Assembly: GCF_003751445.1 (NCBI RefSeq)
Contig: NZ_RJUU01000004.1
Coordinates: 1 to 64,000 of the forward strand
Source of the DNA: Streptomyces sp. 840.1
Lineage (GTDB): Bacteria > Actinomycetota > Actinomycetes > Streptomycetales > Streptomycetaceae
Length of the DNA: 64,000 bases
Direction of reading: 5' to 3'
Part shown: positions 1-64,000 of the stretch, in pieces
Layout of the letters: every line of letters begins with the position of its first letter
Position numbering within the stretch: position 1 is the stretch's first letter
Program-made: the position numbers and the translations under genes
The notes under the pieces: generated by a model
Databases searched by the model: none
What the model saw: only the letters and a program-made list of their open reading frames with translations
Told to the model about the DNA's origin: nothing

Positions 1-120
1 CACAGGGGTGCTCCGCACCCTTGGCCGCCTTCGGCGTCCTGGGGCATCGTCACCTTCGGTGCCAATGCTCGGGCCTTCGGCCCGTGGGGCCGGCCTTCGG
101 CCTGCCCCTGGCTGGCTGTA
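1..120. repeat. Cluster of five short palindromes, telomere-like
   Basis: Five hairpins sit in the first 108 bases: 6-20 (6-bp stem, TCC loop), 26-36 (CGCC-TTC-GGCG), 51-61 (CACC-TTC-GGTG), 70-84 (6-bp stem, TTC loop) and 86-108 (outer GGGGC/GCCCC and inner GGCC/GGCC stems around a TTC loop, one mismatch). Tightly packed hairpins with 3-nt loops are characteristic of Streptomyces telomeres, and the tap-tpg pair begins 0.5 kb inward. The sequence differs from the archetypal Streptomyces telomere as I remember it, so this would be an atypical class. That it is the physical end is inference. Confidence 0.6.
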
Positions 121-598
121 GGAGAGGGTGGCTTGTTCGTCAGTCTGTGCTGTTCAGGTGAGGGTGGTTGGGGTGTTCTCGGTGGTTCTGGTTCTTGTTG
201 CGGGTTCTTCGTGGTTTGTGTTCCTCGGCCTGTTCCCGGTTGCAGTGTGCGCCCGTTCCCTGATGTCTCGTCATGCTGGTCCATCGGGTACCGGCCCAAC
301 TCCTGGTACGTCCCGGGTGCCCCTGACTGAGCATTAATTGGTCTACTCCAATTTAGCTCCCAGGAAGAACCGAGACCGCACCTGGCAACTCGTCAGGTCC
401 ACAAAGACAAAACACAAAAAAGCCCTCCCCGCCCCGAGAAAGACATCTGCACCTACGAAATGAACGCCGCCACGAAAGCCCCGGGAAATCGCTCTGTCGG
501 GCACGGCGTCACATCCCGGCGCCCCGCCCCAGGTTCCGCGGCCCCCGTAACCCCGAAAGCTGACACCGCTCACCTGGGGCTGCTGGGAGGAGTGGCTG
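121..598. other. Subterminal non-coding region
   Basis: I see no convincing gene here. The short reading frames lack a ribosome binding site and any family resemblance. One perfect hairpin lies at 336-353 (AATTGG, 6-nt loop, CCAATT). It is AT-rich compared with its surroundings and lies downstream of the tpg stop, so it could act in termination or in telomere structure. Confidence 0.5.
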
Positions 599-1189
599 TC
601 AGGCGCCGATCCCGATGGATCCGACGTAGGCATACGCGGCGTAGTCGGAGTCCAGGTCGGTGATGATGTCGTCCCAGATCTCGTCCAGGGTGTCCAGGTC
701 ACCCGCACCCCAGGCCTCGACCATGTCGTCCCAGACATAGCGGGCCTGCACGGAACGTTCGGAGATTTCCGGCCGGCGACGCTGCTCGTCCACGGCCGAC
801 TGGTCCACCGGGTAGATCTCGATCCGCCGGCCCCGGCCGGCGTTGTCGAGCAACCGCTTCAACGCACCCGAACGCACCAAGTTGTCCCGACGACGCTCCT
901 GATAGGCCCTGTCGACCGCCTCCAGCTTCGAGCGGCTGGGACGCACCCCACGCTCCCAGGAACGCAGCAGCCGCGCACTGACCCCGTGCCTGGCAAGAAC
1001 TTCACGACCGGGCCGACTGTCAAGATAGTTCAGACGCGCGGAAAGCCCGCGGCTTGTCGTGACCGGCGAGGCAATACCGCCTTCACGCGCGATGCGATCG
1101 AGCTCGGCCGCCAGCGCCCGAGCACCACTCACTCCCCGGGCCCCGTACTTCTGCCATTCGCCCCAGAGGTCGGTCGCGCCGCCTGTCAT
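599..1189 (-). CDS. tpg: Telomere terminal protein Tpg
   Basis: A 196-residue protein of the size of Streptomyces terminal proteins (about 185 aa). These become covalently attached to the 5' ends of linear replicons and prime end patching. Seen directly: a basic helix-turn-helix-like centre (REVLARHGVSARLLRSWERG), then a block with NLVRSGALKRLL, IEIYPVDQSAV and RYVWDDMVEAW, and an acidic C-terminus ending DSDYAAYAYVGSIGIGA. These match the Tpg family as I recall it. The ATG lies 3 nt after the tap stop codon and the GGGGGAG ribosome binding site overlaps that stop, so translation is probably coupled to tap. The order tap then tpg, transcribed towards the end, is the standard arrangement. Confidence 0.85.
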   Translation of the reverse strand: MTGGATDLWGEWQKYGARGVSGARALAAELDRIAREGGIASPVTTSRGLSARLNYLDSRPGREVLARHGVSARLLRSWERGVRPSRSKLEAVDRAYQERRRDNLVRSGALKRLLDNAGRGRRIEIYPVDQSAVDEQRRRPEISERSVQARYVWDDMVEAWGAGDLDTLDEIWDDIITDLDSDYAAYAYVGSIGIGA

Positions 1190-1192
1190 GGG

Positions 1193-2581
1193 CTACTCCC
1201 CCAGCGTGTAGATGAATTTTGCTTTGACCTGGGAAAGGTCGCGGCCTTCCGGGAACACCGTCTGCCAGTCCCCGGCGACGTGCAGTTCGTCCGTACCCGA
1301 CATCTGAACGACTGTCAGCCCCGACGTGTGTGCCTTATGCGCTTTCAGCCACAGATTCACAAATGCCTGCGAACGAATGATATGCATCCAGTCAGGACGC
1401 CGGATCTCCCGGTTCGCAGTACTCTCCCCGATCGTGGACACAAACTTAGAATACATGGACTTCACGTATTCCAAGGTCGTTTCATCACCACTGGAAATAG
1501 CTTCCCTGCGCACCTCGGCAAGAGTGCGGCGCATCTTCTCCAACAACCCTTCCGAGGCACCCGACGTCCACGACTCATGAATCAGCGGAGCCTCGGCCAA
1601 CCCGAGTTTCGCGCAACGCAACAGAAGACGGAGGGTGGGCTCCGTCACCCACAGGGGCCCTGGTTCCTTGCGTGCGCCGAGCGGTGACGGGAGATCCGGC
1701 TGATCCCAGGGGGCAGGGGTGATCCGATGGATACCGGATCGCTTCGGGTCGTGATGGTCGCCCTGGGAATGAACGAGTTTCCCGATCGGCAACCACGCCT
1801 TCAGCGCGCTCAGATAGGCGGCATTCATATCCAGAGCAGTAACCTCAAGAGTCACGTGCCCACCACGAGCGGCACGATGCAGCTCCTCCGAACGCCACTT
1901 CGGACGCGCTTCCCAAACCTGGTCAGCGCCTTTCTGTGATGCCTTCTTCAGGATATCGGCGGTAGGTGGAAACTCCGAGTGCTCATAACGGCCACCGACC
2001 CGCGAAGCGGCGAACAGAGCCATCACATCCGGTACGGCTGTTTTGATGAGCGCGGCCTGCGCGGCTCCCAAATCACCGTTATGCGTGGTGAGTTCCTCCG
2101 TCACGCGTCCACTGACACGATCCGCGAGCGGCCCCGCAGGCACAACCGACCGCCTCGGAACCACCGGCGCCGGCGCGGGCGGCGCCGAGGCGGCCGCGAC
2201 GGGGGCCGGGACCGATGCGGCCGGAGCCGGGACCGGTGCGGCGGGCGCGGGAGCAGCGGGAGCGGGACCAGCGGGCGGGGCTGTGAGTGGCGGCGTTTCG
2301 AGTGGGATGAGGGTCAGCTGCCCACCGGTCGCGATGCGGTCCGTGGGCAGTTTCGCCAGGGCGTGGGTGGGGCCCGCGAGGAGATCCAGCACGGGGATCC
2401 CCCAGTGGGCGGCGAGCTGGTCGCAGTCCGTCAGCGTCCACGAGGCCTTTCCGCGCTGTCTGCGGCTGATCTGGCTCTGTGTCAGCCCCAACGCGGTGGC
2501 CAGAGCGGCCTGCTGCTCACCGGTGCGGTGCGCAATCGCGGTCACCGTCACCCGCAGCGTTTCCTCCGTACTCATCAGCAT
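1193..2581 (-). CDS. tap: Telomere-associated protein Tap (short form)
   Basis: Tap binds telomere 3' overhangs and recruits Tpg for end patching. Seen: an N-terminal helix-turn-helix of Cro/XRE type (about residues 18-60, with LGLTQSQISRRQRGKASWT), a long Ala/Pro linker (about residues 95-145), then a conserved C-terminal domain with LDMNAAYLSALKAWLPIGKL, EPTLRLLLRCAKLGL, HESWTSGASEGLLEKM and GTDELHVAGDW. The C-terminal part has a DNA-polymerase-like look. The protein is 462 aa, whereas the chromosomal Tap proteins I recall are over 700 aa, so this is a shorter variant. I chose the ATG at 2581 because AGGTAGGG lies 7 nt upstream; an in-frame GTG at 2587 and an ATG at 2575 are alternatives. 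Confidence 0.8.
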   Translation of the reverse strand: MLMSTEETLRVTVTAIAHRTGEQQAALATALGLTQSQISRRQRGKASWTLTDCDQLAAHWGIPVLDLLAGPTHALAKLPTDRIATGGQLTLIPLETPPLTAPPAGPAPAAPAPAAPVPAPAASVPAPVAAASAPPAPAPVVPRRSVVPAGPLADRVSGRVTEELTTHNGDLGAAQAALIKTAVPDVMALFAASRVGGRYEHSEFPPTADILKKASQKGADQVWEARPKWRSEELHRAARGGHVTLEVTALDMNAAYLSALKAWLPIGKLVHSQGDHHDPKRSGIHRITPAPWDQPDLPSPLGARKEPGPLWVTEPTLRLLLRCAKLGLAEAPLIHESWTSGASEGLLEKMRRTLAEVRREAISSGDETTLEYVKSMYSKFVSTIGESTANREIRRPDWMHIIRSQAFVNLWLKAHKAHTSGLTVVQMSGTDELHVAGDWQTVFPEGRDLSQVKAKFIYTLGE

Positions 2582-2598
2582 GAGCACACCCTACCTAG

Positions 2599-2619
2599 CC
2601 TATGCGTATGTCGCATAGG
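2599..2619. promoter_or_regulatory. Inverted repeat in the tap promoter region
   Basis: Perfect 8-bp arms CCTATGCG and CGCATAGG flank a 5-nt spacer, just upstream of the tap ribosome binding site. On the minus strand a TAGGCT (TANNNT) -10-like element overlaps one arm. The Tap N-terminus carries a helix-turn-helix, so autoregulation here is plausible but inferred. Confidence 0.4.
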
Positions 2620-2659
2620 TGATGGGGCGTGCTCATGTGTTCCAGTGCTGGGGTTGTGG

Positions 2660-4129
2660 TCAGCGGCTGGTCGCGGGCGCGCTGTTCAGCGGGGTGACCG
2701 CGTCCGGGGTGGTGGTGTGCTTCGGGAGTACGGAGTCCTGTGCGGGCTTGGGCTTCGTCAGCAGCAGCCCGGTGAACACTGCGGTGACCAGGGTGACGAT
2801 GCCCGCGGCAAGGAAGGCGCTGTTGAGGCCGGTCTCGAAGGTGGCACCGCTGGACTGCCGGGAGCGGACGATGGCTCCGAGTACGGCGACGCCGAAGACG
2901 GCGCCGATCTGCCGGGTGGTGCTGCTGACGCCGGATGCGAGGCCGCCTTCCTGCGGGCTGACCGCCTGGATCGCGGCTCCGGTGAGCGGGGACATGGCCA
3001 GGGCGAATCCGGTGCCGGCGATTGCCAGGCGCCACCACACGTTCCCGTATGCGGTGTCGGCGTGGACGGTGCCGAGTGCGAGGAGTCCCAGGCCGGCCAG
3101 GGCGAGGCCGGTGGTGACCACGACGCGGAAGCCGTAGCGGGCGGCGAGGCGTCCTGCGTACGGGCTGACGACGACCATGGCGAGGGAGACGGGCAGGGTC
3201 TGCAGGCCGGCGCGCAGGATCGAGCTGCCCTGGACGTAGACGAAGAACTGGGAGAAGAAGAACGAGGAGCCCATGAGGGCGAATCCGACTACGACCATCG
3301 CGGTGTTGGACACGGTGAACAGGCGCTGCTTGAACAGTTGCAGGGGCAGCATGGGCGCGGCGCGGCGGGCTTCGACGGTGATGAAGGCCGCGAGGAGGAT
3401 CACTGTGGCGGCGAAGCTGGCCAGGATGACCGGCGATGTCCAGCCGCGGGCGCCGCCCTCGATGAGGCCGTAGGTGAGCGCGCCCACGCTCAGGACGGAC
3501 AGCACGGTGCCGGGGATGTCGATCGCGGGGGCGTTCGGGTTGCGGGACTCGGCGAGGTGGCGCAGGCCGACCAGCAGAAGGATCACGCCGATGGGCAGGT
3601 TGACGAGGAAGATGGCGGGCCAGCCGAAGGCCTGGGTCAGCACACCGCCGGCGACGGGGCCCGCAGCGAGGCCGATTCCGCTGAGTCCGGCCCACAGTCC
3701 GATCGCCTTGACGCGTTCCTGGGGCAGGGGGTAGGCGGCGGCGAGGAGGGCGAGTGAGGCGGGGGCGAGCGCGGCGGCTCCGATGCCCTGCAGGACCCGG
3801 CCCGTGATCAGCCAGCCGACGGAGGGTGCGAGGGCGCAGAACAGGGACGCGACGGTGAAGACCACGACGCCGGTGAGGTAGACGCGTTTGCGGCCGAACC
3901 GGTCGGCGAAGACGCCGCCGGACAGGAGAAGCATCGCGACCAGGAGTACGTAGGCGTCAACGATCCACTGCAGACCGGTCAGTTCCGTGTGGAGGCGGTG
4001 CTGCATGTCGGGCAGGGCCGCTCCGACGATCGTGTTGTCGAGCAGGACCATGAACTGGCCCAGGCAGGTGACCGTGAGGAGCACGGTTCGGTTCGGCCGG
4101 CTGTCCGGTGTTGCAGGCGATGCAGCCAT
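2660..4129 (-). CDS. DHA2-family MFS drug exporter (EmrB/QacA type)
   Basis: A 489-residue integral membrane transporter, the length expected for 14-helix proton-driven drug exporters. Seen: the family motif in helix 1 (LDNTIVGAALP), the loop 2-3 motif (GGVFADRFGRKRVYL), and an antiporter-type glycine-rich stretch (LAAGPVAGGVLTQAFGWPAIFLVNLPIG). The ATG at 4129 was chosen because AGAGGAAC stands just upstream; an ATG at 4150 has no such site. The gene diverges from a TetR gene across an intergenic region with two operator-like palindromes, the usual repressor-exporter pair. It could be self-resistance for the neighbouring pathway or a general multidrug pump. The substrate cannot be told from the sequence. 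Confidence 0.88.
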   Translation of the reverse strand: MAASPATPDSRPNRTVLLTVTCLGQFMVLLDNTIVGAALPDMQHRLHTELTGLQWIVDAYVLLVAMLLLSGGVFADRFGRKRVYLTGVVVFTVASLFCALAPSVGWLITGRVLQGIGAAALAPASLALLAAAYPLPQERVKAIGLWAGLSGIGLAAGPVAGGVLTQAFGWPAIFLVNLPIGVILLLVGLRHLAESRNPNAPAIDIPGTVLSVLSVGALTYGLIEGGARGWTSPVILASFAATVILLAAFITVEARRAAPMLPLQLFKQRLFTVSNTAMVVVGFALMGSSFFFSQFFVYVQGSSILRAGLQTLPVSLAMVVVSPYAGRLAARYGFRVVVTTGLALAGLGLLALGTVHADTAYGNVWWRLAIAGTGFALAMSPLTGAAIQAVSPQEGGLASGVSSTTRQIGAVFGVAVLGAIVRSRQSSGATFETGLNSAFLAAGIVTLVTAVFTGLLLTKPKPAQDSVLPKHTTTPDAVTPLNSAPATSR

Positions 4130-4191
4130 GGGGGTTCCTCTCAATGTCATCGGTTGTGCCCGGCCACGACTGGTGTGATCGCCTTCCAGAA

Positions 4192-4266
4192 CTTTAAGGC
4201 AGTCAGTGGCTGCGTTAAGAGACTATACGGAGGGTCACCCGTAAACGCAAGTCTGGACTGCGTTAA
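4192..4266. promoter_or_regulatory. Two TetR-type operator palindromes
   Basis: Site 1 (4192-4219) is an imperfect palindrome, TTAAGGCAGTC facing GGCTGCGTTAAG. Site 2 (4242-4266) is AAACGCAAGTC facing GACTGCGTTAA. The 10-mer CTGCGTTAAG occurs in both, at 4210-4219 and 4258-4267. They lie between the divergent MFS and TetR genes and probably control both, with the TetR protein as repressor. Confidence 0.55.
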
Positions 4267-4276
4267 GGTGAGGGGT

Positions 4277-4855
4277 ATGAATGGACAACAGCGAGCCCGG
4301 CGGCCCGGCGGGCGCAGCGCCCGTGTCGGCGCACAGGTACATCAGGCACTGACCGAACTGATCGGCGAGCGCGGGTACGGCCACTTCACCGTCGCGGAGG
4401 TCGCGGCCCGTGCGGGTGTGGCCGACAGCAGCATCTACCGCCGGTGGGGCAGCCTGGAGAACCTTCTCTCCGAGGTGATGCTCAGCCGCCTCAACGCGCA
4501 GTCACCCATGCCCGACACCGGGAGCCTGGCCGGTGACCTGCATGCCTACGCGGCCAACGTCGCCCGCGAGATCACCGGACCCGACGGGCTGGCACTCGTA
4601 CGCCTGGCCGTCGCCCTCACCGGCACCGGTACCGGCCAGCAGGGTCAACAGGGGCGGGAGGCACGCGACAGCCTCCGCGACGAACGCACCCGCCAGATGC
4701 AGTCCATGCTCGACCGCGCCGCCGAACGCGGCGAGAGGACTCCCGCCGCACTCGACGTGCTCGACCACGTCCTCGCGCCGATGTATATCCGCGTCCTGTT
4801 CGGGATGGAACTCACCCCCCAGTACATCGACGGACTCGTCGACCGAATCCTCTGA
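4277..4855 (+). CDS. TetR-family transcriptional regulator
   Basis: A 192-residue one-component repressor. The N-terminal TetR helix-turn-helix is clear at about residues 18-65 (LTELIGERGYGHFTVAEVAARAGVADSSIYRRWGS), followed by an all-helical ligand domain with a TetR_C-like end (LDHVLAPMYIRVLFGMELTPQYIDGLVDRIL). The ATG at 4277 follows a purine-rich AAGGTGAGGGG. Translation could in principle extend upstream, but nothing there looks like protein. It stands head to head with the DHA2 exporter and probably represses it until a ligand binds. Its ligand may be the product of the nearby cluster, which is inference. Confidence 0.88.
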   Translation: MNGQQRARRPGGRSARVGAQVHQALTELIGERGYGHFTVAEVAARAGVADSSIYRRWGSLENLLSEVMLSRLNAQSPMPDTGSLAGDLHAYAANVAREITGPDGLALVRLAVALTGTGTGQQGQQGREARDSLRDERTRQMQSMLDRAAERGERTPAALDVLDHVLAPMYIRVLFGMELTPQYIDGLVDRIL

Positions 4856-4907
4856 CACCCGCCACAGCAACACGGCGGCCGCGCGCGGCACCGCGCCCGC
4901 GCAACCG

Positions 4908-6992
4908 TCAGGCAGACCCGGCGGTGACGGTGCACAGGCGCTTGGTGGCCCGGGTCAGGGCCACGTACAAGTCCCTCTCCCCGCCAGGGCGAGCCGCGAT
5001 GATCTCCTCCGGATCCATCACCACCACCCCGTCGAACTCCAGACCACGCGCCTGCGACGCCGGCACCACACGCGCATGACGAGCGACACCCCCGGCCACC
5101 AACTCGCCCACCCTGGAGTCCGCACACACCACCCCCAAAAGCTCATCCGGGAACTCAGCCCCCTGGACGGACACCTCCCGCGCAACAGCGGCGACCGACC
5201 CACCCGACGGCACAGTCACCGAACGGGGGTGCTCACCACTGCGCAGAGACCGCGCAGGCACCTGATCCGGAGCGATCCGCGCCAGCAGACCCCGCACACT
5301 CTCCAGAATCTCCTGCGTCGTGCGATAACTCACGCTCAGACTGTGCCGCTTGAACCTCCGCCCCACGTGAGGACTCAACGCCTCCTCCCAGCCGGCCGCC
5401 GTCACCACCGGACCCGCCTGCGCGAAATCGCCCACCAGCGTCATCCCCCGGCCCGGACAACGCCGGACAACCATCCGCCACTCCATCCCCGTCAGCTCCT
5501 GCGCCTCGTCGACCACCACATGCCCGAACACCCGCTCGGGAGGGCCATCGGTCAAGGACGCCGCCTCGTCCAGGAGCGGGACATCGGCACCGGTCCACGG
5601 GTCACCCGCACTACGCAGCAGCAGGGACCGCTCCTGTTCGGTCACGCCCGGCAGGTGCTCGGCGAGAGCGTCCTCGTCCCCCAGCAGCGCGTTCACGAGG
5701 TCACCCGGCACAAGCCTCGGCCACAGCGCCTCGACCGCGCCGTCCATACCGGCATCACCCAGGAGGTCGGCCCGGATGGCATCCAGGTCCAGCTCATGGA
5801 CCGGGCCCGGGTCTCCGGCGCCTTCGGCACGACGCCGAGCGGCCCCCGTGAACCGGTCGAGATCCAGACCCGTCATCCTCTCGGTGTCGGCGTCGATCTG
5901 CTCCAGGACGTCGCCCATGTCCCGTTGCATCGCATCGGTCACCGCATCGGCCAGGAGCTCCTTGAACACCTGGCGCGCGGGATTGTGTCCCGATACGGCC
6001 GCGACAGCGGTATCGCGCGCCGCGGCCACTTCCCTCTCGGGAAGCGAGATCACTTCCTGACCGACCTGCACCGTGAAATCACCGGCGGGAGCTTGATACG
6101 AACGCAGGAGGCCGGCCAGGGCGTCGGCGAAGTCGGAGCTGCCCTTGAGCCGTGCCGTGCCGAAAGGGTCCACCGCGTCCGTGAACACCCCGGCCAGCTC
6201 CTGACACGTCGCCAGGACCACGTCGTTCTCACCCAGCGAGGGAAGGACCTGGGAAATGTAGTCCAGGAAACGGGCATTCGGGCCCACCACCAGGACCCCC
6301 TCCTCCGCGGCACGCGGGAAGGCGTACAGGACGTAGGCCGCCCGGTGCAGGGCGACGACCGTCTTGCCGGTGCCGGGCCCGCCCTGCACCACGGTCACCC
6401 CCCGGTGGGGGGAGCGGACGATCTCGTCCTGCTCGGCCTGCAGCGTCGCGACGGCCGCGTTCATCCTGCCCGTACGCCGCGCCGACAGAGCCTCGACCAG
6501 CGGTCCGTCCCCCACCACGTCCTGATCGGTCGGGGCGCTCCCGTCCAGCAGCTCGTCGCTCACCGAGACGACGGTGCGGTCGTCGAGGCGCAGATGCCTG
6601 CGCCGCCGCAGGTCCATCGGGTGGACCGGTGTCGCCTCGTAGAAGGGCCGCGCCGCGTTCGCGCGCCAGTCCACGAGCAGCGGCAGCTCGTCCTCCTCCG
6701 TATGGAGGCCGATCCGCCCGATGCGCAGGGCCGTGCCGTCCGACCAGTCGATGCGCCCGAAGACCAGGCCCATTTCGGCGCTCTCCAGCCGGCCGATCTC
6801 CTTGGCCAGCCGGTCGGCGGCGATATCTCTCTCGTACGCCTCACCGGCGCTTTCCGCCGGAGCCTTCAGCACACTCGCCCGGTGTACTCGCGCCTCGGAA
6901 AGCCGCTCGGTGATCAGCTCGTACAACGAGGACACATAGTCCTGCTCCGATTCAACCGCACGCACAGCAGAATCGTTCATATTCAACAACAA
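4908..6992 (-). CDS. helR: HelR/HelD-type UvrD-like ATPase (RNA polymerase recycling)
   Basis: A superfamily 1 helicase-like ATPase of 694 aa. Seen: an N-terminal arm with a coiled-coil look (residues 15-75), Walker A GGPGTGKT with Lys210, Walker B-like VVVDEAQE, and helicase motif VI-like LYVALTRATKRL near the C-terminus. Length and order match actinobacterial HelD/HelR, which frees stalled RNA polymerase, and in Streptomyces HelR protects polymerase from rifamycins. The start is uncertain: AAGGAG stands 4 nt before the first of three consecutive TTG codons, and an in-frame ATG lies 12 nt further on. I saw no rifamycin-associated element upstream. It converges with the TetR gene and follows the PKS operon on the same strand. 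Confidence 0.8.
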   Translation of the reverse strand: MLLNMNDSAVRAVESEQDYVSSLYELITERLSEARVHRASVLKAPAESAGEAYERDIAADRLAKEIGRLESAEMGLVFGRIDWSDGTALRIGRIGLHTEEDELPLLVDWRANAARPFYEATPVHPMDLRRRRHLRLDDRTVVSVSDELLDGSAPTDQDVVGDGPLVEALSARRTGRMNAAVATLQAEQDEIVRSPHRGVTVVQGGPGTGKTVVALHRAAYVLYAFPRAAEEGVLVVGPNARFLDYISQVLPSLGENDVVLATCQELAGVFTDAVDPFGTARLKGSSDFADALAGLLRSYQAPAGDFTVQVGQEVISLPEREVAAARDTAVAAVSGHNPARQVFKELLADAVTDAMQRDMGDVLEQIDADTERMTGLDLDRFTGAARRRAEGAGDPGPVHELDLDAIRADLLGDAGMDGAVEALWPRLVPGDLVNALLGDEDALAEHLPGVTEQERSLLLRSAGDPWTGADVPLLDEAASLTDGPPERVFGHVVVDEAQELTGMEWRMVVRRCPGRGMTLVGDFAQAGPVVTAAGWEEALSPHVGRRFKRHSLSVSYRTTQEILESVRGLLARIAPDQVPARSLRSGEHPRSVTVPSGGSVAAVAREVSVQGAEFPDELLGVVCADSRVGELVAGGVARHARVVPASQARGLEFDGVVVMDPEEIIAARPGGERDLYVALTRATKRLCTVTAGSA

Positions 6993-7089
6993 GAAGCTCC
7001 TTCGATTCGAGCAACACCATACGGACGAAGCTCCATAAAGATAAGTCTTGACTTACTTGTCGGGGTTATGCCCCCGTGTCCGACCGCTT
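6993..7089. promoter_or_regulatory. AT-richer spacer between the PKS operon and helR
   Basis: This short gap is less GC-rich than its surroundings. It contains an inverted repeat at 7042-7055 (TAAGTC, TT, GACTTA) and a weak hairpin at 7061-7076 (CGGGG/CCCCG) just after the PKS stop. It probably holds the helR promoter. The hairpin lacks a T-tract and is a poor terminator candidate. Confidence 0.3.
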
Positions 7090-10000
7090 TTACGCGTCAC
7101 GCATTCCGCTGCCACATATATCGGAATGCTGGACGGAATGGCTCTTGAGTGAATCGAGCCAGTTCCGCAGGTGCGTGGCGGTCTCTGCCGCCCGGTCCTC
7201 GATGATCGAGAAGTGATCCGCCTCGATGTACTCGGCCGGTCCACGGTGTTGCCAGTCGGGAACGGGTTCGGCGTCGAAGCCGCTCAGCGTCACGGTGGCC
7301 CGCAGATTCAGCGTCGGCGCAGCAATCCGTCCGGTCCCGCGCTCGGGGTAGATCCGCACGTAGCCGCCCATGGAGACCAGGCTGTGGTCATCGACGGGAG
7401 TCAGTGCGTTGTCCCGGGACAGGACCTGTCCCAGCGCGTCGACAAGGACGCGCTGGGTTGCTTCGTCCTCGTCCGGGGCGTAGGTGTCGATCATCGCGAG
7501 GCCCACGAGCTCCCCGCCCTTACTCTCCACCCGGCGGGCGACCGCGTGGGCGACCGCGCCACCGGCCGAATAGCCGACCAGCGCCACCGGACCACGCCCG
7601 CACTCCGGCACAACTGCCGCTGCGAGGCTCTCGATCGCCGCCTCCCACGTCGCCGGCAGCTCCTCGCCGGCGCGCATGCCGGGCAGCCGCAACACACTGA
7701 CCTGCCGCTCGCCGCCCAGCTCGCGGGCCAGGCGGGCGAACTGGTGAGGGCCCGACCCCGCCAGGAACGACGGGATGCAGACCAGTGCCGGTGCCCCGGT
7801 GCCGCGCGCCAGGAGCTGCACCTCGGCCGGACGCCGCCCGCCGGCCTCGTCGGCGGTGTACGTGGGCATCAGTGCCGAACTCGCCACCAGCAGAGGCATC
7901 GCCGCCGCCAGTTCGCCGCGGCGGTGTGCCGCCGACACCAGGTCGGTGAGCGTGCCGCGCACCCCGGCCGGTTCCTGCTCGGCCACATCGGCGGCGGGCT
8001 CCTCGATCCTCGATCGCACGAGCTTCGCCACATCGGCGGCGGTCGGGTGATCGAAGATCAGCGTCAGCGGCAGCTCCAGACCGGCCAGTTGGGCGAGCCG
8101 GTTACGGAATTCCACGGCACCGAGGGAGTCGAACCCGAGCTCCGTGAACAGTGCGTGCGGGTCGATCGCCTCACCGGACCGGTGACCGAGGACCGCCGCC
8201 GCGACGCTGCGCACCTCGCGCAGGATCACACCGTCACGGTCCGCGTCGGGCAGCGCGGCCAGTCGCTGCGTCAGGCTGACATCCGTAGCCTCGGCAGCCG
8301 GGGACACCCGGATCATCGCGCGCAGCATCGCGGGCAGGGTGCCGCCGCGCGCCAGGTCGGTGAGCGCCGCCGTGTCCAGCAGTGCGGTCACCGCAGTCGC
8401 GCGCTCCGTCGCGAGCGCGTTGTCGAACAGCGCCATGCCGGACTCCGCGTCGATCGGGACCAGGCCCAGCCTGCTCCGGATCCGGCGGGTGTACTGCTCG
8501 CCGTCTTCCCCTCCGAGCGCCCCGGCCATGCCGACGGTCCACAGTCCCCAGGCCAGTGAGTGCGCGGGCAGACCCGCGCCGCGCCGTACGCGCGCCAGCG
8601 CGTCCAGTACGCCGTTCGCAGCCGCGTAGTTGCCCTGCCCCTGTCCGCCGAGCAGCGGTGCCGCCGACGAGAACAGCACGAACGCGGACAGGTCCAGGTC
8701 ACGGGTGAGCTCGTGCAGGTGCAGTGCCGCATCGACCTTCGGTGCCAGCACCCGCGTCGTCTGCTCGGTGGTGAGGCTGTCGAGCGTGCCGTCGTCCAGG
8801 ACGCCCGCCGTGTGGATCACAGCGGTCAGCGGAACTTCGGTGTCGATACCGGCCAGCAGGGCCTCGACGGCGGCGCGTTCGGTGACGTCGCATCCCACGA
8901 CCCGGATCCGGGCTCCGAGAGCGGTCAGCTCGGCAGCCAGTTCGTCGGCACCGTCCGCGGCCGGGCCGCGCCGCGACGCCAACAGCAGGTGCCGTGCGCC
9001 GTGTTCGGTGACCAGGTGCCGGGCGACGATCGCGCCGATGCCCCCTGTCCCGCCGGTGATGAGGACCGTGCCTCGGTCGAACGACGGCGGCAGGCCCGGT
9101 TCGGTGGCGGGAAGCGGCTGCAGGCGCGGCGCCAGGAGCCGGCCCTCGCGGACGGCCAGGTGCGGTTCGTCCTGGGCCACGGCGGCGGCGAGGGACGCGA
9201 CCGGCAGGGCGTCGCCGTCGTGGTCGATGAGCAGGAACCGGCCCGGGTACTCGGACTGTGCGCTGCGCACCAGAGCGGCCACGGCTGCCCCGACCAGCTC
9301 GGGTTGCTCACCGGGCAGTCCGGCGGCCCGGTGCGTCACGATCGCGAGCCGGGCGGGGTGCCCGGCGCTGTTCCAGCTCTGCAGGAGGGCGAGCGTGGTC
9401 AGCACACCGGCATGCACCTCAGCCGCACCGCCGGCCGCTTCGCGGGGTGCCTGCCACAGCACCGTGTGGGGGACGTCCCGCAGCTCGCCGAGTTCCGCCG
9501 GGCCGGCGCAGCTGGTGAGAGGCTCGGGGGCCTCGACGACCGCGGGGTCGCCCAGCACCACGATGCTCCGGGCGTCCGCCTTGTGGGCGGCGGGCACGGC
9601 GACCCATTCGAGGTCGAACAGCGGTGCCGCGCCCTGCAGCTGGGCCAGCGCCGCCCGCTCGATCGGGCGGACCCGCACCGACTCCACGCTCAGTACCGGG
9701 GCGCCGGTCGCGTCGACGGCGTCCACGCGGAAGGTGTCCGGCGCGGTGCGGGCGATACGGACGCGCAGGGCGCCCACGCCGGACTGCGCCAGCTGTACAC
9801 CGCCGAAGGCGGACGGCAGGGGCGTCCGGCCGTCGGGCCCCTTGCCGGCGAGAAGGCCGACAGCGGCGTGGAAGACCGCGTCCAGCAGCGCCGGGTGCAG
9901 CCCGAACGCCGTGGCACGCGCTGCGGTACCGGCGTCGAGTGCGAGATCCGCGAAGACCTCCTCCCCGCGCAGCCACGCCGTACGGACCCCCTGGAACGCC

Positions 10001-13000
10001 GGGCCGAACGCGAACCCGAGATCGCCGAGCACGCGGTACACCTCTGCCCCGTCGACCGGTTCACCCTCGGCCGGGGGCCAGTCCCGGTGCCAGGCCGGTG
10101 CCGGGGCCGGCGTGGCGGGAGTGAGCAGGCCACGGGCCTGCGGCACCCAGGTGCCGGCGACACGGGCGTGGACCGTCACGGTCCGGTGCCCGTCGGCGTC
10201 GGGTCCGCCCACGGCGAGCTGAAGGTCCGTGCCGCCCTCGGCCGGGAGGATCAGCGGTGCCTCGAGGGCCAGTTCCGCCAGGCGCGGCACGCCGAGCCGG
10301 GCGCCGGCGGCCAGTGCCAGTTCCACGAATCCGGTCCCCGGCATCACGGCCGTGCCGAGAACGGTGTGGTCGGCGAGCCAGGGGTGTGTGCGCTGCGAGA
10401 GCCTGCCGGTGAACAGCCACTCGTCCGTGCCGGCGAGCTGTACCTGGGCGTGCAGCAGCGGATGGCCGGTGGAGTCGGCGCCGGCGAGCGGCGCGGCGCT
10501 CTCCGCGGGCTGCAGCCAGAAGCGTTCGTGCTGGAAGGGGTAGGTGGGCAGCGCGATCCGTGTCTGCGGCCGGTCTCCGAAGCAGCCGGCCCACCGCACC
10601 GGCCGGCCCGCGCAGTGCGCCGCAGCCAGCGCGGTGACCAGCTGCTCGGGTTCGGCGGCCGTGCGGCGGGATCCCGCGACGACGGATGCGCGCTGTGCGG
10701 GGTCGGCTGCCAGCGTGGCTCGGGTCATGGCGGTCAGCACCGCGTCGGGGCCCAGTTCGACGAAGAGGCCGACACCCGACCGGAGGAGGGAGCGCACGGC
10801 CGGAGCGAAGCGCACGGCCTCGCGCACCTGCCGTACCCAGTACTCGGGCGTGCCCGTGAGTCCGTCGGCGAAGGCTCCCGAGACCGTGGAGCACAGCGCG
10901 ATGCGCGGCTCGTGGTACGTCAGGTCCGCGGCGATCTCCGCGAAGTCGGCCAGCATGGGGTCCATCAGGGCGGAGTGGAAGGCGTGGCTCACCCGCAGCC
11001 GGCTCGTCCTGACGCCCTCGGCGACCAGCGTCGACTCGAGCGCCGACACCGCGTCGGTGTTGCCGGAGAAGACCACCGCTTCGGGAGCGTTGACCGCCGC
11101 CAGGGAGACCGCGGCGGCCGGATCGGTGTTGATGGCTGCCAACAGCTCCGCGGCCCGTGCTTCCGGAACCGCGGCGGCCAGCATGCTTCCCCCGGCCGGC
11201 AGCGCCCCCATCAGGCGGCCCCGGGCCGCGACGAGCCGGCACGCGTCCGGCAGCGACCACACACCGGCCACGTGTGCGGCGGCCAGCTCACCGATCGAGT
11301 GCCCGGCCACCGCGTCCGGGCTCACGCCCATGGACTCCACGAGGCGGAACATCGCGACCTCGAACGCGAACAGCGCGGGCTGGGCGTACTCGGTGCGATC
11401 GAGCAGGGCCTCGTCGCCCGCACCGAACATCACATCCCGCAGCGCGTGCTCCAGGTGCGCGTCGAACTCCGCGCACACCTCGTCGAGCGCGGCCGCGAAC
11501 ACCGGGAACTCCCCGTACAGTCCGGCGCCCATCCCGATCCGCTGCGCGCCCTGACCGGTGAACAGGAACGCTGTCGTACCGGCCCGGCCGGCTCCTTCGA
11601 CCACGCCCGCTCCGGTCTCACCGGCCGCCAGCCGTGCCAGGGCCGCCAGCAGCGACTCCCGGTCCGGGCCCACGACCGCGGCGCGCTCCTCGAGCTGCGC
11701 GCGGTGCAGTGCCAGCGTCGACGCGACGTCGCTGAGGCCGAGTTCGGGGCGTTCGCTCAGCGTGTCGTGCAGGCGGCGTGCCTGGGACCGCAGCGCCGCG
11801 GGCGTCCGCGCGGACAGCAGCAGCGGCACAGCCGCCGGGGCGGGTGCGGCGACCGGCGCCGGCGGGGCTGCGGGCGCCTCCTCGATGATCACGTGTGCGT
11901 TGGTCCCGCTGATCCCGAACGACGACACGCCCGCCCGGCGCGGCTGCTCACCGGCCGGCCACGGCTCCGCGTCGGTCAGGATCCGTACCGCGCCCGCCGC
12001 CCACTCCACGTGCGGCGAGGGAGCATCGACATGCAGGGTGGCCGGCAGCACCTCGTGCTGGAGCGCCTGCACCATCTTGATCACACCGCCGACACCGGCC
12101 GCCGCCTGTGTGTGCCCGATGTTCGACTTCAGCGAGCCGATCCGCAGCGGCTCGGCTCGCTCCTGCCCGTAGGCGTTGATCAGCGCCTGCGCCTCGATCG
12201 GGTCGCCCAGCGTGGTGCCGGTGCCGTGTGCCTCCACCACGTCCACCTCGGCCGCGGCCACACCCGCGTTGGCCAGTGCCTGGGCGATCACCCGCTCCTG
12301 GGAGGGGCCGTTGGGTGCGGTCAGGCCGTTGCTCGCACCGTCCTGGTTGATGGCGCTGCCTCGGATGACGGCCAGTACCGGACGCCCGTTCCGCTGCGCG
12401 TCGGACAGTCGTTCGAGGGCCAGTACGCCGACGCCCTCGGCCCACGAGACACCGTCGGCACCGCTTGAGAACGCCTTGCAGCGTCCGTCCGGCGACAGCG
12501 CCCGCTGCCGGGAGAACTCCAGGAACAGCAGCGGAGTCGACATGACCGTCACCCCGCTGGCCAGGACCAGCGAGCTCTCCCCCGCGCGCAGCGCCTGGAC
12601 CGCCAGGTGCAGAGCCACCAGCGACGAGGAGCACGCCGTGTCCACCGTCACCGCGGGTCCTTCCAGACCGAGGGAGTAGGACACCCGACCGGAAACGACA
12701 CTGCCGGCGGACCCGGTCGCCAGATAGCCTTCCGCGGCGCCGTCGGCGGCCTCGCGCGCCGTGTAGCCGTAGTCCTGGTACATGACGCCCGCGTAGACCC
12801 CGGTGTCGCTGCCCCGCAGTGAGGTCGGATCGATACCGGCGTCTTCGAGCGCTTCCCAGGACGTCTCCAGCAGCAGCCGCTGCTGCGGGTCCATCGCCGC
12901 GGCCTCGCGGGGTCCGATCCCGAAGAACGCGGCGTCGAAGTCACCTGCGGCGTCCAGGAACCCGCCTTCCCGGGTGTAGATCTTGCCCGGCTTGCCCGGA

Positions 13001-16000
13001 TCGGTGTCATACAGGTGATCGACGTCCCAGCCCCGGTCTCCCGGGATCGGGGTGATCGCGTCGACCCGCCCGTCGATCAGGTCCCAGAGCTGGCCGGGGT
13101 TCTCTACGCCGCCGGGGTACCGGCAGCTCATACCGACGATCGCGATCGGCTCGTCGGCAGCCCTGCTCCTGGTCCCGGCCGAGGCGGGACGCGGCCGCGC
13201 CGGCTGCGAACCGTCGACCCTGGTGCGCAGGAAGCCCGCGACAGCGGCGGCGGTCGGATAGTCGAACACCAGCGTGGACGGGAGCTGGACACCGGTGGCG
13301 GCGGTCACCTTGTTGCGGAACTCGATTCCGCCGAGCGAGTCGAAGCCCAGTTCCGTGAACGGTGTCCCGGGGGCGACGGCGTCGGCCGACTCGTGGCCGA
13401 GGACCGCGGCGGCGATCGCGCGGACCTCGTTGAGGATCAGCGGCTCCCACTGCTCCTCGGGGGCATCGAGCAACCGCTGACGCAACGGGCTGTCGGCGAT
13501 CCGGTCGCGCGACGGCAGGCGGATCAGGCCGCGCAGCAGCGCGGGCAGCGTGCCGAGCCGGCCCAGTGCGGTGAGGGCCGGTGTGTCGAGCAGCGCGGTC
13601 ATCAGCATCGGTTCACCGGAGGTCAACGCGCTGTCGAGCATCTGCATGCCGGTGTCCGGCTCGATCGGGGTGAGACCGAGACGGGTGCGGATCTGGCGCA
13701 CCATGTTCTCGCCACCCGCGTCGTTCAGCGCCTCGGCCATGCCGAGCTTCCACAGTCCCCAGGCCAGCGAGTGCGCGGCCAGGCCGGCGCTGCGGCGGGC
13801 CTGGACGAGCGCGTCCATCGCCGCGTTCGCGGCCGCGTAGTTGCCCTGGCCCTGCCCGCCGAGCAGCGGCCCGGCGGAGGAGAACAGCACGAACGCGGAC
13901 AGGTCCAGGTCGCGGGTCAGCTCGTGCAGATGCCAGGCGGCGTCGACCTTCGGGGCGAGCACGCGGTCCACCTGCTCGGCGCTCAGGGTCTCGATCGTGC
14001 CGTCGTCGGACACGCCCGCGGTGTGCACCACGGCGGTCAGCGGCTGGTGCGCGGGTACGGAGTCCAGCAGCGCGGCGACCTCGGCGCGCTCGCTGACGTC
14101 GCACGCGGCGACGCGCACGTCGGCGCCCAGCGCGGTCAGCTCGGTGACCAGTTCCTCGACACCCGGTGCGGCCGCGCCCCGGCGCGAGGCGAGGAGCAGG
14201 GTGCGCACCCCGTGGCGGGCGACCAGGTGGCGTGCGGTGACTGCGCCGAGGCCGCCCGCGCCGCCGGTGATCAGGACCGTGCCGTCGCCGAAGTCCGCGC
14301 CGGCCGGTTCGCCCGTGGCCGCACGCACCAGCCTCGGGACCACGGTTGCGCCGTCGCGGATCGCGAGCTGCGGTTCATCCATGGCGGCCGCGGCGGCGAT
14401 CAGCGGGAGCAGGTCCGCGCCGTCGCCGGGGTCGATGTCCAGGTCGACGTTCACGATGCGCCCCGGGTTCTCCGACTGCGCGCTGCGTACCAGGCCTCGG
14501 ACGGCCGCAGCCGCAGGGTCCGGCGTCTCACCGGGCAGGCCTGCCCCGTTGCGGGTCAGCACGACCAGTGCCGAGTCGGCGCAGCCCGGTTCGGTGAGCC
14601 AGCCGCGCAGCACCGCGAGGGCTCTGTGCACGGCCCTGCGAATGGCTGCGGGGACGTCCTCGCCGTCCGCCTGTGCCGTCTCGGGCGACCAGACGACGGC
14701 CGCGCCGGCATGACCGCCGCCGCCTGCCGCGAACGCGGCGACGTCCGCGAAGGTCTCGGCGCAGCCCGCGACGGACCGCCCCAGTGCGACCGGTTGCCCG
14801 TCGGGCGCCGCCGGCGCCGTCACCGACGTCCAGTCCACGGCGTAGAGCGGGCTGCGGGCCCCGGCGAGAGCGCTCGCGTCCGCGGGGCGGGCGAGTACGG
14901 CGTCGATCGACAGGACCGCGGCGCCACCGGCGTCGCAGGCGTCGATACGCACCTTCTGGGGACCCGAGCGGATGATGCGGGCCCAGACCGAGGTGGCGCC
15001 GGGCCGGAACACCCGGACGCCGCCGAAGGAGAACGGGAGCGGCAGCCGGCCGTCGGGCAGGTCCTCGGCGAGCACGTCGATGGCGGCGTGGAAGACCGCG
15101 TCCAGGAGTGCGGGATGCACCCCGAAACCCGCTGCCCGGCCCGCCGCCGTCTCGTCCAGGGTGACCTCGGTGAACACCTCGTCACCGTCGGTCCAGGCGG
15201 CGCGCACGCCCTGGAAGCTCGGGCCGTAGCCGAATCCCAGGTCGGTGAGCCGGTCGTACAGGCGCGCCCCGTCGACCGGTGTGCCGTCGGCGGGCGGCCA
15301 GTCGGGGTCGGTCCAGTCCGGTGTCACGCTGTCGGCGGGGGCGAGCGCGCCGGTGGCGTGGAGCGTCCACTCCGGCTCGCCCGGGTGGGACGGCGCGGGG
15401 CCGGTGACGGCACGCGAGTGGATCGACAGGCGTCGGCGGCCGGTGTGATCGGGTTCGCTCACCGAGAGCTGCACGTCTGCGGCGGCGGTGCCGTCGAGGA
15501 GCAGCGGTGTCGCCAGGACGAGTTCGTCCAGGACGGGCAGGTCCAGCCGGCGCCCCGCGGCCAGGGCGAGGTCGACGAATCCGGTGCCGGGCAGAAGCAC
15601 CGATCCGAAAGCCGTGTGGTCGGCGATCCACGGCAGGTCGGCGACGGAGAGGCGGCCGCTGAACAGCCATTCGTCGCGTCCGGCGAGCGGTGCGGCGACA
15701 CGCAGCATCGGATGATCGAGCGCGTGCAGGCCGGCGCGGCTCATGTCACCCAGCGCGTCGTCGTCGGGCTGTACCCAGTAACGGCGGTGCTGGAAGGCGT
15801 AGACGGGCAGATCGAGGTGGCGGGCGGGGCCTTCCGGCATCAGCGGCGCCCAGTCGACAGCGGCGCCCGAGCAGTGCACGGCGGCGAGCAGCCGCAGGAA
15901 CTGACCGGCCTCGTCGACACCGCGCCGTGCCGCCGCCGTGACCAGCGAGCGGGACTCCTCCTCGTCGCCAAGTGTCTGACGGGTCATCGCCGCCAGTACC

Positions 16001-18552
16001 GCGTCCGGGCCCACCTCGACGAACCGGCGCACGCCGGCATCGGCGAGCGAGCGCACCGCAGGTGCGAACCGCACGGCTTCACGCACCTGCCGCACCCAGT
16101 ACCGCGGTGTCAGCAGCTCGGAGCCGGCCATCGCGCCGGTCACCGTGGAGCACACGCCGATGCGCGGCGTCCGGTACTCCACCGATGCGGCGACCCGCTC
16201 GTACTCGGCGAGCATCGGCTCCATCAGGGCCGAGTGGAAGGCGTGGCTGACCGTCAGCCGCTTGGTCCGCACGCCCTCTTCGGCCAGCTGGTCCTCCAGC
16301 GCGTGGATCGCCGCCGCCTCGCCGGAGAACACAGCCGCCTCGGGCGCGTTCACGGCCGCCAGTGAGACCGTCCCGGCCGCGAGCAGTTGCCGCGCCCGCT
16401 CCTCCGGCACCGCGGCGGCCAGCATCGCGCCACCGGCCGGCAGCGCCCCCATCAGCCGGCCCCGGGCGGCGACGAGCCGGCACGCATCGGCCAGCGACCA
16501 CACCCCGGCCACATGGGCTGCGGCCAGCTCACCGACCGAGTGCCCGGCCACCACGTCCGGGGTCACGCCGAACGACTCCAGCAGGCGGTACAGCGCCACC
16601 TCGAACGCGAACAGGGCGGGCTGCGTGAATTCCGTGCGGTCCAGCAGGGCGGAGCGCCCGGTGCCACCGGACATGACCTCGCGCAGCGACACCCCCAGCA
16701 GGGTGTCGAGCTCCGCGCACACCTCGTCGAGGGCGGCGGCGAACACGGGGAACGCGGCAGCCAGCCCCGCGCCCATACCGGTGCGCTGCGCGCCCTGGCC
16801 GGTGAACAGGAAGGCCGTCTCACCGGCGGTGGCGGCGCCCGAGACCACGTGCGGGGATTCCGCACCCGCGGCGAGGGCCGTGAGGCCGCTGAGGAGACCG
16901 GCCCGGTCGGCGCCGAGCACCGCGCCGCGCCGGCCCAGCCGAGCGCGCCCAGTGATCAGGACGGCAGCGATGTCGGCGTCCTCGGCCTCGGGGTGGTCGG
17001 CGAGCCAGGCCAGCAGCCGGCCCGCCTGGGCCCGGAGCGCGGGCTGCGACTTGGCCGAGAGCAGCCACGGCGCCGGCAGCGCCGGGCGGACCTGCTCCTG
17101 CTCCTGCTCCTGCCCCCGTCCCTGTGTCCGGTCCTGGTCCTGGTCCTGTGCGACAGCTTCGCGGGCGGACGGCGCCTCTTCGAGGATCACGTGCGCGTTG
17201 GTCCCGCTGATCCCAAACGACGACACGCCCGTGCGGCGCGGCCGGTCGAGCTCGGGCCACGGCTGAGCCCGCGTCAGCAGTTTCACGGTGCCCGCCGACC
17301 AGTCGACCTCGGGGGTCGGCTCGTCCACGTGCAGGGTCGAGGGCATGACGCCCTCCCGCATCGCCATGACCATCTTGATCACACCCGCGACACCTGCCGC
17401 GGCCTGTGTGTGACCGATGTTCGACTTGACCGAACCCAGCCACAACGGGTTGTCGTCCGCACGGGCCCGGCCATAGGCGGACAGCAGCGCCTGCGCCTCG
17501 ATGGGATCGCCCAGACGCGTACCCGTACCGTGCGCCTCCACCGCGTCCACCTCGGACCCGGACAGCCGCGCGTCGGCCAGCGCGGCCCGGATGACCCGCT
17601 CCTGCGCGGGCCCGTTCGGTGCGGTCAGCTGGCTGCTCGCACCGTCCTGGTTCACCGCGGAACCGCGCAGCACCGCCAGCACCCGGTGCCCGTTGCGCTG
17701 TGCGTCCGACAGCCGCTCCAGCACCAGGACGCCCACGCCCTCGGCCCAGCCGGTGCCGTCGGCCGACGAGGAGAACGCCTTGCAGCGCCCGTCCGGCGCC
17801 AGCCCGCGCTGCCGGGAGAACTCCACGAACGTGCCCGGTGTCGCCATCACCGTGACACCGCCGGCCAGCGCCATGGAGCATTCGCCCCCGCGCAGCGACT
17901 GGGCCGCGAGGTGCAGCGCGACCAGCGAGGACGAGCACGCGGTGTCGACCGTCACCGCCGGCCCCTCCAGGCCGAAGGTGTAGGACAGCCGGCCCGACGC
18001 GATGCTGCCGGCGCTGCCGGTCAGCAGGTAGCCCTCGAACTCCTCGGGCGCACGGGGAGTCCGGGAGCCGTAGTCGTCGTACATGACGCCCGCGTACACC
18101 CCGGTGCGGGTGCCGCGCAGCGCGGTCGGGTCGATGCCCGCGTGCTCGACGGCTTCCCACGCCGTCTCCAGGAGCAGCCGCTGCTGGGGATCCATCGCCG
18201 CCGCCTCGCGGGGGCTGATGCCGAAGAACTCGGCGTCGAACCGGTCCGCCTCGTACAGGAAGCCGCCCTCGCGGGAGTACGAGGTCCCGAGGTGGTCGGG
18301 TTCGGGGTGGTACAGGGCCTCCAGGTCCCAGTCGCGGCCGTCCGGGAAGGGGCCGACGGCGTCGCGTTCGGCGCGCAGCAGCTCCCACAGGTCGTCCGGG
18401 GAGGCGACACCGCCCGGCAGGCGGCAGGCCATGCCCACGATCGCGACCGGCTCGTGTGCGCGATCCTCCAGCTCCTGCACCCGCTGGCGGCTCTCCCGCA
18501 GGTCGACGGTCGCCCGCTTGAGGTAGTCGCGGAGTTTCTGCTCGTTACTCAT
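7090..18552 (-). CDS. Type I PKS, modules 4 and 5 with thioesterase
   Basis: A 3820-aa modular PKS. A coiled-coil N-terminal docking region (residues 1-33) is followed by module 4 KS (Cys206), AT (Ser672), DH (His979), KR (Tyr1572), ACP (Ser1739); module 5 KS (Cys1974), AT (Ser2419), DH (His2729), KR (Tyr3309), ACP (Ser3476); then a thioesterase with GYSAGG (Ser3662) and a C-terminal ADHFSI histidine motif. Both ATs carry HAFH, the malonyl-CoA signature. KR motifs are SDD (module 4) and LDD (module 5), the B type that gives D-hydroxyls and, with DH, usually trans double bonds. No ER is present, so each module should leave a double bond. The gene starts 2 bp after the stop of the upstream PKS and must receive its chain. 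The TE should release a free polyenoic acid for amide formation. Confidence 0.95.
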
Positions 18553-18554
18553 GT

Positions 18555-37148
<18,594 letters not shown>

Positions 37149-37190
37149 GGTGGAGCTGCCCCCTATTTTTACGTTCGATGCTTGAACGGA

Positions 37191-37227
37191 GGCGTAGCAC
37201 CCGCAGCTGTGCCGCGGGTGCTACGCC
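37191..37227 (-). terminator. Perfect 14-bp hairpin between ligase and PKS genes
   Basis: GGCGTAGCACCCGC pairs exactly with GCGGGTGCTACGCC around a 9-nt loop. It lies 4 bases after the ligase stop and about 40 bases before the PKS ATG. No T-tract follows on the minus strand, so it may be an intrinsic terminator of the T-less kind, an attenuator, or an RNA-stabilising element that sets PKS against ligase expression. Confidence 0.55.
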
Positions 37228-37230
37228 AAT

Positions 37231-38781
37231 TCATGCCGCTGTCTGCGGAGAATGCTTCTCGTATTTCGCCACGAGTGTTCGTTTGAGAACTTTTCCGCTG
37301 GATCCCAGCGGGAGGGCGTCGACGAATTCGACTCGCCGAGGGTACTTATATGCGGCGAGACGCTGCCGCCCCCATTCGGTGATCTCCTCGCCGGATCCGG
37401 GGGTGATGTCCGCCGGCCGGGAAGGCACGACGACCGCCCAGACCTCCTCACCGAGCACGGGGTGCGGAACACCGATGACCGCGACCTGTGCGACGGCCGG
37501 GTGCCTGACGAGGATCTCCTCGATCTCGCGCGGATAGACGTTGTAGCCGCCGCGCAGAATGAGGTCCTTCTTGCGGCCCACGACCGAGAGGTAGCCGTCG
37601 CCGTCCAGCGTGCCGAGATCGCCGGTGCGGAACCAACCGTCCTTCACCGCCTCGGCGGTGAGGTCCGGGCGGCCGAGGTATCCGGCCATGACGCTCTGGG
37701 CCCGCACCACGATCTCGCCCACCTCGCCGACGGGCAGGAGCTCGATCCCGTCGGCGTTCGGCCGGGCCGTGCCGACGGTGATGCCGGTGATGGGAACACC
37801 GACCGTTCCGGGGCGAAACGTGAGGCCGGGGTAGTGGTAGGCGACGCTGCAGGAGGTCTCGGTCATCCCGTAGCCCTCGTACACCGGGCATCCGAACGTG
37901 CTCCGGACCGCTTCGAGGGTCTTGGCGGGAAGGGCCGATCCCCCGCTGTACACGCGGTCGAGCCGAGGGACCTGCCCTCCCTCGGCCACCGCATCGAGCA
38001 GCTTGGAGTACATGGTCGGCACGCCCATGAACACCGTGCACCGGTGTTCCGTCATCAGTTCAAGGGCCTTTCGGCCGGTGAACCTGGGCATCATGACGAG
38101 GGAGATGCCGGCGCGGAAGCCGGTCAGCATGGCGCAGATCTGGCCGAAGGCGTGCGCCAGCGGCAGGCACCCGAGCAGGACGTCGTCACCCCGGAACGCA
38201 TACGGAGTGGTGACCATCCTCTCGACGTTGTACAGAATGTTCCGGTGGGTGAGCATCACGCCCTTCGGCTCACCCGTCGTACCGGACGTGTAGAACACGA
38301 CCGCGACGTCGTCGGGTTCCGGCACGACGGCTTCGTCGATCGGCGCCGTGCCCTGTGCCTCGTGCTCCAGGTCGAGCGTGCCCGCAGGGCCCGGACCGAC
38401 GCTCAGGAGCACGGTGCCGCGCCGCTCCGCCGCCTCGCTCGCCCGGTCGAGCAAGGAGGCGGCGCACACCAGGTATCGGGCGTCGGCGTCGGCCAGTACG
38501 TGGTCGATCTCCGCCGCCGTCGCCATGACGTTCAGCGGGATCGCGACGGCACCGGCCGCCAGCACGCCGAAGTACACGACGGGAAACTGCGGGGTGTCGA
38601 CCAGCAGCATGGCGACCCGGTCCCCCGGCCGTACGCCGTTGTCACGCAGCACCGAGGCGTAGCGGCGGGCCTGGTCCCACAGCCACCCGTACGTGTAGTG
38701 CTCGGACTCGTGGACAACGGCCGGGTGTTCGGGACGCCGCTCCGCCGTGCCGGCCAGTACGCCGACGACTGACATTGTCAT
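37231..38781 (-). CDS. Acyl-CoA ligase of the C5N cassette
   Basis: A 516-aa member of the acyl-CoA synthetase part of the ANL superfamily. Seen: the P-loop [29 protein letters not shown], the hinge region [40 protein letters not shown], and the C-terminal catalytic lysine region GSSGKVLKR. Its ATG shares one base with the TAA of the ALA synthase gene (TAATG), so the two are translationally coupled. In asukamycin, moenomycin and ECO-02301 clusters an acyl-CoA ligase next to ALA synthase activates 5-aminolevulinate as its CoA ester, which cyclises to the C5N unit. This protein resembles ordinary acyl-CoA ligases more than its operon sister does, so I assign it this role rather than amide synthesis. 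The split of roles is inference. Confidence 0.8.
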
Positions 38782-40067
38782 TACACCAGCGCTCCGGCTT
38801 TCGCCTCGGTGCGGATGCCGGCACCGCAGAGCTCGGACTCGAACCAGTCCCGGGCACTCGCGGTCGGAATGCTCAGCTCCTCCCAGATTCCCCGAAGGGC
38901 CTGGGCGAAGCTCTCGACGTCGCTCTGGCTGTGCACGGCGGACGGAGCGATCCGCAGGATCTCCTCGCCCGCGGGCACGCTCGGGGCGTTGATGGACTGG
39001 ACGTAGATCCCGTGCCGCTCGAACAGCAGCTGGGACGCCCGCTTGCACAGCTCGTCGTCACCGACGAAGGCGGCGATGATGTGGGAGTCCGTGGAGACGA
39101 ACGGGATGTCGGCGTCGATCAGGAGGCTGTGCAGAAGCTGCGCGTTCTCCGAGAGGAGCTTGCGCTCGACGTCGGAGGACCGCAGGTAGCGGACCGACGC
39201 CAGCGCGGCGGCAGCGACCGCCGGCGGCAGCGAGGTGGTGAAGACGAACGAGCGCGCGTAGGTCCGCACCGCGTCCACGAGGGCCGCCGGGCCCGCGATG
39301 TAGCCGCCGACCGTTCCGAAGCCCTTGGCCAGGGTGCCCATGACGACCGTGAAGCGATCGCGGATGCCTTCCCGCGCGGCGATGCCGGCGCCCTGCGGAC
39401 CGTACATGCCGACCGCGTGGACCTCGTCGATGAAGGTGGTGGCACCGTACTTGTCGGCGATGTCGGCGATCTCGGCGAGCGGCGCGACGTTGCCCGACAT
39501 GGAGTAGACCGACTCCACGACGATGAACTTCGGGCAGTCGGCGGGAGCCGCCGCGATCAGCTCCTCCAGGTGGGCGACGTCGTTGTGCCGGAAGACGTGC
39601 TTCTGCGCGCCGCTGTGGCGGAGTCCGTCGATGATCGAGGCGTGGTTCTTCGCGTCGGAGAACACGACGGTGTCCTTGGGCATCCCCGCCAGCACGGTGA
39701 GGGCGCCTTCGTTGGCGGTGTAGCCGGAGGTGAAGAGGAGCGCGGCCTCCTTGCCGTGCAGATCCGCCAGTTCGTTCTCCAGACGGACGTGGTGGTGGTT
39801 GGTCCCGCCGATGTTCCGGGATCCTCCGGAGCCTGCGCCATGGGTCTCTATCGCGGCCTGCATCGCCTCGATGACCTGCCGGTTCTGCCCCATGCCCAGG
39901 TAGTCGTTGCTGCACCAGACGTTTACTTCCGAATCCACCCCGTCACGCCGGGCAGAGGCCATGGGGTAGTGACCGGAACGACGGCCGATCTCCAGGAACT
40001 CGCGCTTGCTCTCCGCGAGATCGCCGGCGGTTTTGCCACTCAGATAGGATGCCAGGTGAACGTTCAT
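38781..40067 (-). CDS. 5-Aminolevulinate synthase for C5N unit formation
   Basis: A 428-aa PLP enzyme that condenses glycine with succinyl-CoA to 5-aminolevulinate. Seen: [14 protein letters not shown], the glycine-rich [24 protein letters not shown] with the PLP aspartate, and the Schiff-base lysine in [13 protein letters not shown]. Most streptomycetes make heme through the C5 glutamyl-tRNA pathway, so ALA synthase genes in them usually mark C5N-containing secondary metabolites such as the manumycin group, moenomycin, ECO-02301 and bafilomycin B1. The neighbours (two AMP ligases and a polyene PKS on the same strand) fit this. AAGGCGAG stands just before the ATG. Confidence 0.93.
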
Positions 40068-40134
40068 TTACTCGCCTTCTCGACTTAGCGATGGGACTGG
40101 CCTGCACACGAGGTCGCCGGTGCCGGGAGCGGCA

Positions 40135-41718
40135 CTAGGAAAACTGCGACTTCAGGAGCTCCTTGTCGGGCTTGCCGTTGCTGTTCATCGGCAGCACGCT
40201 CAAGACGTGTATCTTCTCGGGCACGTGAATCGGGGACAGTGCCTCGGTGATTCCCGAGCGGATGTCTTCCACTTCGACCACCTCGGCCGGATCGCATTCG
40301 ATCGCGGCGTGGATGTGCTCGCTTCCGTCCTCGTCCCGGACGCTGTATACGGCGGCATGCCGGACGCCCGGGTGGGAAAGGATTTCCGCCTCGAGAACGA
40401 TGGGATGCACCTTGACGCCGCCCACCTTGATGACATGGGCGACCCGGCCCATGAGCGTCAGATAGCCTCGCTCGTCGATGAATCCGATGTCTCCGGTGGA
40501 ATACCAGCCGTCACGAAGAACTCGTGCCGTCAATTCCGGGTCCCGGTGATAGCCGTCCATCATCTGAGGAGACTTGACGTGAACCTCGCCGGTTTCGCCG
40601 GCCGTCAGCGGCGCGCCCGTTTCCGGGTTGCGGACGGCGATCTCGACATACGGGAAGGGCCGCCCGACGGTTGCCGTGAGATCCGGGTCGCCGTGCTCCG
40701 GGGGTGTGAGGGTCGTGATTCGACCGCATTCGGTCGCGGCGTACCCCTGCCACAGGACAGGGCCGAAGATCCGGAAGGCCTGGGCAATTCGTGCGGGGGC
40801 CGCGGGGCTGCCGCCGTAGACAATCCGCTTCAGTGAGGAAAGGCCTGCGGCTGCCACGGCTTCGGGGTCACGGATTCCGCGCTCGACCAGGTGGTCGATG
40901 AGCTGGAACACGTGGTTCGACGCCATGAACGTCCACGTGACGTCCTTCGACTCCGAGACGGTCTGCGCGAACTTCTCGGCGTCGAAGGTCTCGTGGAGGT
41001 ACAGCGCTCCGCCCAGCGCGAGGACCGCGTCCGCCAGCGGTGCGACGCCGTGGCTCAGCGGGGTCGACACCAGTATCGTCGCGCAGTCGGCCTCACGGCC
41101 GAGCTCCATCCAGGCGCTCAGGGTGGCTTCCCACGCACCGCCCGACAGCCGGATGCCCTTGGGCCGTCCCGTGCTGCCGCTGGTGAAGCCGATGAAGGCC
41201 GGCGCGCCCGGCTCCCACGACACGGCTTCCGGGGTACCGGCGCCCTCGGTCCGGCCTGCCCCGTCGTGCTCCGCGTGCGCAACCCGTGTCACCGGGATCC
41301 CGCTGCCGGCAGCGAGCTCCGCCGCGCGCTCCGAGCCTTCGGCATCGGCGTAGATGGTCACGGCTTCGGTCTCGCGCAGGATCTGGATCTGGTGGTCCAG
41401 CGGGAGGACCGTCGCCCTGGTGCCGGGGTTGGTCGTGCGCAGATAGGACACGGCGCCGCCGAGCAGATGCGTCGCGTACCGCGCGGTGAGCATCTCGGGG
41501 CTGTTGGGCGCGACCAGAATCGCGACCATGTCCCCCCTGCCCACTCCGCTATTGCGCAGCGCAAGGAACGTTTCAGTGACGGACCGAATCAGATCACTGC
41601 CGGAGAAGGTCTTACCACGCCAATAGGCGGCATCCCGATCCGGTGCGGCTGCGAGCAGCGAAAGGATATCGGAGACATAACTCTGACTTTTACTCCACCA
41701 ATGTTCGGGCAGGCTCAT
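40135..41718 (-). CDS. AMP-dependent ligase, probable C5N amide synthetase
   Basis: A 527-aa ANL-superfamily adenylating enzyme. Seen: GFTSGSTGRPKGIRLSGG, WQGYAATECGRITT, the hinge WYSTGDIGFIDERGYLTLMGRVAHVIKVGGVKVHPIVLEAEI, and the C-terminal lysine motif NSNGKPDKELLK. It is first in the operon that continues into ALA synthase, acyl-CoA ligase and PKS. In comparable clusters the third member of the C5N cassette is an amide synthetase related to AMP ligases that joins the C5N amine to the polyene carboxylate. This is the best role here, but CoA-ligase activity on ALA cannot be excluded. The ATG at 41718 is preferred because GGAAGG lies 4 nt upstream; an ATG at 41730 is the alternative. Confidence 0.75.
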   Translation of the reverse strand: MSLPEHWWSKSQSYVSDILSLLAAAPDRDAAYWRGKTFSGSDLIRSVTETFLALRNSGVGRGDMVAILVAPNSPEMLTARYATHLLGGAVSYLRTTNPGTRATVLPLDHQIQILRETEAVTIYADAEGSERAAELAAGSGIPVTRVAHAEHDGAGRTEGAGTPEAVSWEPGAPAFIGFTSGSTGRPKGIRLSGGAWEATLSAWMELGREADCATILVSTPLSHGVAPLADAVLALGGALYLHETFDAEKFAQTVSESKDVTWTFMASNHVFQLIDHLVERGIRDPEAVAAAGLSSLKRIVYGGSPAAPARIAQAFRIFGPVLWQGYAATECGRITTLTPPEHGDPDLTATVGRPFPYVEIAVRNPETGAPLTAGETGEVHVKSPQMMDGYHRDPELTARVLRDGWYSTGDIGFIDERGYLTLMGRVAHVIKVGGVKVHPIVLEAEILSHPGVRHAAVYSVRDEDGSEHIHAAIECDPAEVVEVEDIRSGITEALSPIHVPEKIHVLSVLPMNSNGKPDKELLKSQFS

Positions 41719-42121
41719 GGGACCTTCCATAGCGATGTCATCCGATTGGGCGGTTTAATCTTCGACATCCAATGGAATCCAGTCAACCTCGTTCCGTCAG
41801 GGCTCTAGCAACCGTCATGCGCTTCTTGAACGCATGACTTCGAATCCCTCTTCGGTGCGAGGTGGCGCGCCTGCACGGGCGTTACATCCACGCGATTGCA
41901 TTCCCGTGGCAGTGGGCCGGAAACCGCCCCCGGCGCCCACACATACCCGCGCGAGAGGCCGCCTCGACGGGGAGAACGCGGCTTCGCCGGGCGCCGGCGG
42001 CTCCTCGCGTCCGGTGCCGGCGCCCGGCGACCGCCACCGGTGTGGAGCGAGACTTGAGCGTTCTTCCAGGGCCTCCAGCGAGCCTCGAACCATCCATCGC
42101 CGGGGCCCAAGGAGAATCGAG
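41719..42121. promoter_or_regulatory. Divergent control region between the two operons
   Basis: This 403-bp gap separates the minus-strand PKS/C5N operon from the plus-strand operon and should hold both promoters. It contains a perfect inverted repeat at 41814-41838 (GTCATGCG, 9-nt spacer, CGCATGAC), a good operator candidate. The part next to the minus-strand genes is AT-richer. The plus-strand half is GC-rich and shows no gene with a ribosome binding site. The first plus-strand gene has AAGGAG 7 nt before its ATG. Confidence 0.55.
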
Positions 42122-43390
42122 ATGGAAGAGACCGACGCACCGCTGTCGCACGAACTCTCCGACTGGTGCAGTTCCGCAGGGGCGGGCGACTTCCCGTACG
42201 CCGGCGTCATCGACCGGCTGCGCGCCGTGGGCAAGCACTTCCTCGACGAGGAGCTCCTGACGCTGCTCTCGGAGTGCCGCACCGTGTTCACCGAGGCGTC
42301 ATCCGGCGGCGGCGAAGACATCCCGGACACCTTCGCCGGGCCCTTCCTCGACGTCCTCCTGGACAAGTTCGACGACCGTTACGACTACCCCAGCTACACG
42401 GCGCTGGCGCTGTTGCGGCGGGGCGCGCCCGACAGCCGGTCGGGCTGGGAGGTGCTGCGCCGGCACCGCGACCGCACGGTGCTGATGCTGCTCGCCGACC
42501 TGATCGGCTTCGAACGCGACGTGCTGGAGGGCGCCCCCCGCGACCCGCAGGGGATGCTCCCGGGCGAACCGCTCCTGAACAAGCGGCTGCGGCTCGCGGC
42601 CAGGGTCATGGAACCGGCCGCGCTGCGCGTGCTGGACGGGGCCGTCGACCCCGTCGTCGTCGCCGCGACACCGGGCCGCACTCCGGCCGGCGAGCTCGCG
42701 GACGCCGTGCTGGCCACCGTCACCGCCGGGGAACGGCTGATGCTGCGCACCAGCCTTCAGCCCGTGTACGTGCTGCACGACGAGTACCTGTTCCTGCGCG
42801 TGCTCCAGTCCTTCGAGACCACCTTCGCCTTCATGTCGGCCACGCTGGACGAGGCGGTGCGCACCCTGCGCGGCGAACAGCCGGGCGACGCAGCCGCGTT
42901 GGTCGCCGCGGTCACCGACGTACTGCGCGAGTCGCTGCCGCTGTTCTCGTTGCTCGCCACCATGCAGCCCGAGTCGTTCCAGCTGTTCCGGCAGTTCACG
43001 GAGGGTGCGAGCGCCATCCAGTCCGAGGGTTACAAGACCTTCGAGTCGTACTGTTCCACCCCGGCTCGAGCGAGGCTGGACTCGTTCGCGTTCCTCTCTG
43101 TTCCTGACGTGCGAAGCGAAGTGCTGGCCGGCCGGGAGACCGTCCAGGGCACCTGGGAGAACGTGATCTCCAGTGGATGGCTCCCGGAGCCGGACGCCGC
43201 GGTCCTGCGGGCTGCCGCCCTTCAGCTGGAGGGGGTGCACCAGCGATGGAAGCAGACCCACTACCGGCTGGCCGTACGGATGATCGGCACCAGGAGCGGC
43301 ACCGGTTCCACGGAGGGTGTGCCGTATCTGGCGTCGGTGATCTCCCAGCGGCTGTTCCCCGCCATGGAACAGCAGCCGGCCGTCGGCTGA
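42122..43390 (+). CDS. Tryptophan 2,3-dioxygenase-like protein A (heme family, altered site)
   Basis: A 422-aa protein that I place in the tryptophan 2,3-dioxygenase (TDO) superfamily, which includes histidine-ligated heme oxygenases of secondary metabolism. Matching blocks are HDEYLFLRVLQSFETTF, FRQFTEGASAIQSEGYKTFE and WKQTHYRLAVRMIGTRSGTGS. By hand alignment to canonical TDO, the proximal heme histidine is kept (His380) and the GTG loop is kept. The distal histidine of the LF-x-x-x-H-Q motif is Leu228, and the substrate carboxylate-binding arginine is Lys305. It therefore may not bind tryptophan or do the standard ring opening. It is first in the plus-strand operon, 33 bp before a second, more divergent TDO-like gene, and the two may form one heteromeric enzyme. 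AAGGAG at good spacing supports the ATG. Confidence 0.7.
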   Translation: MEETDAPLSHELSDWCSSAGAGDFPYAGVIDRLRAVGKHFLDEELLTLLSECRTVFTEASSGGGEDIPDTFAGPFLDVLLDKFDDRYDYPSYTALALLRRGAPDSRSGWEVLRRHRDRTVLMLLADLIGFERDVLEGAPRDPQGMLPGEPLLNKRLRLAARVMEPAALRVLDGAVDPVVVAATPGRTPAGELADAVLATVTAGERLMLRTSLQPVYVLHDEYLFLRVLQSFETTFAFMSATLDEAVRTLRGEQPGDAAALVAAVTDVLRESLPLFSLLATMQPESFQLFRQFTEGASAIQSEGYKTFESYCSTPARARLDSFAFLSVPDVRSEVLAGRETVQGTWENVISSGWLPEPDAAVLRAAALQLEGVHQRWKQTHYRLAVRMIGTRSGTGSTEGVPYLASVISQRLFPAMEQQPAVG

Positions 43391-43423
43391 CCACGATCAG
43401 CGAACCGGAGGACACCGAAGCCC

Positions 43424-44284
43424 ATGAGCAAGAGAGCCACAACCGGACGTCCGGGTACCGCCCGCCGCGCACTGAACCCGGACGCCGCAGATCCGCAGCT
43501 CGTCTACGAGTACGACCGGGGCAGCAACTACGAGCAGGACACCCGGCTCACCACGGCACTGTCCGCCCTCCTCCCGGAGGACCAGCTCGTCCACCCCGAC
43601 CAGCGGCTGTTCCAGTCCGTGCACCTGATCACCGAGTACGCGTGGGCCGCGATGCACTTCGAGATGGGCCGTGCGGTGACCCTGCTGGACGACGGCGACC
43701 CGCTGCTGGCCACGCAGGTGCTGGAGCGTGCCGCCTCGCTGGGACGCATACCGGTGCAGGCGCTGGACACCCTGGTGGAATTCCTGCCGCAGACCGGCCT
43801 GCTCACCATGCGTGACACCTTCCCCGAGAACACCACGGGGCTGGACTCCCCCGGGGCGCGCAATCTGCGCCGTGCGGCGCAGCCCCTGTGGCGGGCCTTC
43901 ACCCGGGCGCTGGAGCGCGCCGGTCTCACCTCGGAGGACCTGATCACGGCGCAGGGCAGGCTCGCGGCGCCGGCCGGCGACGAGCGGGCCGCGGCCGATC
44001 TCGCGCTGGTGCGGCAGGGCCTGATCCGGCTGGACGGGGCCGTCGCGGACTGGAAGCAGCTCCATCTGCGCATGGTGTGGGGCCAGTTGGGCGGGCACCC
44101 CGAGGCCGAGCCGCACTCCGTGGCCGGCGGGAGCTGCCCCGTACTGCCCACGAGTCTGCGCGGGGAGTCCACCGTCAGCCTCATCAGGATGTCCGAGCGC
44201 ACCCTCTTCCCCCAGCTCTGGGACGCCGTGGATGCCACCTACCGCCGTTTCGTCCCACCCGTCCCCGCTGACGCGGCGTCCTGA
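43424..44284 (+). CDS. Tryptophan 2,3-dioxygenase-like protein B
   Basis: A 286-aa protein, shorter than its neighbour and close to the usual TDO length. HPDQRLFQSVHLITEYAWAAM aligns with the TDO HDExLF...HQ..ELW block and keeps the distal histidine (His67). GLDSPGARNLRRA aligns with the SGFQSxQYR block and keeps the arginine (Arg146). WKQLHLRMVW keeps the proximal heme histidine (His214). The GTGG loop that follows in true TDOs is not recognisable. It thus retains the three residues of which the upstream paralogue has lost two. Substrate and reaction are unknown. The position just before a free carrier protein allows the idea that the pair acts on a carrier-bound amino acid, which is inference. 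GGAGG lies 11 nt before the ATG. Confidence 0.6.
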   Translation: MSKRATTGRPGTARRALNPDAADPQLVYEYDRGSNYEQDTRLTTALSALLPEDQLVHPDQRLFQSVHLITEYAWAAMHFEMGRAVTLLDDGDPLLATQVLERAASLGRIPVQALDTLVEFLPQTGLLTMRDTFPENTTGLDSPGARNLRRAAQPLWRAFTRALERAGLTSEDLITAQGRLAAPAGDERAAADLALVRQGLIRLDGAVADWKQLHLRMVWGQLGGHPEAEPHSVAGGSCPVLPTSLRGESTVSLIRMSERTLFPQLWDAVDATYRRFVPPVPADAAS

Positions 44285-44303
44285 CCACGTAAGGAGTCTC
44301 CCC

Positions 44304-44600
44304 ATGACATCGGCGCTACCCACCGACGGTGCGACGAGCGAGCTGGCGTCGCTGGTGCGCACCGCCTGGACCGAGAGCCTGGGCCACGACGAGTTCCACG
44401 ACGAGGAGAACTTCTTCCTGGTCGGCGGTCACTCGATGTGCGCGCTGCGGATCGTGCGCACGCTCAAGCGGGAGCTGGGGGCGCCCCTGACGGTACGCCA
44501 GTTCTTCGCGCACCCGACCGTGACCGAGCTGGCCGCCTTCCTCGCCGGGGCCGCCCCGGTCAGCGGTGGCCCCGGAACGCGTGCGGGGGCAGGGGCGTGA
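44304..44600 (+). CDS. Free-standing peptidyl carrier protein
   Basis: A 98-aa carrier protein with the phosphopantetheine site FFLVGGHSMCALRI (Ser44), in the GGHS form typical of NRPS carriers. AAGGAGT precedes the ATG. The stop overlaps the GTG start of the next gene (GTGA). It is probably loaded by the free-standing adenylation protein at the end of the operon (61969-63486), and it can present its amino acid to the TDO-like enzymes or donate it to the condensation domain of the next protein. It may also serve the KS of that protein, which has no carrier behind it. Confidence 0.9.
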   Translation: MTSALPTDGATSELASLVRTAWTESLGHDEFHDEENFFLVGGHSMCALRIVRTLKRELGAPLTVRQFFAHPTVTELAAFLAGAAPVSGGPGTRAGAGA

Positions 44601-47600
44601 CCGCGGCCTCCTCCGCGCAGCTGGAGATCTGGCTGGCCGACCGCTGTGAGCCCGAGTCCGGCCGTTACAACATCCCCGTCTGCCTGGAGTTCCGCGGCGG
44701 CCTCGACGACGCGGCGCTGCGCGCGGCCCTGGCCGATGTGCTGGCGCGCCACCCCGCGCCGGCCGGACGGTTCGAAACGGTGGGGGGCACGCTGCGCCAC
44801 ACCGCGGAGCCCGGCGTGGCGGCGCCGCTGCACATCGCCGTGCGTCCTGGCGGGTACGACCGCGAGGCGGCGCTCGCCGACGCCGCCCAGGCCTCGGCCC
44901 GCCCGCTGGACCCGGGCACCGCGCCGCTGCTGCGGGTCGAGGCGCTCCGGTTCGACGACGGGGCCCTGGTCACGGTGACGGTGCATCACCTCGTGGCGGA
45001 CGGCCGGTCCGCCGAGGTGCTCGCCGAGGACCTGATCACCGCCTACCGGGCCCGGCACACCGGCCGCGACCCCCGCTTCGTACAGGTGCCCGTGCCCGAG
45101 CCGCAGCCTGTGGCGGCGGCCCCCGACCCGTACTGGACGACGCTGCTGGACGGCGAGCCCGCGCGGCTGGCCCCGCTTCCGGACCGGTTGCGCGCCGAGG
45201 ACGCGATGCGCGGCCCGGCGGGCTGGACCGAGCGCGAGCTGGACAGCGGCAGGCTCGCCGAGGTGCGGTCGCTCGCCGCCCGCGAGGGCGTCAGCCCGGC
45301 GATGGTCCTGCTCGCGGTGTGGAGCCTGCTGCTGCACGCCTGGTCCGGGGAGGACGACGGTGTGCTCGGCATGCCGTTCGCCGGACGGCACGAGGCGGGC
45401 CAGGACGATGCCGTCGGCCTGTTCACCCGTGTCCTGCCCGTGCGTTCCGTGCACGAGGCGGCCCGCCCCTTCGCGGACTACGCGGCCGCGCTCGGCGAGC
45501 AGGTCCTCCTGTCCATGGAGGCGCACGCGGATTCGGGCGACCTGCCCCCCGGCAGCGCCCCCGCCCACGCGGCGGTCTTCCTGCACCAGCCGCAGCCCGC
45601 ATCGGCCTGGCAGGTGCCGGGCGCCGAGGTGCGGCTGCTGCATCCGGAGAGCGCGGCAGCCAAGTACGACCTGGCGTTCGCGGCCGTGGAGGCCCCGGAC
45701 CGGCTCGTGCTGCGCATCGACTACGACCAGGACCTGTACGCGCCCGCCACGGCCGAGCTGATGGCGGAGCAGATCGACCGGATGCTGGCGGTGGCGTCCC
45801 GGCCGGGCATCACCTGCCGGGGGCTGCTGGCCTCCCTCGCGGCGGCGCCGCAGGCCGGCGCCCCGGGCGCGCCGGTGACCGCGGCCACCGTGCCGGAGCT
45901 GGTGCTGGAGCAGGCGCGCCGCGCCCCCGGCGCCCCCGCCGTCGTGCACAACGGGGCCCTGCTGAGCTACGGCGAACTGGTGCGGGACGCCGTGCGGATG
46001 GCGCACTGGCTGCGTATCCAGGGGGTGCGCACCGACGATGTCGTGGCGCTCCTGCTGCGTCCGGGCCCGGCCACCGTCACCACCATGCTCGCGGTGGGGC
46101 TGGCCGGGGCCGCGTACCTGCCGCTCGACCCCGCCTACCCCGACGCCCAGCTGGAGCTGGTGGTCTCCGACGCCCGCCCCCGGCTCCTGATCGCCGAGCC
46201 GGACGAGGAGCACCGGGTCACCGGGCTGCCCGTGCACACCCCGGAGGCGGTCCGGGCGGCGGCCAGGCCGCTGCCGGTGTCGGCGCCGGCCACCTCGGCC
46301 GGGCCCGAGACGGCCTTCAACGTGCTCTACACCTCCGGCTCCACGGGCCGTCCCAAAGGGGTCGTGCTGCCGCACGGCGGGGTGCTGCGGATGATGCACC
46401 GCCCCGAATTCGTGCCGCTGGGCCCCGACGACGCCGTCTCGCACCTGTCCCCCCTGAACTTCGACGGCGCGACGTACGAGATCTGGGGCGCGCTGACGCA
46501 CGGCGCGAAGCTGGTCGTGCTCGACAAGGAACTCGTCCTCAGCCCACGCGAGCTGCGCACCGCCGTCCGCGCGCACGGGGTGACCACCCTGCTGGTCACC
46601 ACTCCGCTGCTGAACCGGCTGGTCGAGGACACCCCCGACCTGCTCCAGTCGCTGCGCCGCGTCTACTTCGGCGGCGAGATCATCTCCGTACCGCACATCC
46701 GCAAGGCCCTGCGCTGGGCGCGTCCGGGCACTCTGCTGCACAGCTACGGGCCGACGGAGAACTCCTTCACCTCTTCCTGGCACCCCGTCGACGAGGTGCC
46801 GCAGGGCGCGCGTACCGTGCCGATCGGCCGTGCGGTGCCGGGCACCCGGCTCCATGTGGTCCTGGAGGGCACGCTGGTCCCCGCGCCGGTGTACGTGCCC
46901 GGTGAGCTGGTGCTCGGCGGCTCGGGCGTGGCCCGGGGCTATCTCGGTGATCCGCGCGGCACCGCGGAGCGCTTCGTGCCCGATCCCTTCGGCGACGAGC
47001 CGGGGGCGCGGCTGTACCGCACCGGGGACCGGGTGCGGTGGGCGGCCGACGGGCAGCTGGAGTTCATCGGCCGCGCCGACAACCAGGTCAAGATCCGCAG
47101 TCAGCGGGTCGAGCTGGGCGAGGTCGAGGCGGCTCTGCGCGCGCACCCGCAGGTGCGGGGGGCGTTCGTCACGACCCGGGCCGACGACGCCGGCGAGAAG
47201 CAGATCGTCGGTTACACGGTCCTTGACCGTCCGTCGGCGCTGGAGAGCGTACGGACCCATCTGCGCGCCGTACTGCCCCGGTTCGCCGTGCCCTCGCACC
47301 TGCTGGCACTCGATGAGCTGCCGCTGACCCCGAACGGCAAGATCGACCGCAAGCGGCTGCCCGCACCACCGGACGCCGCGACGCCGTCGCCGGTCGCTCA
47401 GTCCGTAACACCGGTCGCTCCGCCGCAGGAAGCGGGTGGCGTCACCGGTGCGGTGCTGAAGGCCTGGCGCAAGGTGCTGCCGGGCCGCGTCTTCGACCGG
47501 GAGACCAACTTCTTCGACGCGGGCGGCCATTCGCTGCTGCTGGTCAAGCTCCAGGACGCGCTGCTGGAGACCACCGGCACCGCCCCGTCCGTCTCCGAAC

Positions 47601-48958
47601 TGATGCGGTTCACGAGCGTCCGCTCGCAGGCCCGGCTCATCGGCGGCGCGACCGCCGACGAGGAGCCCGCCGAGCGGGAACGGGAACCCCGTGCGACGGT
47701 CCGCGAACAGGACGACGCGATCGCCGTGATCGGGATGGGCGCCCGGTTCGCCGGCGCCCCCGACCTGGCGGCCTACTGGGACAATCTGGCGGCGGGCCGC
47801 GACTGCTTCACCGAGGGCCCCGGACCGTTGGTGACCGAACGGGGCGACGGCACCCGCCGGGTGGCCCGCTGGGGGATGCTCGCCGACGGCCCGGGGTACG
47901 ACGCCGGGCTGCTCGGGCTCACCGCCGACGACGTCGAATCGGGCGACCCCCAGCACGGTGTGCTGCACGAGGTGCTGTGGGCAGCCGTCGAGGACGCGTC
48001 CCTGCGGCTGTCCGACATCGCGCACCGCACCAGCCTGTACGCGGGCTGCCCCCGGCTCGCCCACACCGACGGCGAGGCCCGCGTCGACGACGTGGTCAGC
48101 GTCGACCCGACGTTCGTGGCGTCCCGCTTCGCGTATCTGCACGACCTGTGGGGCGAGGCCCTGCTGCTCGACACCGCATGCTCCACCGGGCTGTACGCCG
48201 TGCACCTGGCCGCGCGGGCGCTGCTGCGCCACGAGAGCGACTACGCGCTGGCCGGCGCCGTCTCGCTGGACGGCGATTCCGACGGTTCGTACGTCTACCG
48301 GCCCGGCCTGCTGTACGCCGACGACGGGGTCTGCCGCCCCTTCGACCGGCGGGCCTCGGGCACCGTCGGCGGGTTCGGGGCGGGGGCGCTGCTGCTGCGC
48401 CGGCTCTCCGACGCCGAGCGGGACGGTGACCCGATCCACGCGGTGATCCGGGGCAGCGCGGTCAACAACGACGGCCGCGAGCGGGTCGGCTACTCGGCCC
48501 CCGGGATCGAGGGGCAGGCCCGGGTGATCCGCCGGGCCGTCGCCGCCGCCGGGGTCACCGGGGCCGACATCGGTTACGTGGAGGCCCACGGGACCGGCAC
48601 CCGGCTCGGCGACGCGATCGAGGCCACCGCGCTCGGCGCGGCGCTGGGCACCTCGGGCCCGCCGGTGGCCGTCGGCTCCGTGAAGGCGTCCATCGGGCAC
48701 TGCAACACGGCCGCGGGGATCGCCGGGCTCATCAAGACGGTGCTCGCCGTGCACCACGCGGTGCTGCCCGCGACGCCCCATGTGAGCGAACCCATCGACG
48801 AACTCACCGGGCAGGGCGGCCGGTTCGCCCTGCTGACGGAGGGACGGGCCTGGGACACCCCGGCCGGCCGGCCGCGCACGGCAGGGGTGAGCTCGTTCGG
48901 AGTCGGTGGCACGAACGCCCATGTGGTCGTGCAGGAACACGTACGGGAGAGGGTGTGA
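44597..48958 (+). CDS. Hybrid NRPS-PKS protein C-A-PCP-KS
   Basis: A 1453-aa hybrid synthetase. Condensation domain: residues 1-430 with HHLVADG (second His131). Adenylation domain: about 435-905 with LYTSGSTGRPKG (Tyr578), the A4 region NFDGATYEIWG (Asp at the amino-group position), HSYGPTEN and NGKIDRK. PCP: about 930-1010, DAGGHSLLL with Ser979. Ketosynthase: about 1035-1450 with DTACST (Cys1195), EAHGTGT and the GHCNTAAG histidine. By hand the specificity pocket reads roughly D-G-Y-V-Y-G-S-F-T-K, which I do not recognise. The start is a GTG overlapping the PCP stop. The C domain can take the amino acid on the free PCP, and the KS would extend the dipeptide with malonyl. However, no functional AT or downstream ACP is encoded beside it. 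Confidence 0.9.
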   Translation: MTAASSAQLEIWLADRCEPESGRYNIPVCLEFRGGLDDAALRAALADVLARHPAPAGRFETVGGTLRHTAEPGVAAPLHIAVRPGGYDREAALADAAQASARPLDPGTAPLLRVEALRFDDGALVTVTVHHLVADGRSAEVLAEDLITAYRARHTGRDPRFVQVPVPEPQPVAAAPDPYWTTLLDGEPARLAPLPDRLRAEDAMRGPAGWTERELDSGRLAEVRSLAAREGVSPAMVLLAVWSLLLHAWSGEDDGVLGMPFAGRHEAGQDDAVGLFTRVLPVRSVHEAARPFADYAAALGEQVLLSMEAHADSGDLPPGSAPAHAAVFLHQPQPASAWQVPGAEVRLLHPESAAAKYDLAFAAVEAPDRLVLRIDYDQDLYAPATAELMAEQIDRMLAVASRPGITCRGLLASLAAAPQAGAPGAPVTAATVPELVLEQARRAPGAPAVVHNGALLSYGELVRDAVRMAHWLRIQGVRTDDVVALLLRPGPATVTTMLAVGLAGAAYLPLDPAYPDAQLELVVSDARPRLLIAEPDEEHRVTGLPVHTPEAVRAAARPLPVSAPATSAGPETAFNVLYTSGSTGRPKGVVLPHGGVLRMMHRPEFVPLGPDDAVSHLSPLNFDGATYEIWGALTHGAKLVVLDKELVLSPRELRTAVRAHGVTTLLVTTPLLNRLVEDTPDLLQSLRRVYFGGEIISVPHIRKALRWARPGTLLHSYGPTENSFTSSWHPVDEVPQGARTVPIGRAVPGTRLHVVLEGTLVPAPVYVPGELVLGGSGVARGYLGDPRGTAERFVPDPFGDEPGARLYRTGDRVRWAADGQLEFIGRADNQVKIRSQRVELGEVEAALRAHPQVRGAFVTTRADDAGEKQIVGYTVLDRPSALESVRTHLRAVLPRFAVPSHLLALDELPLTPNGKIDRKRLPAPPDAATPSPVAQSVTPVAPPQEAGGVTGAVLKAWRKVLPGRVFDRETNFFDAGGHSLLLVKLQDALLETTGTAPSVSELMRFTSVRSQARLIGGATADEEPAEREREPRATVREQDDAIAVIGMGARFAGAPDLAAYWDNLAAGRDCFTEGPGPLVTERGDGTRRVARWGMLADGPGYDAGLLGLTADDVESGDPQHGVLHEVLWAAVEDASLRLSDIAHRTSLYAGCPRLAHTDGEARVDDVVSVDPTFVASRFAYLHDLWGEALLLDTACSTGLYAVHLAARALLRHESDYALAGAVSLDGDSDGSYVYRPGLLYADDGVCRPFDRRASGTVGGFGAGALLLRRLSDAERDGDPIHAVIRGSAVNNDGRERVGYSAPGIEGQARVIRRAVAAAGVTGADIGYVEAHGTGTRLGDAIEATALGAALGTSGPPVAVGSVKASIGHCNTAAGIAGLIKTVLAVHHAVLPATPHVSEPIDELTGQGGRFALLTEGRAWDTPAGRPRTAGVSSFGVGGTNAHVVVQEHVRERV

Positions 48959-50238
48959 GCACCGCGATGGAGACAACGTTTCCGGCCGGGCCCGAGGCGC
49001 TGCGGGTACTGGCGCTGTCCGCCCGGGACGGGCGGACAGCGGCTGCGGCGGCCGTCCGGCTCGCGGACCGGCTGGCGGCGGACCCGTCACTGGACCCCGA
49101 CGACGTGGCCCTCACCCTCGCGCACGGGCGGGAGCGGTTCGCCGTCCGGCACGCGGTGACCGGGACGAGCGCCGCCGGGCTGGCCGACGCGCTGCGGGAG
49201 TCGGCGGCGCGCCCGCGCCGGGCGGCTCCGGTGCCCGCCCTGGTCCTCGACCTCGGTGACGGCTCGCCGCCGCCCGGCACACCCCCGCTGGCGCAGGCCG
49301 TCGAGGCGTCCGCCACCGCCGGGGACCTCGGTCTGCCGCAGGCCGCCGATACGGCGGCGGTGCTGTACGGCACGGCGTCCTGGCTGGCCGCGCACGGGGT
49401 GCGTCCGGACGTGGTCCTCGGCCGGGGTCCGGCGGCCGCCGCCGCGTCGGCGCTCCGCGGTGAGCTGTCCCTCCCCGACGCGCTGCGGGCGGCGGCGACA
49501 GCCACCGGAACCCCGCAGGCCGAGACTCCCGAGGGGGAGGTGCTGGTGGTCCGCCTGGGTGCCGGCGCCGCCGAAGCCGGTGTCCTGTGCCTCGACCCCC
49601 TCGACCCGGCCTCGTACGCAAGGCTCTTCGCCACGCTCTGGGAGCGGGGCTTCGACGTGGACTGCACGCTGGGGCGCGGCGGGCGCCGGGTGCGGCTGCC
49701 CGGGTACCCCTTCCAGCGCTCCGGCTCCGTCACCGCGACGGTCCCGGCCGGACTGCGCCCGCTCACCCCGCACGAGCAGCGCTGGCTCTTCCACGACCTG
49801 GTGCGCTCGGGGAGCGCGGCCGAGCACACGCTGTGCGCGACGGCCGTCCTGCCCGGTCCGGTGCCCGGCGCCCCGGCCGCCGACGCCGCACTGGCCGCGC
49901 TCCAGGACCGTCACCCGGACCTGCGCACCGTCTTCACCCGGTCCGGCGGCCGCTGGTTCGCCCGCGTCTCCGGCCGGCCGGTGCCGGTGACGGTGCTCGC
50001 CCCGGACAGCGGCGTCGCGCCGGCCGGCCGGGTGCGGGCCGCCACCGCGCAGGACACGTTCGCCGCGGCGGACGTCCCGCTGGTCCGCTGCGCCCTCGCG
50101 CCTGCGGGTGACGGGTGGGCGGTGGCGCTGGCCGTCTACGCCCCGGTTGCCGCTTCCTCGTCGGCCGACGAACTGCTCGCCGAATGGTGCGAACTCGCCG
50201 GGGCACCGCTCCGGCCGGCCTCCGCCGCGCACGCGTGA
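48955..50238 (+). CDS. Degenerate AT plus truncated condensation-like domain
   Basis: A 427-aa protein whose GTG overlaps the stop of the C-A-PCP-KS gene. Residues 1-75 look like a KS-AT linker. Residues 130-190 still resemble an AT (GVRPDVVLGRGPAAAAASALRGELSLPDAL), but the catalytic GHSxG has become GRGPA, so the serine and its histidine neighbour are lost, and the HAFH half is missing. RRVRLPGYPFQR at about 243-254 is the usual post-AT linker. From about residue 262 the start of a condensation domain follows (LTPHEQRWLFHD, ALQDRHPDLRTVF), but the HHxxxDG motif is absent and the second lobe is missing. The open frame and coupling argue that it is a retained, possibly structural partner of the KS rather than recent junk. 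Confidence 0.65.
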   Translation: MSTAMETTFPAGPEALRVLALSARDGRTAAAAAVRLADRLAADPSLDPDDVALTLAHGRERFAVRHAVTGTSAAGLADALRESAARPRRAAPVPALVLDLGDGSPPPGTPPLAQAVEASATAGDLGLPQAADTAAVLYGTASWLAAHGVRPDVVLGRGPAAAAASALRGELSLPDALRAAATATGTPQAETPEGEVLVVRLGAGAAEAGVLCLDPLDPASYARLFATLWERGFDVDCTLGRGGRRVRLPGYPFQRSGSVTATVPAGLRPLTPHEQRWLFHDLVRSGSAAEHTLCATAVLPGPVPGAPAADAALAALQDRHPDLRTVFTRSGGRWFARVSGRPVPVTVLAPDSGVAPAGRVRAATAQDTFAAADVPLVRCALAPAGDGWAVALAVYAPVAASSSADELLAEWCELAGAPLRPASAAHA

Positions 50239-50290
50239 TCCCTGCACCCCCGTCCCCGTAGCCGTACCCGTACTCACGAAAGGAACCGCC

Positions 50291-51361
50291 ATGAAAACCG
50301 CCCAGGACCTCACCGCCGCAGTGCCCGTTCCAGCCGACTGGGCCGGGGCCGCACCCGCGCCGATCGGCGTGGACCAGGCCTTCAACGGCTATGTCGCCGG
50401 CACCGTCATCAACGCCCTCGACCGGCTCGGGGTCTGGGACCGGCTGGCCGTCGACCCGCTGCTCGACCTTCGCGTCCTCGCCGCCGAGACCGGCCCCGCC
50501 GTCCGCGAGCGGGAGCTGCGCGAGGTGGTCCGGGCCGCGGCGACCTGTGGCTGGGTCCGGCTCCAGAACGACGGCCACACCGCGCTGCTGACCACAGCCG
50601 GCCAGGAGGTCATCCGCATGCGCGGGTACTTCACCTGGGGCGTCGGCGGTTACAACGAGGTGTTCGCGCAGGCCCACCGCATCGTGGCCGGCGAGGCCGA
50701 GTTCGGCACGGACGTGCTGCGCGACGAGGCGATGGTGGCGCTCGGCTCCGGTCAGAACGACCGCTCCTTCATGGCCGGCACCCTGGACTCGGTCCTGGCC
50801 GATGTGGACTTCTCCGTCCTCGCCGACCTCGGCAGCGGCATCTCCGCCCGGGTCTCGCGGGTGGTCGGCGAGCGCCCCGGCACCCGGGGACTCGGCCTGG
50901 ACATCAGCGGTCCGGCCACTGACCTCGGCCACCGCACGATCGCCGAGGCGGGCCTGGCCGACCGGGTCCGGGCGATCCGGACGGACGTGCTGGACGTGTG
51001 CCACCGGGCCGCGCACCGCGAGACCCTCGCCGAGGTCGACACGGTGATGAGCTTCTTCCTGCTGCACGACCTGCTGGCAGACCCCGTGACCCGGCCGCAC
51101 ACCTTCACCCGGTTGCGCGAGGCGTTCCCGGCGGCCCGCACGTTCGTCTTCGCGGACACGATGCTGCGGCCGGACTCGCAGGACTCGGCAACACTGCCCG
51201 TCTTCTCCCTCGGCTACGAACTGGCCCACGCGCTCATGGGTGTTCCGCTGCACACCAAGGAGACGTACGAGGAGCTGTTCGCCGGAGCCGGTCTGGTTCC
51301 GCGCCGCGTCGTGCCGTTCGGCACCCCGCACTCGTGGCTGTACGTACTGGAGGCCCGGTGA
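50291..51361 (+). CDS. SAM-dependent methyltransferase, possibly alpha-keto acid type
   Basis: A 356-aa class I methyltransferase. An N-terminal winged-helix-like dimerisation part (residues 25-115) precedes the SAM-binding fold with motif I VLADLGSGISARVSRVV, the acidic LGLDIS and a C-terminal AGLVPRRVVPFG block. The two-part build and the segment YFTWGVGGYNEVF recall 2-ketoarginine (MrsA-like) C-methyltransferases, which methylate alpha-keto acids before transamination. A HisC-type aminotransferase in the same operon would fit that, but O- or N-methylation is equally possible. AAGGAA lies well placed before the ATG. The stop shares one base with the next start (TGATG). Confidence 0.65.
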   Translation: MKTAQDLTAAVPVPADWAGAAPAPIGVDQAFNGYVAGTVINALDRLGVWDRLAVDPLLDLRVLAAETGPAVRERELREVVRAAATCGWVRLQNDGHTALLTTAGQEVIRMRGYFTWGVGGYNEVFAQAHRIVAGEAEFGTDVLRDEAMVALGSGQNDRSFMAGTLDSVLADVDFSVLADLGSGISARVSRVVGERPGTRGLGLDISGPATDLGHRTIAEAGLADRVRAIRTDVLDVCHRAAHRETLAEVDTVMSFFLLHDLLADPVTRPHTFTRLREAFPAARTFVFADTMLRPDSQDSATLPVFSLGYELAHALMGVPLHTKETYEELFAGAGLVPRRVVPFGTPHSWLYVLEAR

Positions 51362-52722
51362 TGGCAAGTCCCCTCGCAACGCTGCGGGAGTTCTCCCCGC
51401 GCACCCGTGTCGTCCTCTCCGTCAACGCGCTCAACTCGTTCGGCGGCGGCCTGGTCCTGCCGTTCCTGTGGATCTACCTCAGTGAGGTGCGCGGCCTGCC
51501 CGCCTGGGTGCCCGCCGTGACGCTCGCGGTGCAGGCGGGCACGGCCGTGGCCGGCGGGCTGTTGTGGGGCTCGCTGCTCGACCGGTTCCCGCCGCGCGTC
51601 ACGGTGCCCGTGGTGATGGCCGTCGCGGGCATCGGCACGGCGCTGTACGCGCAGGCGACCGGTGTGTACACCGCGCTGACCGCGGCCCTGGTGTACGGCT
51701 TCGGAATCAGCGGCGTCGGCACGGTGCTGCGCTACCTGTACGCGGGGGCCGCCTCCGCGCGGGAGCGAGGCCTGGCCTACTCCGCCGACTACGCGGTGTT
51801 CAACGCCATGACCGGGCTCGGGGTACTGGTCGGCGGTCTGGTGGCGTCCATGGACGCGGGCTCGCGCGCGGTCCGGTTCAGCGTGCTCTACCTGACGGAC
51901 GGGGCTACGTTCCTGCTGGCCGGCGCGGCACTGTTCTGGCTGCTGCCGAAGGTGGTCAAGGCGGCCGGGAAGGACGAGGAGGGTGCCACCGGCCGGCGCC
52001 GGGCCGGCTACCGCGAGGTGCTGACCCAGCGCCACATCGGTCTGCTGCTGGCCGCGCTGGCGGTCTGCTCGCTGGTCTCGTACGGACAGTTCCGCTCGGG
52101 TCTGCCGGGCTATCTGACCCAGGGCGGGGCGCTGGGACCCGAGGGCATCTCCGGCGCCTTCGCGGTCAACATCCTGGTCGCCGTGGGCGCCCAGGTGCTG
52201 CTGGCCGACCGGATTCAGCGCATCCGCCGCAGCACGGTGTTCGCCGTCTCCGGCGCGGTGTGGGCCGTGGCCTGGGCGCTGGTCCTGGCCGCGGGGCTGC
52301 GGCACGGCGGCAGCGCGCTGGCGCTGGCCATGGCCGGGGTGGTGCTGCTCTCGGTGGGCGAGGCGCTGGTCTTCCCGGTTGTGACGTCGCTGCTGAACGA
52401 CCTGGCTGCCGAGCACATCAGGGGCCGGGTCAACGCCCTGCTCTCGGTTGCCGTCTCGACCGGCTCCGTGGCCGGACCGGCGCTCGCGGGCGCCCTGCTG
52501 CCGTGGGCGGACGGCCTCGGCCTGATGGCGGCGCTGCTGGCCGGCTGTCTGGCGGTCGTCGCCGTGGCGGTGCGGCTGCGTACGGTGCTGGGCCTGCGGG
52601 TGGACCTGCCGGCGCCGCAGGAGAAGGCGGCCGAAGTGGCGGACGATTCCGCGGCGGGCGCGCCGGATCCCGACGCCGCCCCGCACCGGGCCACCGCCGA
52701 AGCGGCCACGGCCTCCGTGTGA
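51361..52722 (+). CDS. MFS transporter, probable product exporter
   Basis: A 453-aa membrane protein with about 12 hydrophobic segments, the arrangement of drug-efflux MFS carriers. Seen: NALNSFGGGLVLPFLWIYL as first helix, the loop motif GGLLWGSLLDRFPPRVTVPV, and a repeat of this pattern in the C-terminal half (LNDLAAEHIRGRVNALLSV). The last 50 residues form a hydrophilic Ala/Asp tail. It is coupled to the methyltransferase by a one-base overlap, so it is part of the biosynthetic operon. Export of the product or an intermediate is the likely role. The substrate is unknown. Confidence 0.85.
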   Translation: MASPLATLREFSPRTRVVLSVNALNSFGGGLVLPFLWIYLSEVRGLPAWVPAVTLAVQAGTAVAGGLLWGSLLDRFPPRVTVPVVMAVAGIGTALYAQATGVYTALTAALVYGFGISGVGTVLRYLYAGAASARERGLAYSADYAVFNAMTGLGVLVGGLVASMDAGSRAVRFSVLYLTDGATFLLAGAALFWLLPKVVKAAGKDEEGATGRRRAGYREVLTQRHIGLLLAALAVCSLVSYGQFRSGLPGYLTQGGALGPEGISGAFAVNILVAVGAQVLLADRIQRIRRSTVFAVSGAVWAVAWALVLAAGLRHGGSALALAMAGVVLLSVGEALVFPVVTSLLNDLAAEHIRGRVNALLSVAVSTGSVAGPALAGALLPWADGLGLMAALLAGCLAVVAVAVRLRTVLGLRVDLPAPQEKAAEVADDSAAGAPDPDAAPHRATAEAATASV

Positions 52723-52774
52723 CGGTCCGGGCCGACCGGACTCCCGATACGAAGCAAGCGAGGTACTGCCCATC

Positions 52775-53515
52775 ATGAACAACTGGCCGCTCACCGGGAT
52801 CAGCGTGCGCACATCGCGCGTCGAGCTGCGCTGGCCCACGCCCGAGGATCTCGACGCGCTAGCGGACCGGGCGACCGAGGGGGTCCACGCCCCCGGCTTC
52901 ATGCCGTTCTTCTCGCAGTGGACGGACGGGGCCCCCGAGGTGGTCGCCCGCCGCGTCCTGCAGCGCCACTGGCACGCCATGGCCACCTGGGCCCCCGAGG
53001 ACTGGACGCTCTTCCTGGTCGTGGTCGCCGACGGTGAGGTGGTCGGCTCGCAGAGCCTGGGCGCCCGGGACTTCGGCGTCACCCGGGAGGTACTGCTGAC
53101 GTCGTGGCTGACGCTGGGCCGGCAGGGCGAGGGCCTCGGCGGACACGCGAGGGCGGCCGCCCTGGAGCTGGCCTTCACCGGGCTCGGCGCCGACCAGGCG
53201 TTCTCCGTCGTACGGCGCGGCAACGACGCCTCCCAGGCCGTGTGCGCCAAGTTCGGCTTCGAGCCCGACGGCAGCCAGATCAACGCGGTCCGCGGCGAAC
53301 AGGTGGTCAGTGACCGGTTCCGGCTCTCCCGGCAGCGCTGGTCGGCCCGCCGTTCCATCGAGGCGGAGGTGGGCGGAACCGCCGCGGCGCTGCCGCTGTT
53401 CGGTGTGACGGCCCCGGCCGCCGCCCGGCGCGCGTCCACCGTCCCCGGCGCCCCCGTGGCGAGCGTGCTCTCCGGAGTGCGCTACGCCGAGGAAGCCGAC
53501 CAGCCCGCCGCCTGA
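52775..53515 (+). CDS. GNAT-family N-acetyltransferase (RimJ/RimL type)
   Basis: A 246-aa acyltransferase. The N-terminal pattern RVELRWPTPEDLDALADRA and the acetyl-CoA site RQGEGLGGHARAAALELAF are those of RimJ/RimL-like GNATs, and NDASQAVCAKFGFEPDG is the typical motif B. About 50 residues after the fold (from residue 190) are Ala-rich and not part of the family core. In an operon that makes diamino acids, N-acylation of an amine for protection or self-resistance is a sensible role, as with beta-lysine acetyltransferases, but the substrate is not shown by the sequence. Confidence 0.8.
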   Translation: MNNWPLTGISVRTSRVELRWPTPEDLDALADRATEGVHAPGFMPFFSQWTDGAPEVVARRVLQRHWHAMATWAPEDWTLFLVVVADGEVVGSQSLGARDFGVTREVLLTSWLTLGRQGEGLGGHARAAALELAFTGLGADQAFSVVRRGNDASQAVCAKFGFEPDGSQINAVRGEQVVSDRFRLSRQRWSARRSIEAEVGGTAAALPLFGVTAPAAARRASTVPGAPVASVLSGVRYAEEADQPAA

Positions 53516-53541
53516 CCGCACCCTGCCCCAAGGACGTGAAC

Positions 53542-54840
53542 ATGTCTGAGCATCCCGTCATCGCCGTCGTCTACGACCGGGGCTCCGCCTTCCTCCTCGA
53601 CATCGTGGAGGGCCTGGCCTCCTTGGGCGACCCGGTCCTGGCCCTGTGGCCCGGCGACCATGCCGACGAGGTGGCGCCGCTGGCCGAGGAGCTGGCCCCG
53701 GTCGTCCGGCTGGACGCCACGGATCACGACGTGTCGGCCCGGCTGCTCGCCGCCCATGCCCCGGACGCCATCGTGACCTTCAGCGAATCCAGGCTGTCGG
53801 TCACCGCCGAGATCGCCCGGCGGCTCGGCCTGCCCTACCACTCACCGGCCACGGTGGAGCTGCTGCGCGACAAGTACGCGCAGCGCCGCCGGCTGCGGGA
53901 GCGGGGCGCCGACTCCGTGCGCGCGTTCAAGGTGCGCCGGCCGGGCGACTGGGCGCAGGCGCTGGCGGCCGTCGGCCTGCCCGCCGTGCTCAAGCCGCAG
54001 ACCGGCGAGGGCAGCCGCAGCACCCATCTGGTCGAGGACGCGGACCGGGGCGCCGCCCTGGTCGCAGAGCTGCTGTCCGGGGCGGGCGGGGAGAACGCGC
54101 TGGTGCTGGAGGAGTATCTGCGGGGCCGGGACTGCGGCCCGCTGGGCGACCACATCTCCGTGGAGTCGGCGGTGACCGGGGGCCGGGTCTCGCACTGGGC
54201 GGTGACCGGGAAGTTCCCGCTGGAGCCGCCGTTCCGCGAGGTGGGGCATCTGCGCCCGGCGCCGCTCGCGGCGGCGGAACGTGCGGCGGCGCTGGATGTG
54301 GTGACCGCCGCCCTGCACGCACTGGACATCACCACCGGCATCACCCACACCGAGCTGAAGCTGACCGCCGACGGCCCGAGGATCATCGAGGTCAACGGAC
54401 GGCTCGGCGGCTTCCAGCACCAGCTCGCCAGTCTTTCGGGCGACTTCAACGCGGTCACGCTCGCCGGACGGGTGGCGCTCGGCGAGGACGTCTCACAGGT
54501 GCGGGCCGAGGACCGGCGGGTGGTGTTCGCCAGGGCGGTGCCCCTGCCGCCCGGCGGCGGCAGCTATGTCCGCGTGCACGGGCTGCGCGACGCACTCGCC
54601 GTGGACGGTGTGGAGAGGATCGTCATCCCTCACCTGCCCGGGGCCCGGCTGCCCGTCGGCGTGCAGAGCGGCGAACTCGCCTGGGTGGAGGGCACGGCCA
54701 CGGACCACGCATCGATGCAGCGGGTGATCGAGCGGGCGTTCTCGCTCCTCTCGTTCACGATCGCGGACCCGGACGGCGAACACCGCACCATGACCCCGCA
54801 AGGCCTGGCCGCCCCGGTGCTCGCGGGGAGCGCCACCTGA
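53542..54840 (+). CDS. ATP-grasp ligase
   Basis: A 432-aa ATP-grasp enzyme that would activate a carboxylate as acyl phosphate and join it to an amine. Seen: an N-terminal Rossmann-like part, the nucleotide-binding lysine strand AVLKPQTGEGSRST (about residues 150-165), the adenine-lid strand ALVLEEYLRGRDC, and the metal-binding end of the site IIEVNGRLGG (Glu-x-Asn-x-Arg). It resembles L-amino-acid ligase and biotin-carboxylase-like members. I chose the ATG at 53542 with AAGGA 7 nt upstream over the GTG at 53536. It offers an NRPS-independent amide bond, for example between the lysine-derived amino acid and another acid, or between the products of the two operons. The partners are inferred. 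Confidence 0.85.
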   Translation: MSEHPVIAVVYDRGSAFLLDIVEGLASLGDPVLALWPGDHADEVAPLAEELAPVVRLDATDHDVSARLLAAHAPDAIVTFSESRLSVTAEIARRLGLPYHSPATVELLRDKYAQRRRLRERGADSVRAFKVRRPGDWAQALAAVGLPAVLKPQTGEGSRSTHLVEDADRGAALVAELLSGAGGENALVLEEYLRGRDCGPLGDHISVESAVTGGRVSHWAVTGKFPLEPPFREVGHLRPAPLAAAERAAALDVVTAALHALDITTGITHTELKLTADGPRIIEVNGRLGGFQHQLASLSGDFNAVTLAGRVALGEDVSQVRAEDRRVVFARAVPLPPGGGSYVRVHGLRDALAVDGVERIVIPHLPGARLPVGVQSGELAWVEGTATDHASMQRVIERAFSLLSFTIADPDGEHRTMTPQGLAAPVLAGSAT

Positions 54841-54934
54841 GGCCTGCCGCACGTGGTGCTCCAGCGCCGCTCGAGTGGCGTCCTCCACTCTGGTCACCGT
54901 TCACGGACCGGAGCCGGAAGAGGGAGTGGCCTGC

Positions 54935-55306
54935 GTGGCAACCGCTGAGATCCGCACCGACATCCCGCAGTTCCTGCCGGTGGCCGGCCACCACCAGCCG
55001 GCCCCCTTCTACCTCACCGCGGACATGTTCGGCGGTGTGCCGGTCCAGGTCGCGGGCGGGCCCGTCGATCATCTGGTGGGCAGGCCCGTCGCCGATCCGC
55101 ACCGGCACGAGGTGGCCGAGATCTACTTCCTCGTCTCACCCACTCCGGGCGGCGCCCGCATCGAGGTGACCGTCGAGAACGAGACACACGAGTTGTCCTC
55201 CCCGGCGCTGCTGCATGTGCCGGCCGGTGCCGAGCACCGCTTCGTCACACTGGAGGCGGAGCCCGGCAGTTACTGCTTCGGCATCCTGCTGGGAGACGCC
55301 GCGTGA
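54935..55306 (+). CDS. Small cupin-domain protein
   Basis: A 123-aa single-domain cupin. Motif 1 is DPHRHEVAEIYFLV, giving His-x-His and Glu metal ligands. Motif 2 is VPAGAEHRFVTL, giving the fourth histidine. With all four ligands present it should bind a metal and could be an isomerase, a decarboxylase or an oxygenase, or merely a binding protein. I prefer the GTG at 54935, with AGGGAG 8 nt upstream, to the in-frame GTG at 54875. Its stop overlaps the start of the aminotransferase gene (GTGA), so the two are coupled and may act on the same intermediate. Confidence 0.8.
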   Translation: MATAEIRTDIPQFLPVAGHHQPAPFYLTADMFGGVPVQVAGGPVDHLVGRPVADPHRHEVAEIYFLVSPTPGGARIEVTVENETHELSSPALLHVPAGAEHRFVTLEAEPGSYCFGILLGDAA

Positions 55307-56331
55307 CGGTCGCCGCCGTGCGTCCCGGTCCGGTGCGCCTGCATCTGAGCGAGAACGCCCACGGCGCCAGCCCACGGGCGCTGCTGGCCGCGCACGAGGC
55401 CCTCGACCCGACGTCCGTCTACCCCGATCCGGCCCGCTCGGCGCCCCTGCGGGCCATCGCGGAGCGGCTCGGCGTCGGGGAGCACCAGGTCGCCGTCGCC
55501 AACGGCAGCGACGAGTTGGTGCTGCTGTCCGCGCTCGCGCTCGGCGACCGCGACCGCCCCGGCCTCACCACCGCGGGCACCTTCCCCGGCTACCGCGTCT
55601 GTCTGGAGGCCGTGGGGCGCGGCTGCCAGGAGATCCCGCTCGACGGCGTCCGGGTGGACGCCGACGCCGTCGCCGCCGCGATGGAGCGGGCGGGCATCGT
55701 CTACATCTGCCACCCGCACAACCCGACCGGCGCCGTGCTGGACCGCGACCGCATGGAGCTGCTGGTCGAGCGGGCCGCCGTCACCGGCACTCCCCTGGTG
55801 GTCGACGAGGCGTACCTGGAGTTCGCCCCGGCGGGCACTCCCCGGCTCCTCGACCACCTCGGCAGCGGCGCCCCGTTGCTGTCGCTGCGCACGTTCTCCA
55901 AGGCGTACGGGCTGGCCGCCCTGCGGATCGGCTACGCCGTGGGCAGCCCCGAGCTCGTCGCCCGGCTGCGCGAGGTCCAGGGCACGATGCCGTTCAGCGC
56001 GAACGCCGTCGCCCAGGCCGCCGCCGTGGCCGCGCTCGCGGACCGCGGCCATCTGGACGAGGTACGCCGGCAGAACGCGCTGCAACGGGCCTGGTTCCGG
56101 GGCGAACTGGAGCGCAGGGGGCGGCGGTCGCTGCCCTCGGCGACGAACTTCGTGGCCGTACGGGTCTCCGACTCGGCCGCAGCCGAACGGCTGCTGGAGC
56201 GGGACCATGACATTCTCGTCCGCGACGCCGGGCGTTTCGGATGTGCCGGATATCTGCGGGTCTCCCTCGGATCCGCCAAGGATCTGGTGCGGCTGATGGA
56301 CGCCCTCGACCTGATCGACCCTGTCGGCTGA
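55303..56331 (+). CDS. HisC-like PLP-dependent aminotransferase
   Basis: A 342-aa fold-type I aminotransferase of the histidinol-phosphate/aromatic group. Seen: LSENAHGASP at the N-terminus, VANGSDELV, the ICHPHNPTGAVLD asparagine, VVDEAYLEF, the Schiff-base lysine in TFSKAYGLAALRIGY (Lys200) and a C-terminal LRVSLGS with the carboxylate-binding arginine. HisC-like enzymes in biosynthetic clusters often make or consume unusual amino acids. Candidate substrates here are a methylated alpha-keto acid made by the upstream methyltransferase or the 3-keto group left by Kdd. It is not near histidine genes, so primary histidine synthesis is unlikely. Confidence 0.87.
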   Translation: MTVAAVRPGPVRLHLSENAHGASPRALLAAHEALDPTSVYPDPARSAPLRAIAERLGVGEHQVAVANGSDELVLLSALALGDRDRPGLTTAGTFPGYRVCLEAVGRGCQEIPLDGVRVDADAVAAAMERAGIVYICHPHNPTGAVLDRDRMELLVERAAVTGTPLVVDEAYLEFAPAGTPRLLDHLGSGAPLLSLRTFSKAYGLAALRIGYAVGSPELVARLREVQGTMPFSANAVAQAAAVAALADRGHLDEVRRQNALQRAWFRGELERRGRRSLPSATNFVAVRVSDSAAAERLLERDHDILVRDAGRFGCAGYLRVSLGSAKDLVRLMDALDLIDPVG

Positions 56332-56359
56332 CGGGCCGTACACCCCCATGGAGAACTCT

Positions 56360-57049
56360 GTGACGCACGCAGTCATCGTCAACGACCGGCAGCAGTACGC
56401 CCTGTGGCCGACCGGCAGCAATCTGCCCGACGGCTGGCTCGCCACCGGCTGGACCGGCGGCGAACAGGCCTGCCTGGACCGGATCTCCGAGCTGTGGAAG
56501 GACGGCCGCCCCGCCCCGGTGCGCCGGGCGGTCGCCGAGGACGCCGCCCGTCCCGCCGTGCAGCTGCTGGTGACCCCGCGGCTGTGGCTGCGCGAGGTGC
56601 TGCCCGAGGAGGCCGAGCAGCTCACCGGGGGCGGCACGGCCGGGCTCGAATGGCTGGGCGGCACCCCCAGCGCGGAGACCCGGATCGCGGCGAAGATGCT
56701 CACCCGTGCCGCCGGCGCCGGAGTCCATGTGCCCGGCTGGGGCATGTACCTGCTGCTCCGGGCGGAGGACGTCGTGGTGGTCGGCGCGATGGGCTTCCAC
56801 GGTCCGCCCGCCGACGGCTCGGCGGAGATCGGCTTCGACCTCACCGAGCAGGCCCGGGGCCAGGGTTACGCCACCGAGGCCCTGGGCGAGCTCGCCGCCT
56901 GGACCCTGCGGCAGAGCGGCCTGGACACGGTCGTCGCCACGACCACCGAGGACAACGTCACCTCGCAGCGCGTCATGGAGCGCGCGGGGTTCGAGCTCCA
57001 GCCCGAGCGCGACCAGGAAGGTCTGCTCGTCTACCGGCTCACCCGCTGA
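56360..57049 (+). CDS. MbtH-like domain fused to a GNAT acetyltransferase
   Basis: A 229-aa two-domain protein. Residues 1-58 carry the MbtH signature: VNDRQQYALWP, PDGWLATGW, CLDRISELWKDGRP. MbtH proteins bind adenylation domains and are often needed for their folding or activity. Residues 70-229 are a GNAT fold with VQLLVTPRLWLREVLPEEAEQL, the acetyl-CoA motif ARGQGYATEAL and NVTSQRVMERAGF. I chose the GTG at 56360 because GGAG stands 6 nt before it; an ATG at 56348 has no site. No other MbtH gene is seen in the window, so this protein probably serves the adenylation domains at 44597-48958 and 61969-63486. The fused acetyltransferase suggests acetylation of a carrier-bound or freshly activated amino acid. 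Confidence 0.8.
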   Translation: MTHAVIVNDRQQYALWPTGSNLPDGWLATGWTGGEQACLDRISELWKDGRPAPVRRAVAEDAARPAVQLLVTPRLWLREVLPEEAEQLTGGGTAGLEWLGGTPSAETRIAAKMLTRAAGAGVHVPGWGMYLLLRAEDVVVVGAMGFHGPPADGSAEIGFDLTEQARGQGYATEALGELAAWTLRQSGLDTVVATTTEDNVTSQRVMERAGFELQPERDQEGLLVYRLTR

Positions 57050-57088
57050 CCGGTCGTCCGCCAGTCCGCCCGAGGAATTCCGAGGAAC

Positions 57089-58501
57089 ATGGTGTCCCGT
57101 TCACTCCGTGCCGAGGCCGCCCTTGCGGACAGCCCCGTCGAAAGTCTCCCGCAGCCCTACGCCTACCGCCGTCACGAGGCGGTGGAACCCGACTGGCGCC
57201 GCTTCCCCGGCTGGCGCGACGTCACCGAGCGGGAATGGCGCGATGCCCAGTGGCAGCGCTCGCACTGCGTCAAGGGGGTCCGCGAGCTGCGCGCGGTGGC
57301 GGGCCCCGGTCTCGACGACGTGTTCTACGACGACGTCGAGGCGGACCAGCGCCACCACGCGACGATGTCGATCCTGCTGCCGCCGCACGTCCTGAACACG
57401 ATCGCCCCGCACACCGGGGTGGAGACCGCCGCCTGGTACGAGGACCCGGTACGCCGCTACATGCTGCCGGTCGCCTCCGACCGGCATCCGCTGTGGCCGA
57501 GCCATCCGCTCGCCTCCCGCGACTCACTGCACGAGGCGGAGATGTGGGCGGTGGAGGGGCTGACCCACCGGTATCCGACCAAGGTGCTCGCCGAACTGGT
57601 GAGCACGTGCCCGCAGTACTGCGGGCACTGTACCCGGATGGATCTCGTCGGCACCTCCACGCCGCAGATCACCAAGTACCGCTTCGTGATGCGCCCCGCC
57701 GACCGGCTGGACCGCATGATCGACTACCTGCGGGCCACCCCGACGGTGCGGGACGTCGTCGTCTCGGGCGGCGACGTGGCCAACGTGCCCTGGCCCAGGC
57801 TCGCGTCGTTCGTCGGCCGGCTCCTGGAGATCGATTCGATCCGGGACATCCGGCTGGCCAGCAAGGGCCTGATCGGGCTGCCGCAGCACTGGCTCGCCCC
57901 GCAGGTCGTCGACGGGGTCGCGAAACTGTCCGCCGAGGCCCGCGCGCGGGGGGTGTCGCTGGCCCTGCACACCCACGCCAACGCCGCCCAGCAGATCACC
58001 CCGCTGGTCGCGGAGGCGTCCCGGGCTCTGCTCGACGCGGGCCTGCGCGACATACGCAACCAGGGCGTACTGCTCGACGGGGTCAACGGCACGACGGAGG
58101 GGCTGCTCGACCTGTGCTTCGCGCTGCTCGACTCCGCCGGGATCATGCCCTACTACTTCTACCTCTGCGACATGATCCCCGGCGCCGAGCACTGGCGGCT
58201 GCCGCTGGCGCGCGCCCAGGAACTGCAGCACTCACTGATGGGTTACCTGCCCGGGTTCGCGACCCCGCGGCTGGTCTGCGACGTGCCGTACGTCGGCAAG
58301 CGCTGGGTGGACCAGGTGGACGGCTACGACCGGGAGCGCGGCATATCCTCCTGGACGAAGAACTACCGCACGACCGTCGACCACGACGACCCGGCGGCGC
58401 TGGAGCGGGTGCACCACTACTACGACCCGGTGCACACGCTGCCCCGGGCGGGCCGGGAGTGGTGGACGAGCGCACAGGCGCTGATGGGCGGGGCGTCATG
58501 A
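57089..58501 (+). CDS. kamA: Lysine 2,3-aminomutase-like radical SAM enzyme
   Basis: A 470-aa radical SAM, PLP-dependent aminomutase of the KamA family. The cluster-binding motif CPQYCGHC gives Cys174, Cys178 and Cys181, VVVSGGDV is the SAM-binding GGD-type motif, and DMIPGAEHWRLP and VPYVGKRW form the C-terminal part with a candidate PLP lysine. It should turn L-lysine into beta-lysine (3,6-diaminohexanoate). The residues around the cysteines differ somewhat from clostridial KamA, so the actinobacterial branch may accept a related amino acid. The stop overlaps the kdd start (ATGA), and kdd, kamD and kamE follow, which makes lysine the best substrate. ATG 57089 or GTG 57092 may be the start. 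Confidence 0.87.
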   Translation: MVSRSLRAEAALADSPVESLPQPYAYRRHEAVEPDWRRFPGWRDVTEREWRDAQWQRSHCVKGVRELRAVAGPGLDDVFYDDVEADQRHHATMSILLPPHVLNTIAPHTGVETAAWYEDPVRRYMLPVASDRHPLWPSHPLASRDSLHEAEMWAVEGLTHRYPTKVLAELVSTCPQYCGHCTRMDLVGTSTPQITKYRFVMRPADRLDRMIDYLRATPTVRDVVVSGGDVANVPWPRLASFVGRLLEIDSIRDIRLASKGLIGLPQHWLAPQVVDGVAKLSAEARARGVSLALHTHANAAQQITPLVAEASRALLDAGLRDIRNQGVLLDGVNGTTEGLLDLCFALLDSAGIMPYYFYLCDMIPGAEHWRLPLARAQELQHSLMGYLPGFATPRLVCDVPYVGKRWVDQVDGYDRERGISSWTKNYRTTVDHDDPAALERVHHYYDPVHTLPRAGREWWTSAQALMGGAS

Positions 58502-59577
58502 CGACCGCACCGGTGGACACCGCGTCCGCACTGGGGCTGCACCGGGTGCGCGAGCCCAGGGGCGTGCTGCCGCAGGCGGCCCTCCGGCTCGACACCGATC
58601 CCCGGCCGGCCCCGGACGAGGTCCGTATCGACGTCAGTTGTCTGAATCTGGACGCCGCGTCGTTCCGGCAACTGCGCGAGGAGCACGGCGGGGACGGCGA
58701 CGCCGTGCGGGCCGCGGTGTGCGCGCTCGTGCGGAACCGCGGCAAGATGCACAACCCGGTGACCGGGTCCGGCGGCATGCTGATCGGCACCGTCGCCGAG
58801 GTGGGGCCCGCCTCACCGCTGGGTCTGCGCCCCGGCGACCGGGTGGCGACCCTGGTGTCACTGACCCTGACGCCGCTGGAGATCACGGACGGACTGCGCG
58901 ACTGGGACGGGCTGAGCGAGCGGGTCCCGGCGCGCGGTCACGCCATCCTGTTCGGCCGCTCCGTCGCCGCCCTGCTCCCGGACGACCTCCCCGACGAACT
59001 GGCCCTGTCGGTACTGGACGTGTGCGGCGCCCCGGCGCTGACCGCGCGCCTCGTCACCGCGTACGCGCACCGTGGAACCGCTCCCTCGGTGCTGGTGCTC
59101 GGCGCCGGCGGCAAGTCCGGTTCCCTGTCGCTCGCCGCCGCCCGCCGCGCCGGTGCCGGCCGGATCACCGGCGTGGTGCCCGGCTCCGCCGAGGAGACGG
59201 CCCTGACCGCCGCCGGCCTCGCCGACGAGGTGGTACGGGCGGACGCCCGGGACGCCGTCGCCCTGCACGCGCTGATCGAGAGCCGTGGCGGCCCCGCCGA
59301 CGTGACGGTCGTCTGCACCGACGTGGCGGGTTGCGAGCACGCCGCGATCCTGGCCACACGGGACGGCGGCACCGTGGCGTTCTTCTCGATGGCGACATCG
59401 TTCAGCACCGCCGCGCTCGGCGCCGAGGGGCTGGCCCGCGATGTCACGCTGCTGATCGGCAACGGATACCAGCCCGGCCACAGCGCCCTGGCCCTCGACC
59501 TCGTGCGCGAGGAGCCGGGCGTGCGCGCTCTGTTCGACCGGGTGCGGGTCCCCGCAGGCGACGGAGCCGGGCGGTGA
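58498..59577 (+). CDS. kdd: L-erythro-3,5-diaminohexanoate dehydrogenase
   Basis: A 359-aa NAD(P)-dependent enzyme related to medium-chain dehydrogenases. Signature RNRGKMHNPVTGSGGMLIGTV (residues 80-100) is highly characteristic of Kdd, and the nucleotide-binding turn is GAGGKSG (from Gly202). In lysine fermentation it deaminates 3,5-diaminohexanoate to 5-amino-3-oxohexanoate. It lies between kamA and kamD with 4-bp overlaps on both sides. The next enzymes of the catabolic route (the 3-keto-5-aminohexanoate cleavage enzyme and the ammonia lyase) are not in this window, so the product is probably diverted to biosynthesis. Confidence 0.9.
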   Translation: MTTAPVDTASALGLHRVREPRGVLPQAALRLDTDPRPAPDEVRIDVSCLNLDAASFRQLREEHGGDGDAVRAAVCALVRNRGKMHNPVTGSGGMLIGTVAEVGPASPLGLRPGDRVATLVSLTLTPLEITDGLRDWDGLSERVPARGHAILFGRSVAALLPDDLPDELALSVLDVCGAPALTARLVTAYAHRGTAPSVLVLGAGGKSGSLSLAAARRAGAGRITGVVPGSAEETALTAAGLADEVVRADARDAVALHALIESRGGPADVTVVCTDVAGCEHAAILATRDGGTVAFFSMATSFSTAALGAEGLARDVTLLIGNGYQPGHSALALDLVREEPGVRALFDRVRVPAGDGAGR

Positions 59578-61157
59578 GCGCCCCCGCGCCGCCCGTCGCA
59601 GGCAAACTGGGCCTCGATCCGGGCACCGTCGCCCGCGCCCGCGCGCTGGCCGCCCGGGTCGGCCGCCCCGTCGTCGAGCTCGCCCGCTCCCACACCACCG
59701 CCTCCGTGGAGCGCGCCACCCTGCGCCTGGCCGGACTCAACGGCGCCGACGCCGAGGGCATCCCCTGGGTGAACCGGCTCGTCGACGCCGTGGCCGACTC
59801 CGTCGGTCTGGAACACGGCGTCTGCCTGCCGGTCTGGGACGCCCTGCGCACCGGGCCGTACCACGACCTGACCGCCCTGGCGGCCCACGCCACCGCCCGT
59901 ACCGTGCAGTTCCGCGTCCCCGAGGGCGAGGACGCCGAGCAGGCCGCCCGGACGGCCCACTCCGCGGTCGCCCGGGGCCTGGCCGCCATCGACACCCGGC
60001 GCGCCGAACGGGAGCGGCTGGTCGGCGACCTGAGTGACCCTCCCTCTCCCTGGCTCTATCTGATCGTGGCGACCGGCGACATCTACGAGGACATCCGGCA
60101 GGCGCAGGCGGCGGCGCGCGGCGGCGCCGATGTGATCGCGGTGATCCGCTCGACGGGTCAGTCGCTGCTGGACTACGTGCCGCAGGGCGCGACCCGCGAG
60201 GGCTACGCCGGCACGTACGCCACCCAGGAGAACTTCCGGCTGATGCGGGCCGCGCTCGACGAGGTGTCGGCCGAGCTCGGCCGCTACGTACGGCTCACGA
60301 ACTACGCGTCCGGCCTGTGCATGCCGGAGATCGCCGCACTGGCCGGTCTCGAACGCCTCGACATGATGCTCAACGACTCGATGTACGGAATCCTCTTCCG
60401 CGACATCAACCCGGTGCGCACCTTCGTCGACCAGCGCTTCTCCCGGCAGCTGCACGCCCGTGCCGGCATCGTCATCAACACCGGCGAGGACAACTACCTC
60501 ACGACCGCGGACGCCGTGGACGCCGCCCACACGGTGACGGCGAGTCAGCTCCTGAACGAGTACTTCGCCAAGGAGGCGGGGCTCCCGGACGGGCAGCTCG
60601 GTCTCGGTCACGCCTTCGAGATCGACCCGGACCGGCCGGACTCGTTCCGTCTGGAGCTGGCGCACGCGATGCTCGCCCGGGAGCTGTTCCCCGACGCACC
60701 GCTGAAGTGGATGCCGCCGACCCGGCACATGACCGGTGACGTCTTCCGCGGCTATCTCCTCAACGGCTTCTTCAACCTCGCGGGCGCGCTGACCGGACAG
60801 AACATCCTGCTGGTCGGAATGATGACCGAGGCCGTCGTGACACCGTTCCTGTCCGACCGCGACCTGGCGCTGCGCAACGTCCGCTACGTCCTTGGCTCGG
60901 CGGGTTCGCTCGCCGAGGACTTCCGCCCCGCGCCGGGCGGGTTCATCGCGAACCGCGCCCACCAGGTGCTCGGCGAGGCGGTGGACCTGCTGGAGAACAT
61001 CTGCGACCGGGGGCTGCTGCACGCCATCGGGCAGGGCACGTTCGGCGGGATGCGGCGCCCCTCGGACGGCGGCCGGGGCTCCGACGGCGTCGTGGCGCGC
61101 GCGCCCGGCTACCGCAATCCGGCCGCCGATCTCCTGGAAGGAAACGAGGGCGGATGA
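59574..61157 (+). CDS. kamD: Lysine 5,6-aminomutase alpha subunit
   Basis: A 527-aa protein matching the TIM-barrel large subunit of the adenosylcobalamin- and PLP-dependent lysine 5,6-aminomutase. Recognisable blocks are GIPWVNRLVDAVADSVGLEHG, AQAAARGGADVIAVIRSTGQSLLDYVPQGAT, TYATQENFRLMRAALDEVS, LTNYASGLCMPEIAALAGLERLDMMLNDSMYGILFRDIN and LKWMPPTRHMTGDVFRGY. With KamE it moves the 6-amino group of beta-lysine to C5, giving 3,5-diaminohexanoate. The start is a GTG overlapping the kdd stop (GTGA), and its stop overlaps kamE (ATGA). Confidence 0.95.
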   Translation: MSAPAPPVAGKLGLDPGTVARARALAARVGRPVVELARSHTTASVERATLRLAGLNGADAEGIPWVNRLVDAVADSVGLEHGVCLPVWDALRTGPYHDLTALAAHATARTVQFRVPEGEDAEQAARTAHSAVARGLAAIDTRRAERERLVGDLSDPPSPWLYLIVATGDIYEDIRQAQAAARGGADVIAVIRSTGQSLLDYVPQGATREGYAGTYATQENFRLMRAALDEVSAELGRYVRLTNYASGLCMPEIAALAGLERLDMMLNDSMYGILFRDINPVRTFVDQRFSRQLHARAGIVINTGEDNYLTTADAVDAAHTVTASQLLNEYFAKEAGLPDGQLGLGHAFEIDPDRPDSFRLELAHAMLARELFPDAPLKWMPPTRHMTGDVFRGYLLNGFFNLAGALTGQNILLVGMMTEAVVTPFLSDRDLALRNVRYVLGSAGSLAEDFRPAPGGFIANRAHQVLGEAVDLLENICDRGLLHAIGQGTFGGMRRPSDGGRGSDGVVARAPGYRNPAADLLEGNEGG

Positions 61158-61972
61158 GCACCGATCCCAGCAACACCGCTTCCCCGTACGGCGACACGCG
61201 GCACGGCGGCGTCGTCCGCCCGTACGGCGACACCACCGACGACGGCATGGTGCAGCTGTCCTACACCCTGCCGCTGCCGCACGGCCCGCTGGCCGAGGGC
61301 GCCGCGCTGCAACTGGCCCGCCGTATGGGCATGGAGCGCCCGATGGTCGTGCACAGCAAGGCGGTCGGCGGCAGCGACTTCAGCTTCTTCGTCGTGTACG
61401 GAGCCGTGACCCACTCCGTGGACCTCGACCGGATCGTGATCGCCGAGCGCGGCTACCCCCTGCTGGCAGCCAAGGACGCCGACGCGGCGGTACGCGACAG
61501 GCTCGGCCGCAGGCTCGTGGTCCTCGGGGCCTGCATCGGCACGGACGCACACACCGTGGGGATCGACGCGATCCTCAACATCAAGGGCTTCGCCGGCGAG
61601 AAGGGCCTGGAGTACTACAAGCAGATGCGGGTCCTGAACCTGGGCGCACAGGTCCCGGTCGGTGATCTGGTGCGCCGGGCCCGCTCCGAGGGTGCCGACG
61701 CCGTCCTCGTCTCACAGGCCGTCACCCAGCGGGACGCCCACCTCACCAACGTCCGGGAGCTCAGCGCCGAACTGCGCGCCGAATTCGCCGAGCACGAACG
61801 GCCCCTGCTGGTGGTCGGCGGTCCCCGCTTCGATCCGGATGCGGCGGCGACGCTGGGCGCGGACCGGGTCTTCGGCCGGGGCACCACGCCGGGTGACGTC
61901 GCCAGCTACCTGGTGCACGCCCTGGCACCGGCTCCCTCCGTGACCGAGGCCGTTCTGCAGGACGTCCGATGA
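61154..61972 (+). CDS. kamE: Lysine 5,6-aminomutase beta subunit
   Basis: A 272-aa protein with the two features of KamE. The base-off cobalamin-binding motif is Asp-x-His-x-x-Gly in GTDAHTVGIDAILN, with His133. The PLP lysine motif is HSKAVGGSDFSF, with Lys69. The N-terminal 25 residues repeat SPYGDT and RPYGDT, as in other beta subunits where this part contacts the alpha subunit. It is coupled to kamD and to the adenylation gene by ATGA overlaps. Activity needs coenzyme B12, and no cobalamin genes are seen nearby. Confidence 0.94.
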   Translation: MSTDPSNTASPYGDTRHGGVVRPYGDTTDDGMVQLSYTLPLPHGPLAEGAALQLARRMGMERPMVVHSKAVGGSDFSFFVVYGAVTHSVDLDRIVIAERGYPLLAAKDADAAVRDRLGRRLVVLGACIGTDAHTVGIDAILNIKGFAGEKGLEYYKQMRVLNLGAQVPVGDLVRRARSEGADAVLVSQAVTQRDAHLTNVRELSAELRAEFAEHERPLLVVGGPRFDPDAAATLGADRVFGRGTTPGDVASYLVHALAPAPSVTEAVLQDVR

Positions 61973-63486
61973 CCGCCGCCTCCGCCGGCCGCATCGACAC
62001 CCGGTTCACCGCGGTGGCCGCCCGCAACGCCGCCCGCACCGCCGTGTCCGACGCCGGGGGCGAGGTGAGTTACCTCGAACTGGACTGGCTGGCCGACGCC
62101 GTCGCGCGCCGCTTGGAGGGCCGCACCGGGCCCGGCCGGCTGGTCGCGCTGCGTGCCGCCCGGACCCGTTACGCCCCGGGAGCCGTCCTGGGCATTCTGC
62201 GTTCCGGCGCCGCGTACGTACCCATCGACCCCGGCTACCCGGCCGCCCGCCAGGAGTACCTCCTGCGGGACTCGGGGTGCGAACTGGTCGTCTCCGACAG
62301 CGGGCTGCTGGACGGGGAGGTCCCGGTCGCGAAGGCGGGCCCGTTCGTCCTGGCGGCCCGGACCGTGTCCGGGGCGGACGCAGCACCGGGCGGCCGCCGG
62401 GTGCCCGACGACACCGCCTACGTCATCCACACGTCCGGGTCCACCGGTGCCCCCAAGGGCTGCGTCGTCGGACACGGTCAGGTGCTGGCCCTGCTGGACG
62501 CGGCGGTACCACTGCTGGGCACGGGCCCGGACGACGTGTGGACGCTGTTCCACTCGCTCAGCTTCGACTTCAGTGTGTGGGAGCTGTGGGGCCCGCTGCT
62601 GTACGGCGGCCGCACGGTCGTCGTCGACCGTGAGACCGCCACGGAACCCCTGGAGTTCGCCCGTCTGCTCGCGAGCCGGGGCGTCACCGTCCTCAACCAG
62701 GTGCCCTCCGCCTTCCGCAACCTGACCGCCGAGGCCATCGCCGAGAAGGTACGGCTGCCCGCACTGCGCCGGGTCGTCTTCGGCGGCGAGGCTCTGATCC
62801 CCGCCGATGTGAGGCGCTGGTGGGCGGCCGGGATCGCCCCGGACGCCGAACTGGTCAACATGTACGGGATCACCGAGACCACGGTCCACGTCACGTACTG
62901 CCCGCTCACCCCTGCCGTTCTGGAGGGTGCGGCGCCAGGCCGTACGCCACTCGGGCGTCCGCTGCCGCACCTGTCGGTCTCGCTGCGCGACGCCGGGGGC
63001 CGGCCCGTCCCGGCCGGGGAGCAGGGCGAGATGTGGGTCGGCGGGAGCGGGGTCGGCAACGGCTACATGGGACGCCCGGAACTGACCGCTCAGCGCTTCG
63101 TCGACCCGGGCGACGGCTCCGGCCGGCACTACCGCAGCGGTGACTGGGCCGTGGCCGACGAGAACGGGCTGCTGTACTACGCGGGCCGTCAGGACGGCCA
63201 GGTCAAACTGCGCGGCTTCCGCATCGAACTGGGCGAGATCGAGTCGGCGCTGCGCGCGGTGCCGGGTGTCTCGGGCGCGGCCTGCCTGGTGACGGACAGC
63301 CCTCACGGGGACCAGTCCCTCACCGCGTACGTCGTGGCGGAACGCGAGGCCGTCCCGGCGGGCACGGTCCGCGGGGCGCTCGCAGCGCGGCTGCCGGCCC
63401 ACATGATGCCGCAGCGGATCCGCTACCTGGACCGGCTGCCGCTGACGCACAACGGCAAGCTGGACCGGGCCGCGCTGGCCGCCTGA
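61969..63486 (+). CDS. Free-standing NRPS adenylation protein, threonine-like code
   Basis: A 505-aa adenylation domain without carrier. Motifs: VIHTSGSTGAPKG (A3), the A4/A5 region SFDFSVWELWG, MYGITETTVHVTY, YRSGDWAV (A7) and HNGKLDRAAL (A10 lysine). By hand alignment the specificity residues read D-F-W-N-V-G-M-V-H-K, one change from the well-known threonine code DFWNIGMVHK. L-threonine or a close relative is therefore the predicted substrate, loaded on the free PCP at 44304-44600. It is the last gene of the operon, directly coupled to kamE, so a diaminohexanoate-type substrate should still be tested. The MbtH-like domain in the operon could assist it. Confidence 0.85.
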   Translation: MTAASAGRIDTRFTAVAARNAARTAVSDAGGEVSYLELDWLADAVARRLEGRTGPGRLVALRAARTRYAPGAVLGILRSGAAYVPIDPGYPAARQEYLLRDSGCELVVSDSGLLDGEVPVAKAGPFVLAARTVSGADAAPGGRRVPDDTAYVIHTSGSTGAPKGCVVGHGQVLALLDAAVPLLGTGPDDVWTLFHSLSFDFSVWELWGPLLYGGRTVVVDRETATEPLEFARLLASRGVTVLNQVPSAFRNLTAEAIAEKVRLPALRRVVFGGEALIPADVRRWWAAGIAPDAELVNMYGITETTVHVTYCPLTPAVLEGAAPGRTPLGRPLPHLSVSLRDAGGRPVPAGEQGEMWVGGSGVGNGYMGRPELTAQRFVDPGDGSGRHYRSGDWAVADENGLLYYAGRQDGQVKLRGFRIELGEIESALRAVPGVSGAACLVTDSPHGDQSLTAYVVAEREAVPAGTVRGALAARLPAHMMPQRIRYLDRLPLTHNGKLDRAALAA

Positions 63487-63504
63487 GGGCTGTCCCCCGG
63501 GCCG

Positions 63505-63567
63505 CTCTCCCACACGCTCACTCTCTCTCCCACACGCTCGCTCTCTCTCGCACGCTCGCACTCGTGC
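63505..63567. repeat. Short tandem repeats after the operon
   Basis: About three imperfect units of roughly 16-20 bp, with the core CTCTCTCCCACACGCTC, follow the adenylation gene. They are pyrimidine-rich on the plus strand. The rest of 63487-63715 shows no gene. Confidence 0.6.
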
Positions 63568-63715
63568 CCGCGTGGGAAGACAATCACCGCACCCTCCGAC
63601 GGAACATATTTCGGCCGGAATGCAGAGCTCATTCCAGGAAATCATCGAGTGATTCTCCAGCGAGAATCCAGGGAAACTCCGACGGGCCTTCCGGAGAGGA
63701 ATCACCGAGCGCACG

Positions 63716-63760
63716 AAAAAAGGGTCGCCGCGACCCCCCGGGAGGGGATCGCGGCGACCC
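63716..63760 (-). terminator. Strong intrinsic terminator
   Basis: A hairpin with a perfect 12-bp outer stem (GGGTCGCCGCGA/TCGCGGCGACCC) and an inner CCCC/GGGG stem at 63722-63760 is followed, in the minus direction, by six T (AAAAAA at 63716-63721 on the plus strand). It sits about 20 bases after the stop of the minus-strand gene at the right edge. Its stem can also stop the plus-strand operon. Confidence 0.85.
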
Positions 63761-63780
63761 TCAGAAATGCCCGTCCGGAG

Positions 63781-64000
63781 TCAGCCGGCCTTGCGGCGGA
63801 AATTCCGGTGCTGGCGGTTGAGACCACTGGCGCCGTTGATCTTCAGCCGCGCCTCGTGATGCGCCTGCTGGGACCTGGCGTTGCGGGACTTGCGCTCCAG
63901 AGCCTCCTGGAACTTGCGCTTGGCGTCGGTCTCGGCGGCATTGGTCTCGACGGCGCTGGTCTCGACGACGTCGGTTTCGACGGCATTCGTTCCGGCCGCT
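63781..64000 (-). CDS. DUF5302-like small protein, 3' end only
   Basis: The C-terminal 72 residues of a minus-strand gene whose start lies outside the window. The visible end contains KRKFQEALERKSRNA, a His/Glu stretch, and the tail KINGASGLNRQHRNFRRKAG, which resembles the conserved core and FRRKxG end of DUF5302 proteins of actinobacteria (function unknown). Before it, V-E-T-x-A-type pentads repeat (ETDVV, ETSAV, ETNAA), encoded by imperfect 15-bp repeats. A strong terminator follows. This gene marks the probable right border of the biosynthetic operon. Confidence 0.65.
   Translation of the reverse strand, partial: AAGTNAVETDVVETSAVETNAAETDAKRKFQEALERKSRNARSQQAHHEARLKINGASGLNRQHRNFRRKAG

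Follow-up and report, generated by a model that had tools for sequence, protein, structure and literature searches.

Lysine-fermentation enzymes within an FR900452/maremycin-like NRPS-ketosynthase cluster of Streptomyces: a probable source of a carbon building block

The stretch of Streptomyces sp. 840.1 DNA analysed here (64,000 nucleotides of contig NZ_RJUU01000004.1; hereafter the window) carries the first enzymes of lysine fermentation inside a nonribosomal peptide synthetase (NRPS) cluster (Table 1). We read it, at a probability of roughly 55%, as an FR900452/maremycin-like cluster of NRPS and ketosynthase (KS) that draws its carbon nucleophile from lysine, the KS using this nucleophile decarboxylatively. 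This reading draws on the gene content and its conservation, the missing later catabolic genes, the codes of the adenylation (A) domains, and the kinship and catalytic triad of the KS. The diversion of a lysine intermediate from catabolism is well supported by sequence comparison, and this intermediate of breakdown probably now is a building block of a new molecule.

Table 1. Features of the cluster, with positions in the window
Feature	Positions	Strand	Basis or remark
Second tryptophan-dioxygenase (TDO)-like protein	42122..43390	+	start estimated
MarE-like 2-oxindole-forming oxygenase	43424..44284	+	PDB matches 8vyy and 9ca3, both MarE
Free-standing peptidyl carrier protein	44304..44600	+	GGHSM
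NRPS C-A-PCP fused to KS	44597..48958	+	KS from 47693; Cys-His-His kept
KS linker and degenerate acyltransferase-like remnant (psAT)	48955..50238	+	C-terminal part resembles half a condensation domain (by eye)
SAM C-methyltransferase (MT), MppJ/MarI/StnQ1 kind	50291..51361	+	start estimated; ORF opens at 50108
MFS exporter	51361..52722	+	
GNAT acetyltransferase 1	52775..53515	+	
ATP-grasp ligase, L-amino acid ligase-like	53536..54840	+	
Cupin epimerase, MarH/StnK3 kind	54875..55306	+	
HisC-like aminotransferase, MarG/StnR kind	55303..56331	+	
MbtH domain fused to GNAT acetyltransferase 2	56348..57049	+	
kamA, lysine 2,3-aminomutase (radical SAM, actinobacterial subtype)	57089..58501	+	profile match, alignment, motifs
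kdd, L-erythro-3,5-diaminohexanoate dehydrogenase	58498..59577	+	NF052381, 257.8 bits (cut-off 200)
kamD, lysine 5,6-aminomutase alpha subunit, GTG start	59574..61157	+	profile; 1xrs_A, E 6.5e-161
kamE, lysine 5,6-aminomutase beta subunit	61154..61972	+	profile; B12-binding DxHxxG, PLP lysine
Stand-alone NRPS A domain, threonine-type	61969..63486	+	profile; code D-F-W-N-V-G-M-V-H read against reference codes

The kamA, kdd, kamD, kamE and A-domain genes (57089-63486) are joined, as the initial annotation had described, by four 4-bp overlaps, read from the DNA as ATGA, GTGA, ATGA and ATGA. Kdd, KamD and KamE score above their curated NCBIfam cut-offs (257.8 bits versus 200, 691.3 versus 600, and 324.2 versus 280, respectively). 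KamA reaches 161.3 bits to lysine 2,3-aminomutase and lies below the cut-offs of all six listed families; this points to a subtype and not to decay, because KamA from two kal-bearing actinobacterial loci scores alike against the same family (158.3 and 157.0 bits). KamA has the motif CPQYCGHC and, aligned to the solved lysine 2,3-aminomutase 2a5h, keeps the Arg after CxxxCxxCT and two Asp; KamE has DAHTVG with His133, and Lys144. We take all of these to be the functional residues of the two enzymes. Judged by dN/dS against two relatives (0.06-0.21, the lowest value resting on 236 codons; about 0.17 for kdd in both comparisons made), the four kam genes are under purifying selection, in the range of the KS and MT genes (0.12-0.18). 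Two open reading frames were set aside: a longer one for kamD, in the same frame from 58638, whose extra upstream part is a wrong frame of kdd; and that at 51564-52778, which is in the wrong frame, the gene there being the MFS exporter.

The set from kamA to the A domain, which the initial annotation had suggested looking for in other genomes, recurs in 12 different Streptomyces loci, where no gap exceeds 236 bp. The searched DNA of these 12 loci contains neither kal nor an amidohydrolase gene; the earlier claim that the cleavage and CoA steps are absent holds in the cluster. Lysine fermentation proceeds by KamA, KamDE, Kdd, KCE and KAL. The first three steps are shared, with homologous enzymes (KamA below its cut-off), but in the genome of the window KCE and KAL are not found at cut-offs and the cassette is embedded in an NRPS cluster. 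Genome-wide there is no convincing kal, the sole match being a 31%-identity hotdog protein (E 8.4e-5), and no KCE above the cut-off of 382 bits; the one KCE-type protein, a BKACE protein encoded on another contig, falls far short with 261.9 bits. Homologues of kce and kal elsewhere in the genome, co-expressed with the cassette, had been named as what would speak against a diverted pathway, and on this point the sequence, as far as it goes, favours the diversion. The BKACE gene adjoins, by eye, an apparent hydroxyacyl-CoA dehydrogenase gene. At the 14 phylum-level KamE loci from other actinobacteria, kal lies nearby in 10 and an amidohydrolase gene in 12, and the A domain, KS or NRPS in none at E <= 1e-6. 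That the cassette serves plain lysine catabolism and by chance lies beside a secondary-metabolite cluster is highly improbable: its enzymes are indeed kin to actinobacterial catabolic ones in the KamD tree, but its position is fixed in the 12 cluster loci, its own genome shows no convincing kal and no KCE that reaches the cut-off, and the cluster KamE is the only KamE match in all 11 Streptomyces genomes searched.

In the KamD tree, which includes all 29 given loci, the cluster proteins form a single clade. The KamA tree (26 rows, among them the very long row L112; 5 of 31 loci dropped without a match of at least 250 residues) does not settle a single origin of the cluster KamA: the 12 cluster rows do not fall on one side of one branch but need two changes, the one-branch solution appearing in 28% of 200 bootstrap trees. 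A Crossiella relative has KamA in a related cluster without kdd or kamDE, and its only KamE lies in a separate kal-bearing operon; this could point to the use of beta-lysine there, and its stand-alone A domain, with the code read by eye, gave no clear substrate. The Crossiella cluster also lends something to the view that the Streptomyces pathway ends at 3,5-diaminohexanoate or beta-lysine, with Kdd as a side activity or running in reverse. We hold this to be quite unlikely, given kdd in 12 of 12 Streptomyces loci and its dN/dS. The idea of the initial annotation that lysine-fermentation enzymes were turned to a building-block route is borne out by the synteny of the 12 loci, the missing later genes, the single KamD clade and the purifying selection. 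Among the matches listed in a literature search, no title or abstract opening connected an NRPS cluster with lysine 5,6-aminomutase or Kdd.

The closest known system is the FR900452/maremycin cluster (mar; Streptomyces sp. B9173 and TP-A0890), which shares with the window the free carrier, the C-A-PCP NRPS with identical A-domain specificity positions, a kin KS, a MarE-like oxygenase, and the beta-methyltryptophan cassette of MT, cupin and aminotransferase (enzyme roles as in PMC4742848). Of the NRPS, KS, ATP-grasp and aminotransferase genes announced earlier, all are found in the window; kinship places the aminotransferase in the beta-methyltryptophan cassette rather than the lysine branch. 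Unlike the FR900452/maremycin cluster, the window has kamA-kdd-kamD-kamE in place of an AmcB/F/H set, a threonine-type A domain, a KS fused to the NRPS, and extra ATP-grasp, GNAT and MFS genes. In the FR-900452 producer NBRC 110468 (= TP-A0890) we find matches to the free carrier (44%), NRPS (52%) and KS (57%), methyltransferase, cupin, aminotransferase and MarE-like genes of the same kinds, and AmcB-, AmcF- and AmcH-like genes as well. On its gene content we take this locus to be the FR-900452 cluster, to which the paper gives scaffold number 13. The producer has no KamE or KamA match but does have Amc-like genes; on these grounds we reject the reading of the window as the FR900452 cluster proper, with a cyclopentenone made from lysine. 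Nor do the three sister genomes G496, G611 and G630 have KamA. The lysine cassette sits where the sister clusters carry a cyclopentenone cassette. Their AmcB-, AmcF- and AmcH-like genes, known from cispentacin (AmcB/F/G/H; minimal product 3-oxocyclopent-1-ene-1,2-dicarboxylyl-ACP), would supply an alternative beta-keto unit, and both cassettes can be read as suppliers of such units. The window gives no match to AmcB, and its matches to AmcF and AmcH are to generic KS and A domains only. In the KS tree (21 sources given; matches below 280 residues left out; midpoint root; a program warning on long AmcF branches), a single clade (99/99) unites 9 rows from kam clusters, 9 from mar clusters and Crossiella, to the exclusion of 10 modular PKS rows; the fused KS of the window clusters with its FR-900452 producer counterpart (99/99).

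The fate first proposed for the lysine product was entry into a peptide or cyclisation to 6-methylpiperidine-2,4-dione; for the former, the stand-alone A domain would activate 5-amino-3-oxohexanoate or 3,5-diaminohexanoate, which would end up as an amide. In favour of this fate, the A gene overlaps kamE by 4 bp in the window and the pair is kept in the 12 loci. The A-domain code DFWNVGMVH, however, is one residue off the threonine code DFWNIGMVHK and identical in all 8 copies read (window included), every one threonine-type; the domain scores above the cut-off of the amino-acid adenylation model (383.3 versus 317.4 bits); and the FR900452-type locus of G496 has a comparable A domain with a methyltransferase insert, which fits S-methylcysteine. 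FR900452 contains a residue of that type. A-domain codes can mislead as to substrate, but with a threonine-type domain and an FR900452-like architecture, which suggests C-C bond formation at the KS, the lactam or amide fate is not supported and we consider it unlikely. The likely partner of the A domain is the free carrier at 44304-44600; the frame at 63564-63821, another candidate, is ruled out by its composition.

In the pathway that we infer for the FR900452/maremycin-like reading, each enzymatic step is putative, that at the KS most of all. From the functions of their families, KamA, KamDE and Kdd would convert lysine to 5-amino-3-oxohexanoate, a free beta-keto acid. MT, cupin and aminotransferase would provide beta-methyltryptophan, which the MarE-like enzyme would turn into its 2-oxindole. 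Threonine would be loaded onto the free carrier by the stand-alone A domain, the C-A-PCP module would join threonine and the oxindolyl amino acid, and the fused KS would take the dipeptidyl chain Thr-(beta-methyl-oxindolylalanyl) onto its cysteine. Decarboxylative attack by 5-amino-3-oxohexanoate would then release the chain, much as in alkylquinolone biosynthesis, where PqsBC removes CO2 from free 2-aminobenzoylacetate for attack on an acyl-cysteine and the amine afterwards closes the ring. The proposed likeness lies in a free beta-keto acid with an amino substituent that acts as nucleophile on decarboxylation, and in ring closure by its amine, and makes no claim of sequence kinship; PqsBC is a FabH-like heterodimer with an acyl-CoA donor. 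The predicted product, Thr-NH-CH(CHMe-oxindole)-CO-CH2-CO-CH2-CH(NH2)-CH3, is a 1,3-diketone bearing a free amino group and should close to a methyl-dihydropyridone or an FR900452-like piperazinone enaminone; the core, before any acetylation or ligation, is calculated as C21H28N4O4 ([M+H]+ 401.218). For FR900452 itself we would propose such a KS step from its structure; the Amc paper calls the FR900452 pathway unknown.

Against this pathway stands that malonyl bound to a carrier is the usual substrate for a KS of this class, and that the ATP-grasp ligase, the two GNATs and the second TDO-like protein could mean another use of the keto acid. The ligase might join it as an amide, or the GNATs modify it, with the KS running ordinary malonyl chemistry on a carrier that is charged in trans; malonylation of the free carrier by such a route is conceivable. 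ATP-grasp and GNAT1 genes occur in the kam clusters wherever the sequence reaches, and GNAT2 in all except S. griseoruber/G473, and none of the three was found in the searched DNA of the FR900452 producer's locus. Yet downstream of the KS there is no carrier, no intact acyltransferase (AT) and no thioesterase to be found, and the ATP-grasp and GNAT1 genes evolve faster than the kam genes (dN/dS 0.33-0.47 versus 0.06-0.21), so that such a course, too, seems improbable. The structure model of psAT is weak (pTM 0.53), and the match of its fold to AT and KS-AT structures is only supportive.

We give an even chance to the wider proposal that an NRPS-fused off-loading KS uses 5-amino-3-oxohexanoate, an amino-beta-keto acid, as a nucleophile that decarboxylates. 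Such carbon building blocks would form a new class, would lead to dihydropyridone or enaminone alkaloids by an aliphatic, PQS-like chemistry and would be evolutionarily interchangeable with a cyclopentenone cassette. If so, an assembly line would be fed by catabolic genes that were captured and cut short, and a ketosynthase would accept a free amino-beta-keto acid as its terminating nucleophile. The alkaloid scaffold would be predicted for no fewer than 12 strains of Streptomyces, of which some are listed under public collection numbers, and kamDE without kal would offer a genome-mining handle for further clusters of this type.

The window carries kamA, kdd, kamD, kamE, and a stand-alone adenylation (A) domain as initially annotated, with 4-bp overlaps at all four junctions. 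Kdd, KamD, and KamE exceed the NCBI curated cut-offs, and the latter two match solved lysine 5,6-aminomutases (KamD to 1xrs_A, E 6.5e-161; KamE to 8t0v_C, E 2.1e-65). KamA, which diverges from other lysine 2,3-aminomutases, falls under the cut-offs of all six families matched, as do the KamA proteins from both loci tested that bear kal (3-aminobutyryl-CoA ammonia lyase). The catalytic motifs are intact, given the usual roles of their residues. Among 391 genomes of the order, five hold a KamE over the cut-off: our own, three of the same genus, and one from another family (G002). All four same-genus genomes have it inside this cluster type, the locus in G292 stopping at the cupin, where its contig ends. 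Scanning named genomes with the cupin turned up 26 loci; the eight with the best cupin identities (L063-L070, from Streptomyces spp. A0642, sk2.1, M41, and NRRL WC-3742, S. rubellomurinus, S. griseoruber, S. mangrovisoli, and S. panaciradicis) all hold KamA-Kdd-KamD-KamE-A domain, with L065, L067, and L069 starting near a contig end and their 5' part outside the view. With the remaining genomes counted in, the total is 12 distinct loci (13 rows, L067 and L024 being one contig of length 43,463), those of M41 and G121 being almost identical. The cluster copy is the sole KamE match at E <= 0.001 in all 11 cluster-bearing genomes searched (G000, G038, G121, G292, and seven more). The kam set is real, conserved, and unusual.

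Among 396 genomes sampled across the phylum, 15 encode a KamE over the cut-off. In the DNA surrounding the 14 loci other than our own (one contig has only 3.4 kb), kal is nearby in 10 and an amidohydrolase gene in 12, and no A domain, NRPS, or KS was matched at E <= 1e-6. The small protein of the two operon loci tested passes the 3-aminobutyryl-CoA ammonia lyase cut-off (199.5 and 191.8 versus 160). Neither kal nor the amidohydrolase gene was found in the DNA searched of the 12 distinct cluster loci, where the kdd-kamD gaps are too small to fit the latter. In the actinobacterial lysine operons L017 and L114-L123, an Amidohydro_3-like gene (by Pfam for L017, by similarity for the rest) lies between kdd and kamD; with the BKACE protein of our own genome as query, no relative of the cleavage enzyme KCE was found around them at E <= 1e-6. 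A search of 15 genomes with the G002 protein identified a strong kal in three (G002, G845, and Crossiella). Of the 12 cluster-bearing Streptomyces, 10 gave only a match of 29-33% identity, and two gave none. Cluster KamD proteins form a single clade (support 97/95; 13 rows, 12 different), closest to the actinobacterial operon versions. These sequences are most simply read as an operon that was captured and lost what followed Kdd; counting against this, the KamA tree does not resolve a single origin of the cluster KamA. In Crossiella, a related cluster holds KamA without the other kam genes and a complete kal-bearing kam operon lies elsewhere; the KamA-only cluster could represent an intermediate stage or else a variant based on beta-lysine. 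A third Crossiella KamA adjoins a stand-alone A domain, perhaps as the beta-lysine unit of another cluster.

Entry into a peptide had initially been suggested as one fate of the lysine product, but the code of the adjacent A domain does not support its activation there. Specificity positions were taken from conserved motifs, following the usual position mapping. The code is DFWNVGMVH in all eight copies read, window included, out of 12 loci, and is of the threonine type; of the solved structures matched over one stretch only, 5n9w, the threonine enzyme Thr1, comes first. In the literature, DFWNIGMVHK is tabulated as a threonine code (PMC3547906) and assigned to threonine derivatives among Thr-activating domains (PMC12283262). 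Between the kam and FR900452 clusters read, the NRPS A domains agree at every specificity position; that of Crossiella differs at one, position 278. Because of these codes as read, the A-domain substrate is probably something other than the lysine product.

The surrounding genes point to the FR900452/maremycin kind of cluster; FR900452 itself carries a C5 ring on the former Trp carboxyl carbon. Identities to genes of the FR-900452 producer are 47% (methyltransferase), 68% (cupin), and 57% (HisC-like aminotransferase), and one protein has two solved relatives, both MarE entries. This producer, NBRC 110468 (TP-A0890; PMC4611700), shares a core with the window cluster but has AmcB-, AmcF-, and AmcH-like genes in the kam position; the sister locus G496 has AmcB, AmcF, and AmcH that score above their respective cut-offs. 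According to PMC4742848, StnQ1/StnK3/StnR and the homologous MarI/H/G make (2S,3S)-beta-methyltryptophan; the mar cassette is also described in PMC5454204. PMC10698177 lists the FR900452 producer B9173 with the minimal amcB/F/G/H type and calls the FR900452 pathway unknown. The mar-like cluster of Allokutzneria (L073), a second FR900452-like variant within one genome, combines KS, NRPS, and an AmcB-like ACP with an A domain of another kind; AmcF and AmcH had no match in the DNA around it.

The kam cluster also includes an ATP-grasp ligase and two GNATs. The kam clusters whose sequence extends far enough also encode a second tryptophan-dioxygenase-like protein; its GTGS motif resembles that of TDO, and it has an additional stretch at the N-terminus. 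A luciferase-like monooxygenase (PF00296 for the single copy scanned) lies directly 3' of the A domain in five relatives (L019, L022, L024, L044, and L046), with no match in the window or L002, and is also present in M41. The window further holds a separate large modular PKS cluster with a 5-aminolevulinate synthase-like gene (by eye) and an AMP-ligase-like gene, possibly for a C5N-unit polyketide; four antisense Rfam ASpks matches probably reflect similarity of PKS coding DNA and no sRNA.

Coordinates of features in the window and in two compared loci
Feature	Sequence	Coordinates	Strand	Basis
Separate modular PKS cluster	window	7090-41730	-	
PKS genes	window	7090-18552	-	Pfam
PKS genes	window	18555-37148	-	KS matches
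ASpks matches (four)	window	12127-33221	+	Rfam
5-aminolevulinate synthase-like gene	window	38781-40067	-	by eye
AMP-ligase-like gene	window	40135-41730	-	
Second tryptophan-dioxygenase-like protein	window	42122-43390		
Protein with MarE relatives	window	43424-44284		solved structures
Free carrier	window	44304-44600		
Luciferase-like monooxygenase	L019	4532-5659		
Third KamA and A domain	L154 (Crossiella)	8203-11184		

Directly after the free carrier comes a C-A-PCP-KS protein. In the KS tree, nine kam-type rows, nine mar-type rows (NBRC 110468 among them), and Crossiella share one clade (99/99) that excludes the 10 KSs from modular PKSs of our own genome; Cys, His, and His are kept in the kam rows. 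The next gene encodes a KS linker and, by eye, a degenerate AT without active-site motif; Pfam gives no AT match, and a weak AlphaFold model (pTM 0.53) suggests a fold matching AT and KS-AT structures. No carrier or thioesterase was matched by Pfam in the genes scanned from the KS to 63486. No carrier, AT, or thioesterase would be required if the chain were off-loaded by condensing with a free beta-keto acid; PqsBC is the biochemical precedent (PMC4807248). Among the papers listed in literature searches, with most subscription journals outside their reach, none describes the finding. In the most economical scheme from gene content and kinship, the KS would use the lysine-derived beta-keto acid as nucleophile, a mechanism to which we give slightly better than even odds. 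The case for a diversion of the lysine pathway is strong, with a probability of about 0.85.
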